DNA from: Symmetrospora coprosmae
Lineage: Eukaryota > Basidiomycota > Cystobasidiomycetes > Symmetrosporaceae
Assembly: GCA_008802785.1 (NCBI GenBank)
Contig: VUYT01000019.1
Location: forward strand, 248,001 to 312,000
Direction of reading: 5' to 3'
Length of the DNA: 64,000 nucleotides
Shown here: positions 1-64,000 of the stretch, in pieces
Position numbering within the stretch: position 1 is the stretch's first letter
Layout of the letters: each line of letters starts with the position of its first letter
Position numbers and translations under genes: made by a program
Notes under the pieces: model-generated
Database searches by the model: none
Told to the model about the DNA's origin: nothing
What the model saw: the letters and a program-made list of their open reading frames with translations, nothing else

Positions 1-3000
1 GCCGCAAGAGAGCTGGGTGGCCGTCTCGATGCACAATAGACACAATCTCGGCTTGCTCTAGAGCACGGAGCGCCTTCTCCTGGTCTTTGAATGGACCGGC
101 TGTTAGCAGTTCGGCGTAGCTCAGCTGCAAGTAGATCGTATCAAGCGTCAGTATCATTGGCTACGACGATGTCTTGCCCCGCTCCAACCGCAACCGACCT
201 CCTTGACCTTGCTGAGCTTCTTGACCAGGAACCAGACCTGCTCGCGAGTCCACGGCATGCTCTTGGCCTCTTCCTGATCGTCACCAAAGCAGTTCTTGAT
301 GATTTCGGTGGATGAACGCGAGATGATGTCTGCAAAGGACAGCTCACGTCAGCTTGTGCAACGTCCCTACCGTCGACCCGACGACGATCTGGGCTCACCC
401 TCCACGGCCTCGTCTGCCGTCGCGCCGCCGCGCATCTTCTGGATGAGCGTCTCGAGGTCCGTCAATCTCCCACCCAGCCGTCCAATGGCCGCCTGATTGG
501 CCTCCTGCACAAGCTCCTCCTTCCCGTAGTCCGCCAGCTTGCGCTGTACATATTGCATCGCGTTCTCCGACGTCGCGTCCGTGAGGCTGATGCTGCTGAA
601 CGGCTTTGACGGGAGCGCCCGCGCCAGGTTCTTGGACACGGCCACATTGTCGTTGACAAAGACGACGTGCGCAATGCGGTTCTCGACAAGCGCGGCCGCC
701 CAGTCTGCGAGGCCCGTCCAGAGCACGTCGGCATTCTTGACATTCGATGCGCCCGTGTCGAAGCCCTTCACGATGACAATGGGTATCTCGTCGATGTCGG
801 CAGTAGAGCTGCGCCCGTCCCGGCCAGTCAGAGTGCCAGGGTGGGTCGCGAGCGCCGCTTGCTCGGCTTTTGCGAAGCTGGACGGGCCGTAGATCTCGCT
901 GAAGCGCGGCAGGATTATGAATGCTCAGCTCGGTCTGCTGCTGCCGGGTCACCTCGACGTGGCACTTACGAGTAGTGATCGCTCTTCTCGAGACCCATGC
1001 CCAGCTCGCCCATGACGCCGTTCGCAGCAAGGCAGTCCAGCCGCCCATCGTGAACATACCCGCTCTGCACATTCGCCACAAAGACGGTCTCGTTGTTGAA
1101 CAGGTCTATCCGCTGGCGCTCCAGGTCTGCCGCCTGGTCCCGAGCTGTCTTTGCGTCGTCCGAGAGGGCCTTCAGAGCGCTCGCGGCTACATCGAGGATC
1201 TGCGAGCGGATGCTTTGTCAGGGCGCTTCCAATCAGGAGGAAGCGACGGCAGAGGCGATGCTCGCACCTGCTTGATTTGGACATCCAGATTGGTCGAAAA
1301 GCCCGCTTTGGTGCCAATGAGCCCGACCGATGCAATGTCAATGAGGTTGTTGAAGCTCGACGCCCACTGGAACTGCGGGAAGTAGCCTAACTGGGTGGCC
1401 AAGGCCGACACGAGCTTCGAGTCTGAGCCACGCCCTTCCTTCATGATGTCTCGGCAGTCGACAGTGAGTACATTCCTATAGAGGGTGGCAGGGTGAGTGG
1501 GTTACCACTAGCCGATGTCATGCAAGCTACCATTCGCGCTCACTTGGCTCCATAAGTCACGCTCGCCACAAGTGCAGCCTTGCCGGATCCAGGTGGACCT
1601 CTGCAAGGGCGAATCATAGACGGCAGTCAGATTCGCCCCGACTTCCGTTAGCAAGAGCCTCCCATCGCACTCACGTTACTGTGATGAAGGTGTCCGGCAG
1701 CTCGTACAGCCACGTGCTGAGCCGTTCCGCCGCTTCCCTTCTCTCCCTCTCTATACCTGTGCCCTGCACAGCCAGCTCGTCCCCGCCTGCCCCTTTCCTG
1801 CCCCCACTGCCGAGTCCCAGGCCAGCTAGGAGGTCCGACCCGCTAATGCCCAAGCGCCCAATGGTCTCCTTCTTGAGCCACTTGGTGAGCCGGTACGCTT
1901 CGACGTCAAAGAGCCCGCTGACGTGCGACTTGACAAAGAACGAGCGTATGGGATCGAAAACGGCGTAGCTGACGCTGCCTGCGAGAACCGCAACGATGGG
2001 AATCACAATCCTCGGGTGGTTTGCGACCCATTCGCGAAAGGCGTGTCCCCTGCATCGAGCTCTCATCAGCTGAGGCTAGAGTCGGACAAGGCCAGCCGGC
2101 CTCCCTAAACGCACTTTATCCGTTCCTTGTACAAGATGCGGAGCCTCGTGGCTACTGCGGCATTATTAGGCTTGACGCTGAGACCGTATAGGCAGTTGCG
2201 AGCAGCGGAAGCGGATCTACCAGCCGGCAGTGACGATGAACACTAGATCAGCGGTTAGAAGACATGCAACCAGTCTTGCCTCGAGCAGCGCGCTCGTACT
2301 CACCGAATTGAGGTGAATGTCACATTGGCAAACTTGGGCTGTGGTTCGAGATCCCTAATCCTGCCATACGGCCTGCAAAGCTCGTAGATCTGCTCCTGCG
2401 AGAGGTCAGGCCCGCTCTCGTACTCCAGACGGAGGGTTGACGAAGGGAAGCGGTTCAAGAGGTCTTCCCTCCAGGGCTTGCCGCGCACAAGGTGGGCCCT
2501 CGACGATCGCCAGGTATACCAGGGGCGTTCTGACAGGCCATCGTAGTGTTCTACGACCTGCTTCTCTATGTCGGCGAGTGCAGTGTCGGGCGCGCTGCCG
2601 TCCGCTGCAGCGAGAGCGGAAGGGAGCGTGTCTGGGATGTAGCTGCACCGGACGAAGGCGCCGCCGTCCTTCTCCCGCGCCTCGACGGCCTCGACGCGTA
2701 GGCCGTGCCCTGTGTCCCGAGGGAGATGTGTCTTTATCCGCTCGAGGAGTTGCTCCTTCTCCACCTGGGCGAGCAGGTATCTCGGGTCCCAGGAACCGAG
2801 GCGGATGGGAAAGATGCCGTCGAGGAAGAAGTAGGCCTGCCGTCGGTCGGAGATTGGAGCTGTCGAGGACGATGCTGTGGCAGTGCTGTCGTCGCCACTG
2901 CACACGGTGCTGGCCCTTCGTCGACCTGCGTCTTGCCTGCGCTGCCCTGCTCGGAGCGTCACGGGCAGCAGCGGGCGACCGGGTAGAGCAGCGTGCAGAC

Positions 3001-3022
3001 CAAGCTGCAGTCTCTGCTTCAT
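1..3022 (-). CDS. YME2: Mitochondrial escape protein 2 (Yme2/RNA12 family), 3' end outside window
   Basis: Yme2 is an inner-membrane mitochondrial protein linked to mtDNA nucleoid maintenance. I read nine visible exons: 2304-3022, 2115-2216, 1675-2049, 1544-1600, 1268-1475, 970-1199, 399-898, 199-329 and 124 to the edge. The start at 3022 is chosen because the next residues (MKQRLQLGLHAALPGR) look like an Arg-rich mitochondrial presequence; an in-frame ATG at 3046 is possible. Domains in order are the FFLDGIFPIRLGSWD-type N-terminal motif, an RRM-like segment ending PKFANVTFTS, a membrane segment after NHPRIVIPIVAVLAG, a P-loop GPPGSGKAAL split by the 1601-1674 intron, and the RNA12 ATPase region (TVDCRDIMKEGR, ENRIAHVVFVNDN). 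The C-terminus runs off the left edge. It is head-to-head with the CDT1-like gene, 196 bp apart. Confidence 0.93.
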
Positions 3023-3218
3023 GTGACAATAGACAGATGTGCACAATCTCGTCTATGTGCGCATGACGAGTGAGGAGGAAGAGCTTTGGTGCTTGCAGGC
3101 CTGTAATCTGCTTGCAGCGGGGCGACAGCACCAGCCAGTGCACGCTTCGTCGGTTCTCTTCAGCGTGCCCTCGAATTGTTAGCTTCTCAGCACGGCAGAG
3201 TACCGGTATCTGCCAGAG
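3023..3218. promoter_or_regulatory. Bidirectional promoter of YME2 and the CDT1-like gene
   Basis: Only 196 bp separate the two divergent start codons, so both promoters must be inside or overlap the coding regions. I see no clear TATA box or E2F/MBF-like ACGCGT site. Confidence 0.55.
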
Positions 3219-5965
3219 ATGTCGGACAAATCTCTTCTTGCATCCTTCTATGGCTCCCCTTCTTCCTCCCCGTCAAAGAAGAGGCGCGTCAAAGGAGGCG
3301 TAGATGGCACCTCACCCTCGGCGAATGGCAATGGCAGTGGCAGCGCAAGCAGTCCTGCGCTATCAATGTAAGCTTAGGGTCGCATTGCGTCACATCCAGG
3401 AGCACGCTCGACTGCTTGCTCATGTGCTTGACCTGCATGCGAACCGTGCCACCCCACCGCACAGCTCAGCGACGCGCTCTCCGGCGCGTGCGAGCCCTCG
3501 GACGCCTCAAGGCTCAAGGACCCGAAACACCAGGCCAAGCGTCGCTGGCAGTCCCCAATCGCGGTCACCCAGCAAGCGTGGTCCTGCCGCAACGAGCGGG
3601 CCGACCTCTTTGGGCCCCACCAGCAAGTTCAAGCTCCATTTCGCTGGTCGCGTCTATCGACCTCTCGCCTCCGCATCGCCGAAAGAGGCGCGCGACATGT
3701 ACACGAAGGAAGGGAACTGGATCGGACAGCCGGATGAGCGTTCAAAGGAGAATGAAGAGCTTATTGACTGCCCGTGCGGAAGCCAGAGTGGGTCTGACTC
3801 GCCACCGGCTCCCATTCTCGCAGTACTGACAGCCTTCTGCTTCTCGCTTGGCCTACCTTTGCAGTCGATGACGAGACGCTGATGATTCAGTGCGAGGACT
3901 GTCAAGCCTGGCAACACGCCCGCTGCGTCGGCTTCGAATGCGAGGACGATTGTCCAGAGACGTTTTTCTGCCAGGACTGCGCTCCTAGAGCTAGCGGCAG
4001 CAGCAGACGCGACATTTCTGGTAGCTCGATGCCCTCAAAGCGGTACGAGCGCGAGTATACGCCGCCGCAGCAGACGGCGCCGCCTCTGGGAACCGAAAGC
4101 GCCAGGCAGGCGCGACCGAGCACGCCAGAGCCAGCACACCAGCGCAAGCGGACGCCTAGTCCCGAAGCCATCCGCGGAGACCTGCCATCAGATGACGGGC
4201 TTGAGATCGAGGCGGCGTCGCCGCTAGTGTCCAGCATACTAGCGTCACCGGGCAGCTCGCGGGCCAGTGCATACCGCCGCGGCTTGCTTTCATCGCCCTC
4301 GTCCCCCTCTGCATCGGGCAAGATCTCACCCTACGCTGCCTCTCGTCACGCACTCACGCAGGCTAGCATATCACCCCTCGTGAAAGCGACGGCTGCGCAT
4401 CCGCTCCTCACACCGACAAAGTCGGCAAAGAAGCGCATGGCTGCGCTTAATCTGGGTGATGATGGCGCTGGCGATGGTCAGGCCGGCGACAGCAACGGGG
4501 GAGCATCACCAAGCTCGAGCCACTTGCGAGCGGCTGAGGTCCCGCTCCCACAGCACTACCAGGCGCTTCTGGCCCTCCACTCGGCCGTGGAGCGCGCTAT
4601 CCTCCTGCACCTCGCAACGGACGGCAGTCGCGCTTGCTCTCTCGCTGGGACTGGCTCAGGAACCGCATCAGCGAGCGGGCCGGACGGCACAGGCGGCACA
4701 GACGAGTTCCACGTCGAACTGCCAAACCTCGTCACGTACACTGCGATTCGCGCCGTCGTCGAGCGGGGTTCTGGCAGGCGGTTCGGCCCGACAGAGCTGG
4801 GGCAGCTCGTCTGGCTCTGGGAGGGTGGGCTGCACGGTGCTCAGGCTGCAGAAGATGCTGTGACGGACGACGCTGCCGCCAGCGCCAATGGGCGACGGGG
4901 CGGACTCAGCATCTCCGTGGGAGCCACCCGCGAGCTGGACCGCAGCTCGGGCAAGAAGGTCTATACATGGGGCCTGGGCATTGACCTGCGCGTCCGGCAG
5001 AACGTCCAGCTGCCCGCCTTTGAGATTGTGCATCCGCCCAGTACCGTACCGGCCTCTGCCGAGAGTACCCCGACCAGGCGCGAGCCGCCTAGCAGTCCGG
5101 CCAGTGCCGGCAAGCTCAAAAGGCAGGGCATGTCTGTCCTCCCGCTCTGGAGCTGCAAGGCCGACTATCGGAGAGAAGAGATGCGCCGCCGTCTGGGTGC
5201 TTGTGTGATCAAGGCGCATGAGGTGAGTCATTTAGTCTCTGGCTTGGCGAGTATTCGCGGTACTCTGTCGCAGGTGAGCTGATACTCCACATGTTGCACC
5301 GCGGCTTCGGCTTGCAGGACTTTGCCCGGTCGTCTGAAGCTACAGCGTCCACGTCGAGAGCATCAGCCAGCAAGAAGCGAGCCAGCCAGGACCGCCCTTC
5401 CAACAACGCAATGTCTATGTCCTCGCCGTCTGCCTACACACTACCAACGCCGCCCTCGACAGCACGCTCGCAGCGAGGCTCACACAGTTGTCCTACTTCG
5501 AGCGGTCATGCATCCTCGACTGCCTTCGCCCGCGGCTTCATCCTGGACGCGCTGCCCCCGATCCCGGCGGCGACCTTGCCCGCTCTCGGTCCAGCTCAGA
5601 GCAGCCCCATCAAGCGCGCACTAACGTACGCGGGAGGCATAGCTTCCGTCGACGCTGAGGTCGCGCGCGAAGACGACGTTGCCCGCGCGCGGAAGAAGGA
5701 GGCGCTACTCAACCCGCAGAATGCCGAAGGTGCCGGGACGGGCCCAGGGGTTTCGCCTGTAAAGCGACAGATGAGCCTGCTCGAGCGCATCAAGGCAAAG
5801 GAGGAAGCTGCGCAAGCTGCGGCGGCACAGGCTGCGATCGAAGCCACTGCAGCACCGGTGCCGAGCGGTAAGGCCGGGGCGAAGGCGGCGCTCATGCAGG
5901 CCAAGAGCAGTCTGGAGGCAGCGAGTCTGCGCGCGCGCAAGAAGGAAACGCGGCGGGCGCTGTGA
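3219..5965 (+). CDS. CDT1: CDT1-like replication licensing factor with an embedded PHD finger
   Basis: CDT1 loads MCM helicase onto origins. The start ATG at 3219 gives MSDKSLLASFYGS followed by a basic KKRR stretch. This resembles a PIP-box degron (hydrophobic at position 4, FY at 7-8, but K instead of Q). After introns near 3366-3469 and 3797-3865 comes a PHD finger: CPCGSQ, then IQCEDCQAWQHARC and FFCQDC. The long exon to 5222 continues without a stop into a CDT1 geminin-binding-like domain (LPQHYQALLALHSAVERAIL, RRFGPTELGQLVWLW). After the intron 5223-5317 the protein carries SLLERIKAKE, the signature that precedes the MCM-binding domain in CDT1. It ends about 50 residues later without that winged helix. 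A two-gene reading would need an internal start at 4029 or 4438. The CDT1 assignment is solid from motifs; the fusion is inferred from the open frame. Confidence 0.8.
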
Positions 5966-6105
5966 ATGGCTGCTGGCAGCTTTGGGCAGTGTTCGTTGGC
6001 TATCAGGCAGACTGGTTGTGCGAAAGTGCCAGCAACGAGGGCGCGTAGAGAATCGTATGCACAACAGAGAGGATGCTGGAGTAGCTTGGGCAAGGTCGCG
6101 GCAGC

Positions 6106-8312
6106 CTAGAACTTGAAATTGTCCTTCTTGTTGCGATCTGTGCGCTTTTGTTCTGTAGGGGCGGGACAAACACGGCGTGAGCACCAGCATCGAGAAGTTG
6201 AGGACACTCGGCAAAGCCCCACCTTGAAGTTTTCTCCGCTTGGCCGTCTCCTCTGCCACAAAGTCCGAGAAGTCCTCTCTGCCTCCCTGTCCCGCTCCCG
6301 TGGCCGTATTGCTCTGCCTTGCCGCCTCGTACTTTGCGCGCAGCTCGGCCTCGGACAAGCCCTCGAGCTCTGCCGCGTCGATCGAGAGTGCGACGGCCGC
6401 CTGCTGCGCCGCTTTCCGCTTCTGCCCTCGCTCGTCGACGCCAAGAATGGCCACATTGCCGGAGGCGACGTTGCGCGTGTCGTAGACGCGGTCCGAGCCA
6501 AGCAGGCCCCGAACGGACGCCTGCGACTCGGGCAGGACCTGGTACAGCTGCTTGGGGGGCCCACCGGCGTCCGTGTCGGTCGTGTCTTCGCGGCGCTTGC
6601 GCAGCTCGAGGAAGTCGGGCGTCTCGAGCCCGCCGGGAACGGTCGACGCCACGCTCTGAAACCCGGACGGCGTCTCCATGCCGTGCGCGAGCGAGGAGGG
6701 CGTCTCCATCCCCCCAGGAGGCAGGGCACCGTCTTGTCCGTAGCGCTGCGCGTCTTCTTGATCTTCCTCTTCCTCTTCCTCCTCCTCCTCCTCCTCGTCG
6801 CTCTCCTCGAGGTCTGGCTCAAGCTCGCCCCACAGCGTCTTGTCGACACTGTCTGCCCCTTGGTCCTCGGCAAGCGCGACTCCGAAAACATCGCCGAAGA
6901 GCGGTCGGTTGAACTCGTCCACGGGCGGCTTTCCCCACCCTCCTGGGTGGAAGCCCCACTGCGAGCCTTCGGGGATGGGCGCATTCAGACCCGGTATGCG
7001 CAAGTTGCGGTACGAAGGCGGAGGACCGAAACGCTGCATGGCAATGAGCCAGGGCGGCGGCGCTAGCGGCGGGATCGACAGAGCTTCCTTGAGTTCCTGA
7101 GACAGCTCTCCCGGCTTTTTCTCCTTGAGATTCGTCTCGTACTCCTTTCCCTCGTAATACATTTCGCCAAAGTCCGTCATGGGCGGCTTTGTCTGGAACT
7201 TGAAGAAGGCGTCGTGGAGTTTCTGGTAGTCAATGTCAATCTTGCCCATCTTTGGCTGCACGCGCTCTCGCGTCTTTGCCTTGAGCGACTGCCCTTCCTC
7301 CTTCTCCTTGATGGCGTCTCTCTGCGAGGCGATGCCGGTGTCGAGGATGAAGCCTGGTCCAGGCACAGGCACAAGGGATGTAGCTCGTCAGCCATCCTGA
7401 GGTAAATCTGTCAGGTTGCCCGCGCGAAAAAAGCCCACCTGGCAGCTCGAAGGCAGCCTTCTCGATACCCTTCTTGCCGGCCAAGTAATCGCGCTTAGCC
7501 GACCAGTGGGGAGGCACGGGTATCGAGTTCTTGTAGCTCTTCAGGTGGATGAGGAGCCTCGGGTCGAGCGCAGAGACGTCGACCCAGTCGACAACGTCTG
7601 GGCGCTTGACGAGGCGCTTGAGCTCTGCGACGCTCAGGCGGTTGAGCTTCTTCTGCTTGCGCTTGCTGAGCTCGAGGGCGGCGGCGGCTGCCTCTTCGTC
7701 CTCCTCGCTCATTGCCTCGTCGTCAGAGTAGTAGATGTGCCCCTTGCCCCCCTTCTCGTCCTCGCCTTCGGCCTTGACGGCGTCCTGTAGCCAGCACCGG
7801 GGCCAGTCAGCCAAAATGCATGCATGAAGCGAAGGGACGGCAGCAGTAGCAGCAGCAGCAGCACGGCGGCTCACATCATCGTCATACGCCTGGAACTTTG
7901 CCAGGATGGCGCGGTACTCCTCTGGAACTTCGTCACTTGCAGCCGTTCCGTCTGCCAGCGGGCTCCGGCTGCGTCGAGCTGGCTTCCGATCTTCTCGGTG
8001 CTCCTTGTCCGCCATGACCTGGTCGTAATTCTCGTCGTACTGGCTGACGAGGGCAGCAGCAGCAGCCGCGGCAGCAGCAGCATCGCTCTTGCCTCCTCCT
8101 CCTCCCCCATTCCTGCTCGTTGATGGCGCATCTTCTTCCTGCTTGACCTCTGTCGCGCTCTCCGCCGCATCCTTTGGCGCTGCCGCTGCTGCCGCCGCCT
8201 CCCTCTCCTCCTTCTCCTTCTTCTCCTTCGCCTTGAGCGCCTTCAGCTGGCCCTTGCTCAGCTTGCTCTTCTTGATGGCGCCCGCATCGCCATTCACTGC
8301 TGGAGCTGCCAT
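6106..8312 (-). CDS. CUS1: Splicing factor 3b subunit 2 (SAP145/Cus1)
   Basis: This is a U2 snRNP SF3b subunit acting at branch-site recognition in the nucleus. Four exons are separated by introns 7785-7874, 7354-7438 and 6153-6222, giving about 650 residues. The N-terminus is Lys/Ala-rich (KKSKLSKGQLKALKAKEKK) with poly-Ala tracts. The conserved core follows: PVPPHWSAKRDYLAGKKGIE, KMGKIDIDYQKLHDAFFK, PPPWLIAMQRFGPPPSYRN, HPGGWGKPPVDE and WGELEPDLEESDEEEE. The C-terminus has the family's EDFSDFVAEE and ends RTDRNKKDNFKF. The start MAAPAVNGD is the only in-frame ATG before the conserved N-terminus. It is convergent with the CDT1-like gene, with 140 bp between stops. Family identity is unambiguous and the domain order is complete. 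Confidence 0.97.
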
Positions 8313-8608
8313 CGTTCAGTTCTCAATGGGATTGTGCTGAGCAGAAGGGTAGAGGCAAGCTGCAAAGGTCTGTCAGGGCGGCCGAGAAGCAGTAGAAGCG
8401 ACGGACTGCAGCCTGACACAACAGGCGAGCAGCTTGGCTGCGCGTAATACAATGCGCTGTAATTAAAGTCTCACTGCAAAGGACTCTAAAGTTCGCTGCC
8501 GTCCTGGCTCTATGCATATCTTTGAAGCGAGTGTGGCGTCTGGGCCACACACCCGAGGAACCCCCGGACCAGCCGGTTCGTTGACCCGCTCAACTAGGCA
8601 GCACATCT

Positions 8609-10117
8609 CTACCTGACAGTGCCGGCAAACGTCACCTGCGCAGCACAGGCCAGCCCTGCCTCGATGCTGCCACCCTCTGCCATCTTCTCGCCCCTTGCAA
8701 CCGAGACTGCCTCCGACATCTGGCTGCCGAGCGAGACGCTGCTGACCCAGCTCGATGCTGCGCTCGTCACTCGCATTGATCCCTCGCGTCCGCTCTCGGA
8801 CGAAGAGGCATCGTCTGAACCGGACGATGACGATGTGGCGGACATGGCGCTTCTTCCAATGTCCGTCAGCGCGTCCGCATCAGCGTCACCATCGCGCTCC
8901 CAGCGCCCCGCATCGAGCTTGAGGAGGTTCGTAGTGGTAAGCGTCGTCTTGTCGTCTCCGGCAGCTGCCTCGGCCCGCCGGGCGTGTCGTACGGATCGCG
9001 CACGCCTGATGCGCTGGGTGACGCGCCTGACGAGGATGGACGAGCGGTCCTTGCGGGTGCAGAGCCAGCTCCGGAGCTTGCTGTTCTCAGAGCCAAGAGG
9101 CGATATACCCAGTTCCCCGTCGACGCTCCCATCGCTGGATGAGCTCACCAGGGTGCTCGAGCTCGAGAAGCGCGACACGTTGGCGAGACTGGGGGATCCG
9201 CCCGGAGGAGGGAATGACCCAGGCACAGAGAGGTGCCCTCCCTCGTCTGGGTTGCCGTGCTCGTGTGGGACCTCGAGAAAGCTGCACCGCTTGCCAGCGG
9301 TAGCCGAGAGCGAGCGGCGGAGAGAAGAACGCCGTCCGATCTTGCCGGCACCAGCTGCAGCGTCCTCGAGGACCCCGTCCGAGCTGGAGCGCGAGAAGAC
9401 CTGCCGCGTCACGGCGATGAGCTCATAGATCGATATGTCCGCCTGGACCGAGGTTGAATGGTGGATGCTCAGGTGCGGCTCGATGGCTTCAAGGAGCTGC
9501 GACTTTGGACCGAGGTTGACACGGAGCGAGAACATTGATGGTTTCTTTGGTACGGGCGTCAGTGCGATGAGAGATGGCCTAGCGGGCATGCGGATGTTTT
9601 ATCAGTCGGGTCTCGAGGGCCCAACGAGGGGAGAGCTCTTACGCACCTTATGACTTCGTCGCTGCCGCTGACGTGCAGCACGAGCTGAGCAACGTACGAC
9701 GGTTCGTGTGTGTCGTCGTCGGGCCCTGATGCCGCGCCGCCGAACTCGGCTGGCGCCACATTGAGCAATCGGAACGAACGGTGAGAGACCTCGCCAAGCT
9801 TGAAAAAGGCAGACTCGCGCGACTTTCGCGGTGAGAGGATACAGAGCGAGTCTCCGAGGAAGCTGGAGTTGGACATGCCGGATGTCGTGTGGCACTGTAA
9901 AAGAGCGATGGACGCGAGGTGGAACAGACTCTGAACTTGTGCACCAGGCAGCGAGTCAGGCCTGTAGGAGGTCAATGGTGTCGTGGCTAGCAGTGATTCA
10001 GTGGACTGAGGAGCAGAGCCGAGATTGAGCCATGTCCAGCCAGGACCGTGCCGCCTCGAGGTCTTCAGGAGTCTGCAGCGGCAGGGTATGCCGCACCGCC
10101 GGGCAGTAGTTAGCCAT
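8609..10117 (-). CDS. Uncharacterised Ser-rich fungal protein
   Basis: I do not recognise this protein. A long open exon covers 8609-9589. An upstream exon near 9655-9960 encodes LCILSPRKSRESAFFKLGEV and APAEFGGAA, and joins through an intron near 9590-9654. A short first exon with ATG at 10117 (MANYCPAVRHTLPLQTPEDL) is plausible. The junction between it and the next exon is unclear because the only candidate donors are weak. The conserved-looking core is LRVNLGPKSQLLEAIEPHLS and ISIYELIAVTRQVFS. The last 200 residues are Ser/Arg-rich and look disordered. There are no membrane segments or signal peptide. It lies head-to-head with FRS1. Low-complexity residues make up much of the chain, so function cannot be inferred. 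Confidence 0.6.
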
Positions 10118-10490
10118 TGCTTCAAGGGGAGGAGGATCTGGAGGATCGCTGGATATAGGCGGGCGCTGCTGCATGAGATGCGTGAAAGGGCCAGCCGGCC
10201 AGTCAGTTGCGCTGCAGTCGCGTCAGAATTGGGTCAGAGACAGCAGCAGGGTCAGGGAGCGCAGCGTCTGGTGAGATGGATAGTCGCAGCTCCATCCTGT
10301 ATGGGTGCAATCACTCTCGGGCAGTCCGGTGGGGAAGAGGCAGAGATAGACCCGATGAGACCGTGGGCGTTTCGGTTCGACTCGACTCGTGCGGGCGGAG
10401 AGGTCTTCCGGGGTCTGCTCTGCCTGAACCAAGGACAGACAGCACTTTTGCATTGCAGCACCTACGCACGACGCTAGCGAAGCACTCAGG
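10118..10490. promoter_or_regulatory. Head-to-head region of FRS1 and the unknown Ser-rich gene
   Basis: About 370 bp without a convincing gene. A GGTTCGACTC sequence near 10374 resembles a tRNA B box but no tRNA fold fits around it. Confidence 0.5.
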
Positions 10491-13048
10491 ATGCCCACCA
10501 TCAGCGTCAACCGCGACTCTTTCCTCGGCCAGCTCGGCGGGCAGTGGAGTGAGTGCAGTCCCAGCGAGCGAGCGAGGCTGTCACGGCAGACAGGTCGACC
10601 ATGAATGTCGACTACTGCAGTGTCCCATGCCAATCCCACACTCCTTCTCCACAGCAACCGAGGCGTTCGAGGACCTGTGCTTCGAGTACGGTCTCGAGCT
10701 GGATGAGGATGTGCGTGCGGGTTATGATCCATGACCTTCCGTGCATCGGGTCGGATGGGTCCAGCTCACAGGCACATGCTCAATTCTCCCCGTCATGCCC
10801 AGACTTCGGTGACAGCCCCATCAGAGCTCCCGCACAAGCTCAAGATCGAGGTGCCTGCCAACAGGTACGACCTGCTCTGCCACGAAGGACTCGTCCGGTC
10901 GCTCCGCGTCTTCCTCGGGCAGGAACAGCCGCCCGTCTACAAGGTGGTCCCGCCTGCGACGGGAGCCGAGGAGCGATGGGTCGAAGTGCAGAAGGAGGTG
11001 AGTGCTTCTGTGCGACTCTCCTTAGGGGAAGGGGAGGACCATGTTGATACCGCGCGCATCCCCAGGTCGAATCGGTACGACCGTACTTTGCGGCTGCAGT
11101 CCTGCGCAACGTGTCCTTCACCCCGGAGTCGTACGCATCCTTCATCGACCTGCAGGACAAGCTGCACCAGAATCTGGCGCGCAAGCGCACGCTCGTCGCC
11201 ATTGGGACGCACGACCTTGACCGGGTGGCACGCGGGAAGATCACGTACGAAGGGCGCGCGCCGGCAGACATCAAGTTTGCCCCGCTCAACCGTGACACCG
11301 AGTACACGGCCGATCAGCTCATGGAGCTCTACGAGAGCGACAGGCACCTCTCGCGCTACCTCCACATCATCCGCGACTCGCCCGTCTACCCCATCATCTA
11401 CGACAGCACGCAGCAGGTCCTCTCCATGCCGCCCATCATCAATTCGCAGCACACGAAAATCAGCCTAGAGACGAAGAACGTCTTTATCGACCTGACAGCC
11501 ACCGACAGGACCAAGCTCTCCATCGTCACCAACATGATGGTCACCATGTTTGCCCAATACACGGCCGAGCCCTTCACGTGGGTGCTTGTCGAAAGAACGG
11601 CCTTGCTGCCTGCATATCTGAAGCTGACAGAGCGTTTGCTGCGCCGACGGCCACAGCATCGAGCAGGTCCGCATCGTGCATCCTGATGGCCGCACGGAAC
11701 TCACCCCGGACCTCACCCCGACCACCTTCCACGCCTCGATCGACTACATCAACAGCTGCACGGGCCTCAACCTGTCGCAGGGCGAAATCATCAAGTACCT
11801 GCACAAGATGGGCAACGCCGCAGAACCCGGGCCGAGCAAGACCGTCTCGGACAAGATTGTCGTGCAGGTCCCGCCCACCCGGCCGGACATACTCCACGAG
11901 TGCGACATCATGGAGGACGTCGCCATCGCGTATGGCTTCAACAAGTTGAAGAAGACGTTCCCCGCGACAAATACGGTCGCCAGCGGGCTGCCCATCAACA
12001 AGCTCGCGGACATTGTCCGGCGAGAGTCGGCGCTCGCAGGTTTTGTCGAGGTCCTCCCTCTGATCTTGGTTTGTCGATTCCACGCCGCCGGCTGCATGCT
12101 TCACCGCGCTTCCATGCTAACGTCGTTCTTGACAAACCGCAGTGCGCACACGACGAAAACTTCGCCTGGCTCAATCGCAAAGACGACGGGACCACGGCAG
12201 TTGTACTCGAGAACCCCAAGACGGCCGAGTACCAGATCGTGCGGACGTCTCTTCTGCCTGGTCTGCTCAAGACGGTGCGCGAGAACCGCAAGCACGCGCT
12301 GCCGCTCAAGATGTTTGAGGTCGCGGATGTGGTTGTCAAGGATGACCGGGAGGAGAGGCGGGCAAGAAACATCCGGAGGACGGGCGCGCTCTACTGCGGC
12401 AAGAAGGCCGGGTTCGAGATTGTCCACGGTCTGCTGAACCGCCTCATGCTCATGCTCGACGTCGAGAACCTCGGGAGCGCGAGCGGGCTCAGCAAGACGG
12501 GCAAGGCTGGCTACTACATCCAGCAGTTTGACGGTGGGTGCACTTCTCCCGCGCGAAGCTGGACAAGTGTTGAAACGACCCGATCCCTCCTCTGCGCAGA
12601 CCCTACCTTCTTCCCAGACCGAGCAGCAAAGATCTTCTACCGACCAGCGACGGACTCGAGCACGCAGTCGGCGCATCTGATGGACACGGGCGCGAGCGCC
12701 GCAAACGACATCGACACGAACGTCGAGGCTGCCGAACCGGCCTTCACTCGTGCCGCCCTGCCTGAAGGCTCAGAGCAGGGCCATGGTAGCGAACAAGCGG
12801 GCAGGGAAAGCAGGCCGAAACCGAGCCGGCCCGCTTCGGCCCTCGACACGTTGAAGGACAAGCTTCTCTCCGCGCTGCCTGGAGGCACTGGCAGCACGGG
12901 CGCCAGCGGAGCCGCGGAGGCTGCGAAGCAGGCAGCGCAAAAGGACGTCGAGATTGGCATCATGGGCATCCTGCACCCGACCGTGCTGCGCAACTTTGAC
13001 GTCGAATACCCATGCTCCGTTTTCGAGTTCACGTTGGAGCAGCTTTAG
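10491..13048 (+). CDS. FRS1: Cytosolic phenylalanyl-tRNA synthetase beta subunit
   Basis: This subunit pairs with the alpha subunit (Frs2) to charge tRNA-Phe. The start at 10491 gives [17 protein letters not shown], the family N-terminus. Six introns interrupt the gene, for example 10999-11066 (donor GTGAGT), the one from about 11579 and the one near 12070-12141. Conserved blocks in order are [103 protein letters not shown] and finally [14 protein letters not shown]. Between IFYRP and [10 protein letters not shown] lies an insertion of roughly 100 residues rich in Ala, Ser, Gly and Glu that human FARSB lacks. The protein ends FEFTLEQL. Housekeeping function is certain; the insertion is the odd feature. 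Confidence 0.97.
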
Positions 13049-13289
13049 AGAGTGGTCGTGCAATAGACGCATGGGTAATGCGGATGCAGGAGATGACGAT
13101 GATTGATACCAATCGACCGGACATGAAGTCTGTGCTTCTTGAGGGTCCTTGCCGACTCCGTCCGGTAACTCGTACACGCGGTCGCTTCACGTGCCAAGGC
13201 CTTTATCGTCTTTCGAATGTTGCGTCGTCGTCTTTCCTTCTCTGTACCGCACTGCAAGCGAGCCAGAAGTGAGCAAGTGAAGACTCGGC

Positions 13290-16020
13290 ATGACGGACAC
13301 CATCGGCATCCGCGGGACCCACTTTGTCTGCCCAAAGACGAACCGCATCCTCCAGCTCCGCGGCATCTCGCTCTCTGGCTCTTCAAAGCTTCCCGCCTCG
13401 CTCCCTTCCCATTCGAGCGACACCGAGGCCTTCTTCGACCATGCGAACGTCTCGTACATTGGCAGGCCCTTCCCGCTCGCCGAGATGGACGAGCATCTCT
13501 CGCGAATCCGGGAGTGGGGGTTCACGATTGTGCGGCTGGTCGTGCCGTGGGAGGCTCTGGAGCACGCTGGGTGGTGCGCAACGTCTATGCCGGAACTTTG
13601 CCATTCTGCCTTGCTGAAGTAATGCTCATGTCTGGCCTTCTGCTGCCCTTCCACCTTGACACTCCCAGGCGCCAGTACGATGTCGAATACATCGATTACC
13701 TCGCCAAGATAGTCGCCGAGCTGCCAAAGTACGGCCTCAGCTGCATCATCGACGCGCACCAGGACGTCTTCTCGCGCCTGACGGGCGGGTCCGGCGCGCC
13801 CGGATGGGTGCTGGACGTGCTCGGCCTGTCGGTGCGCAACCTGCACGAGACGCACTCGGCGCACCTTCACCCCCTCGCCCTCCTCGCGACCGATCCACCG
13901 CCCGCGGTCTGGCCAACGGGGTACCAGAAGCTCGCGGCTGCTACGTGTAACACGGTCTTTTGGGCTGGAGATCGCTTTGCTTGGAAGCGCAAGGCGCCGG
14001 ATGGCAGCGGGAGGGGCCTCTCGACCTTTCTGCAGGAGGCAATGGCAGAGGCATTCGGCCAGCTGGCAGACAAGCTCGAAGGATACGAGGCTGTCCTTGG
14101 CTTTGAGGTGAGATGGGCCATGTGCCGTTTTGCCCACTCATGAGTCCAGTCACCGGGGCATCTTACTGATGTATCTGCTTCTCTGGTGAGCAGCCCATGA
14201 ACGAGCCTCATCGCGGCTACCTAGAGCTGCACAGCATGTACACCTTTGATCCCAAGACCGACCTCCAGCTTGGCTACCACCCGAATGCTCTCGAGTCTTT
14301 TGCGCTAGGGGACGGCTACCCACAGCGCATCCCGTACTACGTACCTAGCTTCCCCAAGCCGACGCGGATCTCGAAGCGTGTCGTAGTCAACAGCAAGCGA
14401 GAGCGGGCGTGGCAGGAGGGCAGCCCGTGCATCTGGCGCGAGCATGGCGTGTGGGAGTGGGACGAGAAGGCCAGCAAGCCCGTCCCTCTGCAGCAGACAT
14501 ACTTCAGCAAAGACCCGCGCACAGGAGAGGCGTTCGACTGGTACAAGGACGCGTGGTATCCTTTCCTGAAAATTTTCAGGGATAGGGTCGGGAATGGCAA
14601 GGAGGCCAGAAAAGCGTGGATGACGTTCGCTGGCGGGATTCCAAACGAGGTGCGGGGATTTGGCTGTTTTGTGCTCCTTTTATAATGCTCATCCTGGTTG
14701 GGATCCGCAGTTCACGCCGGAGTGGCCAGCAGACAGTCAGCCGGAGAACTTCGTCTCGACGCCGCACTGGTACGATCTGCACGCTCTCTTTTCAAAGGTG
14801 AGCTCCTCATTGCTATTCTAGCCGCGATGTTTGCCAGACATGAGATAAGCTCGGCCCCAAGCTGACCCATGCCTGCCGCAGTCTTTCGGCAATTTCACTT
14901 TCAATGTGCAAGGGCTGTCAAGGGTACGTGAAGTCGGCCATTCTGCCTTACTTGATAACGATCTTCGGGACCGTGCAGTAGCTGATCTTCCCATTGGACA
15001 GGGCATGTTCCCGCTCAAAGCGATCTACCTTGGCCAAACATCCGCCCGAGACAAGTGAGTGTCCTACCTAAAGCCTACTGCTTGGGGGCACTCTGCCTTC
15101 GTGCTGATGGTCTTCATCTATCTACTGAAATATCTCTGCAGCTACGCCTTACAATTGTCAAACATCATCAAGGCGTCCAACAAGGAGACTGGTCGGCCAT
15201 GCCTGATTGGCGAATGTGGCATTCCCTTCGACATGAACAAATTTGCCGCGTCCAGAACGCAGGATTGGCGTTGGCAGGAACGGCAGCTCGATGCGCTGTG
15301 TACTGGTCTCGAACGTAGCCTTGCGAGCTACATCTTATGGAACTACAACCCGGAGAACGACGACGAGCATGGCGATGCGTGGTACGGGGAGAATTTTTCC
15401 CTCTTCAGCCGGTCTGTCAAAGGCCCGGACGGCAAGATGGGCGCTGGCAGATGCATTGACGCATTCCAGGTGCGTTCGACCTGCTCTAATCGGCTCAGGC
15501 CGGGTTTCATGTAGCTAAACGTCACCCGTCCCTGCAGCGCCCCTACGCGATCGCCACGCCGGGACAGCCAAACCGCTCATACTTCGATATGCACACGCTC
15601 TTCTACGTCTATCAGTTCCGGAACCCTCCCGCCAGCGATGACGCTCCAGAGCCTACGACGCGCGAATGCGAGATCTACCTTCCCGTCAGGCGGTATGGCT
15701 CGATCCTGACCAAGGATGGAGCTGCGACCGTGCGGCTCACGGACGGAACGTGGCGGTACGATGAGGAGAAGCAGGTCCTCTACTGGACCGTCACAAAGCT
15801 CGACCCGCTCGCCATGCACCGCCTCGAGATCCGCGTCATGGACAACGCGCTGCACCGAAGCAGACCTGGCGACATTGACCTCAAGGAGTCGCCCTTGCGA
15901 TGGGTGCTAGCCCTCCTGATTGTCATCGCTGCGATGCTCTTCAGGCTCTTCAAGCAGAAGTGGGACGGAGGATGGGAGGAAGCCTTCTTTGCTCACTTTG
16001 ACATGATCAACCAGATGTAG
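13290..16020 (+). CDS. GH5 subfamily 12 glycosidase (EGCrP/sterylglucosidase-like)
   Basis: Fungal GH5_12 enzymes hydrolyse glucosylceramide (EGCrP1) or steryl glucoside (EGCrP2/Sgl1). About eight exons encode FVCPKTNRILQLRGISLSGS at the N-terminus, IVRLVVPWEALEHAG, LSCIIDAHQDVFSR, then the acid/base motif PMNEPHRGY after the intron ending near 14195. Further on are YPQRIPYYVPSFPKPT and the nucleophile motif CLIGECGIPFD. Both catalytic glutamates are present. The C-terminal beta domain (RECEIYLPVRRYGS) is followed by a membrane helix (WVLALLIVIAAMLFRLF) and a short basic tail. There is no N-terminal signal peptide, so the catalytic domain is probably cytosolic and tail-anchored. Substrate choice between ceramide and sterol glucosides cannot be read from sequence alone. 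Confidence 0.9.
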
Positions 16021-16132
16021 GCGGGGAGCACAGGACGATAGAGCCTCTTTTTCTAGCAATGGCAAACTTCGATTGCTCCCAATCACCTGCAGAACTGGAG
16101 ATCAAGTGGTACATCGGACAATGCGCGCGGCC

Positions 16133-17434
16133 TCAATGACTCAGTGCTGCCTGCACGCTTTTGAAGTAGGCCTCATTGGCCACCTTCTCTTGCACCTCCT
16201 CCCGCGTGCACCAAGCATAGTCCACGAGCCCTTCCCCCTGATTCGGCACTGGTGTCCCCCGCATCACGCGAGCCGGCATGAAGAAGACCTGTGTGGGGCG
16301 TGGAGGGGCGTGCCCGCGTCAGCGAGAGCCTCGCAGGGTGAAGCATATCTGTGATGCCCCACCTTGGCATCTTTTTCGCCCCTTTCGGTCGCTGTCGGGA
16401 GCTTATAGCCGTACCAGGCTGCGGGGACCTTGCCCGTCTGCCAGACATCGAGCTCTGAGCCAAACTCCTCGCTCAGCTCTCGCAGGGCGGCCTGCACCAG
16501 CGACTCCTTGCCCTCGACGCCTCCTTGTGCTGCGGCACGCCGGAAAGAATAAGGAAATGCAGGTCAGATGACTGTGCGCGAAAGGTCTGGGAGGCCAAGC
16601 GCTAGACGTACGGAACTGCCAGGCGTGCTCGGACCGCTTCTTCTTGGCCAGGAGATATAACGTGCGGTCTTTTCTGCGCTCCAGATTGTGCAAGTCGCTA
16701 TCCGCTGCGTTGTCCGCCTTGCCTGCCTGGGCCTGCTCCTCGGCGCTCGGGAAAGCCTCGAGCTCCTTGCCCTGCTCTGCGGCCTCTGCGCATCACGAAA
16801 GCCGAGAGGTTCGCGTTAGCCGGGCGTCACTACGGGCTAGCATGCCATAACGAAGACAGAATGACACGCACGGACGAGATCCTTCCACCCCTGCTCGGCC
16901 TGCGAGCCTTTCCTAAAGTACCATTCCGGGTTGAACTGCCCGCCGATGGCGCGGTCAATCTTGCGCGCGTAGCGGTAGTATTCGCGCTCGAGCGTGCTGA
17001 GCGGGGACAGGGCGCGTGGAGGGCGCGAAAGGATCGTGGCTGCTATGAGGCGGGTTGTGGAGCTGCGCGAAGGGCCTGCTGCCGCCTGAGACGACGATGC
17101 TTGTGCAGCATCGCTGCTGGACGGTGGCGCATTGAAAGCTGATGCGGATGTTGAGGGGCCAGATGATGATGGAGCTGCTTCAGATGAGGAAGCTTCTCTT
17201 GCAGCTGCTGCTGTTGCTGATGTGCTCTGCTGCCGTATGTCTGTATGGGCCCTCCTCAAGGTCAGCTCGCTCGCTCATCTGTCCCCGAAAATTGGCGAGC
17301 GGCGGCAGCAGCGACGTACGCTTCAACAGATCTGCAGACCGCGGCGCTGCTGCCACAGAGCACAGCGAGCATCTCGTCAGCAGTCTGCTGCTCGTGCTCG
17401 CTCTCGCTCTCGTTGCTATGCGCGTTGATGCCAT
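16133..17434 (-). CDS. MRPL46: Mitochondrial large-subunit ribosomal protein mL46
   Basis: This is a structural protein of the mitoribosomal large subunit with a Nudix-like fold. Exons are 17320-17434, 16872-17240, 16612-16785, 16363-16529 and 16133-16288; all four introns keep frame. The N-terminus MASTRIATRARASTSSRLL is a typical mitochondrial presequence and is followed by a Ser/Ala-rich linker. The mature part reads PLSTLEREYYRYARKIDRAI, EHAWQFPQGG (frame restored across intron 16530-16611), AALRELSEEFGSELDVW and VFFMPARVMRGTP. The degenerate Nudix box lacks full catalytic residues, as usual for this ribosomal family. It is transcribed downstream of TMA7 on the same strand. Confidence 0.93.
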
Positions 17435-17686
17435 GGTATGTGTGAGGGTGAAGCGCGTTGTGAGGTGCAAAGACGAGCAGGGCAGGTCCAGGTCAGGCTG
17501 AGAGCGGCACGCATAACGAGCTTGCACGACGACAGAAAGCGGGACTGGCGCGGCAGATACAACGAGACGACAGGGGAAGCCGAGCAGCAGGGAAGCGGCC
17601 GGGAGGAGAGTAGCATGCTCGGAGCGTGCATCGAGAGGTGCGAGACCCGCCACGGCGAGGAGGCGGATGAGAAGAGCTCTCGAAGC

Positions 17687-18307
17687 CTACTTCCCGGACC
17701 TGTCATAGCGTCACAATGGTTGGCGTGATTAGCGCTGTCCCTCTTCGCGGCAAGTGCGCAGATGTACTCACTTCTTGATGCCCTGTCCACCCCTGAGTGT
17801 GTATGAGCGCAGAGACGACCATGGCAAAAGGGTCCAAGATCAGCTCAGAGATCTGTGTGCATCCCCGCAGCTCCCGTCCCGGCAGCGTGCGGTGGACGAG
17901 CGTCCTCCGCCATGGACAACGCACATGTTCAACGGTCCCTTCTTTCCCGTCAGCGCAGCTTTGGCAGCCGCATCCTCCTTCTTGGCTGCTTCGCGCTATA
18001 TTGCATCGACGAAAGGCGGAGTACGTTTCGCCACTTCCGACTGTCAGAGGCCGAACAGAATCTCCTCGACGACAGCGGAGCTCAGCAGGTGGCGCACCTT
18101 CAATCGCGCCGCCCTGTCATCGTCGTCCTCCTCCTTGGGAGCCTTCTTTGCTGTCCTGTGCCGCCGGAGCATCACAACAGGAGGAAGGAGGAGGAGGAGG
18201 AGGAGGAGACGCAGAGCCAGCCTCAGCCACATGGCCCTCGAGCGTACGGACAAGATGAACGCGAGCGCGACGCACTTGAGTGGCTTCTTTGTTCCTGTTG
18301 GTGCCAT
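17687..18307 (-). CDS. TMA7: Translation machinery-associated protein 7, 64 residues in five exons
   Basis: This small, highly charged ribosome-associated protein is split so finely that no long open frame shows it. Exons are 18276-18307, 18098-18155, 17925-17995, 17772-17792 and 17687-17699. The introns (120, 102, 132 and 72 bp) all have GT-AG ends and the frame is continuous. The product starts MAPTGTKKPLKTAKKAP, passes through EEDDDDRAARLKREAAKKED, and ends GPLNMGGQGIKKSGK, matching the TMA7 signature (KKPLK near the start, GG-IKKSGK at the end) and the family length of about 64. Exons four and five are only 21 and 13 nt. Intron one holds a GAG/CTC trinucleotide repeat near 18180-18212. 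It shares a 145-bp head-to-head space with HID1. Confidence 0.92.
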
Positions 18308-18420
18308 CTCGACGTCTTGTTGTGCTGGATCAGAGGAGAGGGGGAGAGTCGCGACAGGCGGGCAGGAAGAAGGGAGTCTGACAGTCTCCATCCTTCCAAC
18401 TCTTCCGCGTCGACGGCGTC

Positions 18421-18448
18421 CATCGCCCATCGCCCATCGCCCATCGCT
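18421..18448 (+). repeat. Four tandem CATCGCC heptamers just before the HID1 start codon
   Basis: Three perfect CATCGCC copies and a fourth ending in T lie 4 bp before the ATG at 18453. They would be in the mRNA leader. I cannot tell whether they act as a translation element or are a neutral minisatellite. Confidence 0.8.
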
Positions 18449-18452
18449 CGTC

Positions 18453-21400
18453 ATGTTCAGGAACATCAAGCTGTGAGTGGGTTGCTGCAGTTGCTGCTGC
18501 CTGCTGTTGCGTGGCCATGCTCCAGGTCCCACCTCGGCGCGTGACGTTGCAGTGGCCATGTATGCCGGAGAACAGCTGCAGTCCACCCATGCAGTATCGG
18601 CAGCTGGCTGCGCTCTCGCAAGGCAGATAACTCGGCGCAGCTGACAGTCTACCCGTTGTGCTATCCTCGTTCGCAGCAACCCCTTCTCGGCACCCTCGGA
18701 CCCCAAGTTGACGTTCCGCTCGACCCAGGTCCCGAGGCTATACTCTGAGCGTGCCATCCCTGCCTCCGATGTCGACTTCTGGGCCTGCTTCTACACCGTG
18801 TTTGACACTCCGTACGATGTCCTCCACCTACTCACCGCCGCCGACATCACGCGCACCTTGCAGGCACACCGCAAGAACCTCGTCACGCTCATCCAGGTCC
18901 TCGCCGACCGGATAGAGCACCTCTTGCGCCATGGCAGCAGCGACTCGAAGTTCCCGACTCCGAGCAAGAGCGCCGCACAGGGCTTTGCAGCGTACAATCC
19001 TGCCGCCGCCCTCCTGCACGCCCAGTCGCCCGAGGAGAAGGCCAACGACACGACCCGCCAGATGCTCAACTGCCTGCGCGTGTTGCAGCGAGTCATTCCT
19101 TTCGTCCTCTCGGCTGGGAGTGCGTCCCTCGCGCACGAGTACGAAGACGCTGCCAGCTCAGGCTACGGATCATCGCTCGAGGAGGACGTCTTCTGGAAAG
19201 CCAGGCGCAAGAACGCAGCTGCACAGGTGCAGGAAGTTAGCACATCAGCAGGCGCACAGTTCGTCATTGATGACGAGGAGGAGGAAGGGCCAAGCTCATC
19301 ACGGCCGGCACCGAGCAAAGAAGCCGAACTGCCTCCGCTGGCAGAACAGCTGCTGGACTCGGCAGTGGACCTTCTGTTCGTGCAGGGCTTCACGCTACCA
19401 TCGGCCACTGAGCAAGGAGGCGGGAAGGCTGCAGGAGGCCAGATAGCCTACACCATCTGGGAGAATGGAATCGGCTCGACCACTTCCGTGCCCGTCACGC
19501 CAGAAACGGACAAGAATCGCAGCGAGGTTCTACGCTTCCTTCTAGCCTTGCTCTCGAGGACTCTTTACGTGCCCACGAACGCCTACACGGCAAATGCCCC
19601 CCCGGGCTCCACATCGACTCTGAACAAGTGGCACGCCTACCTTGTCCGAACACCCTCGACGCCGAAAGCGCGCAAGGTGGTCTTGTCCTTGCTGTGCTCG
19701 CTGCTCAACGTCGCACTCAAGTCCGGCTCATATCACGCTACTGCGAGCTCGGGTCTTGTCGGGGCCGTAGGCGGTGCGGTTGGCGATTCGTACGAGAAGC
19801 TGCTGTCGGGAGGCAAGCGCAAGGACGACCCGCCTCGCCTCGGTCTGGTGAAGGTCGCTGTGCAGGTTCTAAATGTGCTGCTGTGTACTCCTACCGAGGC
19901 GTCGCTGCGGGCCGGGGAGGCGAGCAGACAGGTTCACGCCGAGTCGGTCAGGAGCCCGCCAATGACACCTAGCCTGGGCAGCACTTCCATGAGTCAACAA
20001 GCATCGACGACCTCGCTCGCGTCTGCGCTTGCCAGTGCGCCTAGAGGCTCAGCGGGTGGTGGCAGGCCAGACGCAAATGCGTTCCAATTCTTCCTGTCGA
20101 AGCTACACAGGCAAAGTGACGTCGGCTTCATTGTCGAGGTAAGTGAGCCTCTGTGCTTTGCTTTGACCCGACATCCTGGCTGACATAGCTACTTCATGAT
20201 TCACAGAACCTCTTGGTCATTCTCCTCCAACCGATGAACACATCCTTTCTCAAGCTGCCTTTCGAGGCGGTCGGAGTAGCCAGCACGGCAAGTCCAACAC
20301 AAACGACTGACTTCCTAATCCTCTTGTGGCGCCTTCTGGACAGCATCCCGGTGAGCAACCCTTGTATTGCCCTTGAAGACGAACAATCGGTCTGTACTGA
20401 CGAATCCTGCTTGCACAGAATTTCGCCTCTGCCCTGCTGAGCAACGGCAAGAACGCGCATCAGGTCATGATCATCCTCGTCTACTTTTGCCTGGAGCACA
20501 AGGACGACCCATCTCAACTCGGTCTCGTCAAGCTCGCTGCTTTCCTGCTGCAGACCATCTCCGCCGAGCGCTCCTTCGGCTCGTCACTGAATGTGCCCCT
20601 CGATGCGCATATCCCCCTGCCTTCCCGATACAGCGTGCCGGCCCCTAGCACTGCCGCAGATTCTCTCATCCAGCATCTCTACACCCTCGTCTTCAGCACG
20701 CAGGGCGCGCTAAATGCCATCTACCCTGCCTTCATCCTGACGATCACCAACGTCTCGCCATACCTAAAGAACCCATCTGTTCGCACTTCAACCCGCTTGC
20801 TTCAGCTGTTCCTCGCAATGTCGAACCCGGGCTTCCTGCTCAGCGACGAGGCCAACCCAAGGCTGGTCTTCTACCTCCTGGAAGCCTTCAACAATGTCCT
20901 ACAATATCAGCTGTCTGGTACGTGGTCGTCACCTCTTGCGGCTCGTGTTGTTCAGAAGCTGACGTTGCGTCGCTTCCTTGCAGACTGCCCGAACCTCGTC
21001 TATTCCATCATCCGATCTCATGCGCGCTTCGAAGAGCTTGCCAACTTTACAGTTGCAAATGGCGTCGCTTCTATCCGTCGCGCGCGCAGAGGCAAGGCCG
21101 GGGCCGACACAGCGTCCGTCAAATCCCCTCCGAGGGTGTCGCTCGCATCCGAGCAGGCACCACGCGAAGGCGGCGAAGCTGCTGTGACAGCGCCAGCAGA
21201 CGAGGAGAAGGCTGCTCTTATGCAGCAGGAGAAGGACGTGAAGGAGGCAGAGAACGTCGCCGCCCCTGTCTCGCCCACCACGCCCTCTGACTCAGAGTAC
21301 CCGCCACGCCAGACACGGGCAGGGAAGATCCTGTCCGAGAAAGCAGCAGGCAAGTTGCCGATGCGCTCAAACTCTCAGCTGTCCGTGCACAGTGCCGCGA

Positions 21401-21987
21401 GTGGGGAGAGCGGGGCGGGAACGGCTTTTGAAGGAACCGATGATGATGGACCCTTCGTCGCCAAGAACGGTTTCATGCCGACCGAGGCGTGGGTCGCTTC
21501 TTGGCGGGAGGGCTTGCCAATCGACACCATCCTCATCCTCGTGTCAGAGTGCCTGCCCAAGGTGTCGAGCCTCGCGGCGCTCTCGACGAACACGGCTGTG
21601 CTCGAATATTTGCGCTCGGTGACGCTCGTCGGCCTCCTGCCGCCACCTGCGCCGATCCGCGCTCGCCGCTTCGTTCACTCGCTGCACTCCGTCGTGTGGC
21701 TCATGAGCCTGGCGTGGGGCAACGTCTATGTCCACTCTCTCGCTGCACCTGGCGCCGGAGCGGGCGTGTGGCAGGACACTGGCGTCAGACTGTTTGCGCT
21801 CCGTCAGCGCAACGATCGCGGAGGCGTGCAGGCTGTCATGTCGAGCCTCGTCGAGCAGGGCCTTGGTATACTCAGCCTGGGAGGAGGAGGTGCAGCTGGC
21901 ACAGGCAGCGGGGCAAGCAGCCCTGTCGCACGGCGATCAACGAATAGAAGTAGGAGTACCAGCAGTGTGATGGGTGGTATCGTGTGA
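18453..21987 (+). CDS. HID1-domain Golgi trafficking protein
   Basis: Hid1 family proteins (C. elegans HID-1, S. pombe Hid1/Ftp105) are peripheral Golgi proteins involved in secretory sorting and, in fission yeast, localisation of a deubiquitinase. Exon one is only 20 nt (18453-18472, MFRNIKL, the invariant family start) and joins 18677 across a 204-bp intron. Following motifs are VDFWACFYTVFDTP, QMLNCLRVLQRVIPF, VFWKARR, VILLQPMNTSFLK, IILVYFCLEHKDD, LIQHLYTLVFSTQGALNA, ANPRLVFYLLEAFNN and PNLVYSIIRSHARFEELANF. Introns also lie near 20139-20206, 20350-20419 and 20920-20983. A disordered Ala/Ser/Glu-rich loop (residues around 720-860) separates the last conserved block containing MPTEAWVASWREGLPIDTIL. 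Length and order fit the family. Confidence 0.92.
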
Positions 21988-22174
21988 CGCATGCAGTTGT
22001 GCAAGAAGTTAACGACTATGCAGCTCGCCGGATGTGGACGGCACTCATTACCGAGACTGAATACGTCCGGCCCATCAAGACCGCGATGGAACCTCAAGCA
22101 GTAATCAGAATGCGCGATGCGTGACGGCCTTCGTCAACCTCTTCTCCCCTCCTCCCGTCCGGACGATGGCTGTA

Positions 22175-23157
22175 TCAAGCCAGACTACCGTGCTCTAATA
22201 TACGAGCTCGCTTCCTGTCTCTGACTCCTTCCGCCGCACTGCCGGCTGGGCTGTCTGGCTCTAACACAGCTTCGGTGGTTGCTGGCGGCCAGGCTGGGAG
22301 GGAGGCTTTGAGGGTCGTGAGAGTGATCACCTCGTCCATGTCGAACCTCCCCTCTGCGTACAGACGTTCGTCCGGCTCCGCCTCCCGTCCATCCTTGTGT
22401 CCCTTGCCATTGGCCACTTCCGGGATGCGGCCTTTCTTGGGATCGTCAATTCCAATGACCACTTCGACGTCTTCCGGTTCCCACTGGTTGAAAAAGCGAC
22501 GGACCTCGGTGCACGCTTCCGCCAGCACGTAGTGCGAGCTCATGAGTTCGTTACCACCAGGGCCGTCGCTCTCTTCTATATCAGGTTGAGGTGCAATCAG
22601 TCAGAACTTATAGCGCGAGTCGCCATGTGCGTATGTCCACTTACGCATGACATGGTAAATGAACTCCGGCATCTGCGTGGGAGTCTGCGGCGCATGCGAA
22701 GGTGCCGGCTCCCTCTCGATGTACACCTGTACGCAGTTTCCCTCGCCCTTGCGGTACCGCCCTGCGAAAGCCATGTGCTCCCCGAGCTGTTCGGGACGAG
22801 CGTCAAGATCTGCCTGCTCTGCGTCTCCTTGCCCGTTTGCCAGTTTCTCTGCGTAGGCATCGATCTCGTCGAAGTCGTCGCATTCGTCCTTGTTGAAATA
22901 CCAAAACGCTTTGAAGCGTCCGGCCACGATAGCAGCTGCCTGGTCCGCGCGCACCAAGCGTTGAGCCTCCGCAAGCGAGTAGCTGGACCCAACCAGCGTA
23001 GGCTCGATGTGGTCGCGGTTCTCGTCTTCGCTGTCTGCGGATCCTGCAGCAGCGCCAACATCAGCGCGTCAGGGGCTGATCTCACGCGTTAAGCTTCGAG
23101 GGCAGGTGAGACGCCTCAGCTCACTCGAACGCGGTAGATGTGCTGAGATGGGACCAT
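22175..23157 (-). CDS. Repeat-built protein of unknown function, paralogue A
   Basis: I do not recognise this family. Exons are 23125-23157, 22645-23043 and 22175-22575. Two repeat units are visible. Unit one has HIYRV, VGSSYSLAEAQRLVR, then LGEHMAFAGRYRKGEG and EREPAPSH. Unit two has MPEFIYHVM, SSHYVLAEACTEVRRFF and DERLYAEGRF. A conserved intron falls just after the IY-V motif of each unit. The C-terminus is basic (RDRKRARILE) and may be a nuclear signal. Exon one is one base shorter than in paralogue B, so canonical splicing to 23043 puts unit one out of frame; an acceptor ending ..GACGAG (next base 23024) would restore it. No signal peptide or membrane helix is seen. It may be a working or a decaying gene. 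Confidence 0.6.
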
Positions 23158-23587
23158 GTCGTCGCGTAGATATGCTCTTGTCGCTGCAGGGCCTCCAGTG
23201 TGGGCCTGTGCTGAAGACACTGGTGACCTTTGTGCGCGTCCTGCGCAAAACCCGATCGGCCTTCACGTGCTGTTTGCTCCGTGCGACGCGCAAGGAGTTG
23301 TCCCGGCTTCTAGCTCCTCAACCGCTAGTTGTCGCGCACCTCAGTCCGCTTGTACGCGCACGCCAGTGCAGTAGCGAATGAGTCACGATGCACTGCGCGT
23401 TCAGAGCTGGCTTTGACGCCTCCAGGCAAGATGTGACGAGACCGGTTCCCGCACATAACAAAGCGAGTCCTATCTTACGAATACCATCCCAAGTTGCTGA
23501 CGCATGATGGTAGCTGTGCAGATACCACGATTCCAACGGACCGTCTTTCCTCCTTGGCGTATCTTCCGCGTCTCCCTTTCCGGTGTC
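23158..23587. other. Spacer between paralogues A and B
   Basis: About 430 bp lies between the start of A and the stop of B, both on the minus strand. It must hold the promoter of A. I see no further coding signal and no clear repeat. Confidence 0.5.
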
Positions 23588-25117
23588 TCATGGGGACGAA
23601 CCACACAGGTCAATCACTGAGCCCGCTGCAACCGGTCGTATCTTCTTAGAAGGGCCTGCGGCTGATGCGACGGCATCGCCGCTGCGCTTTCCTCCTCTCT
23701 TCTCGCTTTGTTCTGCCTCCTCCCGGCCCTTCTCGGTGCTCTGGTGAAGGCGCAGCTTGCTGACCTCGATCCGGCCCATGTACAGGTCGTCATGGACCTG
23801 ATACGCTTGGCCAATGTATGGCACACTTCGCGACCCTCTGTTCTTCTCCTCGACCTCATTGGGGCCACCAAAGACGTCATCCTCTTCCTCGGCGTAACTG
23901 TCAGGCAGATCGCACATCTCGAGGAACTCCTCACGCGCTCTGCGATTTGCGTCGAAGAGGCTGACGTACACGTCTTGAGTGCAGAGTCCACGGTCTTCCT
24001 CATCATCCTCATGGTGCTCCTGAGAGGTTCTGGTGATGCAGTATACTGCACTGGGCAGCCGGGAAGATGGGGATGGGTATTGAGCGGGCGGCGCAGACTG
24101 CGCTACTGTCGTTTGTGTCGTTGCGGAAGGCGCAGCTGCGACAGCTCCTCCTTGAGGCTGCTCCTGATCCCCTCCAGCAACCGCAGTCGCGATCGCTGTC
24201 CCTGGCTCTTTCACCTCTGCAATGGTCTCCGTAGGCCAGGTTGGCGCTGGACCCTTCGAGATTGTCAGAGTGTGCTCTTCTCCATACTCGAAGGTGCCCG
24301 TGGCGTAGAGATGGACGTTCGGCTCGGGCTGCCAATCGTCCTCGTGCTCCTCGTCATCCGGCGTTTCCGGGATCATGCCCTTCTTGGGATCGGCTATGCC
24401 GTACTCGACATCGACATCGTTCCACTTGCCGAAGTAGTGTCTGATGTCCCAGCATGCGTCTGCAAGGCTGTAGTGTGAGCTCTCCACACGTTTGTGACCT
24501 CCTGGTGGTCCGTGTCTTCCCCCTTCGGTGTACACTGGGATGCACACGGGCAGCGGATGAAGCGCGACATGAGCCGGCTACCCGTACTGACACTGTGAGG
24601 AACGAATCACTCACGCATCACATGGTAGATGAACTCGGGCATCTTCGGTCAGCCACTGTGAGAAGGTGCGGGCTCCGGCGCGATGAAGACGAGGACGATG
24701 TTCAGGTCTTTCCGGAGGCCGACAAAGGCCATCTGAGGGCCAAGTTTCTCTGGATTGGCGTGGAACTCTCTTGCTTCCTCTGCCCATTCCGCATATTCGG
24801 GGTCGTCGTTGCTGATGTCCATGCCCTCCCAGTCCTGCATGTTGTCCCTCTCGCAGAAGCCGTGCACGGTGAAGACGCCTTTGGCAAGGTCACCCGCCTG
24901 ATCTTTCCGGACGAGGGCCTGTGCTTCCTCCAGCGAGTAGCTGGATCCAACGAGCTCTTCGGGTACATTGTTCTCTTCGTGCTCGTCCTCGGTGCCCGTT
25001 ATGCCTGCGAGAAGGGAGACGCGTTGAATTGCCTAGTCAGGCCCGTCGCGCATTCATCAGCACAAGTCGGGATCGCGGCTCACGCAGCACGCGGTAGATC
25101 AGCCCTGCAGACGCCAT
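23588..25117 (-). CDS. Repeat-built protein of unknown function, paralogue B (split by an in-frame TGA)
   Basis: This is a tandem paralogue of the gene at 22175-23157. Exons are 25084-25117, 24615-25004 and 23588-24534, with introns in the same places and phase as paralogue A. Unit one reads LIYRVL, VGSSYSLEEAQALVR, LGPQMAFVG and APEPAPSHSG, then meets TGA at 24649-24651. Six bases later an ATG (24642) opens unit two: MPEFIYHVM, SSHYSLADACWDIRHYFGKW and VHLYATGTFEYGEEHTLTI. A third, more diverged unit follows: AVYCITRT, VYVSLFDANRRAREEF and DLYMGRIEVSKLRLHQ. The tail has PSKKIRPVAAGSVIDLCGSS, combining a basic stretch and a SUMO-interaction-like VIDL. The stop may mean a pseudogene, two very close reading frames, or a missed small intron. 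Function is unknown. Confidence 0.6.
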
Positions 25118-25786
25118 GTCGATGGTATAATACTATGGTCCTGTATCACAGCAAAGACAGCCAGGGAGTGGCCGTTGCTTGCGCGCTCACGACGCGTCCT
25201 TCTCCCTCGGAGCCGATCGAGTGCACACGTGCCTCGCATGGGTTGAGGCGACGACCCACACCACCTTGCTTTCCTCCGAGTCGTGCTTGCTTTCACTCGA
25301 AGCGGATTGCCGCACGATATATGCACGCTCAACCTTGCGCACCTCTTGCAACTGTTTACGATAGCTGTGTTGAGGCGTCCCAAGCCCACCCGAAACGATG
25401 CCAGCCAGCTCGGACGGCGCTTCGGGACTCGGTCGGGGCCAAGCTGGTGCAGTTTGCCGTGCTTGCGCATCAGGACGGTTCCTACACAATACTGTATCGA
25501 TTCGTACTGTCACTGCAGTGAAGCCTTACTTGCTTACCTCGGGCTACTCTAGCGACCTCTTGCGCTCCCTGCCACCACATCCACAAGCCCGGCAAAAGCG
25601 TAACTCCGCTCACCCACTTGCTTGCCCTCAGAAGGCGTTGCGAACAGCGCACTTGCGGATATTCGCTTTCGAGCTCCCTTCCACGTTTGCTGCCGTGGCC
25701 GCTCGCCCAGTGCCCTTCCCCGGCACCGGAGACACCGGCGGATCCCAGCTGAGACACGCTGGGACGCCAAGCTGATGCTACCCCAC

Positions 25787-25840
25787 TGATAAGATCAGAT
25801 CAGATTTTATCAGATCAGATCAGATTAGATCAGGGAGATC
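25787..25840. repeat. Imperfect GATCA/ATCAG pentanucleotide tract
   Basis: GATCAG-type pentamers recur here, interrupted by a TTTT and a TTA. The flanking GATAA and TTATC make the left part nearly palindromic. It lies about 300 bp before the first BIM1-like gene and contains a GATA-factor motif. Confidence 0.75.
25807..25815 (-). promoter_or_regulatory. ATCWGATAA motif (Urbs1/SreA/Cir1-type site) upstream of BIM1-like gene 1
   Basis: The plus strand reads TTATCAGAT, the exact reverse complement of ATCTGATAA. That is the consensus bound by fungal iron-responsive GATA repressors (Urbs1, SreA, Sre1). It is 296 bp from the start codon at 26111. A TGATAAG lies 20 bp to the left. Binding is inferred. 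Confidence 0.5.
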
Positions 25841-26110
25841 ACACGCCCACATACCGTGCAAGCGGCCGGATCCTGTCTCACCCGGGTCGCATCTCTGGGC
25901 GTCCCCGGGTTGACCAGAGCACGAAAACTCTGAACGCTCATCGGCCAATCTGAAAGCAGAGCTGCACGAGGGCGTTCCCACTGCTGAAGGCTGATGGTAC
26001 AAGAGGCTGCTTCGCTTGCGCCTCTCCTTTCTCTTTCTTTCCTTTCTCAACCAGCCATATCGACTTTTCAGACCCCATACACCCTTAAATCCCATCCCTA
26101 CCTTCTCATC

Positions 26111-27195
26111 ATGCTCGCTCAGATCGCCGTCGCACTCTCCGGAGCAGCTGCAGTCTCTGCCTCCGCCATCCTCCTGCCGAGGCAGGGTTCTGGTGCTGTG
26201 CGTCCTTGCTCTGCCAGCCCACCCGTGTCTGCAGCGCCCTTGCTGATCAGGCCCTCTCCGACTCGAGCAGACCATCTCTTCGCCAGGAGCGATCGGTGCG
26301 CTCACATTATCGCTTCCCCCGTGTTACGAGCGTGATGATTGAATCGTCCCACCTTTAGGCTTCGAATACCCCGCCATTCGAGGATGGGCTCGCGAGAGCG
26401 CTACCGTCCAGCCGTGTGGTGGCTTCGCTCTCGGTGCGTGCAGCTTTGCTAACAATGTCCAGCCGAGACAAAGAGCCTGTCTGATACATCATCCAATGCT
26501 ATCCATTCTTACAGGCGGACGATCGGACTTCCCCGTCACCGGTGGACAGGTTGGCCTGATTCAGTCTCGGGACGGCAACGACATTCAGCTATCTTACTCG
26601 ACCAACGCAGGTGAGCCGCGCCAATTCTCCTTCTGCACTGGCACCTTCTGCAGGATACCGACTGACATAGCGTGATGGCCGAGGCACAGACCCTCAGAGC
26701 CTTGCCGACTTCCAGCCTCTCCTCCCAAACATCACCCATCTCTTTGGCGGAACTGCGTGCCTCCAGACTCCGGACTTCACCTCGCTCGGACTGGCAGCTG
26801 GCCAGGTCGTCACACTCCAGCTACAGTACAACGCAGGCCCGCAGAGGAACAACTTCCACCAGTGCGCAGACATTACCCTGGTCCCGCAGGCCGACTACAC
26901 TCCAGCCAGCAACTTCACCTGCACCAATTACACTCGCAGCACCCAGACTAGGTCCGGCGCGAACACCGCCCTCGTCAGCAGCGATGCTGCGGCCTCCACC
27001 GAGTCGGCTGCCCCTGCCGCGTCCACTGCGCCCACTTCAGGTGCCAGCAATCTTCACATTGTGCGTCAACTTTCGCATTCGGGCGCCCATCACAAGAGGA
27101 GCCATCACTTAGAGACTGACATATCGCACTCACAGGCTGCTGGAAGCGTCGTCGGCGCCGCCGTCCTGGCTGCCGCTTCCGCCTTCGTCTTCTAG
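26111..27195 (+). CDS. BIM1-like (X325/LPMO-like fold) GPI-anchored surface protein 1
   Basis: BIM1-like proteins are small cell-surface proteins; Cryptococcus Bim1 takes part in copper acquisition. Exon one (26111-26197) encodes the signal peptide MLAQIAVALSGAAAVSASA and then ILLPRQ. Exon two is only 25 nt (26271-26295). Later exons give YPAIRGWARESATVQPCGGF, FPVTGGQV, FQPLLPNITHLFGGTAC, VTLQLQYNAGP and CADITLVPQ, with NFTCTNYT glycosylation sites. A Ser/Ala-rich linker follows. The last exon encodes the hydrophobic tail AAGSVVGAAVLAAASAFVF, a typical GPI-attachment signal. The conserved cysteines are present. The mature N-terminus does not start with histidine, so the copper histidine brace of Bim1 is not formed in the usual way. 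Exon pattern matches the neighbour at 28508-29853. Confidence 0.8.
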
Positions 27196-28507
27196 AAGAT
27201 CAGCGACTACTAGTGGAACGAGCTAGAGAAAGGTCTGTAGAGAGTTCTGTGAGACGGTAGAACACAGAACGAATGCATGAATGCAAGGTCAAAAAAGGGT
27301 CGCCGCGTCACGTGTACTGCCTTCGTTGTCGCTGTCGAAGGATGCCCGAGGGGCATGGCTCTGCTCCGCCAAACAACTTGGCGTCTCTGTCGACATATTG
27401 GCAGTGTGCTTCTCTCCTGCTATACAGAAGACAGCTAAGGTAGCACGCCTCGCGGTAATGCGCGTGCTAACTTGAGAACGGTCTTCGACAGAGCAGCCAA
27501 TGCCAGGCGCCGGAAAGGTCCTTCAGGTGCGAAGTGCGGTCCCACTCAACGCAGCCAGTAACAGCAAGCATGGCAGAAGCAGCTTCTGCTCGCTGTCACA
27601 TTCCGTAGGATATGAGGGGCTCTACCCGCGCAATCGTCCTTGACCGACACGAGGTTTCTGGTTTGGGATCATGGCAAGTGCAGCCTTGCGAGAGGCCCCA
27701 GCCCTGGTAGTACGTACAGAACGCACAGAGTCGCTCGCCAATGCCATCGCCCGGAAATCGCTGGAATAACGGAGTCCGCCCTTCTGAGACTGCGCTTCGA
27801 CGCGACAGAGAAGTCCGAGTTCGGCGACGTCGGCGCCTCACTGCTTTCCTGCCACCACCGCCTTCCTTACGTGCGCATCGTCTAATGGCGCTGGCGGTCG
27901 AGTGCTGTATACTGAAAAGGAGCACCCGGACCTTCCCGTTGCTAAGTGCTTACACTCGCCGGGCTATCCCTTCACCCGAAGCAGCGCCACCGTCTGAGAC
28001 AGCCCCAGCGATCTAATCAGATACCGAGATCTCCTAAGAGATCAGTGACTGGCGCGTCCTCGGCTCGGCGACCTCTTCACAGGCATCACACGATGTTCGT
28101 GGGTCGGCAGCCCTCCCGGTGCCGACACCGCGGGCCTAGCGGAGGGGCAAAGAGATGCCAAGCCGAAGCTACTGATTTCCCCTCTTAATCTTATCTGATC
28201 CTCCGACGCCTCCTGATCGACTGATGAGCAGGAGAAGCTTCTCAAGTGCACGGACAGATGCTGAGACACATGGTCAAGCACACTCCTCGTGATGCAAGCG
28301 CATCCGTGGGTCCGCCCGAAAATTTCTCTGGCTTGGGCGCGAACAGCCAATGGGGATAGCAGCACCCCCGGCAGAGCTGGCGTACAAGAAGGCAACATCT
28401 CGTCTGCTCCTCTCCTCTTTCCATCTTCCTTCCAGATAACAATCGCATCTTGTCTTACATATATCCACCTTGAGGCCTACCTCCTCCTTCAAGCTATCTA
28501 CACGAGC
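27196..28507. promoter_or_regulatory. Region between the two BIM1-like genes
   Basis: About 1.3 kb without a convincing gene. Short open frames are present but show no family motif. The right part carries the GATA motif at 28191-28199 and a pyrimidine-rich leader before the second BIM1-like start. Confidence 0.5.
28191..28199 (-). promoter_or_regulatory. ATCWGATAA motif upstream of BIM1-like gene 2
   Basis: The plus strand reads TTATCTGAT, the exact reverse complement of ATCAGATAA, the same iron-GATA consensus as at 25807. It lies 309 bp before the ATG at 28508, nearly the same distance and orientation as in the paralogue. A near match (ATCAGATAC) is at about 28018. Confidence 0.5.
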
Positions 28508-29853
28508 ATGTTCTCTCAAGCCGCCATTGTACTCTCCGGTGCTGCTCTTGCATCGGCAGGAGCCATCCTGCCCCGACAGAACTCTGGCTCTGGTGGTTCC
28601 GTCAGTGCACCTAGGCCATTTGAACCATCCTGATGTGTATGACAAGCTGACAGATCCAACATCCTCTTGCGCCTCGCAGGCCCTCAGCTCGCCCGGTGCC
28701 ATTGGTAAGTCGGCTTTCCGCTCAGTAAACTTACACGCTCGTCCTTGATGCCCACCCCTGCCTCGCAGGTTTCGCTTATCCTCCCCTTCGAGGCTGGTCG
28801 TCCGAGACATCCACCGTGCAGCCCTGCGGCGGTTTCGCCCTTGGTGGGTGACCATGCTATACACCTCAGGAGCGTCTATATACCCGCCCTAACAAGAGCG
28901 TCATCGTAGGTGGACGAACGGATTTCCCCCTCACAGGAGGCCAGGTTTCCCTTGTTCAGGCCCGAGACGGCCATGACATCCAGCTCTCTTACACCACCAA
29001 TCCTGGTGCGTAGATCTGCTCCTCCCGGTGTGGGGACTGACTCCGGGACGGCTAGGCTAAGAACATGTCTGCATCCCATATCAGACCCGCAGTCGCTGGC
29101 AGACTTCCAGCCCCTCCTGCCCAACGTCACCCACTTGTGAGTCCGATGGTGCCGCCAACCAATTGCCAAGTACGAGGAAACGTGGCTAAGATCTGATCAA
29201 TCTGCCCGCCTTTCCCAGGTTCGGAGGAACTGCTTGTCTGGAGACCCCCGATTTCTCGTCCTTTGGACTCGCTGCCGGCCAGGTCGTGACCCTGCAGCTC
29301 CAGTACAACGCCGGACCCCAAAGGAGGAACTTCCAGCAGTGCGCAGACGTCACTCTCGTTCCATCGACCCAATTCGTCCCAGCATCGGAGTACACCTGCG
29401 TGAACTACACTCGCAGCACCCAGACTCGCTCGGGCGGGAACACAGCCGCCGCTAGCGCCGGTTCCTCCTCAAGTGGCCCCGGAAAGACCCTCTCTCTCGT
29501 ATGTTGTTCTGCTGGTCCACACCCGAGGGTTTGGAAGACATACTGAGTTCGTCTGCAAACCCGCGCTTAACCAGGCTGGGGCCGGCGGTATCGGCGCAGG
29601 TGTTGCTCTGGTCTTTGCTGCTGCCGTGCTTGGCCTGCTCACTGTCGCCGGTCTGGTCACTTTCGGCAAGAAGTCCCGAGCCCCTAACACCGTCTGGAAG
29701 GACAGCGAGGTCCGCGAGCGCGATGATGCTTCAGTAAGCATGGCACCGTCAGAAACCGGCGGTGCACTGCAGAAAGCTAATCCGGTCTCTCACGTCACAG
29801 ACCCTGCAGGGAACCAACTCGAGGGAGGAGAAGGTTGTTGCTTGAAGAGATAG
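28508..29853 (+). CDS. BIM1-like surface protein 2 with transmembrane helix and cytoplasmic tail
   Basis: This is a tandem paralogue of the gene at 26111-27195 with the same exon layout. Exon one (28508-28600) encodes the signal peptide MFSQAAIVLSGAALASAGA and then ILPRQ. The body has YPPLRGWSSETSTVQPCGGF, FPLTGGQVSLVQ, DFQPLLPNVTHLFGGTAC, LQLQYNAGPQRRNFQQCAD and YTCVNYT. Unlike its neighbour the C-terminus is a true membrane helix (GVALVFAAAVLGLLTVAGLV) followed by about 60 cytoplasmic residues ending GCCLKR. The paired cysteines there could be acylated. It also lacks an N-terminal histidine after signal cleavage. A role in metal handling is inferred from family only; an adhesin or receptor role is equally possible. 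Confidence 0.8.
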
Positions 29854-30182
29854 ATCAGACTCGCGGAGCTCCTGCGGGTCAGCCCTTGAGCAAAGAAGAG
29901 ACAATGTGTGACTGCCCAAGCCCTCGTTCTGCCAAAGACCGCCAGTAATTCTTATGCCACGCTTGGAGGAGACCGCTCTGTCATAGCCAGCTAGGGAGCT
30001 GCAATGCAAGTTTGAGCGCAATCCATATGCACGTGAAGACCTCATTACGATACCGCTACAAAACTCGAAAACCCTTCTCCCAATTTCCAAGCCTCTATAT
30101 AGCACGCTCCGGATGCGCACATTGTCACTGGACGTGATACAGGAGCTGATGCTCGCCGATAAGCTTCTAGAGCTTCAACGTA
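29854..30182. other. Convergent spacer after BIM1-like gene 2
   Basis: About 330 bp between the stop of BIM1-like gene 2 and the stop of the acidic membrane-protein gene. I see no coding signal. It probably holds both 3' ends. Confidence 0.5.
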
Positions 30183-31483
30183 TTACGTGCTTCTCCTGAG
30201 CCTTGCCGCCTCTTCGGCCTCGGCGATCTCGACGTCGAATTCCTGCGTCTCCACTGTTGAGGCTGCTTCGCTGACCACCGGACTCTCTGCCGATCCATCG
30301 GCTGGCGAGTCTGCAATGATCTCCGACACATCTTCACCGCCCGACTCGGCAAACGTGGGCGCCTCGACCTGCTCAAAGACGCTGCCTGGCGAAGTGGCCC
30401 TGATGTCCGGAGAGAATCAGACATAGACCTCGCGTTATTGTCTCATGAAGGAACGAGGGACGAAGCTCACTCGTCGACATCCGAGGTGCCTTGCTCGTCA
30501 GAAGGGACCGGATCGACAGCCTCGGTGGCGACCTCAGTGGGCGTCCCTGCCGTCTCGGGCGCCGAGTCGGATGCGGCTGGTGTTTCGTCCGCCGATGTAG
30601 CTGCGGCTTCCTCAGGGTCTCCGTCCGTATTGGAAACCGGGCTGTCGGCAGCTGCCTCTGGACTCTGCTCTGCGGCATCGGGCGCCACATCAGGTGTCTT
30701 CGTCTCCGTCTCCGCCTCCGCAGCTTCTGTGACGATGTTCCCATCGTCCGCAGTTGTGGCAGGGACTTCGGCAGACGTGTCTGGGGTCTGCTGAGTCTCG
30801 TCTGCTGGCGCAGTCTCGGCTGCCGCCTGTGCTTCGTCCACAGCTATGTTGCCGGCGTCGTCGCTAACTACAGGCTCAGCGCCTTCGTCGGCGGTAGAGA
30901 CCTCGGATGTACCTTCCTCCGTCGCAGGCTCCTCGCTGTTGCTCTCCTCCTCCTGCTCGCCAACTTTTCCTGCGCCATTCTGGAAGCGCGTCGGATTCTC
31001 CACGTCTTCCTCCTCTTGGACGGGCTCGGTCACCACTGTCGTGTCTTCGTCGCTGTTGTCCTGAGAGGATGAAGATGCTGCGACATCTTCACTGGCCTGT
31101 ACCAGGCCGGCGTCCAGGCCCGAGACGCCGGTCGACGCGGATGTGTCGAGGGCAGAGACGCCGGAGGCGGCGTGTCCATCCGGGCGGAAGATGGCAGCCA
31201 CGCCCGCGATGAGCAGGATGGCAGAGAGGGCAAAGATGGAGTACTTGATCATGTCTCGCCTCGCCCGCTTGAGCGCCTTCTTGACATGCTTGTGGCGCGG
31301 ACTTGACTTGTTGGAGCTGGAGGAGGGCTCCTGCTTCGGGTCGTCAAGGTCGCCTGTATTGCATCGCGTAGCCGAGCATCAGTCGGGCTCGGGACGCATG
31401 AACGTTCAGACTTGGAGCTCACCCAGCTCCTCATCCAGCATCTGGTACTGCTTCTCGGAGCTTCCGAGCTTGGGAGAGATCAT
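30183..31483 (-). CDS. Single-pass membrane protein with long acidic domain
   Basis: I do not recognise a family. Three exons: the first encodes MISPKLGSSEKQYQMLDEEL (start 31483). The second (to about 30465) encodes a basic segment KHVKKALKRARRD, then the helix IKYSIFALSAILLIAGVAAI, then a long chain rich in Glu, Ala, Thr, Ser and Asp. The third (about 30183-30415) ends EIAEAEEAARLRRST. By the positive-inside rule the short basic N-terminus is cytosolic and the roughly 300-residue acidic part is luminal or extracellular. No cysteines or glycosidase motifs stand out in the acidic part. The composition would give a disordered, highly negative domain. Gene reality rests on continuous frame, good splice signals and the membrane anchor. 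Confidence 0.65.
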
Positions 31484-32513
31484 GTTGGCTGTATGGAGGG
31501 TGGACAGAGGAGACTAAGCGGATCAAGCAGAGGCAAGGAAGAGAGAGGCATGTTGAGAACCGCTGGCATTGCGACAGTCCCGTCAGCCAACCTGGCTTCC
31601 CGTCGCTATGGCAGAAGGAGGTGCAGCGGGCAGCCGCTGGCCCCCACCTCCGTCCTCGATCATCCCGACGACGGGAACGTCCCGACGCACCGACGAGACG
31701 ACTACTCGACCACGTAAGCACAGATCTCGCATGGCAACAGCGACTACCTGATCTGCACAAGGCGCGCATCGGCATCAGCAGTACTCAATCGATTGCTCGG
31801 ATGTGTGCTTAGGCAGTCAGCCGGGAAGGCAACAGGCTATCGAGCGAAAGAAGGAAGTGGAGGCTCTATCCACCGCCGACAAGTGGCCACAGCGGGCTCG
31901 GGAACGGTAGCATCTTGGATCATGCATGGACAGGGCATGTACTGCACACTTCGCTCGCTTGCAATGGAATGTAGAAAGAGCATGCCCGAAGTAGCAGAAG
32001 GCGAGAGGGAGAGAAGTAGGTCGAAGTGGCAGATTGGGCAACCTCACCTCACTCGAAGGGGAGGGCGACGTGCCAAGGCTAACCACGAGAATCGAAGTAC
32101 GCGGACAGCAGTGGGAGGAGCAGTCCGGCAAATGCTGCAGACGAAGTAACGCGAGCACGGGAAAGATCGGCCGCTAGGGCTTTTTGGTTTGAATTGACTG
32201 TTCTGTTTGACTGTGATGAAATGTTGAAAGAGAAGAGCACGAGTTTCGCAGCTTTCTACGTGAAGGAGAAGAACGCATGTGGGTATGCGTAGCACTGCAC
32301 CTGGGGAAGAGATGCGTCAGCAGCTGTACTCCTTTTCGTGATGTTCCCATCAAGGGCTGCTCACCGGCTTACGCCAACCCGAGCGCCGCACGAGCCCGAT
32401 CATCCTCCCATGCTCCTTATTGCGCGTTTATACCTGGCGGATCAGTGCATCAGATACATTGGGTCAGCCACGACACGTCAGGTCAAGCCAGGATAGGACA
32501 AAACAAAAAAAAA
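31484..32513. other. Intergenic region upstream of the acidic membrane-protein gene
   Basis: About 1 kb with only short frames lacking recognisable motifs. It likely holds the promoter of the minus-strand gene starting at 31483 and the 3' end of the RRM gene. Confidence 0.45.
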
Positions 32514-34174
32514 ACCTCAGGCGACAGGTCCCTCTGCAGCCGCGGCAGCAGCGTTCTTTGCCTCCTCGGCGTTGGCACCCTTCTCGGCCTTCTCAGCCTC
32601 CTCGACGTCCTGTCCCTCGTAGCCTTTCCTGACGTGGAGCTTGAGCTTCCTGGGTCCAGGAGCGGGGGTGCCGTCCTCGTTGGTGGCGGTGGGTGCCTCG
32701 GCGGCAGCGCTCTGCTCAGAGGCCGGGACGAGGCCGGACTCGTTGATCTCCTTGCCGTCGAGCGCCTCGATGACCTTGCTCTGCTCGTCCTCGGTCTCGA
32801 CGCTCGCAAAGGCAAAGCCGCGGCCCTGCCCCTTGTTGCGCCCGAATCGCCAGATGGGGATGGTGAGGCTCTTGTACGTCAGGTTGTTGCTCGAGAGGAC
32901 AGAGGCTAGCTGCTCCTCCGAGAACGTGTAGGGAATGTTGCGGATGAAGACGAGCTGGATCGTAGAAGCAAGTTACGTGCGCCGCGGGGCAGCAGAAGTG
33001 GACGTGGATGGGACACAGAGGGTCAGCATGGGCCTCAATGTAGCCGTCCGTTACATTCAGCTCACGGTCTTGCTGGGCTCTCCCCTCTCCTTCCTGGCCT
33101 TGGGCGCCCTGGTGCCATCAGCGGCGCTCTTGCTCTTCTTTGCTCGCGGCGCTCGTGCACCAGCGACGGCCTCCTTGGCAGCGGCGGCAGCGGCCCTGTC
33201 AACCTGGGTTCCGGCGGCAGAGTCGGCGGCAACACCGTCTGCGTCGACATCGTCGGCCGAGCGGCGCGCGTTGCGGTTCTTGTTTCGAGAAGATCGCTGC
33301 AAGGGGTTGTTCAAGAGCACCTGCGTAAGCTAGAGAATCATGTGATAATTGAAGCTGGTATGGGAGAGAGCCATACGCTCTTGGACTTTCCGCTTCGGGC
33401 AGCGGGGCCGAGCTTTGCGGGGCTGTGACAGAGGAACGGAATATAGGGAGTTAATTTCGGGTTTGAGGGGGCAACGAGGAGGAGTAGACCGCAGAAGCAG
33501 ACTCACCCAGTGAACTCGGCTCCGCCCTCGACAGGCTCGCCCTCGGTGTTGAACGTGACAGTTCCGTAGCCGAGCGAGTTCTCTCCCCTCAGGATGACCT
33601 GTGCCTCGAGGCTGTATGGAGAAGCGTATCATGTGCATGGTTTTGGAAGTGGTCGAGAAGAGGATGATGTGGAGATGAGACGAATCATCGTGTTGTCGTG
33701 CCGGGCGAGGTAGGCGCAGCAGCGGGGCCGGGCGAGGGCGAGGGTTGAAACTAGTCAGACTCCCGCTCCCTGCAGCAAGCAATACGAGCAGCCGAGGAGG
33801 CACGCACATTCGGCCGATCTGGTCGGTGATTCGAGTGATGGCAGCGGGGGTGACGGAGAAGGCAAACGTTCCGACGGAGATCTGGAGGGGCACAGGCACA
33901 GAGGGTTGGGATGGCCAGGCGAAGACGACGTGATCAGCGCGATGCAGATCACGGCATGCATGCATAACCGAGGATGAACAACAAGGCGAGACCCAGTCCT
34001 CTGCGTCTCCGTGCGCGTTTGTTGCGCCAAGAACAGGAGCAGGGACAGGGCCAGGGCATGGCGCGGAAGGAGGCCCCGCCTTGAGGTAGGTCTGAGTGGG
34101 CTCACCTTCTCGTCAGCGCCGGCCTGGGCGGCAGCGCCGTCGTTGTGGTTGTTATTGATGCTCTCGGATGCCAT
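32514..34174 (-). CDS. Protein with two RNA-recognition motifs
   Basis: RNA-binding protein with six exons. Exon one (start 34174) is acidic and Asn/Ala-rich. The first RRM is split over three exons: VGTFAFSVTPAAITRITDQI, VILRGENSLGYGTVTF, then a linker LGPAARSGKSKS that joins VLLNNPLQRSSRNKNR in frame across a short intron. A basic, Ala-rich linker (RAPRAKKSKSAADG) follows. The second RRM has RNP2 LVFIRNIPYTF and RNP1 GQGRGFAFASV. The C-terminus is acidic and Ala-rich and ends AAAEGPVA. The basic linker could be a nuclear signal. RNA target and process cannot be read from the sequence. Confidence 0.82.
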
Positions 34175-34960
34175 TCTGCGTTGCGTTGCGTGCGTTGCTG
34201 TGCTTGGTGGTTGAACTGCTCGTGTGCGTATCGACGAGGACGAGGGGGACCAAGCGAGACGGCAGCGGGCAGACCGACGTAAATTGCAGGATGGGCGGCC
34301 AGCCAGGAACCGGCGGGGCAGGGGAAACCGAGGGAGGACAGATGTAAGCACAGTGACGGGGAGCAGCACACGCACACGGGCAACAGCACTATACCATACG
34401 CACGTTTACTTGTGAGTATCGATGGGACGATGTTCGGTGTTGGGAGGGAGGGAGGAGGGGAGAAGAGAGAGGGGGAGCGGACTGCACAGGGCAACGGCAG
34501 GAGCAGCAGCAGCAGCAGGGCAGGAGGAGGGCTGGGACAGCAAGGGAGGGAGGGACGGACGCGTGCGATGACGACGATGTGCATCTGCCACCTTTCGCCT
34601 CGTCTACACGGAACAAGCAGTACTACTAGAGCAACACAGAGATGACTCGTCACATTCTAGACTGTTACAACGCACGCTCGCGCTGTCCTGATCCAGCTGG
34701 CGGGCAACGCAGCAGCGGCAGTGGCAGTGACAGTAGGCGTCCTCTGTGTTGGCGAAGAATTGCTGCGCCTCCTTCTCGGCGCACTTGCACGACATGCACG
34801 ACATGCGGATTGCGAAGTATCTGCGTCTTCCTCACTGCTGTGCTGAAGAGATGTATGGTCGTGCTGAGGGACAAGCCTCATCGAGCATGAGCCTACAATC
34901 TGGTCCTCACACTGGCTCCGACGCAATCGACTCACCGAATGTATTCCAAGGCTTGCCTGC
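34175..34960. other. Upstream region of the RRM gene
   Basis: The part next to the RRM start (about 34430-34570) is strongly pyrimidine-rich on the minus strand, as expected for a fungal promoter or leader. The rest contains only the weak cysteine-rich frame listed separately. Confidence 0.5.
34604..34804 (-). CDS. Candidate small cysteine-rich (metallothionein-like) protein
   Basis: A 66-residue frame starts MSCMSCKCAEKEAQQ and contains a YCHCHCRCC cluster; 13 of 66 residues are Cys. C-x2-C-x-C spacing near the start resembles fungal metallothioneins. It lies about 155 bp downstream of the bL34m stop on the same strand. The start context is weak, and a donor-like GTGCGT occurs inside, so the model may be wrong or the frame may be chance. 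No homologue is recognised with confidence. Confidence 0.25.
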   Translation of the reverse strand: MSCMSCKCAEKEAQQFFANTEDAYCHCHCRCCVARQLDQDSASVRCNSLECDESSLCCSSSTACSV

Positions 34961-35380
34961 TCAATGACTCAGGAACCTCCGTCCCTTCATTCTTCTCCGG
35001 ATGAGCACCTTCCTCCCACCCCTGCTCCTGATGCGTGCCAAAAAGCCGTGGCGACGCTTGCGGACCCGCTGGCTCGGCTGATACTCGCTGCCGTAGGTGA
35101 CGGTGCGCGCTTGAGGGAGGAGCGACAGGAGCGATGTGCGTGGCAGAGATGGTAGTGCAGGTGTGGACGAGAGAAAGGGATGCGCAATGCCGCTTGAGCG
35201 GGAGAGGAGTGAGAAGCGCGATAGGGAGCCGACGGCCAGGCGGGACGAGGATGCAGATGCGGATGCGGACACGGGCGACCGAAAGGCGGACAAGGCAGAT
35301 GTTGAAGGGAGTGAGGGTGTGTGAGGTGCCTTTGAGAGGGATACCCATGTCCGCAGCACACTTCGAGCTAGTCGTGGCAT
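34961..35380 (-). CDS. MRPL34: Mitochondrial large-subunit ribosomal protein bL34m
   Basis: A single exon of 139 residues. The C-terminal 45 residues are the bL34 fold: [20 protein letters not shown], then [14 protein letters not shown], ending RFLSH. The N-terminal 95 residues are Ser/Ala/Arg/Leu-rich with almost no acid, as expected for a long mitochondrial presequence. The ATG at 35380 ([12 protein letters not shown]) is chosen because it begins this presequence. It acts in the mitochondrial ribosome near the peptidyl-transferase rim. The presequence is longer than in yeast. Confidence 0.93.
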
Positions 35381-36009
35381 CGCGTGGTTTTCGTTTCCTG
35401 GTCAAACGGAGTCGGTGAGAGAAGGAGGAACAGCGTGTGTGCTTCCCGCAAGCGAGCGAGCAAGCAAGGCTTTCCTTCTGTCCACCACACCTGAGCATGC
35501 ATAAGCAGCGACAGCGGAATGTGTAGGCAAGGCCGAAAGCAGAGAGTGCAGTGTACGATGGCGCTCAAGCAATCCAGCTTCGCGCGCACCTTGCCTCGCC
35601 AGGAGGCATCTGACGCGCATATAGCACACATTCATGACGGGACGAAGGCACCGGCGCTGCCACGCCCGAGTTGCAGAAGAGGTGTACCTTCCTCCATCGA
35701 CATTTCATACTTTGTCAGGACACCGTCCCGCACGGCATCGCGGGAGGTGATCCGGACCTACCGGCTGCACTGCAGGCTCGTCGTCAAGGGGGAAAGGGGT
35801 CGACGTCAGGTCCGGACCGCCAGGCGGACGGACTGACTGGTGGGCATGCAGGCGACGCACGCATCCTTCTCTCTTCTCTTCTTCCACCTTGAGACCCCGA
35901 GCATTGCTCTCGCCTCACCTCACCTCTCCCTCACCCACATCCCACAGCCTCCTCCCTCTGCACCCACAACCCACAGACCACGCAATACGGAACCGGCACG
36001 AGTCCTAAC
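35381..36009. promoter_or_regulatory. Head-to-head promoter region of bL34m and the four-helix membrane protein
   Basis: About 630 bp with no supported gene. The right end (35870-35960) is CT-rich, typical of fungal core promoters, and directly precedes the ATG at 36010. Confidence 0.5.
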
Positions 36010-37135
36010 ATGCCCGCTGACATCCTCAACACTTTCCACGCCGCGTCTGAGCCTTCGCTCGCCGCTCACACGGATGCCGAGGTCGAGGAGGGTCCAAGCG
36101 CAACCTTCAAGCTGACCACCGAGGACCGTCTCTTGAGCGCCCCGAAAAGACTGCACGCCGGAGTCAGAAGGATCCTCAGCCCATACCGTCCCTACATTGT
36201 CGCCTTCCAGCTGGCGCTTTTTGGGCTCTACCTCGCTGGGCTGGCTGCCTCCGTCTACAGCAAACACAGCCACCCAGCTGCACCGACTATGGCTCTTGCC
36301 GGACGTGAGCTCGCTGCTCTGAAGCTGAGCATGGCGGCTGATCTTGCCGCTAGCGAGCAAGCTGACTGACGCTCGCACGCGATGCCTAGTCGAAAAGAGG
36401 ATCGTCCTCCGAGGACACGGCTGCGAGAAGCAGAGGAAGCAGCTCAACGTCTTCATGGCCGCCTTCTTGTGGGTGATCAGCTTGGCCTGTCGAGCGAGAA
36501 ACATCTCAAGCTGACTCTCCGACGCGTCGCACAGTGGACCCATGTTCGCTGCTGATCATTTCTACGCGTAAGTAGTACAGGTAGACCTGGGCGTTTTTGG
36601 AAGACACGACTGATCTGCCTGCGCCACACGTCCGACAGACGCAACTGGCAGCTCGCCGTTCCCAAGCTCATCTTCTTCATCATCGGCCTCCCCGGCGCAG
36701 CCCTCTTTACAGCCTTTACGGGCGTTTCCCTCCATTTCCTCTGGTGGCTAGCGGACGTCATCATGTGGGGCATCGGTTTCTACAGTGAGCAGCATCGCTA
36801 CTTTCCCGTCGTTTCAAGAATTCTGTAGCCCTTTGACTAACTCAGACTCGCTCTTTGTAGCTACCCACACGCACTGGGGCAACCCGACCCAGGGCTGTGC
36901 CGTCATCGGCTGGTAAAGAATCGCAACCTGGAATTGTCGGACACCTCAAAGCGCACGTCACAGTCTCTGGTGCAGTCACTTCTCCTTGTATACGCCAAAC
37001 TGCTCCCTGATACACAACTTCCCGTTCTGGGCCTGCTCTTCTGGGAGCTTCGTACGTGCCCCTGACATGTTCTTCATAGCTTCGCTACATGTCCTTCGTC
37101 GCCCTGCCCGTGGCTTTATCGTGATGACTGCTTGA
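36010..37135 (+). CDS. Small four-helix membrane protein, six exons, family unknown
   Basis: Exons 36010-36304, 36390-36468, 36535-36567, 36639-36784, 36861-36912 and 36976-37135 join in frame with GT-AG ends. About 255 residues result. Hydrophobic segments are IVAFQLALFGLYLAGLAASV, LIFFIIGLPGAALFTAFTGV, HFLWWLADVIMWGIGFY and a last one around DMFFIASLHVL. The arrangement resembles Marvel-type tetraspan proteins, including paired cysteines between helices three and four (QGCAVIGCHF, NCSLIH). That family link is an inference. The 3' end is uncertain: reading straight through gives the stop at 37133-37135, whereas a 28-nt GT-AG stretch (37052-37079) is too short for a normal intron. It converges on PTR2 with about 15 bp between stops. 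Confidence 0.6.
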
Positions 37136-37149
37136 GAAGGCTACCAGAT

Positions 37150-40100
37150 TCAAACAATGCTCTTCTCGTTGCTTGTAGCGGGCGCAGGGGCCTGTCCGTA
37201 CTGCGCGCCGATGCCCTCCTGGTGGCGAATGGCGTCGGTTTCGTTGTTTCGGCGCATGTCGTTGAGACGGTTCTCCTCCTTGTCGAGCTTTCTGAAGGCG
37301 ATCCAGAAGATTACGCCGGCAATTGACGAGAGGATGGCGAACACGCTGTAGTTCTGTGCATTGGAAGGTAGCAGATGGATAGTCAGCTCGCGCTGCCTTT
37401 GGTGCTGAAGAGAGGAAATCCAGTTCGCCACTCACCCAGACGAGCAAAGGGTCGGTGGAGATGGGGACGAAGGCCTGGGCGAGGGCCGCGCTGAAGGACT
37501 GGGTCACGAGGAAGACGGCCGTGACCAGAGATCGCATGTTGGGCGCAGCCTTCGTGAATGCATCTGCAGATCCAGGGAAGCGGACTTGTCAGCAAGCCAG
37601 CAAAGCGTTACTCAGAACGGTAGGGAGATCGAGAGGCGCACACTCGAGTCCAGTAATTGAGGCAACTGAAGGTCACATCGCGGAGGCGAAAAGACGTCAG
37701 TCAGGACGTTCCGTGCAAGCGGTGCGCGGACAGTATGAACGCACAGATCTCCGAGATACCGATCAAAACGTAGGTAGGCGTCTGGATCCACACGTTGAGT
37801 GGCGAGACTTCATCGCATGTGGCTGCCTGGCTTCCGCACGGCGAGGTCTCGTAGATGTAGTGCTGCGTGATGGCCGCGCTCATCATGGCGACACTCGCGA
37901 TAAAGAAGCCGAGCGTGATCTTCTTGATGGGCGTGAACTGGATGCCTCGGGATCGGAGGAACGGGTAAATGACGACGTCGCTGCAAGATTATGCGATTTT
38001 AGCGGATGACCTTGCGCATGTCACAGAAGCTAGATGAGCTCACCACAGAGGAATCATGATGACGAGCGCTGTCAAAGCAGAGAAGCGTCAGCGCACGATC
38101 GAATGTGATGCTCATCATCCAGTCGCAACAAACAGATGGGATTCAAGTTGTTGATCTGAAGCGGCAGAACCATGTCAGCAACAATCGACACGACGCGCCA
38201 AAGTACCATGCCAGCGACCTACGAGATCGTTGGGGAGACCGTTACGCGTCATCGTCGCAGCCTGTGAAGTCAGGTTCGAGGTGATTTGCTGATGATAAGG
38301 CAGTGAGTGAGTCAGCTGGTGCCTTTGCTATAGCTCTTTTGGAGCGCAATAGAGAGCTTACGTTGTAGCAGATCTAGGAACGGTCGCGGAGGAACGGCGC
38401 GAGCAGCAGAAGGGGGAGTCAGCTACGACGTCGCCCACACCAGGCGACGGAGGACGTATGAACGGACCCAGTAAAGAGGGTATAGCAAGAATACGTTGCA
38501 CGCCTTGATGCTTCGGCGAACTTCCTCAACCCAGACTGAGTAAAAGGCGGATCACCTACGTTAGCTGTACTGGCCGGGTCATTACAGTATCGATCGTAAG
38601 GGACGTACGATCATCGAATGTCATCCAGCTGGGCTTGTCTCCGTGCTTGGCGACGACCTGCGAAGGCTTTGCTCGCTGCCAGAACTCGGCACTCCTGAGA
38701 CCGGCAATGAAGCCGATTCCGCTAGCCTTGGACTCCTTGAAAGCGTATTTGCACAGACGGAATGCCTGCACCATGACTGAGCCCTGAGGCGGAACCTTCA
38801 CATAGCGCTTGTTGCCTGGTGATCATCGCGATTCGTCAGCACGAGAGTCGGGAGAGCCTGGGCGCAGTCCGCATCACGCACCCCAAATCATGACCAGAGG
38901 TGTCAAGCAAAAGACGATCGTCTATAGATGGGCACTGTCAGCCGCTGATTAGCGTAGCCCGGAGGCACTATCGGGTTGCGTACAGGGCTGCAAGAAGCGA
39001 GAAATGTCAGTATTCGTGTCGCTAACATGCCACGCGCGAAGGAAGCGTACGCACATCGTGAACGAGAGCCAGAAACCGATGTCCTGCTCGGCGCTGCCAT
39101 CACAGAACGTGCATTCAGCCGGGATTTACGAAGCATAGGAGCGCACGAAGAGGCCCTTCACTCACAAGACCATCCCGATCTGTCCAGAGAGTGCTCCAGC
39201 GTTGATGAGTAGATAGAAGTACATCATGATCCTGCTGACGGTCATGGCCGGGTCAACGAGAACCTGCTCGCCAGAGCCGAGTGTCTTGACCCGGAGGTGC
39301 TTGTCCGTGATTTGCTCGGCGATCAGAGGGGAGATGTTCGACTTGAAGACGCCTGTTCCCAGACCCATGACGATGATGGCGATCACGAGCACGCCGTATG
39401 ACGCCGAAGAGTTCGAGATGACGGAGGGTATGGCGCAGATGATGAGGAGGATGTGCCCGATGATGGCGATACCGATGGCCACGCAGATCGTCTTGAACCG
39501 CCCCCAGACGGCATCTGCGAAATAAGCTCCGACCAAAGGTGTAACGTACTGTGCGAGTCCGGACGCATGGTTATATCAGCCCGGCTTCTCGCTGCGGAAG
39601 GGTGTCCTGAGCCACTCACGACCCAGAAGGTGTTGAAGGTGGTGATGCCGAATGCAGCTTGTTGACCTGTGACAGTGACTCGAATCAGCGAGGGGAAGAG
39701 CCTTGAGCGTTTCCTGAGACAATCGCACCTCTGCCGAGAGCACCGGGGGTGTTGACTCCGGTTAGGCCCTTGATGGACCCGGTCGTCGAACCTTCGGGCA
39801 AGGGGAACTGGATGAAGTTCGTGAGGACTGCCATGCAACCGTAGTAGCTGACTGTAGGGTGGGTCACGGTTGTAGGTTAGCCACGGCAGCAGGCGGTCTG
39901 ATAGGCGATGTGTCCAGAGCACATACATCGCTCGGCAAATTCGATGAAGGCCACAGTAAAGATGATGAGGTTGATGCTGCCGGGAACACGGCGAAGAGAA
40001 GCACGCTGCTCGGCCGAAGGGTAGTCTGGATACTCGGACTCCAGGTCTGCCGATGTTGTGTGGGTGATGCCCTTTTCATCGCGCACTTTCTCGGCGGCGA

Positions 40101-40262
40101 TGTCCTGGTCTGCCCACGCAGAATCTCGAGCGGCCTCGCTGATGATGGAGATCGTCGTGCAGAAGCGCTCTCAGCGTGTGTATCACTCGAGACCGTACGC
40201 GAACCGTGGTCACGCGCTCCGACTCACGCCGTCGCCTGGTAAACCTGGTCGTTCGCCTGCAT
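37150..40262 (-). CDS. PTR2: Proton-coupled di/tripeptide transporter (POT/PTR2 family)
   Basis: A plasma-membrane importer of di- and tripeptides. The coding region is cut by about a dozen introns. The start at 40262 gives MQANDQVYQATA. The cytosolic N-terminus leads into RRVPGSINLIIFTVAFIEFA. POT signature one is present (GAYFADAVWGRFKTI). Signature two is YFYLLINAGALSGQIG. Later blocks are GFIAGLRSAEFWQRAKPS, DVVIYPFLRSRGIQFTPIKK, LNVWIQTPTYVLIGISEICA, AFTKAAPNMRSLVTAVFLVT and SVFAILSSIAGVIFWIAF. The C-terminus is hydrophilic and ends TSNEKSIV. Helix count and length fit the fungal PTR2 group. A few short exon borders in 38.1-39.1 kb are uncertain. Confidence 0.92.
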
Positions 40263-41223
40263 GGCTGACAAGTCAGGGATGGGCCTGAGAGGTGTATATA
40301 GCGCGCACTAGGTACCTGGAGCTCTTTCTGGAAAAGCAGGAAGAGAGGAGCAAACCAGACGCGTAGGGAGGATCTTTATCGCATCCTGGGGCCTGTCGGC
40401 AACAAGGATAAGCGCGCGCGACACCGAAAGCTCGACGTTGCATATGGGCCCAGTGCGATTTGCGGGCGTATCATGTGAGCGCCACGGCAGCTTTCCGCCC
40501 TGCAGAAGACTAGCGTCAGTGAACATCATATGGAGCCAAGAGAATCTGAATTATCGCCGGCGGAGAGCGGTATCGCATCCCCGCGGGTGGTGGGACTGTC
40601 ACTGAGCCTCGGCTGGTTTCCGTGGTCGTGGGAACTCGTGGACAAGGACACGCCAGCGTGAAGCGCTCGCTCCGAGGTCGTTCTGCGCGTACGCCGTCTC
40701 GCTTTCTCTCGCATGTATGCAGCTCGTATCGAAGCGCTTGGACACTGGTCTAGTTGCAGACGCTACCTTATGGCAAACCACGTCGGTGTAGAGGGGACCT
40801 CGCAGTTTCGGCCGGTGGACATTAGGATTGGATGCGAGTCCTCCAAGCAGCATGCGCTCGATGGTCAAGAAGGTGCGCGATGCGCGAGGTAGAGATCCAG
40901 CCCGTGCACCGGTTCAGCTCGCTAAAGATCTCGAAGTCTCGGAGCTGTTGGAGCAGAGCTGAGGAGTTGACACACCCGGCCGCCCCGAGTCTGTGCTGAC
41001 GTCGGCCCTCGGCCATCGTCGTGAAGCGCATCCTCCAGGAGCTGATGTGGCAGCACGGCCACGACAGCTTACGCACCTCCACGTAGGGCTCTTGCAGCGA
41101 CTGACGCGCTTGACCGGCACGCCCATACGATGATGGCAGCATCCGGCAGGTGCCACGTCTACCTTCTAGAGCTGCCGTTCGACAGACTACAAAAGCAGCA
41201 CTCCCACCTCGCTTCTCTCCATC
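40263..41223. other. Head-to-head region upstream of PTR2 and a small unknown gene
   Basis: About 960 bp. Short minus-strand frames occur but show no domain, and their composition is not gene-like. I see no tRNA-like boxes. It likely holds both promoters. Confidence 0.45.
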
Positions 41224-41882
41224 ATGTCATACTCCAGAACCTACCAATTCCGCTTCCCACCTCGCACCCACTACTTCCAACCCCGCTACTACCGCAACCA
41301 ACGAATCATGGGAGGCTTGTTTGCAGCCGCCATGGGTGCGATGCCTTGCTCCCTATCGAACATGTAGTACGCAGTCCATTAACATCCCTTCCCGACATAC
41401 AGGCGGTCTCATCGGCTACCACCTTGCCAAGGAGCGATACGCTGATCCGGCCAGCCCAGCCTATCGGCAGAGCTGGACCAGTGCTTGGTCCGATAGATGC
41501 GAGCAGCGACGAGCTGAGCGATGGGCGCAGATCCCTGCCGCTGCCGCTGCAAGCAAGGGCCAGGCTGACGCTGCGGCAAATGACAACGAGTATGCCGCGT
41601 TCCTCAAATGGAAGGCTGCTCAGCAGTCGCCGCCGTATGTTGATACCATGCGAGCCGGAGCTGTCGAGAATGCCGATAAGGCTCTCGACGCCGTCATGGC
41701 ACAGGTCCAGGTGCTCAAGGAGGTAAGCAATCTGGCGAAAGAAACCAGCAGGTGGAAAACCAATCTGATGTCTGCTCGCTTGTCGACCGCAGAAGCTCGC
41801 CCAGCACAAGGGCGTCGCTCCGCAGGAGAAGTCAACCGTCAATAGCCCCCAGACCGAAGCAGGAGGCTTCAATTTTGTCTAG
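41224..41882 (+). CDS. Small basic protein of unknown function
   Basis: Exons 41224-41335, 41403-41722 and 41793-41882 join in frame. The product of about 173 residues starts MSYSRTYQFRFPPRTHYFQP, rich in Tyr and Arg. A short hydrophobic Gly-rich stretch (GGLFAAAMGGGLIGYHLAKE) spans the first intron. The rest is Ala/Gln/Lys-rich and probably helical (AVENADKALDAVMAQVQVLK). It ends EAGGFNFV. The N-terminus is basic and aromatic and could be a mitochondrial targeting region, but this is only a guess. No family recognised. Confidence 0.65.
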
Positions 41883-42062
41883 TCATGCACGCCGTTGTCT
41901 TGGCCTGCTTCGGGCTGTAACCGCATTCAGAGTCCCCTCTCCTAGCTGCTCCCTTTGAAGCAGTCTCCCTTTCTGCTCCGCCCCCTCATAAGTGCGAGCA
42001 AGTCGAGCGAGCTCACTGACTCTGCTCCCACCACTGACGCAGAGTATTGAACCTTCAACAAG

Positions 42063-42725
42063 ATGCCTAAATCTCCCCGGACCGAGCTGCGCTCCCCTCT
42101 ATCCCCCCTGCATGCCAAAGCACCTCGCCTAGCTGCCCCACCATCACGGCTGGCTGTGGCTTCCCGTGATATCCAGGATCCCAGCTACTGGTCACTCAGA
42201 GGCGACTTCCTCCGAAGCGGCGTACACGCCTTCTCCAAGTCTGGCAAACACCCCATCGAGGATCCGCTCAACCCGACGAACAAGGCTCCGCACTGGCTCC
42301 AGATCCAGTTCAACGTAGTTGTGCCTGACGAATCTCGTTGGCACTGCGAGCTGACCATGAAGGACCTTGGCAGTCTGCCTTGCGGCAAGCAGATCATTGT
42401 TGGCGTCCAAAGCGGCGGCAAGCAGGTCGAGTAAGTGGATCAGATTGGGCAGCGGCACAGTGACACAGACTCACGCACGCCTGCCGGTACTTACAGGGAT
42501 CTGCCCCCGTCCTTATATCTGAACAGCTTCATACGCAAAAAGTTCACCATTGATCTTAAGCCCGCTGACCCCGAGGACGATCCTCGATGCGCAATCTCGT
42601 ACTTCATCGAGTACGACGAGAAGAAGTATCAGCAAGCTCTAAACGGGACGCTGCCATACCAATTTTTGTTGCAGCGCGTCTCGGACGGTGCAGGAAAGAA
42701 GCGGCACTGGTGGTCCTCCAAGTAG
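42063..42725 (+). CDS. Conserved-looking small protein of unknown function
   Basis: Two exons, 42063-42430 and 42497-42725, with the intron 42431-42496 keeping frame. About 198 residues. The first 35 are Ser/Pro/Arg-rich and likely disordered. The rest looks folded: HWLQIQFNVVVPDESRWHCE, CGKQIIVGVQSGGKQV, LYLNSFIRKKFTIDLKPADP and CAISYFIEYDEKKYQQALNG. It ends KKRHWWSSK. There is no signal peptide or membrane helix. I do not recognise the family. It converges with the F-BAR-like gene, with 53 bp between stops. Confidence 0.7.
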
Positions 42726-42778
42726 GGCAGAGCAGAGGAGAGGTTACAGGCTGTGGCGCATAAATGCATCGCCTCTCA

Positions 42779-44415
42779 CTATACTGCGGGTGTCAAGCTA
42801 GCCCATTCCAACTCTCCGAGCTTGAGATTCGTAAAGCTAGGCAGAGTGGGCGGTATGCTGAGTCTGGCGTGCAGGAGAGGCAGGTCTGCGTCGTCTTGAT
42901 CCGCCTCCGCCTTCGTTCCCTTATGGTCGCTATCCTCATCTAGCGGAGCATCCGGTAAAGGCTTGGAGACCTTCCTCGGTGTCGGATACTCAGGCGGCAC
43001 TGCCTTCCTTGGCACACTGAACATTTCCTCGCCATACTCGCGCGGCGAGGGCGTCCGCACGGGAGTGGTAGTCACGGAAGACGTTCGCTCTGGCGGTACG
43101 AAGTGGAGCGCAGGAGGGCGTGGCTTTGCTTGCATCGACGCTAGCTGAGCCGCAAAGAGCGGCGAGCGGGACGGCCACAGCTGAGCCGATATGCTCGCGC
43201 TTGATGCGGCTGTCGGGATGGACGCGTTGAGCTGTGCCATGCCAGTAAAAACTGCTTGCGTCTGAACCTGAGCGCAAGTGTCGATTGCTTCAAGACGAGC
43301 GAGAAGAGCACGGCCGCGCTGCAAATAACTGGCAAATCAGCTACTGCCCCTGCGTATGCGTTCCGTGCGTTCACATACAATCGCCTCGGCCTCTTGCGCC
43401 AGCAGACTGGCCCGCGTGAATTCAGTCAGGCCGTTCCGCATTTCAGCCTGCCGATCTACCTCTAACTGCCGCGCGTACTGCTAGAGCGCGTCAGACACAG
43501 TGCAATTTCGTACTTGAAGCGCGGGAGGGCTCACGATGCGGAACCCCTCCCACTCGGAGGTCCAGAGTTGACGAATATCAGTCATCTTGCTATGCGCGAC
43601 GTCAAAGTCGGCCTCTGCGGGATACTTGACAAGGATCAGCATCATACAGCTTGAAAGCGAAGCGGAGCAGGATCAACTTACGCTTGACGCTCAGGCTACT
43701 TCTCGTACGCCGCAGATCAATTTCCACCTTCTCGATCTCCTCGGCACGATCCAGCTTTCTCCGCTCCTCGAGCTGAGCGAACCGCTTCTTCTCATGGCCT
43801 AGTTCAGAGCTAGAGCGAGTGAGGACCTTTTCGCCAGTTTCGAAGCGAGAGAGGACGTCGAGCAGTGCCTTTGTGCGCTGAGCAAGGCCAGATTCGTATG
43901 TCAGACCAACACAGCAAGCCTGGCAAGGTCGGAGAGGTCCCTGGCTCACCTTCTTTAGCTTTGCATCGCGGCTCTTGCTGTTTCGCTCAAGCGTGAGAAA
44001 CGGTCCATTGCGAATGAAGGTCTCGAGCGACGCGCAGTCCGTCCCTTCGTCGGCAGTCGCGCTGAGCAAGGTCTTCAGCATCTGCGTGAGCCTGGTCAAG
44101 AGGAGCCGTGCCACAGATCTCAGCAACGGCCGGCGCGCGATCAGGCGTCCCGCATGACCTGAAGTATCTCACTCACTGCGAGTCGCTGCCGCCGACGCCG
44201 GCCTGTCCAACTGCGGATCCCTTGGCAACGACCTTGCGCCCCTCCGCCGACCGCGTCTGCCATACGCCGCATCGCCGCTTGTACAGCTCCAGCAGCCAGT
44301 GCTCCTGCTCAGATGACGTCCTGAGGTATGACAGGAGGTCGGCGAGGGCTTTCGCTGCGGTGTGGTACGATGCATGGGCGTCAGGCCCCTGGGTGGCGTC
44401 CGGAGGGATAGCCAT
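42779..44415 (-). CDS. F-BAR-like coiled-coil protein
   Basis: F-BAR proteins bind and bend membranes and organise actin at the cortex. About five introns interrupt the gene. The start at 44415 gives MAIPPDATQG. The first helix is ALADLLSYLRTSSEQEHWLL, similar to the LxxRLxxxxxxEExL opening of F-BAR domains. A long coiled coil follows (KKRFAQLEERRKLDRAEEIE). The third helix, LWTSEWEGFRIQYARQLEVD, matches the W-x-E-x-x-x-F-x-x-x-E pattern typical of the family. The C-terminal third is Pro/Ser/Thr-rich with VRTPSPREYGEEMF and no SH3 domain. The assignment rests on pattern and helix layout, so other BAR types remain possible. Confidence 0.55.
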
Positions 44416-44859
44416 GGTTGAACGCGAATGGCTGACTTCTGTGTGGTAGCAGATGGAAGAAAAGAGAAGAGAGACCGACAGCAGCGCGCGCTGTCCGCAG
44501 CATCAGTGTTTGGGCGGGACCCGTTCTCAACGGCCGTCCGATCGAGGGCCTCGGCGTTAGCTGTGGCCACCGGTTTGGGAATGTCAGCATTCAAGAGGTC
44601 CGTCCAGGGACCTCGACAGCTTGACAGGCCATAGTCCAGGATGTGTTGCTCCGTTGCTCCAACAGTTCGCCTTATCGCTTGTTGACTGAACCGGCTCATT
44701 CACGGAAATGGAGGAGCGGCAGAGGCCAAGTCGCGGGGAGGGTGCAGCACGAGCGTCACGGCCAGCAGTAAAGCTAGGCAAGGTTTGATTATCCTCTGCA
44801 TCTAGGTACGCTCTACGCGCGATGACCGAAGTCTTTTGGTAACGGACACGCTTGTCGTT
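44416..44859. other. Spacer upstream of the F-BAR-like gene
   Basis: About 440 bp. It holds the promoter of the minus-strand F-BAR-like gene and the 3' end of LYS12. No gene or repeat is seen. Confidence 0.45.
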
Positions 44860-46917
<2,058 letters not shown>

Positions 46918-49489
46918 ATGGCAGACTCGCTCGACTGCACTAACGCCTTGCAGCCCTGCGCGTGCACGGCCAACCAGATCTGCGTGCAGATCGGACGTTC
47001 ATCCACAGAGTGTGCGCGCAACACCTGCGTCGACCGCGCTCAGAACGGAGGTTCAGGCGGAGGCAAGAGCAACATTGGCGCGCTCGCAGGACAGGCTGTG
47101 GGCGGCGTCATAGGAGGCATCCTCATCCTCGGCGCTCTCTACTGGTTCTGGAGGCGCAAGCGCGCAGGTGGAGGAGGAGCAGCACGGACAGGTGGAGCGT
47201 CCAACAAGGGGAGATCCGGAAACGGCTCGGCCCCGAACTCTGCCACCTCGAGGAAGTCGCCCAACCCGCTCAAAGAGTTCAAGATGGGCACAGGGGGCGG
47301 CAAGGGAGAGAAGGACGTCACTGCTTCCCCTGGACCTGGCGAGGGGGATGCGCAGCCAGTAAAGAGGCAGTCGCTCCGCTTTGACAGGAACAACAACCCC
47401 TTGTCAAACAGGAGGTCCCTCAGCAATACGCACAACGCCCTCCCGGACAACCCCTTTGGCGATCACCACGGCAGCAGCGATGGCGCATCGACGCGCAGCG
47501 GTGCCACCGATACGACCGAGACGGGCGCGGGCCTGCACGGCCAGCGGCGCGAATCGCACGCCACCATCTCTGAGTTCAGCTTCCGCTCATCCCACTCGAC
47601 CAACATTATTCCCATCGCCTACATCCCTGCCCACGCCTCGCAGAACGGAACCGTCGACCAGCAGAGACGCCACACCATGTCGGTCCGCGACAGCACCTCG
47701 ACCGCAGGCGGTATGAGGCGCTCGACCAATCCGCTCGGCGTCCGCGGCTCGCGCGCCTCTGTCCCTTTCTCCCTGCACTCGTCCACCACGACCAACGACG
47801 CCGGCCTCAGCATGGGCGATGCGACCTTCTCGGGCCTGTTTGACCGCCGCATGTCGGCTCACACGGCTGGCGGCGAGTCGGCAAATGGCAACGGCCTCGA
47901 GATCATTGCCAATGCCAACGGGCCCGCCTCGCCCTCGCTTACCACGCCCACTCTCACAAAGAACGGGCGGCCGATCCGACCGCCCCGCGCACCGGGATTG
48001 GATCTCAAGCTTCCCACGCCGGAGCTCAAGTCGCCCACCGCGCTCAGTCCGCCCATCTCTCCGGGCTATCCGTGGTCGTCATCCAAGTCTGGCAGCACGA
48101 GCCCTGGCGCACTCGCTGCAGCAGGCGGGCTGGCACCGCCTGGCTCGGCGGGCATCTCACCTCGAAGCCAGAGAGAGACGCTCATGACTGCAGACGGCGC
48201 AAATGCACGAGCTTCGGCGTACTCCACCTTCTCCCAGGCAACTGGCTCTACCGGCAGCCACATGAGCTATCTTCTCGACCCTCCTATGGTGAGTCTTGCC
48301 TGAACACGCTGTTGTTCCACAGGCTGTTTGGCTGACGAGTCCCCGCTATCACCAGATTGTCACGCCCGTGTCGGCCGGCAGAGTCGAGATACAGCAGATC
48401 CAACGCGGCGTGGCCAAGACGGTCAAGCTTGGCTCCCCAAATCCGGGCACTCTGCAAGGTTCACCCTCCGTTCCTGCCGTTCCGGCACAGTACCTGGCCA
48501 CTTCCCCCGCTCTCTCCCGCTCCAACACCCTCACTCTCCGCAGCGGGTCACCAAACTCCGACAACCCTTTCGAAGACGCCAATGCCGAGGTTCGCATCGC
48601 CATGCCCTCTGGCAACTCGCCCATCCTGCCCAACACACCCACTTTTGGCGGCAACGCCTCGCCCTTCTCGGACAGCAACCTCCCGGGCGCCAGAGGCAGC
48701 TTTGCCTCGCAGGCCTCTCACACGACGAGGAGAGACTCAGACCTGAGCATCTTTACGAGTGCCAGCGGACAGCTGGGCGCCACGACGTCCCAGCAGCAGG
48801 CCCAGGCCGACCCGCGCGCCGCCACGCCTTCAACGACGTCTGCACGCATGTCGCACTCGCACTCCGCATCCGTCTCGATCACTGCAGAGGATGAAGTGAT
48901 TCTCGAGCCACCCATGCGGCCCTTTGCCGCTTCGGGCGACTTCGCGCCCTCTGGCCCGGGCTCTGACTCGCGGCACAATTCTGCGGCGCTCTCGACGCGC
49001 TCGGGCTACGCGAGCGTGCTCGACGGCATACCGTTCAATCTCTCGCTCTCGCCTGAGGCGCGCCACTCGCAAGCCTCGTCTGCAGGCGGAAGCGGGGCCG
49101 CCGGCGGTCACGGTTCTGGCGTCTTCCTTTCGCAGCCGCACGGGCAGTTAGGCGCCGGTCAGCGCCGCACGAGCAATCTGCGCGACTCGAGTGCATCCTA
49201 TGCCTCGGGCAGCACGGCCGACGAGTTGCACAATGGCAGCGATAAGCGTGATACGTCATACTCGCTCGCCAGTGAATGGAACGGCGCTTTTGCGGGGATG
49301 CCAATCGTCATGGGCGGGCCGACGGATGCTGCCGTGCCCGAGTTGCCGGCAATGTACCGCCAGACACAAACGCAGGCTCAGATGGACGGCAGCGCCCAGC
49401 GGTCAGGAGACGATGAGAACGATCCGCGGTACAGCAGCGATAGTCTCGCCATGGCTGCTGCGGTGGCACGGCAATTTGGGACGCACTGA
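46918..49489 (+). CDS. OPY2: OPY2-like plasma-membrane anchor protein
   Basis: In yeast, Opy2 is a single-pass membrane protein that recruits Ste50 for the HOG and related MAPK pathways. Two exons join across the intron 48291-48355. The N-terminal 40 residues form the cysteine-rich Opy2 domain: CTNALQPCACTANQICVQI and CARNTCVD (eight Cys). A Gly-rich linker leads to the helix GALAGQAVGGVIGGILILGA and a stop-transfer WRRKR. The cytosolic part of about 750 residues is Ser/Thr/Pro-rich and disordered, with many SP/TP sites and repeated NPF and NPL patches (DNPFGD, DNPFED). There is no classical signal peptide, as in the family. A scaffold role in osmosensing is inferred from the domain pattern. 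Confidence 0.72.
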
Positions 49490-49639
49490 AGGGGAAACGG
49501 ACACTTGTGGACTGGCTCCCTCAACTCTGTATCTTCTAGGTGTACGACCATCATGCAGTGCTCGTCTCTGTTAGTCCGGATACCCACAATTACGAGCGCA
49601 ACCAGGCGTCTTGAAAGGTTACATCGCAGCCTTACTTCG

Positions 49640-52600
49640 CTACCCTCTCGGTGCCTTGTATGTGCCTCCTGAATCCCGCAGACCAAAGTACAAGCCCGGT
49701 GGCGCGTTCGACCGCTCGAATGGGCTCAGCCCCAGCCAGAGCTTGATCTTCTCTCCCGCTCGCTGCCTGAACTGACCGAAGCGCGCCCTCCGACCTGTCT
49801 GGTTGTGCGTGTGTCGTTCATCATAAATTTCTTCAAACATGAAGTGCGGGCGGTTGCGGATGATACTCTCATCGTGGTCTGTACCATGACCCGTGTCGTA
49901 AGAGAGCACGGTGTTGCGCCCGAACGAGTCGTCCTCGTCGAAAGGCTTGAGCTGGTCTAGTTCGTGGAAATCGACAGCGTGGCGATGGTACCCGACCTTG
50001 ACCGGAATCCCACCGCGCGTGCCCTCGAAGAGTATCTGGTCCAGGTAGAAGTAAATTCGGCTGTGCGGTGGGATGCAGCACAGTCAGCCAGGCAGGGTGG
50101 GCAGGATGGACCATGACGAGAGGAAGCAGGGGAGCTCACTTGAGAGTTCCCGGATTGAAGAAGCCTTTTTGCCCCGGTGCCGGCCAGAGCCCGCGCTCTT
50201 TCAGAAAGGCCTCCAGCTGCGTTCGTTGCATAGGACGATAGCAGATGCTGGTGCGGTAGACTGGCGAAAAGTCAACGGCGCAGGCTTCCAGCTGTGTGAT
50301 GGTGTTGTGATTGCGGCGCCAGATGTCGTCCCAAGCACAGTACCACCACTGGCAGAGCGTTTCGCGGTTGACGGCCTCCATCCTCTCCCTCAAGGACTGG
50401 AATGCGCCCGGGTGATGCTCCGCCATCTTTCGGACATGCACGTCCCGTTCCCGCGCCAGCGCCTCCTCGAGCGCTTTTGTATCTAGAGTGTCGTTGCCGT
50501 ATACATCGATGAGGAAGCTGTAGGAGAGGGCATCCAGCTTCCACGCAGCCTCTTTCGCGAAGAATTGGCGGTGGGCCGCGAGCTTCGCCTCTGTCGCCGG
50601 CAGTGCCTCGTCGAGAAGTGATTTGTTGCTCCGGAAGAGACCGGCCAGCTGAGGTGTGAGGGCAAAGTCGGGAGTGATGCCTATAGCCTCAGCGTCGAGT
50701 ACCAGGCTGATGCCATCCTGGATAGATCCGTCCGGCCGCTGGACCCGGCCATCCGCATACTCGAGGCTGACTCGGAACCCGGAGTTGTAGCTGTAGCCTC
50801 CAGCGTCAATGACAGCTACAGCGAGGGAATCGCGCCCGAGTCGAGAGGATCCACTCACTTGTATCCCCTCCAGTGGAATTGGGAGTTCCGCTCGATTTTC
50901 AGCACACCGAACGCAAACTGCGCTTGAGTCTCCACGCTCATGCTCCTGCCCAAACGCCCCATCGGCCTCTCCTCCCTTCTCGGTGCGAAGCAGCGCTTTC
51001 CTTCCAGTGCCCGCAGAGCGAGCCTCACTCTCCTGGCTGCCTTGATCTCTGTCGCAGAATTCTGCTCTACATACATGGCCAGGTCGTCGTCGTTGGTGAG
51101 AGAGACAGTCGTATTGCTGACATCGTACCGAAAGACGATAGTTGGAGGAAACGGGATGCAGGTCGCCCGTCCGAAGTAGTCCGATAGGCAGTTGCGCTCG
51201 CAGCGCGTGACGCGTGGACGCCAGTAGCAGTCCGGTCCGCTAAAGTCTTGCTGGATCACCGCTTGCATGCGACGTGTCACGCTCATGTGAGGGTGTCGAA
51301 GCCGCTCAGTCGCAAAGACGTATGGTTGGAGCCCGACTTCGCGCATGATCTGCACCGACACTGGTCAGATGTAAACGGGACCCAGGAGGCACTAGATTGC
51401 TCTCACCTTCAGATTTTCCACATGTCGCTCGCCTTGCGTTCCGCGGAAAGCCAGCAGATACGGCGGAGTATCGTCTTCGGGTGTCGTTGCTGCCGTTCCG
51501 AAGAGCAGAGGCTCTCTGTCCTTGATGCGGAAAGCGGGCTCGGCCAGGAGGAGAGTGCTGATCGTCTCCTGCTGTATCCTGCGTGCTATGTGCTTCGGCA
51601 GATCCAGATGCGGAGAGAAGATGTCCAGGCTAAAATCTAGGCGATGCTGCCATCTCTTGATGATTCGCTGCGCGAGTCCGGTCGATATGGCCGCGTAGTA
51701 CCCGTTGAAAATGTACGACACGACAGTCACAAGGACGAGGAGCCAGCCGCTGTATGCGCTCTTCCCGGGCAGCTTCAGGGCGGCCGCAAGTCCGAGAATG
51801 GCAATGACAACAAATGCCGTGCGGGAGCACCAGTCTATGGCGGAACAGGTATCAAGGAACCGCTGCGTCTTATCTCCGATCATGGTTCTCTCACCCGAAT
51901 TGTTGGCCAGCTTGTTATTAAACGGTCTCGCGTAGATCTGGAGTACCATCCAAGCAGCCATGAAGCCGAGCTGCGGGTACAGGCTGGTCTCAGCTTTGGT
52001 GCAGCGCGTTCAGCAGTCTTGTGCGCTCGCACAAGGGTTGCCTGCCGGATGACGTTGATTTTGTCCCTGCCCGTATTACGGAAGAGGCAGTTATCCTGGC
52101 CGGCAGGAGGTCAGATGTGAGCGCTAGAGGCGATGAAAACGCCGCATCATATTACCTTCGTAAGCAGCGTAATGCCGAGGACGTTGATGAGCTTTAGAGC
52201 CATATATGCGCTCTTGAATCCAGCCCACTCTCGTCGATACTCTTTCGCCGGTCAATTGGTAAGCAAGGCCCGTATGGATGGAAGTGTGAGTCCCTTGAAC
52301 TCCACGCTCACCGTTGTAGACGAAGGAGAAGGGCGACCGATCTCGTTCGAGCAGCCTATCGTACTCGGCTCGCAGGTCTGTCCGCTTCTCTCCCAGTTCT
52401 GTGTACCTATCGATCTTGGGCACTTCCATGCGCACCACTGACCACAGTCGGATCGGAAACCAGATGGTCACGATCAGGACGGTGACGATTGCGACTCCCA
52501 GGATCGGGTAAGACCAATTGAAGCCATCACGCCGCATGGTGGTAGTATAGCAAAAGTCCAGTGGGTCGCGGAATGTTTCGGACGGTCCGAGTGAATCTGG

Positions 52601-54300
52601 ACTTGGGTTGTCGGAGGTCGCATAGTATTTCTCGACTGCCCAATAGTCGCTCGTCCAGGCCAGGGCTCCAATGCTGAGCTTGGACAGCGGCAGGTAGAAC
52701 GTGGTAACCAGGAAGATGATGCAGATCCGATATGTCCGCGACTTGCGCACGCGGGTCGGCCAGCCCATCTGCCTGCGGATGTGGATCTCTTCGCTGTCCA
52801 GCCCTTCCCCCAGATCCTCCTGATGCCCGAGAGGTCCTCCCCATCCGCCAACCATCGTCTTGAACTCCCAGCAGGCGATAAGGCATAGCATCGTGAACAG
52901 CCAGAGCCAGAGGATGGCTTTGCCAAATGCCGAGACAAAGTCGAGGCCGAGGACGCTCGGGATAAAAGAGAGGATGATGGTTTTAGGACTGTGCGCTCCA
53001 TGCTCGCTGGCGAGGAGCTGTGCGCTGCTCGCTGTCTGGCCTGATGCTGGCGGGATGGCAAAGTTGACACCGGTCCCGACGAGCTGGATCAGGTCCCGAA
53101 AGACCTCAACGCGCATGAGCGAGACGGCAAACGAGGACCCCTGCGCGCCGAGCACGGCATCAATGGCCGTGCTGAGGATGCTGTTGAGTGTGACAAGCGG
53201 GGCGCGGGACGTGCGATTGTGCTTGAGATCTGTCACTGTGAGCTCCGGCGGAACAGAGTGCATGGGCGGGAAGATGAGTGCCCGCTTGCACTGCTCGACG
53301 GTAAGCTTGCTGTTGGGAGCAGCGTGGCTAGCCTTTGCCTTTGTGGCTAGGTGCTTCGGATCGCTCTCGTCCGCCTCATCTGCCACGGCAGTCCGGGCAT
53401 ACGCGCCGCGCTCGTTCTTGCGCCAGAATGCCAGCTTCTGCCAGATCGACTTGTCCCCGACAGGAGCATCTGCCAGCCACTCCTTCCAGCCCGGCAGCTC
53501 GTACGGCCCGAGGATGTCCTCAGGTCTGGAGAACTTTGCTTCAGGCAAGCTGCCGATGTACTCGTCGAGCAGGGGTAGTTGCAGCGGTTTTGCATCGTGC
53601 TTGAAGACGTTGAAAGCTGGGACGTCGGTCGTTCGCGTGCTGAGCTGGCCGGATGAGGCGGATACTGGGAGGGAAGGTCTCGTTGCTGCTGATACTGCTC
53701 GAGAGGTGGACGCAGAGGCTAGTGTCGTGGCAAAGGACGTCTTGCGGTGTTCGAGGCGGAGCTTAGTCGGCGGGTCCACGAGGGTCCGAAGAGAGCTGAG
53801 AGTCCCGGCTGAGAGGAGGTCAAATGTCGTTAACGAAGGTCAACATGGAGCTGCGTCTACAAGCTGACATATATGTTGTGGTTCTTACCGGATGAGTGAC
53901 TGACTTCCGCCAAAGTCTCACCCGCTGGAGGTGTTTCCTGCACTTCGGCAGCAGCAGGAGGGACCGTCACCTCCGGCGACGGCACGTCTGACACGCGTGC
54001 AGGATGCCTGAACCTGTCTTTGATGGCAGGAGGAGCATCCGCTGCTGTAGTCCTGGGCGGAACGGGCGCGGCTTCTCGGACGGGCCCAAGCGCCAGGCTG
54101 CGCGGAGGACCATCGTGCTGTCTGGTTTTCCGGATCACGCTGGACGACTCCGGCCCGATGTGTGAGCTGAGGAGCTTGTCATTTATGGCGCGAGCTGCGT
54201 CGCTGGTCTTGATGTTTGTAAGCGTCTTTTGCGAGGTCAATGCGGGTGCGGGTGCGCTGCGCAAGGGAGGTTGCCAGCTGGGTGGAGGGGACGCGACTGC

Positions 54301-54335
<35 letters not shown>

Positions 54336-54675
54336 GAGATGGAGACGTAAGCAGATGGCGAGCCCCATCTCGTACGCTCTCGGCCTGCTGTCGTTCAGCC
54401 GTGCCAGACGGGGCAGAGGCGACCGAAGTCACGCGTAGAGTAGGTCGGACTGGCGGCGTGCTTGCGGCGACAGGAGGTGCCGGTTCCGATGCTCGGCGGC
54501 CCTGCTGAGTCTGGCGAGAGGCTGATCGCACAGGCTGCCCTGCCACACCCGTGCTGTCCACTGGAGGCTCGAAGAGACTGCGCAGGTGATGGATGCGCGA
54601 CGAAGATGGAGCTGGAGCTCGAGGTGGCGAGGAGGGAAGCGCGACACGAGCGGACGGAGGGGAGGATGCAGGCAT
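49640..54675 (-). CDS. Large polytopic fungal membrane protein of unknown function
   Basis: Exons join in frame over 5 kb to give about 1500 residues. The start at 54675 opens a disordered Pro/Ala/Ser-rich region with a long poly-Ala run (GGC repeats near 54302-54335). After the intron near 53830-53890 comes LPLLDEYIGSLPEAKF, then an extracellular-looking part and membrane helices: AILWLWLFTMLCLIACWEF, ICIIFLVTTFYLPLSKLSIG, ILGVAIVTVLIVTIWFPIRL and FVVIAILGLAAALKL. A cytosolic motif RYTELGEKRTDLRAEYDRLL follows a helix. A cysteine cluster (GPDCYWRPRVTRCERNCLSD) lies in the C-terminal half. The final third is soluble. I know similar sequences as conserved but unnamed fungal membrane proteins. 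Transport, scramblase or sensor roles are all open. Confidence 0.75.
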
Positions 54676-55087
54676 GGGAGGAACGGAGGGGAGGAAGGAC
54701 AGCCAGCGACGGAATGTGTGACACCCTGAGATGCTGTCCGCTGAGCAGCAAAGCCCATTTTCCTGCCTGCTCGAGCGCCTCGTGTGTCCGTCTGCGACCC
54801 CTATCCGAAGCGGCACGTGAGCGTACGCCTCACTCACAACACCATCTGCCAGCCTGAATGTCACTGACTAGTATGGGACGTGAGCCACCTGTGCGTGTAG
54901 ACGTACATGTATGCGAGATGCCTTCTCCAGCTTTTGTTCGTTTAAGGAGCGCGACAACGGGCTTCCCGCTGCCCTCTATGTGGCACAGCCAAGTGCGGGC
55001 GGGATGACGGCATCGACGTCCAGGCGCATTGCGTGTGCCCCTTGCTTCTCGACCCTCTGAATACGGCAGCACGGCAGCCTTTCCACG
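54676..55087. promoter_or_regulatory. Head-to-head region of the large membrane protein and vWA genes
   Basis: About 410 bp with no supported gene. It probably holds both promoters. Confidence 0.45.
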
Positions 55088-56532
55088 ATGAAGAAGTTCA
55101 TGAGCAAGCTCGAAAGTAAGCTGGACGGCAGCAACAGTAGCAGCAGCAGCAACAACAATAGCAGCTCGCGCCCTTACCAGCCGCCCGCTGGAGCCCCGCG
55201 ACCTGCCGGACAGCAACAGCAGTACGCTGCACCGCCAGGTCCACCTCCTCAGCATCAGCAGCAGTACGGTGCACCGGCGCAGCAACAGGGCGGTGGCTAC
55301 TTGCAGCAGCAGTATGCGCCCCAGGCCTACAGTCAGCCGCCTGGTCCTCCCCCTCCCGCCATGGGAGGAGCCGTTGCACCGCCCGCTGGACGAGGTGGAG
55401 AGGATCCATTCGCCGCACTCAGGCGATACGACACTGTCTTCATTGTCGATGACTCCGAGTCAATGTGGGTATAGCTCCTGTGTTTCCTGTAATGCTGTCT
55501 TCCAGCGAGGTCTTCATGCGGGGCTGCTCGAGGAGCTACCTGGAGGCCAGGCCCTTGGCAGCGGACGGCTAGGCGACAGTGAAGGTGAAGGGCATACGGC
55601 TGATGCACTGTGACCCACTGCTCGCAGGGAGATGTTCTGGGACGAGGTCCGCGAGGCGCTCGTGAGCGTTGTCGAGACGAGCGTCAAGTACGACGAGGAC
55701 GGCATCGACGTCTACTTCTTCAACTCGCCCGTCGTCGTCAACAACGTCAGGTCGGCGCAGGATGTGCGCTCCCTCTTCCGACGAGTCGATCCGCGCCGCT
55801 CCACGCCGACGGCAAAGGCTTTGAAGCGCGTCCTCGAGCCGTACCTCGCCTCCCTCGAGCAGGCCAACAGCACAAAGGAGCGCGGACAGCCTGTCCAGAC
55901 CGTCAAGCCGCTCAATGTCGTCATCCTGACGGGTGAGGCTTAGCTACTCTCTGCGATGCCCAGACAGTCATTGCTGACTTCCCGCACGGTCGCAGACGGC
56001 GCACCGGACCGAGGCGAGGAGCCCGAGGGTGTCATTGTCGTGAGTCTCTTTCTGGCTTGCAGCGGCAGAATTGTCCCTGATCACGCATTATACAGAACGC
56101 CGGCAAGCGACTCGACACCATCCGCGCTCCGCCCTACCAGCTCGGCTTCTCCTTTGTCCAGATCGGAGCCGATGAAGAGGTGCGGCTGATTGGCTCAGGA
56201 GCCCACTCACAAGCGAACTGACGTGGCAACGTGTGCAATCCGTGCAGGCCCAGGAAGCGCTCACCTACCTGGATGACCACCTCAAGACAGAGTATGGGAT
56301 CAGAGACATGGTCGACACGACATTGTCTCCGCCAAACGTGGGCGGTCCCCTCTGTTTGCGCGAGCCTGTTTCGCTTGGCTGACGATGTTGAACATCAGGG
56401 TTCTGTTTCTTCGGAGTACTTGCTGAAGGCGCTCCTGGGTGGGTTGACCGTCTCGGGGTCAGTCTGATGCAACTCGAGCTGACTCGGTCACTTTCTTCAG
56501 GCGGCATTAACCGCAAGTTCGACAAGCAGTAA
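55088..56532 (+). CDS. von Willebrand factor A domain protein with Gln/Pro-rich N-terminus
   Basis: Seven or so exons. The first encodes MKKFMSKLESKL, then a Ser/Asn run and a long Gln/Pro/Gly/Tyr-rich low-complexity segment (YGAPAQQQGGGYLQQQYAPQ). The vWA domain begins with YDTVFIVDDSESM, where D-x-S-x-S is the metal-ion adhesion (MIDAS) motif. It continues DEVREALVSVVETSVKYDED, IDVYFFNS, RSTPTAKALKRVL, NVVILTD, LGFSFVQIGADEEAQEALTY and GIRDMVDTTL. A short last exon ends GGINRKFDKQ. Such soluble cytosolic vWA proteins with disordered N-termini are common in fungi and mostly unstudied. The final exons (from 56392) were joined by splice signals and frame. The role is unknown. Confidence 0.85.
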
Positions 56533-56990
56533 CTGGGGATAGCTTTGACGTGTAGCATTGGACTGAGACTGAGAGCAATGGAACCAGTATTCAAGCCGTC
56601 CTGCGTGTTGACCCATTTGTGCGCGCGTCTGGGGTGATGTCAACTCGCCACCCCCTAGGTTGATCGACCAGAGCTCTAGAGCGTGCCGCCTCCTCGTTCC
56701 GTCTGGGCTCGACCTCTTCCCTGCCTGGTTCCCACACTGTCAATCACACGTTGCGCTTCTTAGCACTGGACAATTGCGTCCCCTCCGTACAGTCACGCTC
56801 ATTTCAGCAGCTTCAGCGGGCCCTTCCTCCGTCAGTCAAGGCAGTGTTCACCAGCGCAACTCGACGAGCCCCGTTGGTGGCGACGACAACCCGTCCAACG
56901 GATGTGCTAGCTCAAGCAGCAGCAGCAGCAGAGGAGCTGGGTGCGCACACGTAGGGCTGTCACCGATATAGACGACACACCCACAAGAAG
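56533..56990. other. Spacer upstream of the CSC1-like gene
   Basis: About 460 bp between two plus-strand genes. A short open frame shows no domain. A CAG repeat run is at about 56917-56931. It likely holds the promoter and leader of the CSC1-like gene. Confidence 0.45.
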
Positions 56991-59900
56991 ATGGCGACCC
57001 TCGATGAGCAGCGCTACTCGACAGAGTACACTGGTGAGTGCGGACGCGGTCGCGGTGATCAGGCCTCCTCTTGGCCCGTGCTTGCTGCTGGTGGCTGACA
57101 GTCGCACGGGACACCGGACTCCCATCAGGCCTGATATCGACGGCGAGCGTCGCCATCGGCGTCATGTCGGTCATGCTCATCGCCTTCGAGACGTTCAGCC
57201 GGTTACCCCGGCGCCTGTCGCGCAAGCTGCGCCCAAGCAGGGAGAACGAGCCAGCCAGCGTAGAAGACTATGTCATGGCGTACCTCTATCGCCCGCGCGC
57301 GTTTCTAGGCAAAAAGAAGGGGCCGCAGCAGCCCAAATGGCCGCTCATGTGGATTCCGCAGGTGCTCAGCCTGTCGCAGGACTGGTACCTCAAAAACACT
57401 GGACTTGACAGCGCAGTCTACATCCGCTTCATCACTGGATGCTGGTACTTTATGCTGTCCCAGCTATGCACGACACTCGTCATCCTCCTGCCGCTGCACA
57501 TCATCTACGCGCCAGAGAATGTCCTGCCGTCGTCCATCTCGCAGGCGTCCGTTTCGTCGCTCGTCAATTCGACTACGGGTGGCCGCAACTATCTCTGGGT
57601 GCGCACAGTACTCCTCTGGTGGCAGACGTTCTGCTGGATTACCGTCGTCATCTACCTCGGATGGGGCAACATCCGGATGCGAAGGGAGCAGATCCTGGAC
57701 CCGTTGCAGGACGCCAAGGACGCAGATAAGGATGAGGAAGCCGACATGTCGGTGCCAGTGGAAGGCATTCCTCCGGGGACGAACACGAGGGGTTGGAGAT
57801 TTAGGACTGTCAAGGTGTCGAACGTGCCTGCTCGTGGGTCTTCCGCTCGATTCTTCTTTGAAGAGGCGTTCAAAGACGCTGACATTGGCGGCTTCCTATC
57901 CAGACATGCGGAGCGAGCAAGCCTTGCGCACATACTTCGATTCGTGCCTGACGTTCCTGAAGCAGAACCCATCTGCGCGGTTCTACGAGGCAGCCATGCC
58001 TCGAGACTCGACATCGCCCAATGGCTCGCCGACAATGCAGGCAGACACGCCCCGCACGGCTGTCCTCCCTGCGCACTCCATGGTCGACCACGTGGTCATC
58101 GTGCGCAAGCTCACGGAGCTGCACGAGCTCGTCGAGAAGCGCAAGTCAGTCCTGCACGAGCTCGAGTCTGCCCACGTCCGTCTCGCTCGTGAGGTTATGT
58201 CTGCCGTAGCTGCCAGGGTGCGCGAGACCATGCAGCAGCAGAACATCACCGAGCTCGTTCGAAAAAAGCTGCCTTTCAAGAAGGATGAGAAGGACACCGA
58301 GAATCTAGATATGCTTGTAGAGAAGCTCGGCCAGTTTCTTCAGATTGACAGCCGCGAAGCTAAGCTATGGCAGGAAATGCACCAGCAAAAGCAGGAGACA
58401 CCACCTTCCCAGACCATGTGGGAAGCCCTGGCAGACCTCCCAGCAGAGAGCCTGGACACCTTCCAGCCTGTCACGAAACTCAAGTTCTTCCGCGGCCAAG
58501 TCGCGCCCTCTATTGACTACTACCTGACCAAGCTCAATCTGCTTAGCGTGAGCATGCATTATCACATTACACCACCAGAAGGTCCTAATTGACGTTCGTT
58601 TGCTGACGCTGTCTGTCTTTCACAGTCCCTCGTCGACGACTTGCGCTCTCGTCCAGAGTCCTTCGCCACCTGTGACACGGCTTTTGTCACATTCAGCAAA
58701 GCCAGCGATGCTAGGCTAGCAAAGCGGGAGCTGAGCTGGATCCGCGCGCGAGGGCTCAGCTGCCGGGTCAGAATGGCACCAGATACCCGGGATCTGGACT
58801 GGAACAAGCTCGTAGAGTCCAATTTCCGTGGAGACGTTTTCCGGGGCTTCATCACGCATGCACTGGTCTGGTTCGCGACCATCATTTGGATTATTGTGAG
58901 TCACCGTCTCTCTTGAGTAAGCTCGTCATGCTCACGCCGCTGACGCACTGCTTGCACATCCGCAGCCGATGGGAGCGCTCGTCGGTCTCGTCTCACTGGA
59001 TAACCTTTCGACCCGGATCCCGGCCCTGGCCGACTTTCTCAGCCGGCACCAAAAGGCCAAATCGCTTGGATCCTCGTTGATTCCGACCATCATCGTCGCA
59101 CTCGTCAACATGTTGGTACCCACTATCGTCATTCAGGTATCCAATCGAGGGCAGACGTTCGTCACGCTGTCGAAGCTGCATCACGCGACGTGGTGCAGGT
59201 ATTGGAAGTGGGTCATGGTCAACGTTGGTAAGTCGAGAGGACTGGCCACTGCGCATCTGATGGAGGTGCATGCTCACCCCCCGCATGTCCCACAGTCATC
59301 GCCTTCTGTGCCGGTACTGCCCTCTTTACAAGTGAGCGTCTCGCGTGCAGATGAGGTTCCTTGAGGCCCTCGTGCCCTCTGACTAGCGTCACTCTCTCGT
59401 TTTGCAGGCATCCTCGGCATCTTCACCGGGTCAAGCTTCTCGGAAACGGCCAACAATCCGCTCAACGTTATCGCTTCGTCCTTCTCAAATGGCGCTGTTT
59501 TCTTTGTGTCGTACACCATCCTCATCACAGCGACCCAATGTCAGTCTTTGACGGCCCTGCTCGCTTGTCGACTGAGCATTAGCTGATGTCATGCCTCTGC
59601 TGGATTCCTTTCAGGCTTCTTCGAGTTGGCACAGTTCCTTGTAAGTATCGACCAGGTCGACTGACCTGGACCGCATTAGCTGACAGTCGCGTCATCCCTA
59701 GATTCCCTGGTGTCTATACTTAGGCGTGCGCAAAGCCAGCAGCCCGCGTCAGCGCTTCGCCAAGACGGAAGGACGGCGCTTCTTCTCGTACACTCTGGGC
59801 GCGAATCACACTCTCATCATTGCCATCATCCTTACTTTTTCATTGCTTAATCCTTTGCCAATCTGCGTGAGTCTAGAATCCTACTTGATTCTGTGCGCGT

Positions 59901-61906
59901 AATGCTGACTTGGCGCCTGTGCCTCTCCAGTTCGCTTTCATCTATTTCAGCTTTGCTGTGCTGATTTTCCGCGATCATGTGAGTATGACGCATGCGACTC
60001 AGGGTTTCTGACTGTAGAATTATGCTGACTCTCTCGCGCACAGTTCGCTCGGCTCTACTGGCGGGTGTATTATGAGCAGAGCGGACGGCTCTTCTACATG
60101 CGTATCATGCGGTACAGTCTCGACGCGCTTGTGCTTGGGCAGGTCGTCAATATGGCCCTGTTCTTCGTGCTGCGAGACGCACGGAACGGCGGGGCATGCG
60201 CAGTGAGCTCGAACGGCTCCTTCGTCCATCCTGACGCATCCACTGAGGTCTGGCTCTCGCAGGCACTCATTCCTATCACAGTCATTGTCAAGCTCATCCT
60301 CACAAGATGGTACGATGCGCATATGGATGCGGCAGACGCAGCTTTTGCGGACGTGGTCTGCAGACAGTGGAGACAACCTACCGAGGAGAAGGAGGAAATG
60401 GATCTGGATCCTCGAGACTCGCACGCAGGCCGTAAAGCGCGGCGGCTTGCGCTCAATGAGAAGCTCAAGGATTACTCACTGCCGGAGCTCTCCCTGGGAG
60501 CTACCATGCGCATTCCCTTGACCGGGCGAGGGACCCTATCAGCCAAGTCCGGTCCTCAGGCTGTCCTGGAGCGTCTCGCTAAGCGCCTGCAGTCCAATGG
60601 CGCATATGCGGAACTTCGCGACTCGGTCCTGGCCAGGCAGCAGGCCAACATGGAGGCTGCTCATGACCTTGATGCCCCGAGCGCTGAAAAGACGCTCGAA
60701 GCGCTAGACCGCTCCGGGCACAAGCCAGTAGATCACTTGCAGCACCACCACCACCATGCCAGCGATGGAAAGAAGCAGCTTGTGGTACCGCACCCGAAGC
60801 TGCAGCGGGACGACCGACCCGATTTCTCTGCTCCGTACATCGACCCTTTTGTGATCGAGCCTGTACACCACTTCCTGTGGCTGCCGAGGGACCCGCTCTA
60901 TTCGATAGATCTGGACGACACGGTGGAGTGGAACGGAAGAGCACTCGTCTCATCAGAGGGCGGTGATGGCAAGATTGGCGGCTGGAACCCTCTAGACGAC
61001 GAGTGTGACAATGATGAGCAAGAAGGCATCCTGGAGGAGGCGGAGGAGGATCAAGTCGTTGAGATCGTCGGCGAGACGAGATCTGGCGAAATGGATGTGG
61101 AGATGGTCACCATGACCCCACAGCGCATAGGTACGGAAGCGAGCCTCGGATTGCCCGTTTCACCGACCTCGCGCCGCTCTCAGCGAACGCCCTCCTTTGG
61201 CGGCCTCAGCAGCAGTCCTCGCCGCCGCCGTACCCGCTACGATGGATCAGAGCGGATCCGTATCGCTAGCGAAGTGGCCAACAGGCACACTCCCTCGGAG
61301 TCGGCCAACCCCGCAAGCAATAATCTCCCATCTCCCCAGCTCGTCGATCGCTCAACATCCCGCGGATCCTCTACGCCAACCGAATCCAGCGGCGCGTCAA
61401 CCGTCTCGCCGAACGGAACTTCGACGTTCTCCCCTTCCCGAGCGCTACTGTCCCCCGGCGAGCGCGAGTTATCGTCCCGCCCGCAACGCTCCGTCTCGGT
61501 TGCACAGCTGCAGAACGACAAGGTCTCCGACAGTCTTGCGCCGGCAACAGCGCCTGCCAGCCTTCGCCGTGTTTCTTCGGAGATTATCGACCCCGTCGAG
61601 AAGAGCGCCGAACGTGCGCAGAGGCGGCCTACGCTTGTGCTACCGCCAGCTCCCCACGCAGCTCCGATGTCACCGACACTGACAACCGGGGGAAATCGGG
61701 GCAGAAGCGGCAGCAACGTATCTGGAGGCTCCAAGACGCCAGTCGTATCGCAGAACCGTGCGCTTGCCCACGAGGTCATGCAGGAGGAGCGAGAGCAGGC
61801 CGAGCAGCGGCGCAAGGTCGAAGACAAGCGCAAACAGTCCAAGCTTTCCCACTCCCGCTCTCGCATCCGCAACATCTTCTACAAGGCACCCGACGATCAG
61901 GATTAA
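56991..61906 (+). CDS. CSC1/OSCA/TMEM63-family ion channel-like protein (DUF221)
   Basis: OSCA/TMEM63 proteins are mechanosensitive or osmosensitive cation channels; yeast Csc1 and Rsn1 belong here. The start at 56991 gives MATLDEQRYSTEYT. The N-terminal helix region has SVAIGVMSVMLIAFETF. The helix-two region contains VIYLGWGNIRMRREQ, followed by the cytosolic domain (TVKVSNVPAHMRSEQALRTY, where the intron near 57832-57903 restores frame). The pore region follows: LVGLVSLDNLSTRIPALADF, IPTIIVALVNMLVPTIVIQV, GSSFSETANNPLNVIASSF, WCLYLGVRKASSPRQRFAKT and FAFIYFSFAVLIFRDH. The C-terminal tail of about 500 residues is cytosolic, Ser/Pro-rich and disordered and ends FYKAPDDQD. Channel function is inferred from the family. 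Confidence 0.9.
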
Positions 61907-62051
61907 TGAAGTTTGTAGTGCTTCTCGTTGTTGTTGTTCACCAAGAACAGCGCCGTTACATGGCGAGCGCTGACGAACCCTAATGCAGACGCTTTTCACC
62001 ATGTAGAGCAGTATAGCATTGCAAGGGGCACGCCCACCAGTCACATAAACA

Positions 62052-63978
62052 TTATCTACGCCCGCCCATGGTTGCTGGCACGGCTGTGTCCATGCCGCTT
62101 TGCTCTCTGATGTCTGTCTCGTCCAGTTCAAACTCTTCCAGATCGACATCCAGCGGCGGAAAGAAGTCGTCTCTGTCGTCGTCGTCCATCTCTTCGTCTG
62201 CCCACTCGTCCGCACTGGCAAGGTGTTCTGCTACTTCAGAATGTCCAGTATGCGCAGCGAGAGACATTGCTGCAGCGCGCGAGGGCTCGTCCGACGTGAC
62301 ATCGAGATGCAGCTCCTGCAGATTCCGGTTGCGCTTTGCCACTTCCTCCTCGTTCTCAACGTCAAACTCGTCTTCGCGCTCTTGGTATTCGAGATTCTCC
62401 TCGAGCTCTTCAAAACCAGCGGCATAGGCGGCCCACCGCTCGGTCGTGTTTGTGACCCAGATGTGGAGAACTCCGTGGTCTGACGAGGCGGATACGCACG
62501 CGGGTCGGACCGGATGCCACTGCAGGAAGGGCTGAGTGAGCTGACGCCTCACTTACGAAAGTCGTACGCCGTGGGAACGTACGTCAATGTCTTCTAGCGG
62601 ATCTTTGGGCCCTTCGAGGATCTTGCTGAGGTTGCCTGTACTCCGATCCCAGAGGTAGATTTGGTGGGCGGCCTTGTGTCCGGCTCCACCGACAATGTAC
62701 TCCTCGTCATTGCTGAACCGTATAGCATTCCACGGGGTGCGATTCACGAGATCCTGGAAGCGGTGCTGCAGGATGAAGCAAGGTGCTGACGAGGTAGAGG
62801 CGTGGTCGTTTGCAGCGTCCGTCGGTATTGAGGCCGCATCACACCCGGAGAGTGTATTTCTGTAGAAAGCAAGCTCGTCGAAGCTGTAGACGCGCAGCGC
62901 TCTGTCATTAGAGTTGATGATTAGGGTTGTGCCCGCTTTGTCAAACTCGAGGTGCTTGATGGCGGAGCCCCCAGAGATTCTCTCGGTGTGCAGGAGCTGC
63001 GGAAATGGCACACAGAACCGGCATGAGAAGGAGCCGCAGCGATTGACAGGTGTAAGCGCAGCTTATGCGCACCATCTTGGTCTGCGTGTCAAAGATGTGC
63101 AGGGTCCCTGCTGATGATCCGACAAAGACGAGGTCGCCGCGCGGATTGAAGCGCGCTAAGGTTGCCGTTTCCCTACCGACCACGCACACGCGGTCAGTCC
63201 TGAACGTCACGCAGTGCCTCGAGCCATAGTGCGCGCGCACCTGCGCTTCTTGCTGCCTCCATCACCTGCTGATGGTTTCGCCTGTTTCCCCTTTCCACGT
63301 GACTTGCTGCTCTTTCGCGGCTGGGCTGCTGCTTCTGCGATGTCCGCCTGGGGTTCTGCGTCTTCCTCGAGCTCGAGCTCTGCATTGCGAGCCTCTGCTA
63401 TGGGAGCATCGTCTACACGCTGACTGACGAGCTCCGACCTGCTCGAGCCCGCCTGCCCTGTGCGGAGGTCGACGACCACAGCCTCTGCCGAGTTCTGCAG
63501 CGTGACGACGAGGATCTTGGAGTTGCGCGGGTGAAAGACGGCAGACGTGACGGGCGCGTCGAAGCGGATTGTCTCGCGCCTGTCGCCCGTAGCGACATCC
63601 CAGACGATGGCGTTCCAGTCGCGCGAGGCCGTGAGGAGGTACCGCGAGTTGCGGGACCAGCTGCAGACAGGGTGGACCGCATCTGCCCTCAGCCTAGCTT
63701 TGACGGGTGCTGTCGGCGACCAGCAGAGCGAGGGTGATGTGCACGCACCTCAGGCTCGTCACTGCCTTGACGTGCCCTTCGAGAAAGCGCAGGTAGGCCC
63801 GCGTCTCCCCGTCGAGGATGCTTACGGCGCCATCTGTCCGCCCTACAGCGACCAGGCTCCCGGCGAACCTGCTCGTGCCCGTGTTGTAGCGCACGCACTG
63901 CGCATTGGCATCTAACGACGTGTCCACACGCTCAGGAAAGTTCTCATGCGCAAACGGGTTGAGCAGCTGCAGATTCAT
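62052..63978 (-). CDS. SWD1: Set1/COMPASS complex WD40 subunit Swd1 (RbBP5 homologue)
   Basis: Swd1 is a scaffold WD40 subunit of the histone H3K4 methyltransferase COMPASS in the nucleus. The start at 63978 gives MNLQLLNPFAHENFPER, matching the family N-terminus; an ATG four codons upstream (63990) is also possible. WD blades include CVRYNTGTSRFAGSLVAVGR, ILDGETRAYLRFLEGHVKAV, RNSRYLLTASRDWNAIVWDV, ARFNPRGDLVFVGSSAGTLH, IKHLEFDKAGTTLIINSNDR and NAIRFSNDEEYIVGGAGHK. A basic, disordered loop (RKSSKSRGKGKQAKP) of some 70 residues is inserted in one blade. The acidic C-terminal tail (EEMDDDDRDDFFPPLDVDLE) is typical of RbBP5/Swd1. The gene is complete within the window. Confidence 0.92.
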
Positions 63979-64000
63979 CGAGTCGTCCACAGGTAAAGCA

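What the first reader, a model, noticed from the sequence alone, without database searches (positions are those of the whole stretch)
22175..25117. Unrecognised protein family assembled from repeated units, as a tandem gene pair
Both genes contain units with the pattern hydrophobic-IY-x-V, a spacer of about 25 residues, SS-Y-SL-x-x-A-x-x-x-x-R, and a later strand-like block (MAFAGRY, LYAEGRF, YMGRIEV). Paralogue B has three units, with IY-to-YSL distances of 30, 29 and 30 residues. The intron after the IY-V motif occurs in the same phase in units one and two of both genes. So exons were duplicated first within the gene, then the gene was duplicated. I know no family with this layout.
Basis: partly seen in the sequence, partly recalled or inferred. 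Interest (0 to 1): 0.75.

Follow-up and report, generated by a model that had tools for sequence, protein, structure and literature searches.

The report
Fungal tandem pair of repeat-unit genes
Two neighbouring fungal genes are duplicates of each other and are each built from copies of one small protein unit that matches no domain in the libraries searched, but both gene models carry an irregularity and their function is unknown.

Summary
The observation largely holds. Two minus-strand genes in fungal DNA (A 23157-22175, B 25117-23588) are tandem paralogues: unit 1 is 41% identical (E 9e-24), unit 2 46-48% (E 4e-30, 5e-33). Units 1 and 2 look like diverged copies: profile-profile E 0.011, though hhalign probability is only 4%, and 0 of 300 column shuffles score as well. 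An intron falls 3 codons plus 1 base after the Tyr of IY-x-V in three of four cases. B's third unit has the motif but no significant alignment.

Corrections: A's first intron is not in the shared phase; its frame survives only with acceptors ending GAG. B has an in-frame TGA (24651-24649) just before the Met of unit 2. Unit 2 begins at a conserved Met, so I infer duplication and fusion of whole one-unit genes, not of exons.

Pfam and NCBIfam gave no match at their cut-offs; no fungal collection was searchable; structure models were too poor to use. The functional guess, acidic nuclear adaptors, is weak. Modest interest.

The parts
25084..25117 (-). Gene B exon 1 (ATG to IYRVL, start of unit B1)
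25005..25083 (-). Gene B intron 1, 79 bases, GTGAGC...GCAG, phase 1
24615..25004 (-). Gene B exon 2: body of unit B1 and start of unit B2 (MPEFIYHVM)
   Evidence: B1 41% identical to A1
24649..24651 (-). In-frame TGA between units B1 and B2, 6 bases before the ATG at 24642
   Evidence: no GTRNGN donor upstream of it in exon 2
24535..24614 (-). Gene B intron 2, 80 bases, GTGAGT...CCAG, phase 1
23588..24534 (-). Gene B exon 3: body of unit B2 (to 24233), alanine-rich linker, unit B3 (24064-23741, no intron), basic tail
23603..23647 (-). B tail: basic KKIR (from 23647) and VIDLC (23617-23603), which resembles a SUMO-interacting core
   Evidence: sequence, coordinates worked out from its exons; label by analogy with the VIDLT core of PIAS1 (PMC3901395, passages)
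23125..23157 (-). Gene A exon 1 (ATG to IYRVR); donor GTGAGC in phase 0
23021..23124 (-). Gene A intron 1 if acceptor GAG|AAC is used (the more usual-looking CTGCAG acceptor, exon from 23043, shifts the frame)
22645..23020 (-). Gene A exon 2: body of unit A1 and start of unit A2 (MPEFIYHVM)
22576..22644 (-). Gene A intron 2, 69 bases, GTAAGT...ATAG, phase 1
22175..22575 (-). Gene A exon 3: body of unit A2 and basic tail (RDRKRAR)

Best explanation
A and B are tandem paralogues in a fungal (probably basidiomycete, inferred) nuclear genome. Shown: they are homologous along units 1 and 2. Supported, not proven: units 1 and 2 are diverged copies of one another. Inferred: a one-unit gene with a short first exon (Met ... 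IY-x-V, then a phase-1 intron) was duplicated in tandem and fused, and the fused gene was then duplicated; B also has a third, strongly diverged unit without the intron. Each unit is guessed to be a small domain of strand, acidic loop, strand, helix, later strands. The function I think most likely, with weak support, is that of acidic nuclear adaptor proteins: the repeated small domains bind partners, basic tails carry the protein into the nucleus, and the VIDLC tail of B binds SUMO-modified proteins. As sequenced, each gene carries one irregularity (phase break in A1, TGA in B), so one or both may be decaying or wrongly assembled.
For: Paralogy: (A1/B1 E 9e-24; A2/B2 E 4e-30 and 5e-33). Constraint: (A2/B2 dN 0.43, dS 1.32; A1/B1 dN 0.54, dS saturated). 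Units 1 and 2. Shared intron position, 3 codons + 1 base after the Tyr of IY-x-V, in B1, B2 and A2. Unit 2 begins MPEFIYHVM in both genes, where a start codon would stand. Motif in 5 of 5 units; 0 of 20000 (strict) and 15 of 20000 (looser) shuffles of B3 have it, and in the six-frame window only B3 matches (the others are split by introns) (the patterns were written after seeing the units). Acidity and tails: pI 4.4-4.8, KKIR, VIDLC, RDRKRAR.
Against: hhalign probability for units 1 against 2 is only 3.8%, and two of the four cross-unit pairs are not significant. B3 has no significant alignment to any other unit. A1's intron is out of phase with the rest and the TGA in B has no good splice explanation. 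Both structure models have mean pLDDT near 40, so the fold is not shown. The same simple patterns for basic and SUMO-binding motifs also match inside the units (RRAR in B3, KKGR and VEVV in A2), so they are weak; A lacks VIDL. No expression data or orthologues were available.
Confidence: 0.45

Rival explanations
1. One or both genes are decaying duplicates: the TGA in B and the phase break in A are recent disabling changes in genes that were functional until lately.
For: One irregularity in each gene, while the rest stays open and shows coding constraint.
Against: The frame is intact for 324 codons from the ATG after the TGA, and exons 2-3 of A are open; A has an alternative in-frame acceptor, and B can be read as two open frames that each start with ATG.
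Confidence: 0.25
2. The region called B is two coding units: a one-unit gene (25117-24649) and a two-unit gene starting at the ATG at 24642, expressed from one transcript or by leaky termination at the TGA.
For: TGA, then 6 bases, then an ATG with A at -3 at the conserved unit start. Polycistronic transcripts are reported in mushroom-forming fungi (PMC4503453, abstract start and one passage) and UGA readthrough in Ustilago maydis (PMC4207609, passages).
Against: The efficient readthrough context reported there is UGA CU; here it is UGA CC. The passage seen of PMC4503453 leaves open how such transcripts are translated. A sequencing error is simpler.
Confidence: 0.12
3. Sequencing or assembly errors at single sites explain both irregularities, and the genes are ordinary intact fused-unit genes.
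For: Both irregularities are at single sites in otherwise constrained coding sequence.
Against: No reads or second assembly to check, and no whole genome is held.
Confidence: 0.25

Closest known systems
phrog_8341 (Mycobacterium phage Arbiter gp74 and near-identical proteins)
   Same: Unit A2 residues 6-52 match profile positions 4-50 of 81 (E 0.028). A2 and gp74 align without gaps over 49 residues, score 70, 0 of 2000 shuffles as good: IY/LY-x-V, then E-x-x-S-x-H-x-x-LAEAC. That gp74 belongs to phrog_8341 is my inference from the two searches.
   Different: Picked out of a large search, so the shuffle figure is post hoc; tblastn E is 2. A1, B1 and B3 do not match gp74 (1228, 1314 and 737 of 2000 shuffles as good) and B2 only weakly (10 of 2000). 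In the phage collection 30 of 39 matches are 95% identical or more and the rest weak, so no profile could be built. A lead, not a relationship.
Small bacterial strand-strand-helix domains such as DUF7336 (recalled)
   Same: Recalled pattern: a first strand, an acidic loop, then G-x-Y-x-S-x-x-x-A at the start of a helix
   Different: Pfam reports no such match for any unit; the one paper search for the name found 0 papers. No membership claimed.
Proteins with SUMO-interacting motifs (PIAS1, RNF4)
   Same: VIDLC at the end of B resembles the VIDLT core of PIAS1 (PMC3901395, passages)
   Different: No acidic flank after the core in B; A lacks it; no Pfam domain of such proteins is found in the units. 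A short motif only.

Membership tests
Any Pfam-A family | Unit reaches a curated cut-off | tested here: not met
   0 families for 4 of 5 units; B1 matches only Toxin_36 (a 17-position model) over 14 residues, E 0.0013, 19.9 bits, below the cut-off of 25
Any NCBIfam family | Unit reaches a curated cut-off | tested here: not met
   0 families for 4 of 5 units; B1 lists two, 13.1 and 8.8 bits against cut-offs of 300 and 1697
phrog_8341 | Significant full-length profile match shared by the units | tested here: not met
   1 of 5 units (A2), E 0.028, first part of the unit only
DUF7336-like domain | Profile match or same fold | tested here: inconclusive
   no Pfam match; structure models too poor to compare; the resemblance is recalled
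SUMO-interacting proteins | Hydrophobic core of VIDLT type | tested here: met
   VIDLC at the end of B; no [VI][VI]DL in A (B1 was not part of that scan)
SUMO-interacting proteins | Binding of SUMO | not testable with these tools
   needs an experiment

The most novel reading that the evidence does not exclude
B is a fungal dicistronic or readthrough gene in which a one-unit protein and a three-unit (or separate two-unit) protein come from one transcript, the UGA between units 1 and 2 setting how many copies of a new domain family the product has.
Probability: 0.07. Interest if true: 0.65.

Novelty: new member of a known kind. Interest (0 to 1): 0.3.

Why it matters
If real and widespread, it is a small uncatalogued fungal domain whose copy number changes by fusion of tandem genes, with the intron position as a marker of the fusion. 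It would be one of many lineage-restricted families. The stop codon at a unit boundary would matter more if it proved conserved.

Tried and rejected
Relatives: viral contigs with the A2/B2 and A1/B1 alignments (4 and 58 pattern matches, 0 confirmed), genome contigs with both (116 and 83 pattern matches, 0 confirmed), plasmids by DNA (no match) and by protein for A2 only (21 records, best listed E 2), phages by protein for A2 (31 records, best listed E 2) and B1 (no match). A1, B2 and B3 were not searched in phages or plasmids. None of these collections is fungal, so the misses say little about fungi. PDB sequences: three profile searches, best E 0.36, 0.12 and 0.18. The match of A1/B1 to yeast cytochrome c (E 0.18) was rejected as chance; by eye no CxxCH is present. 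Structure: B3 alone, mean pLDDT 41.0, and A exons 2-3 with two B pieces, mean pLDDT 38.4; both too poor for a fold search, so none was made. Their strand and helix strings fit the guess in part but are not evidence. A third unit after gene A: tblastn of B3 against the window (E up to 1) finds only itself; a 10-residue match of B2 at 37234-37205 (E 0.008) was not followed. Shared promoter of A and B: only 7-9 base matches. RNA families, window 18000-30500: 0 at gathering score. Literature: searches; papers seen only as listings and abstract starts, and three as passages.

Full report
Setting. The window is eukaryotic DNA with short introns. Of 10 open frames given to Pfam, 7 matched something: among them a Hid1 gene on the + strand in two pieces (18645-20180 and 20401-21984; E 1e-58 and 1e-72), two BIM1-like frames (26671-27192 and 29190-29543; E 5e-12 and 8e-9) and a DUF382/PSP gene (5708-7387). 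From these and the short introns I infer a fungus, probably a basidiomycete; no call names the organism and no genome is held.

Gene models. On the minus strand, B has exons 25117-25084, 25004-24615 and 24534-23588; A has exons 23157-23125, 23020-22645 and 22575-22175. Three of the four introns that follow an IY-x-V motif are phase 1 and lie 3 codons plus 1 base after the Tyr (B1, B2, A2). In A1 the donor GTGAGC is phase 0. A scan of GT...AG pairs of 40-200 bases, with acceptors up to 60 bases past 23020, keeps the frame without a stop only with acceptors ending GAG (23021, 23003 or 22967). The more usual-looking CTGCAG acceptor (exon from 23043) shifts the frame.

The stop in B. An in-frame TGA lies at 24651-24649, 6 bases before the ATG (24642) that begins unit B2. 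Exon 2 of B has no GTRNGN donor upstream of it; the 10 in-frame GT...AG pairs that would remove it begin GTTCCA, GTCGGC, GTCCTC or GTCTTC, unlike the GTGAGC, GTGAGT and GTAAGT donors of the other introns. B is therefore either two open frames (129 and 324 residues) or one gene with a stop.

Paralogy and units. By blastp A1/B1 are 41% identical (E 9e-24) and A2/B2 46-48% (E 4e-30 and 5e-33) (A1 in that call was a hybrid). Third positions diverge most. A1/A2 give E 0.035-0.039 and shuffle p 0.0085; A1/B2 p 0.0095 in the C-terminal part; A2/B1 (p 0.09) and B1/B2 (p 0.18) are not significant. The profile of A1+B1 against A2+B2 aligns in register with E 0.011, but hhalign gives it a probability of only 3.8%; with each profile built from two sequences I lean on the shuffles, of which 0 of 300 reach its score, and on the shared intron position. 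B3 is not significant in any alignment. It is included on the motif, which a strict pattern finds in 5 of 5 units and in 0 of 20000 shuffles of B3, a looser one in 15 of 20000. The patterns were written after seeing the units, so the figures flatter them.

Origin. Since like units of the two genes are closest, the unit duplication came before the gene duplication. Unit 2 begins MPEFIYHVM in both genes, where a start codon would stand, followed by the intron in the same place. I read this as tandem duplication and fusion of whole one-unit genes; B still has a stop at the joint. This is inference.

Family. No unit reaches a curated cut-off in Pfam or NCBIfam. A2 alone matches phrog_8341 weakly; the phage proteins that A2 hits by tblastn (E 2) are a set of near-identical mycobacteriophage proteins. 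The 49-residue ungapped match is striking but comes from a large search and is not shared by A1, B1 or B3. Three PDB sequence searches gave nothing below E 0.12. No fungal collection could be searched, so 'unrecognised' means only not in these libraries.

Function. The products are acidic (pI 4.39, 4.71 and 4.82 for B unit 1, B units 2-3 and A) with basic tails; B ends in KKIRP...VIDLC, which resembles a SUMO-interacting core. The same simple patterns also match inside the units (RRAR, KKGR, VEVV), so they count for little. A nuclear adaptor is my most likely guess, at perhaps one in five taken by itself. Structure models were of low confidence.

Verdict. Interest is modest.

Noticed in passing
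26671-27192 and 29190-29543: Two frames with BIM1-like copper-acquisition domains lie near each other on the + strand, possibly another tandem duplicate next to this pair.
   Followed up: partly
22265-23089 and 24445-25518, + strand: Long open frames (275 and 358 codons) run antisense to exons of A and B; probably shadow frames in GC-rich coding DNA.
   Followed up: no
25788-25833: Array of 9.2 copies of GATCA (78% matches) upstream of gene B.
   Followed up: no
21988-22174: The Hid1 gene and gene A converge, with 187 bases between their stop codons.
   Followed up: no
37205-37234, - strand: A 10-residue stretch 80% identical to the loop of unit B2 (tblastn E 0.008), probably low complexity.
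   Followed up: no
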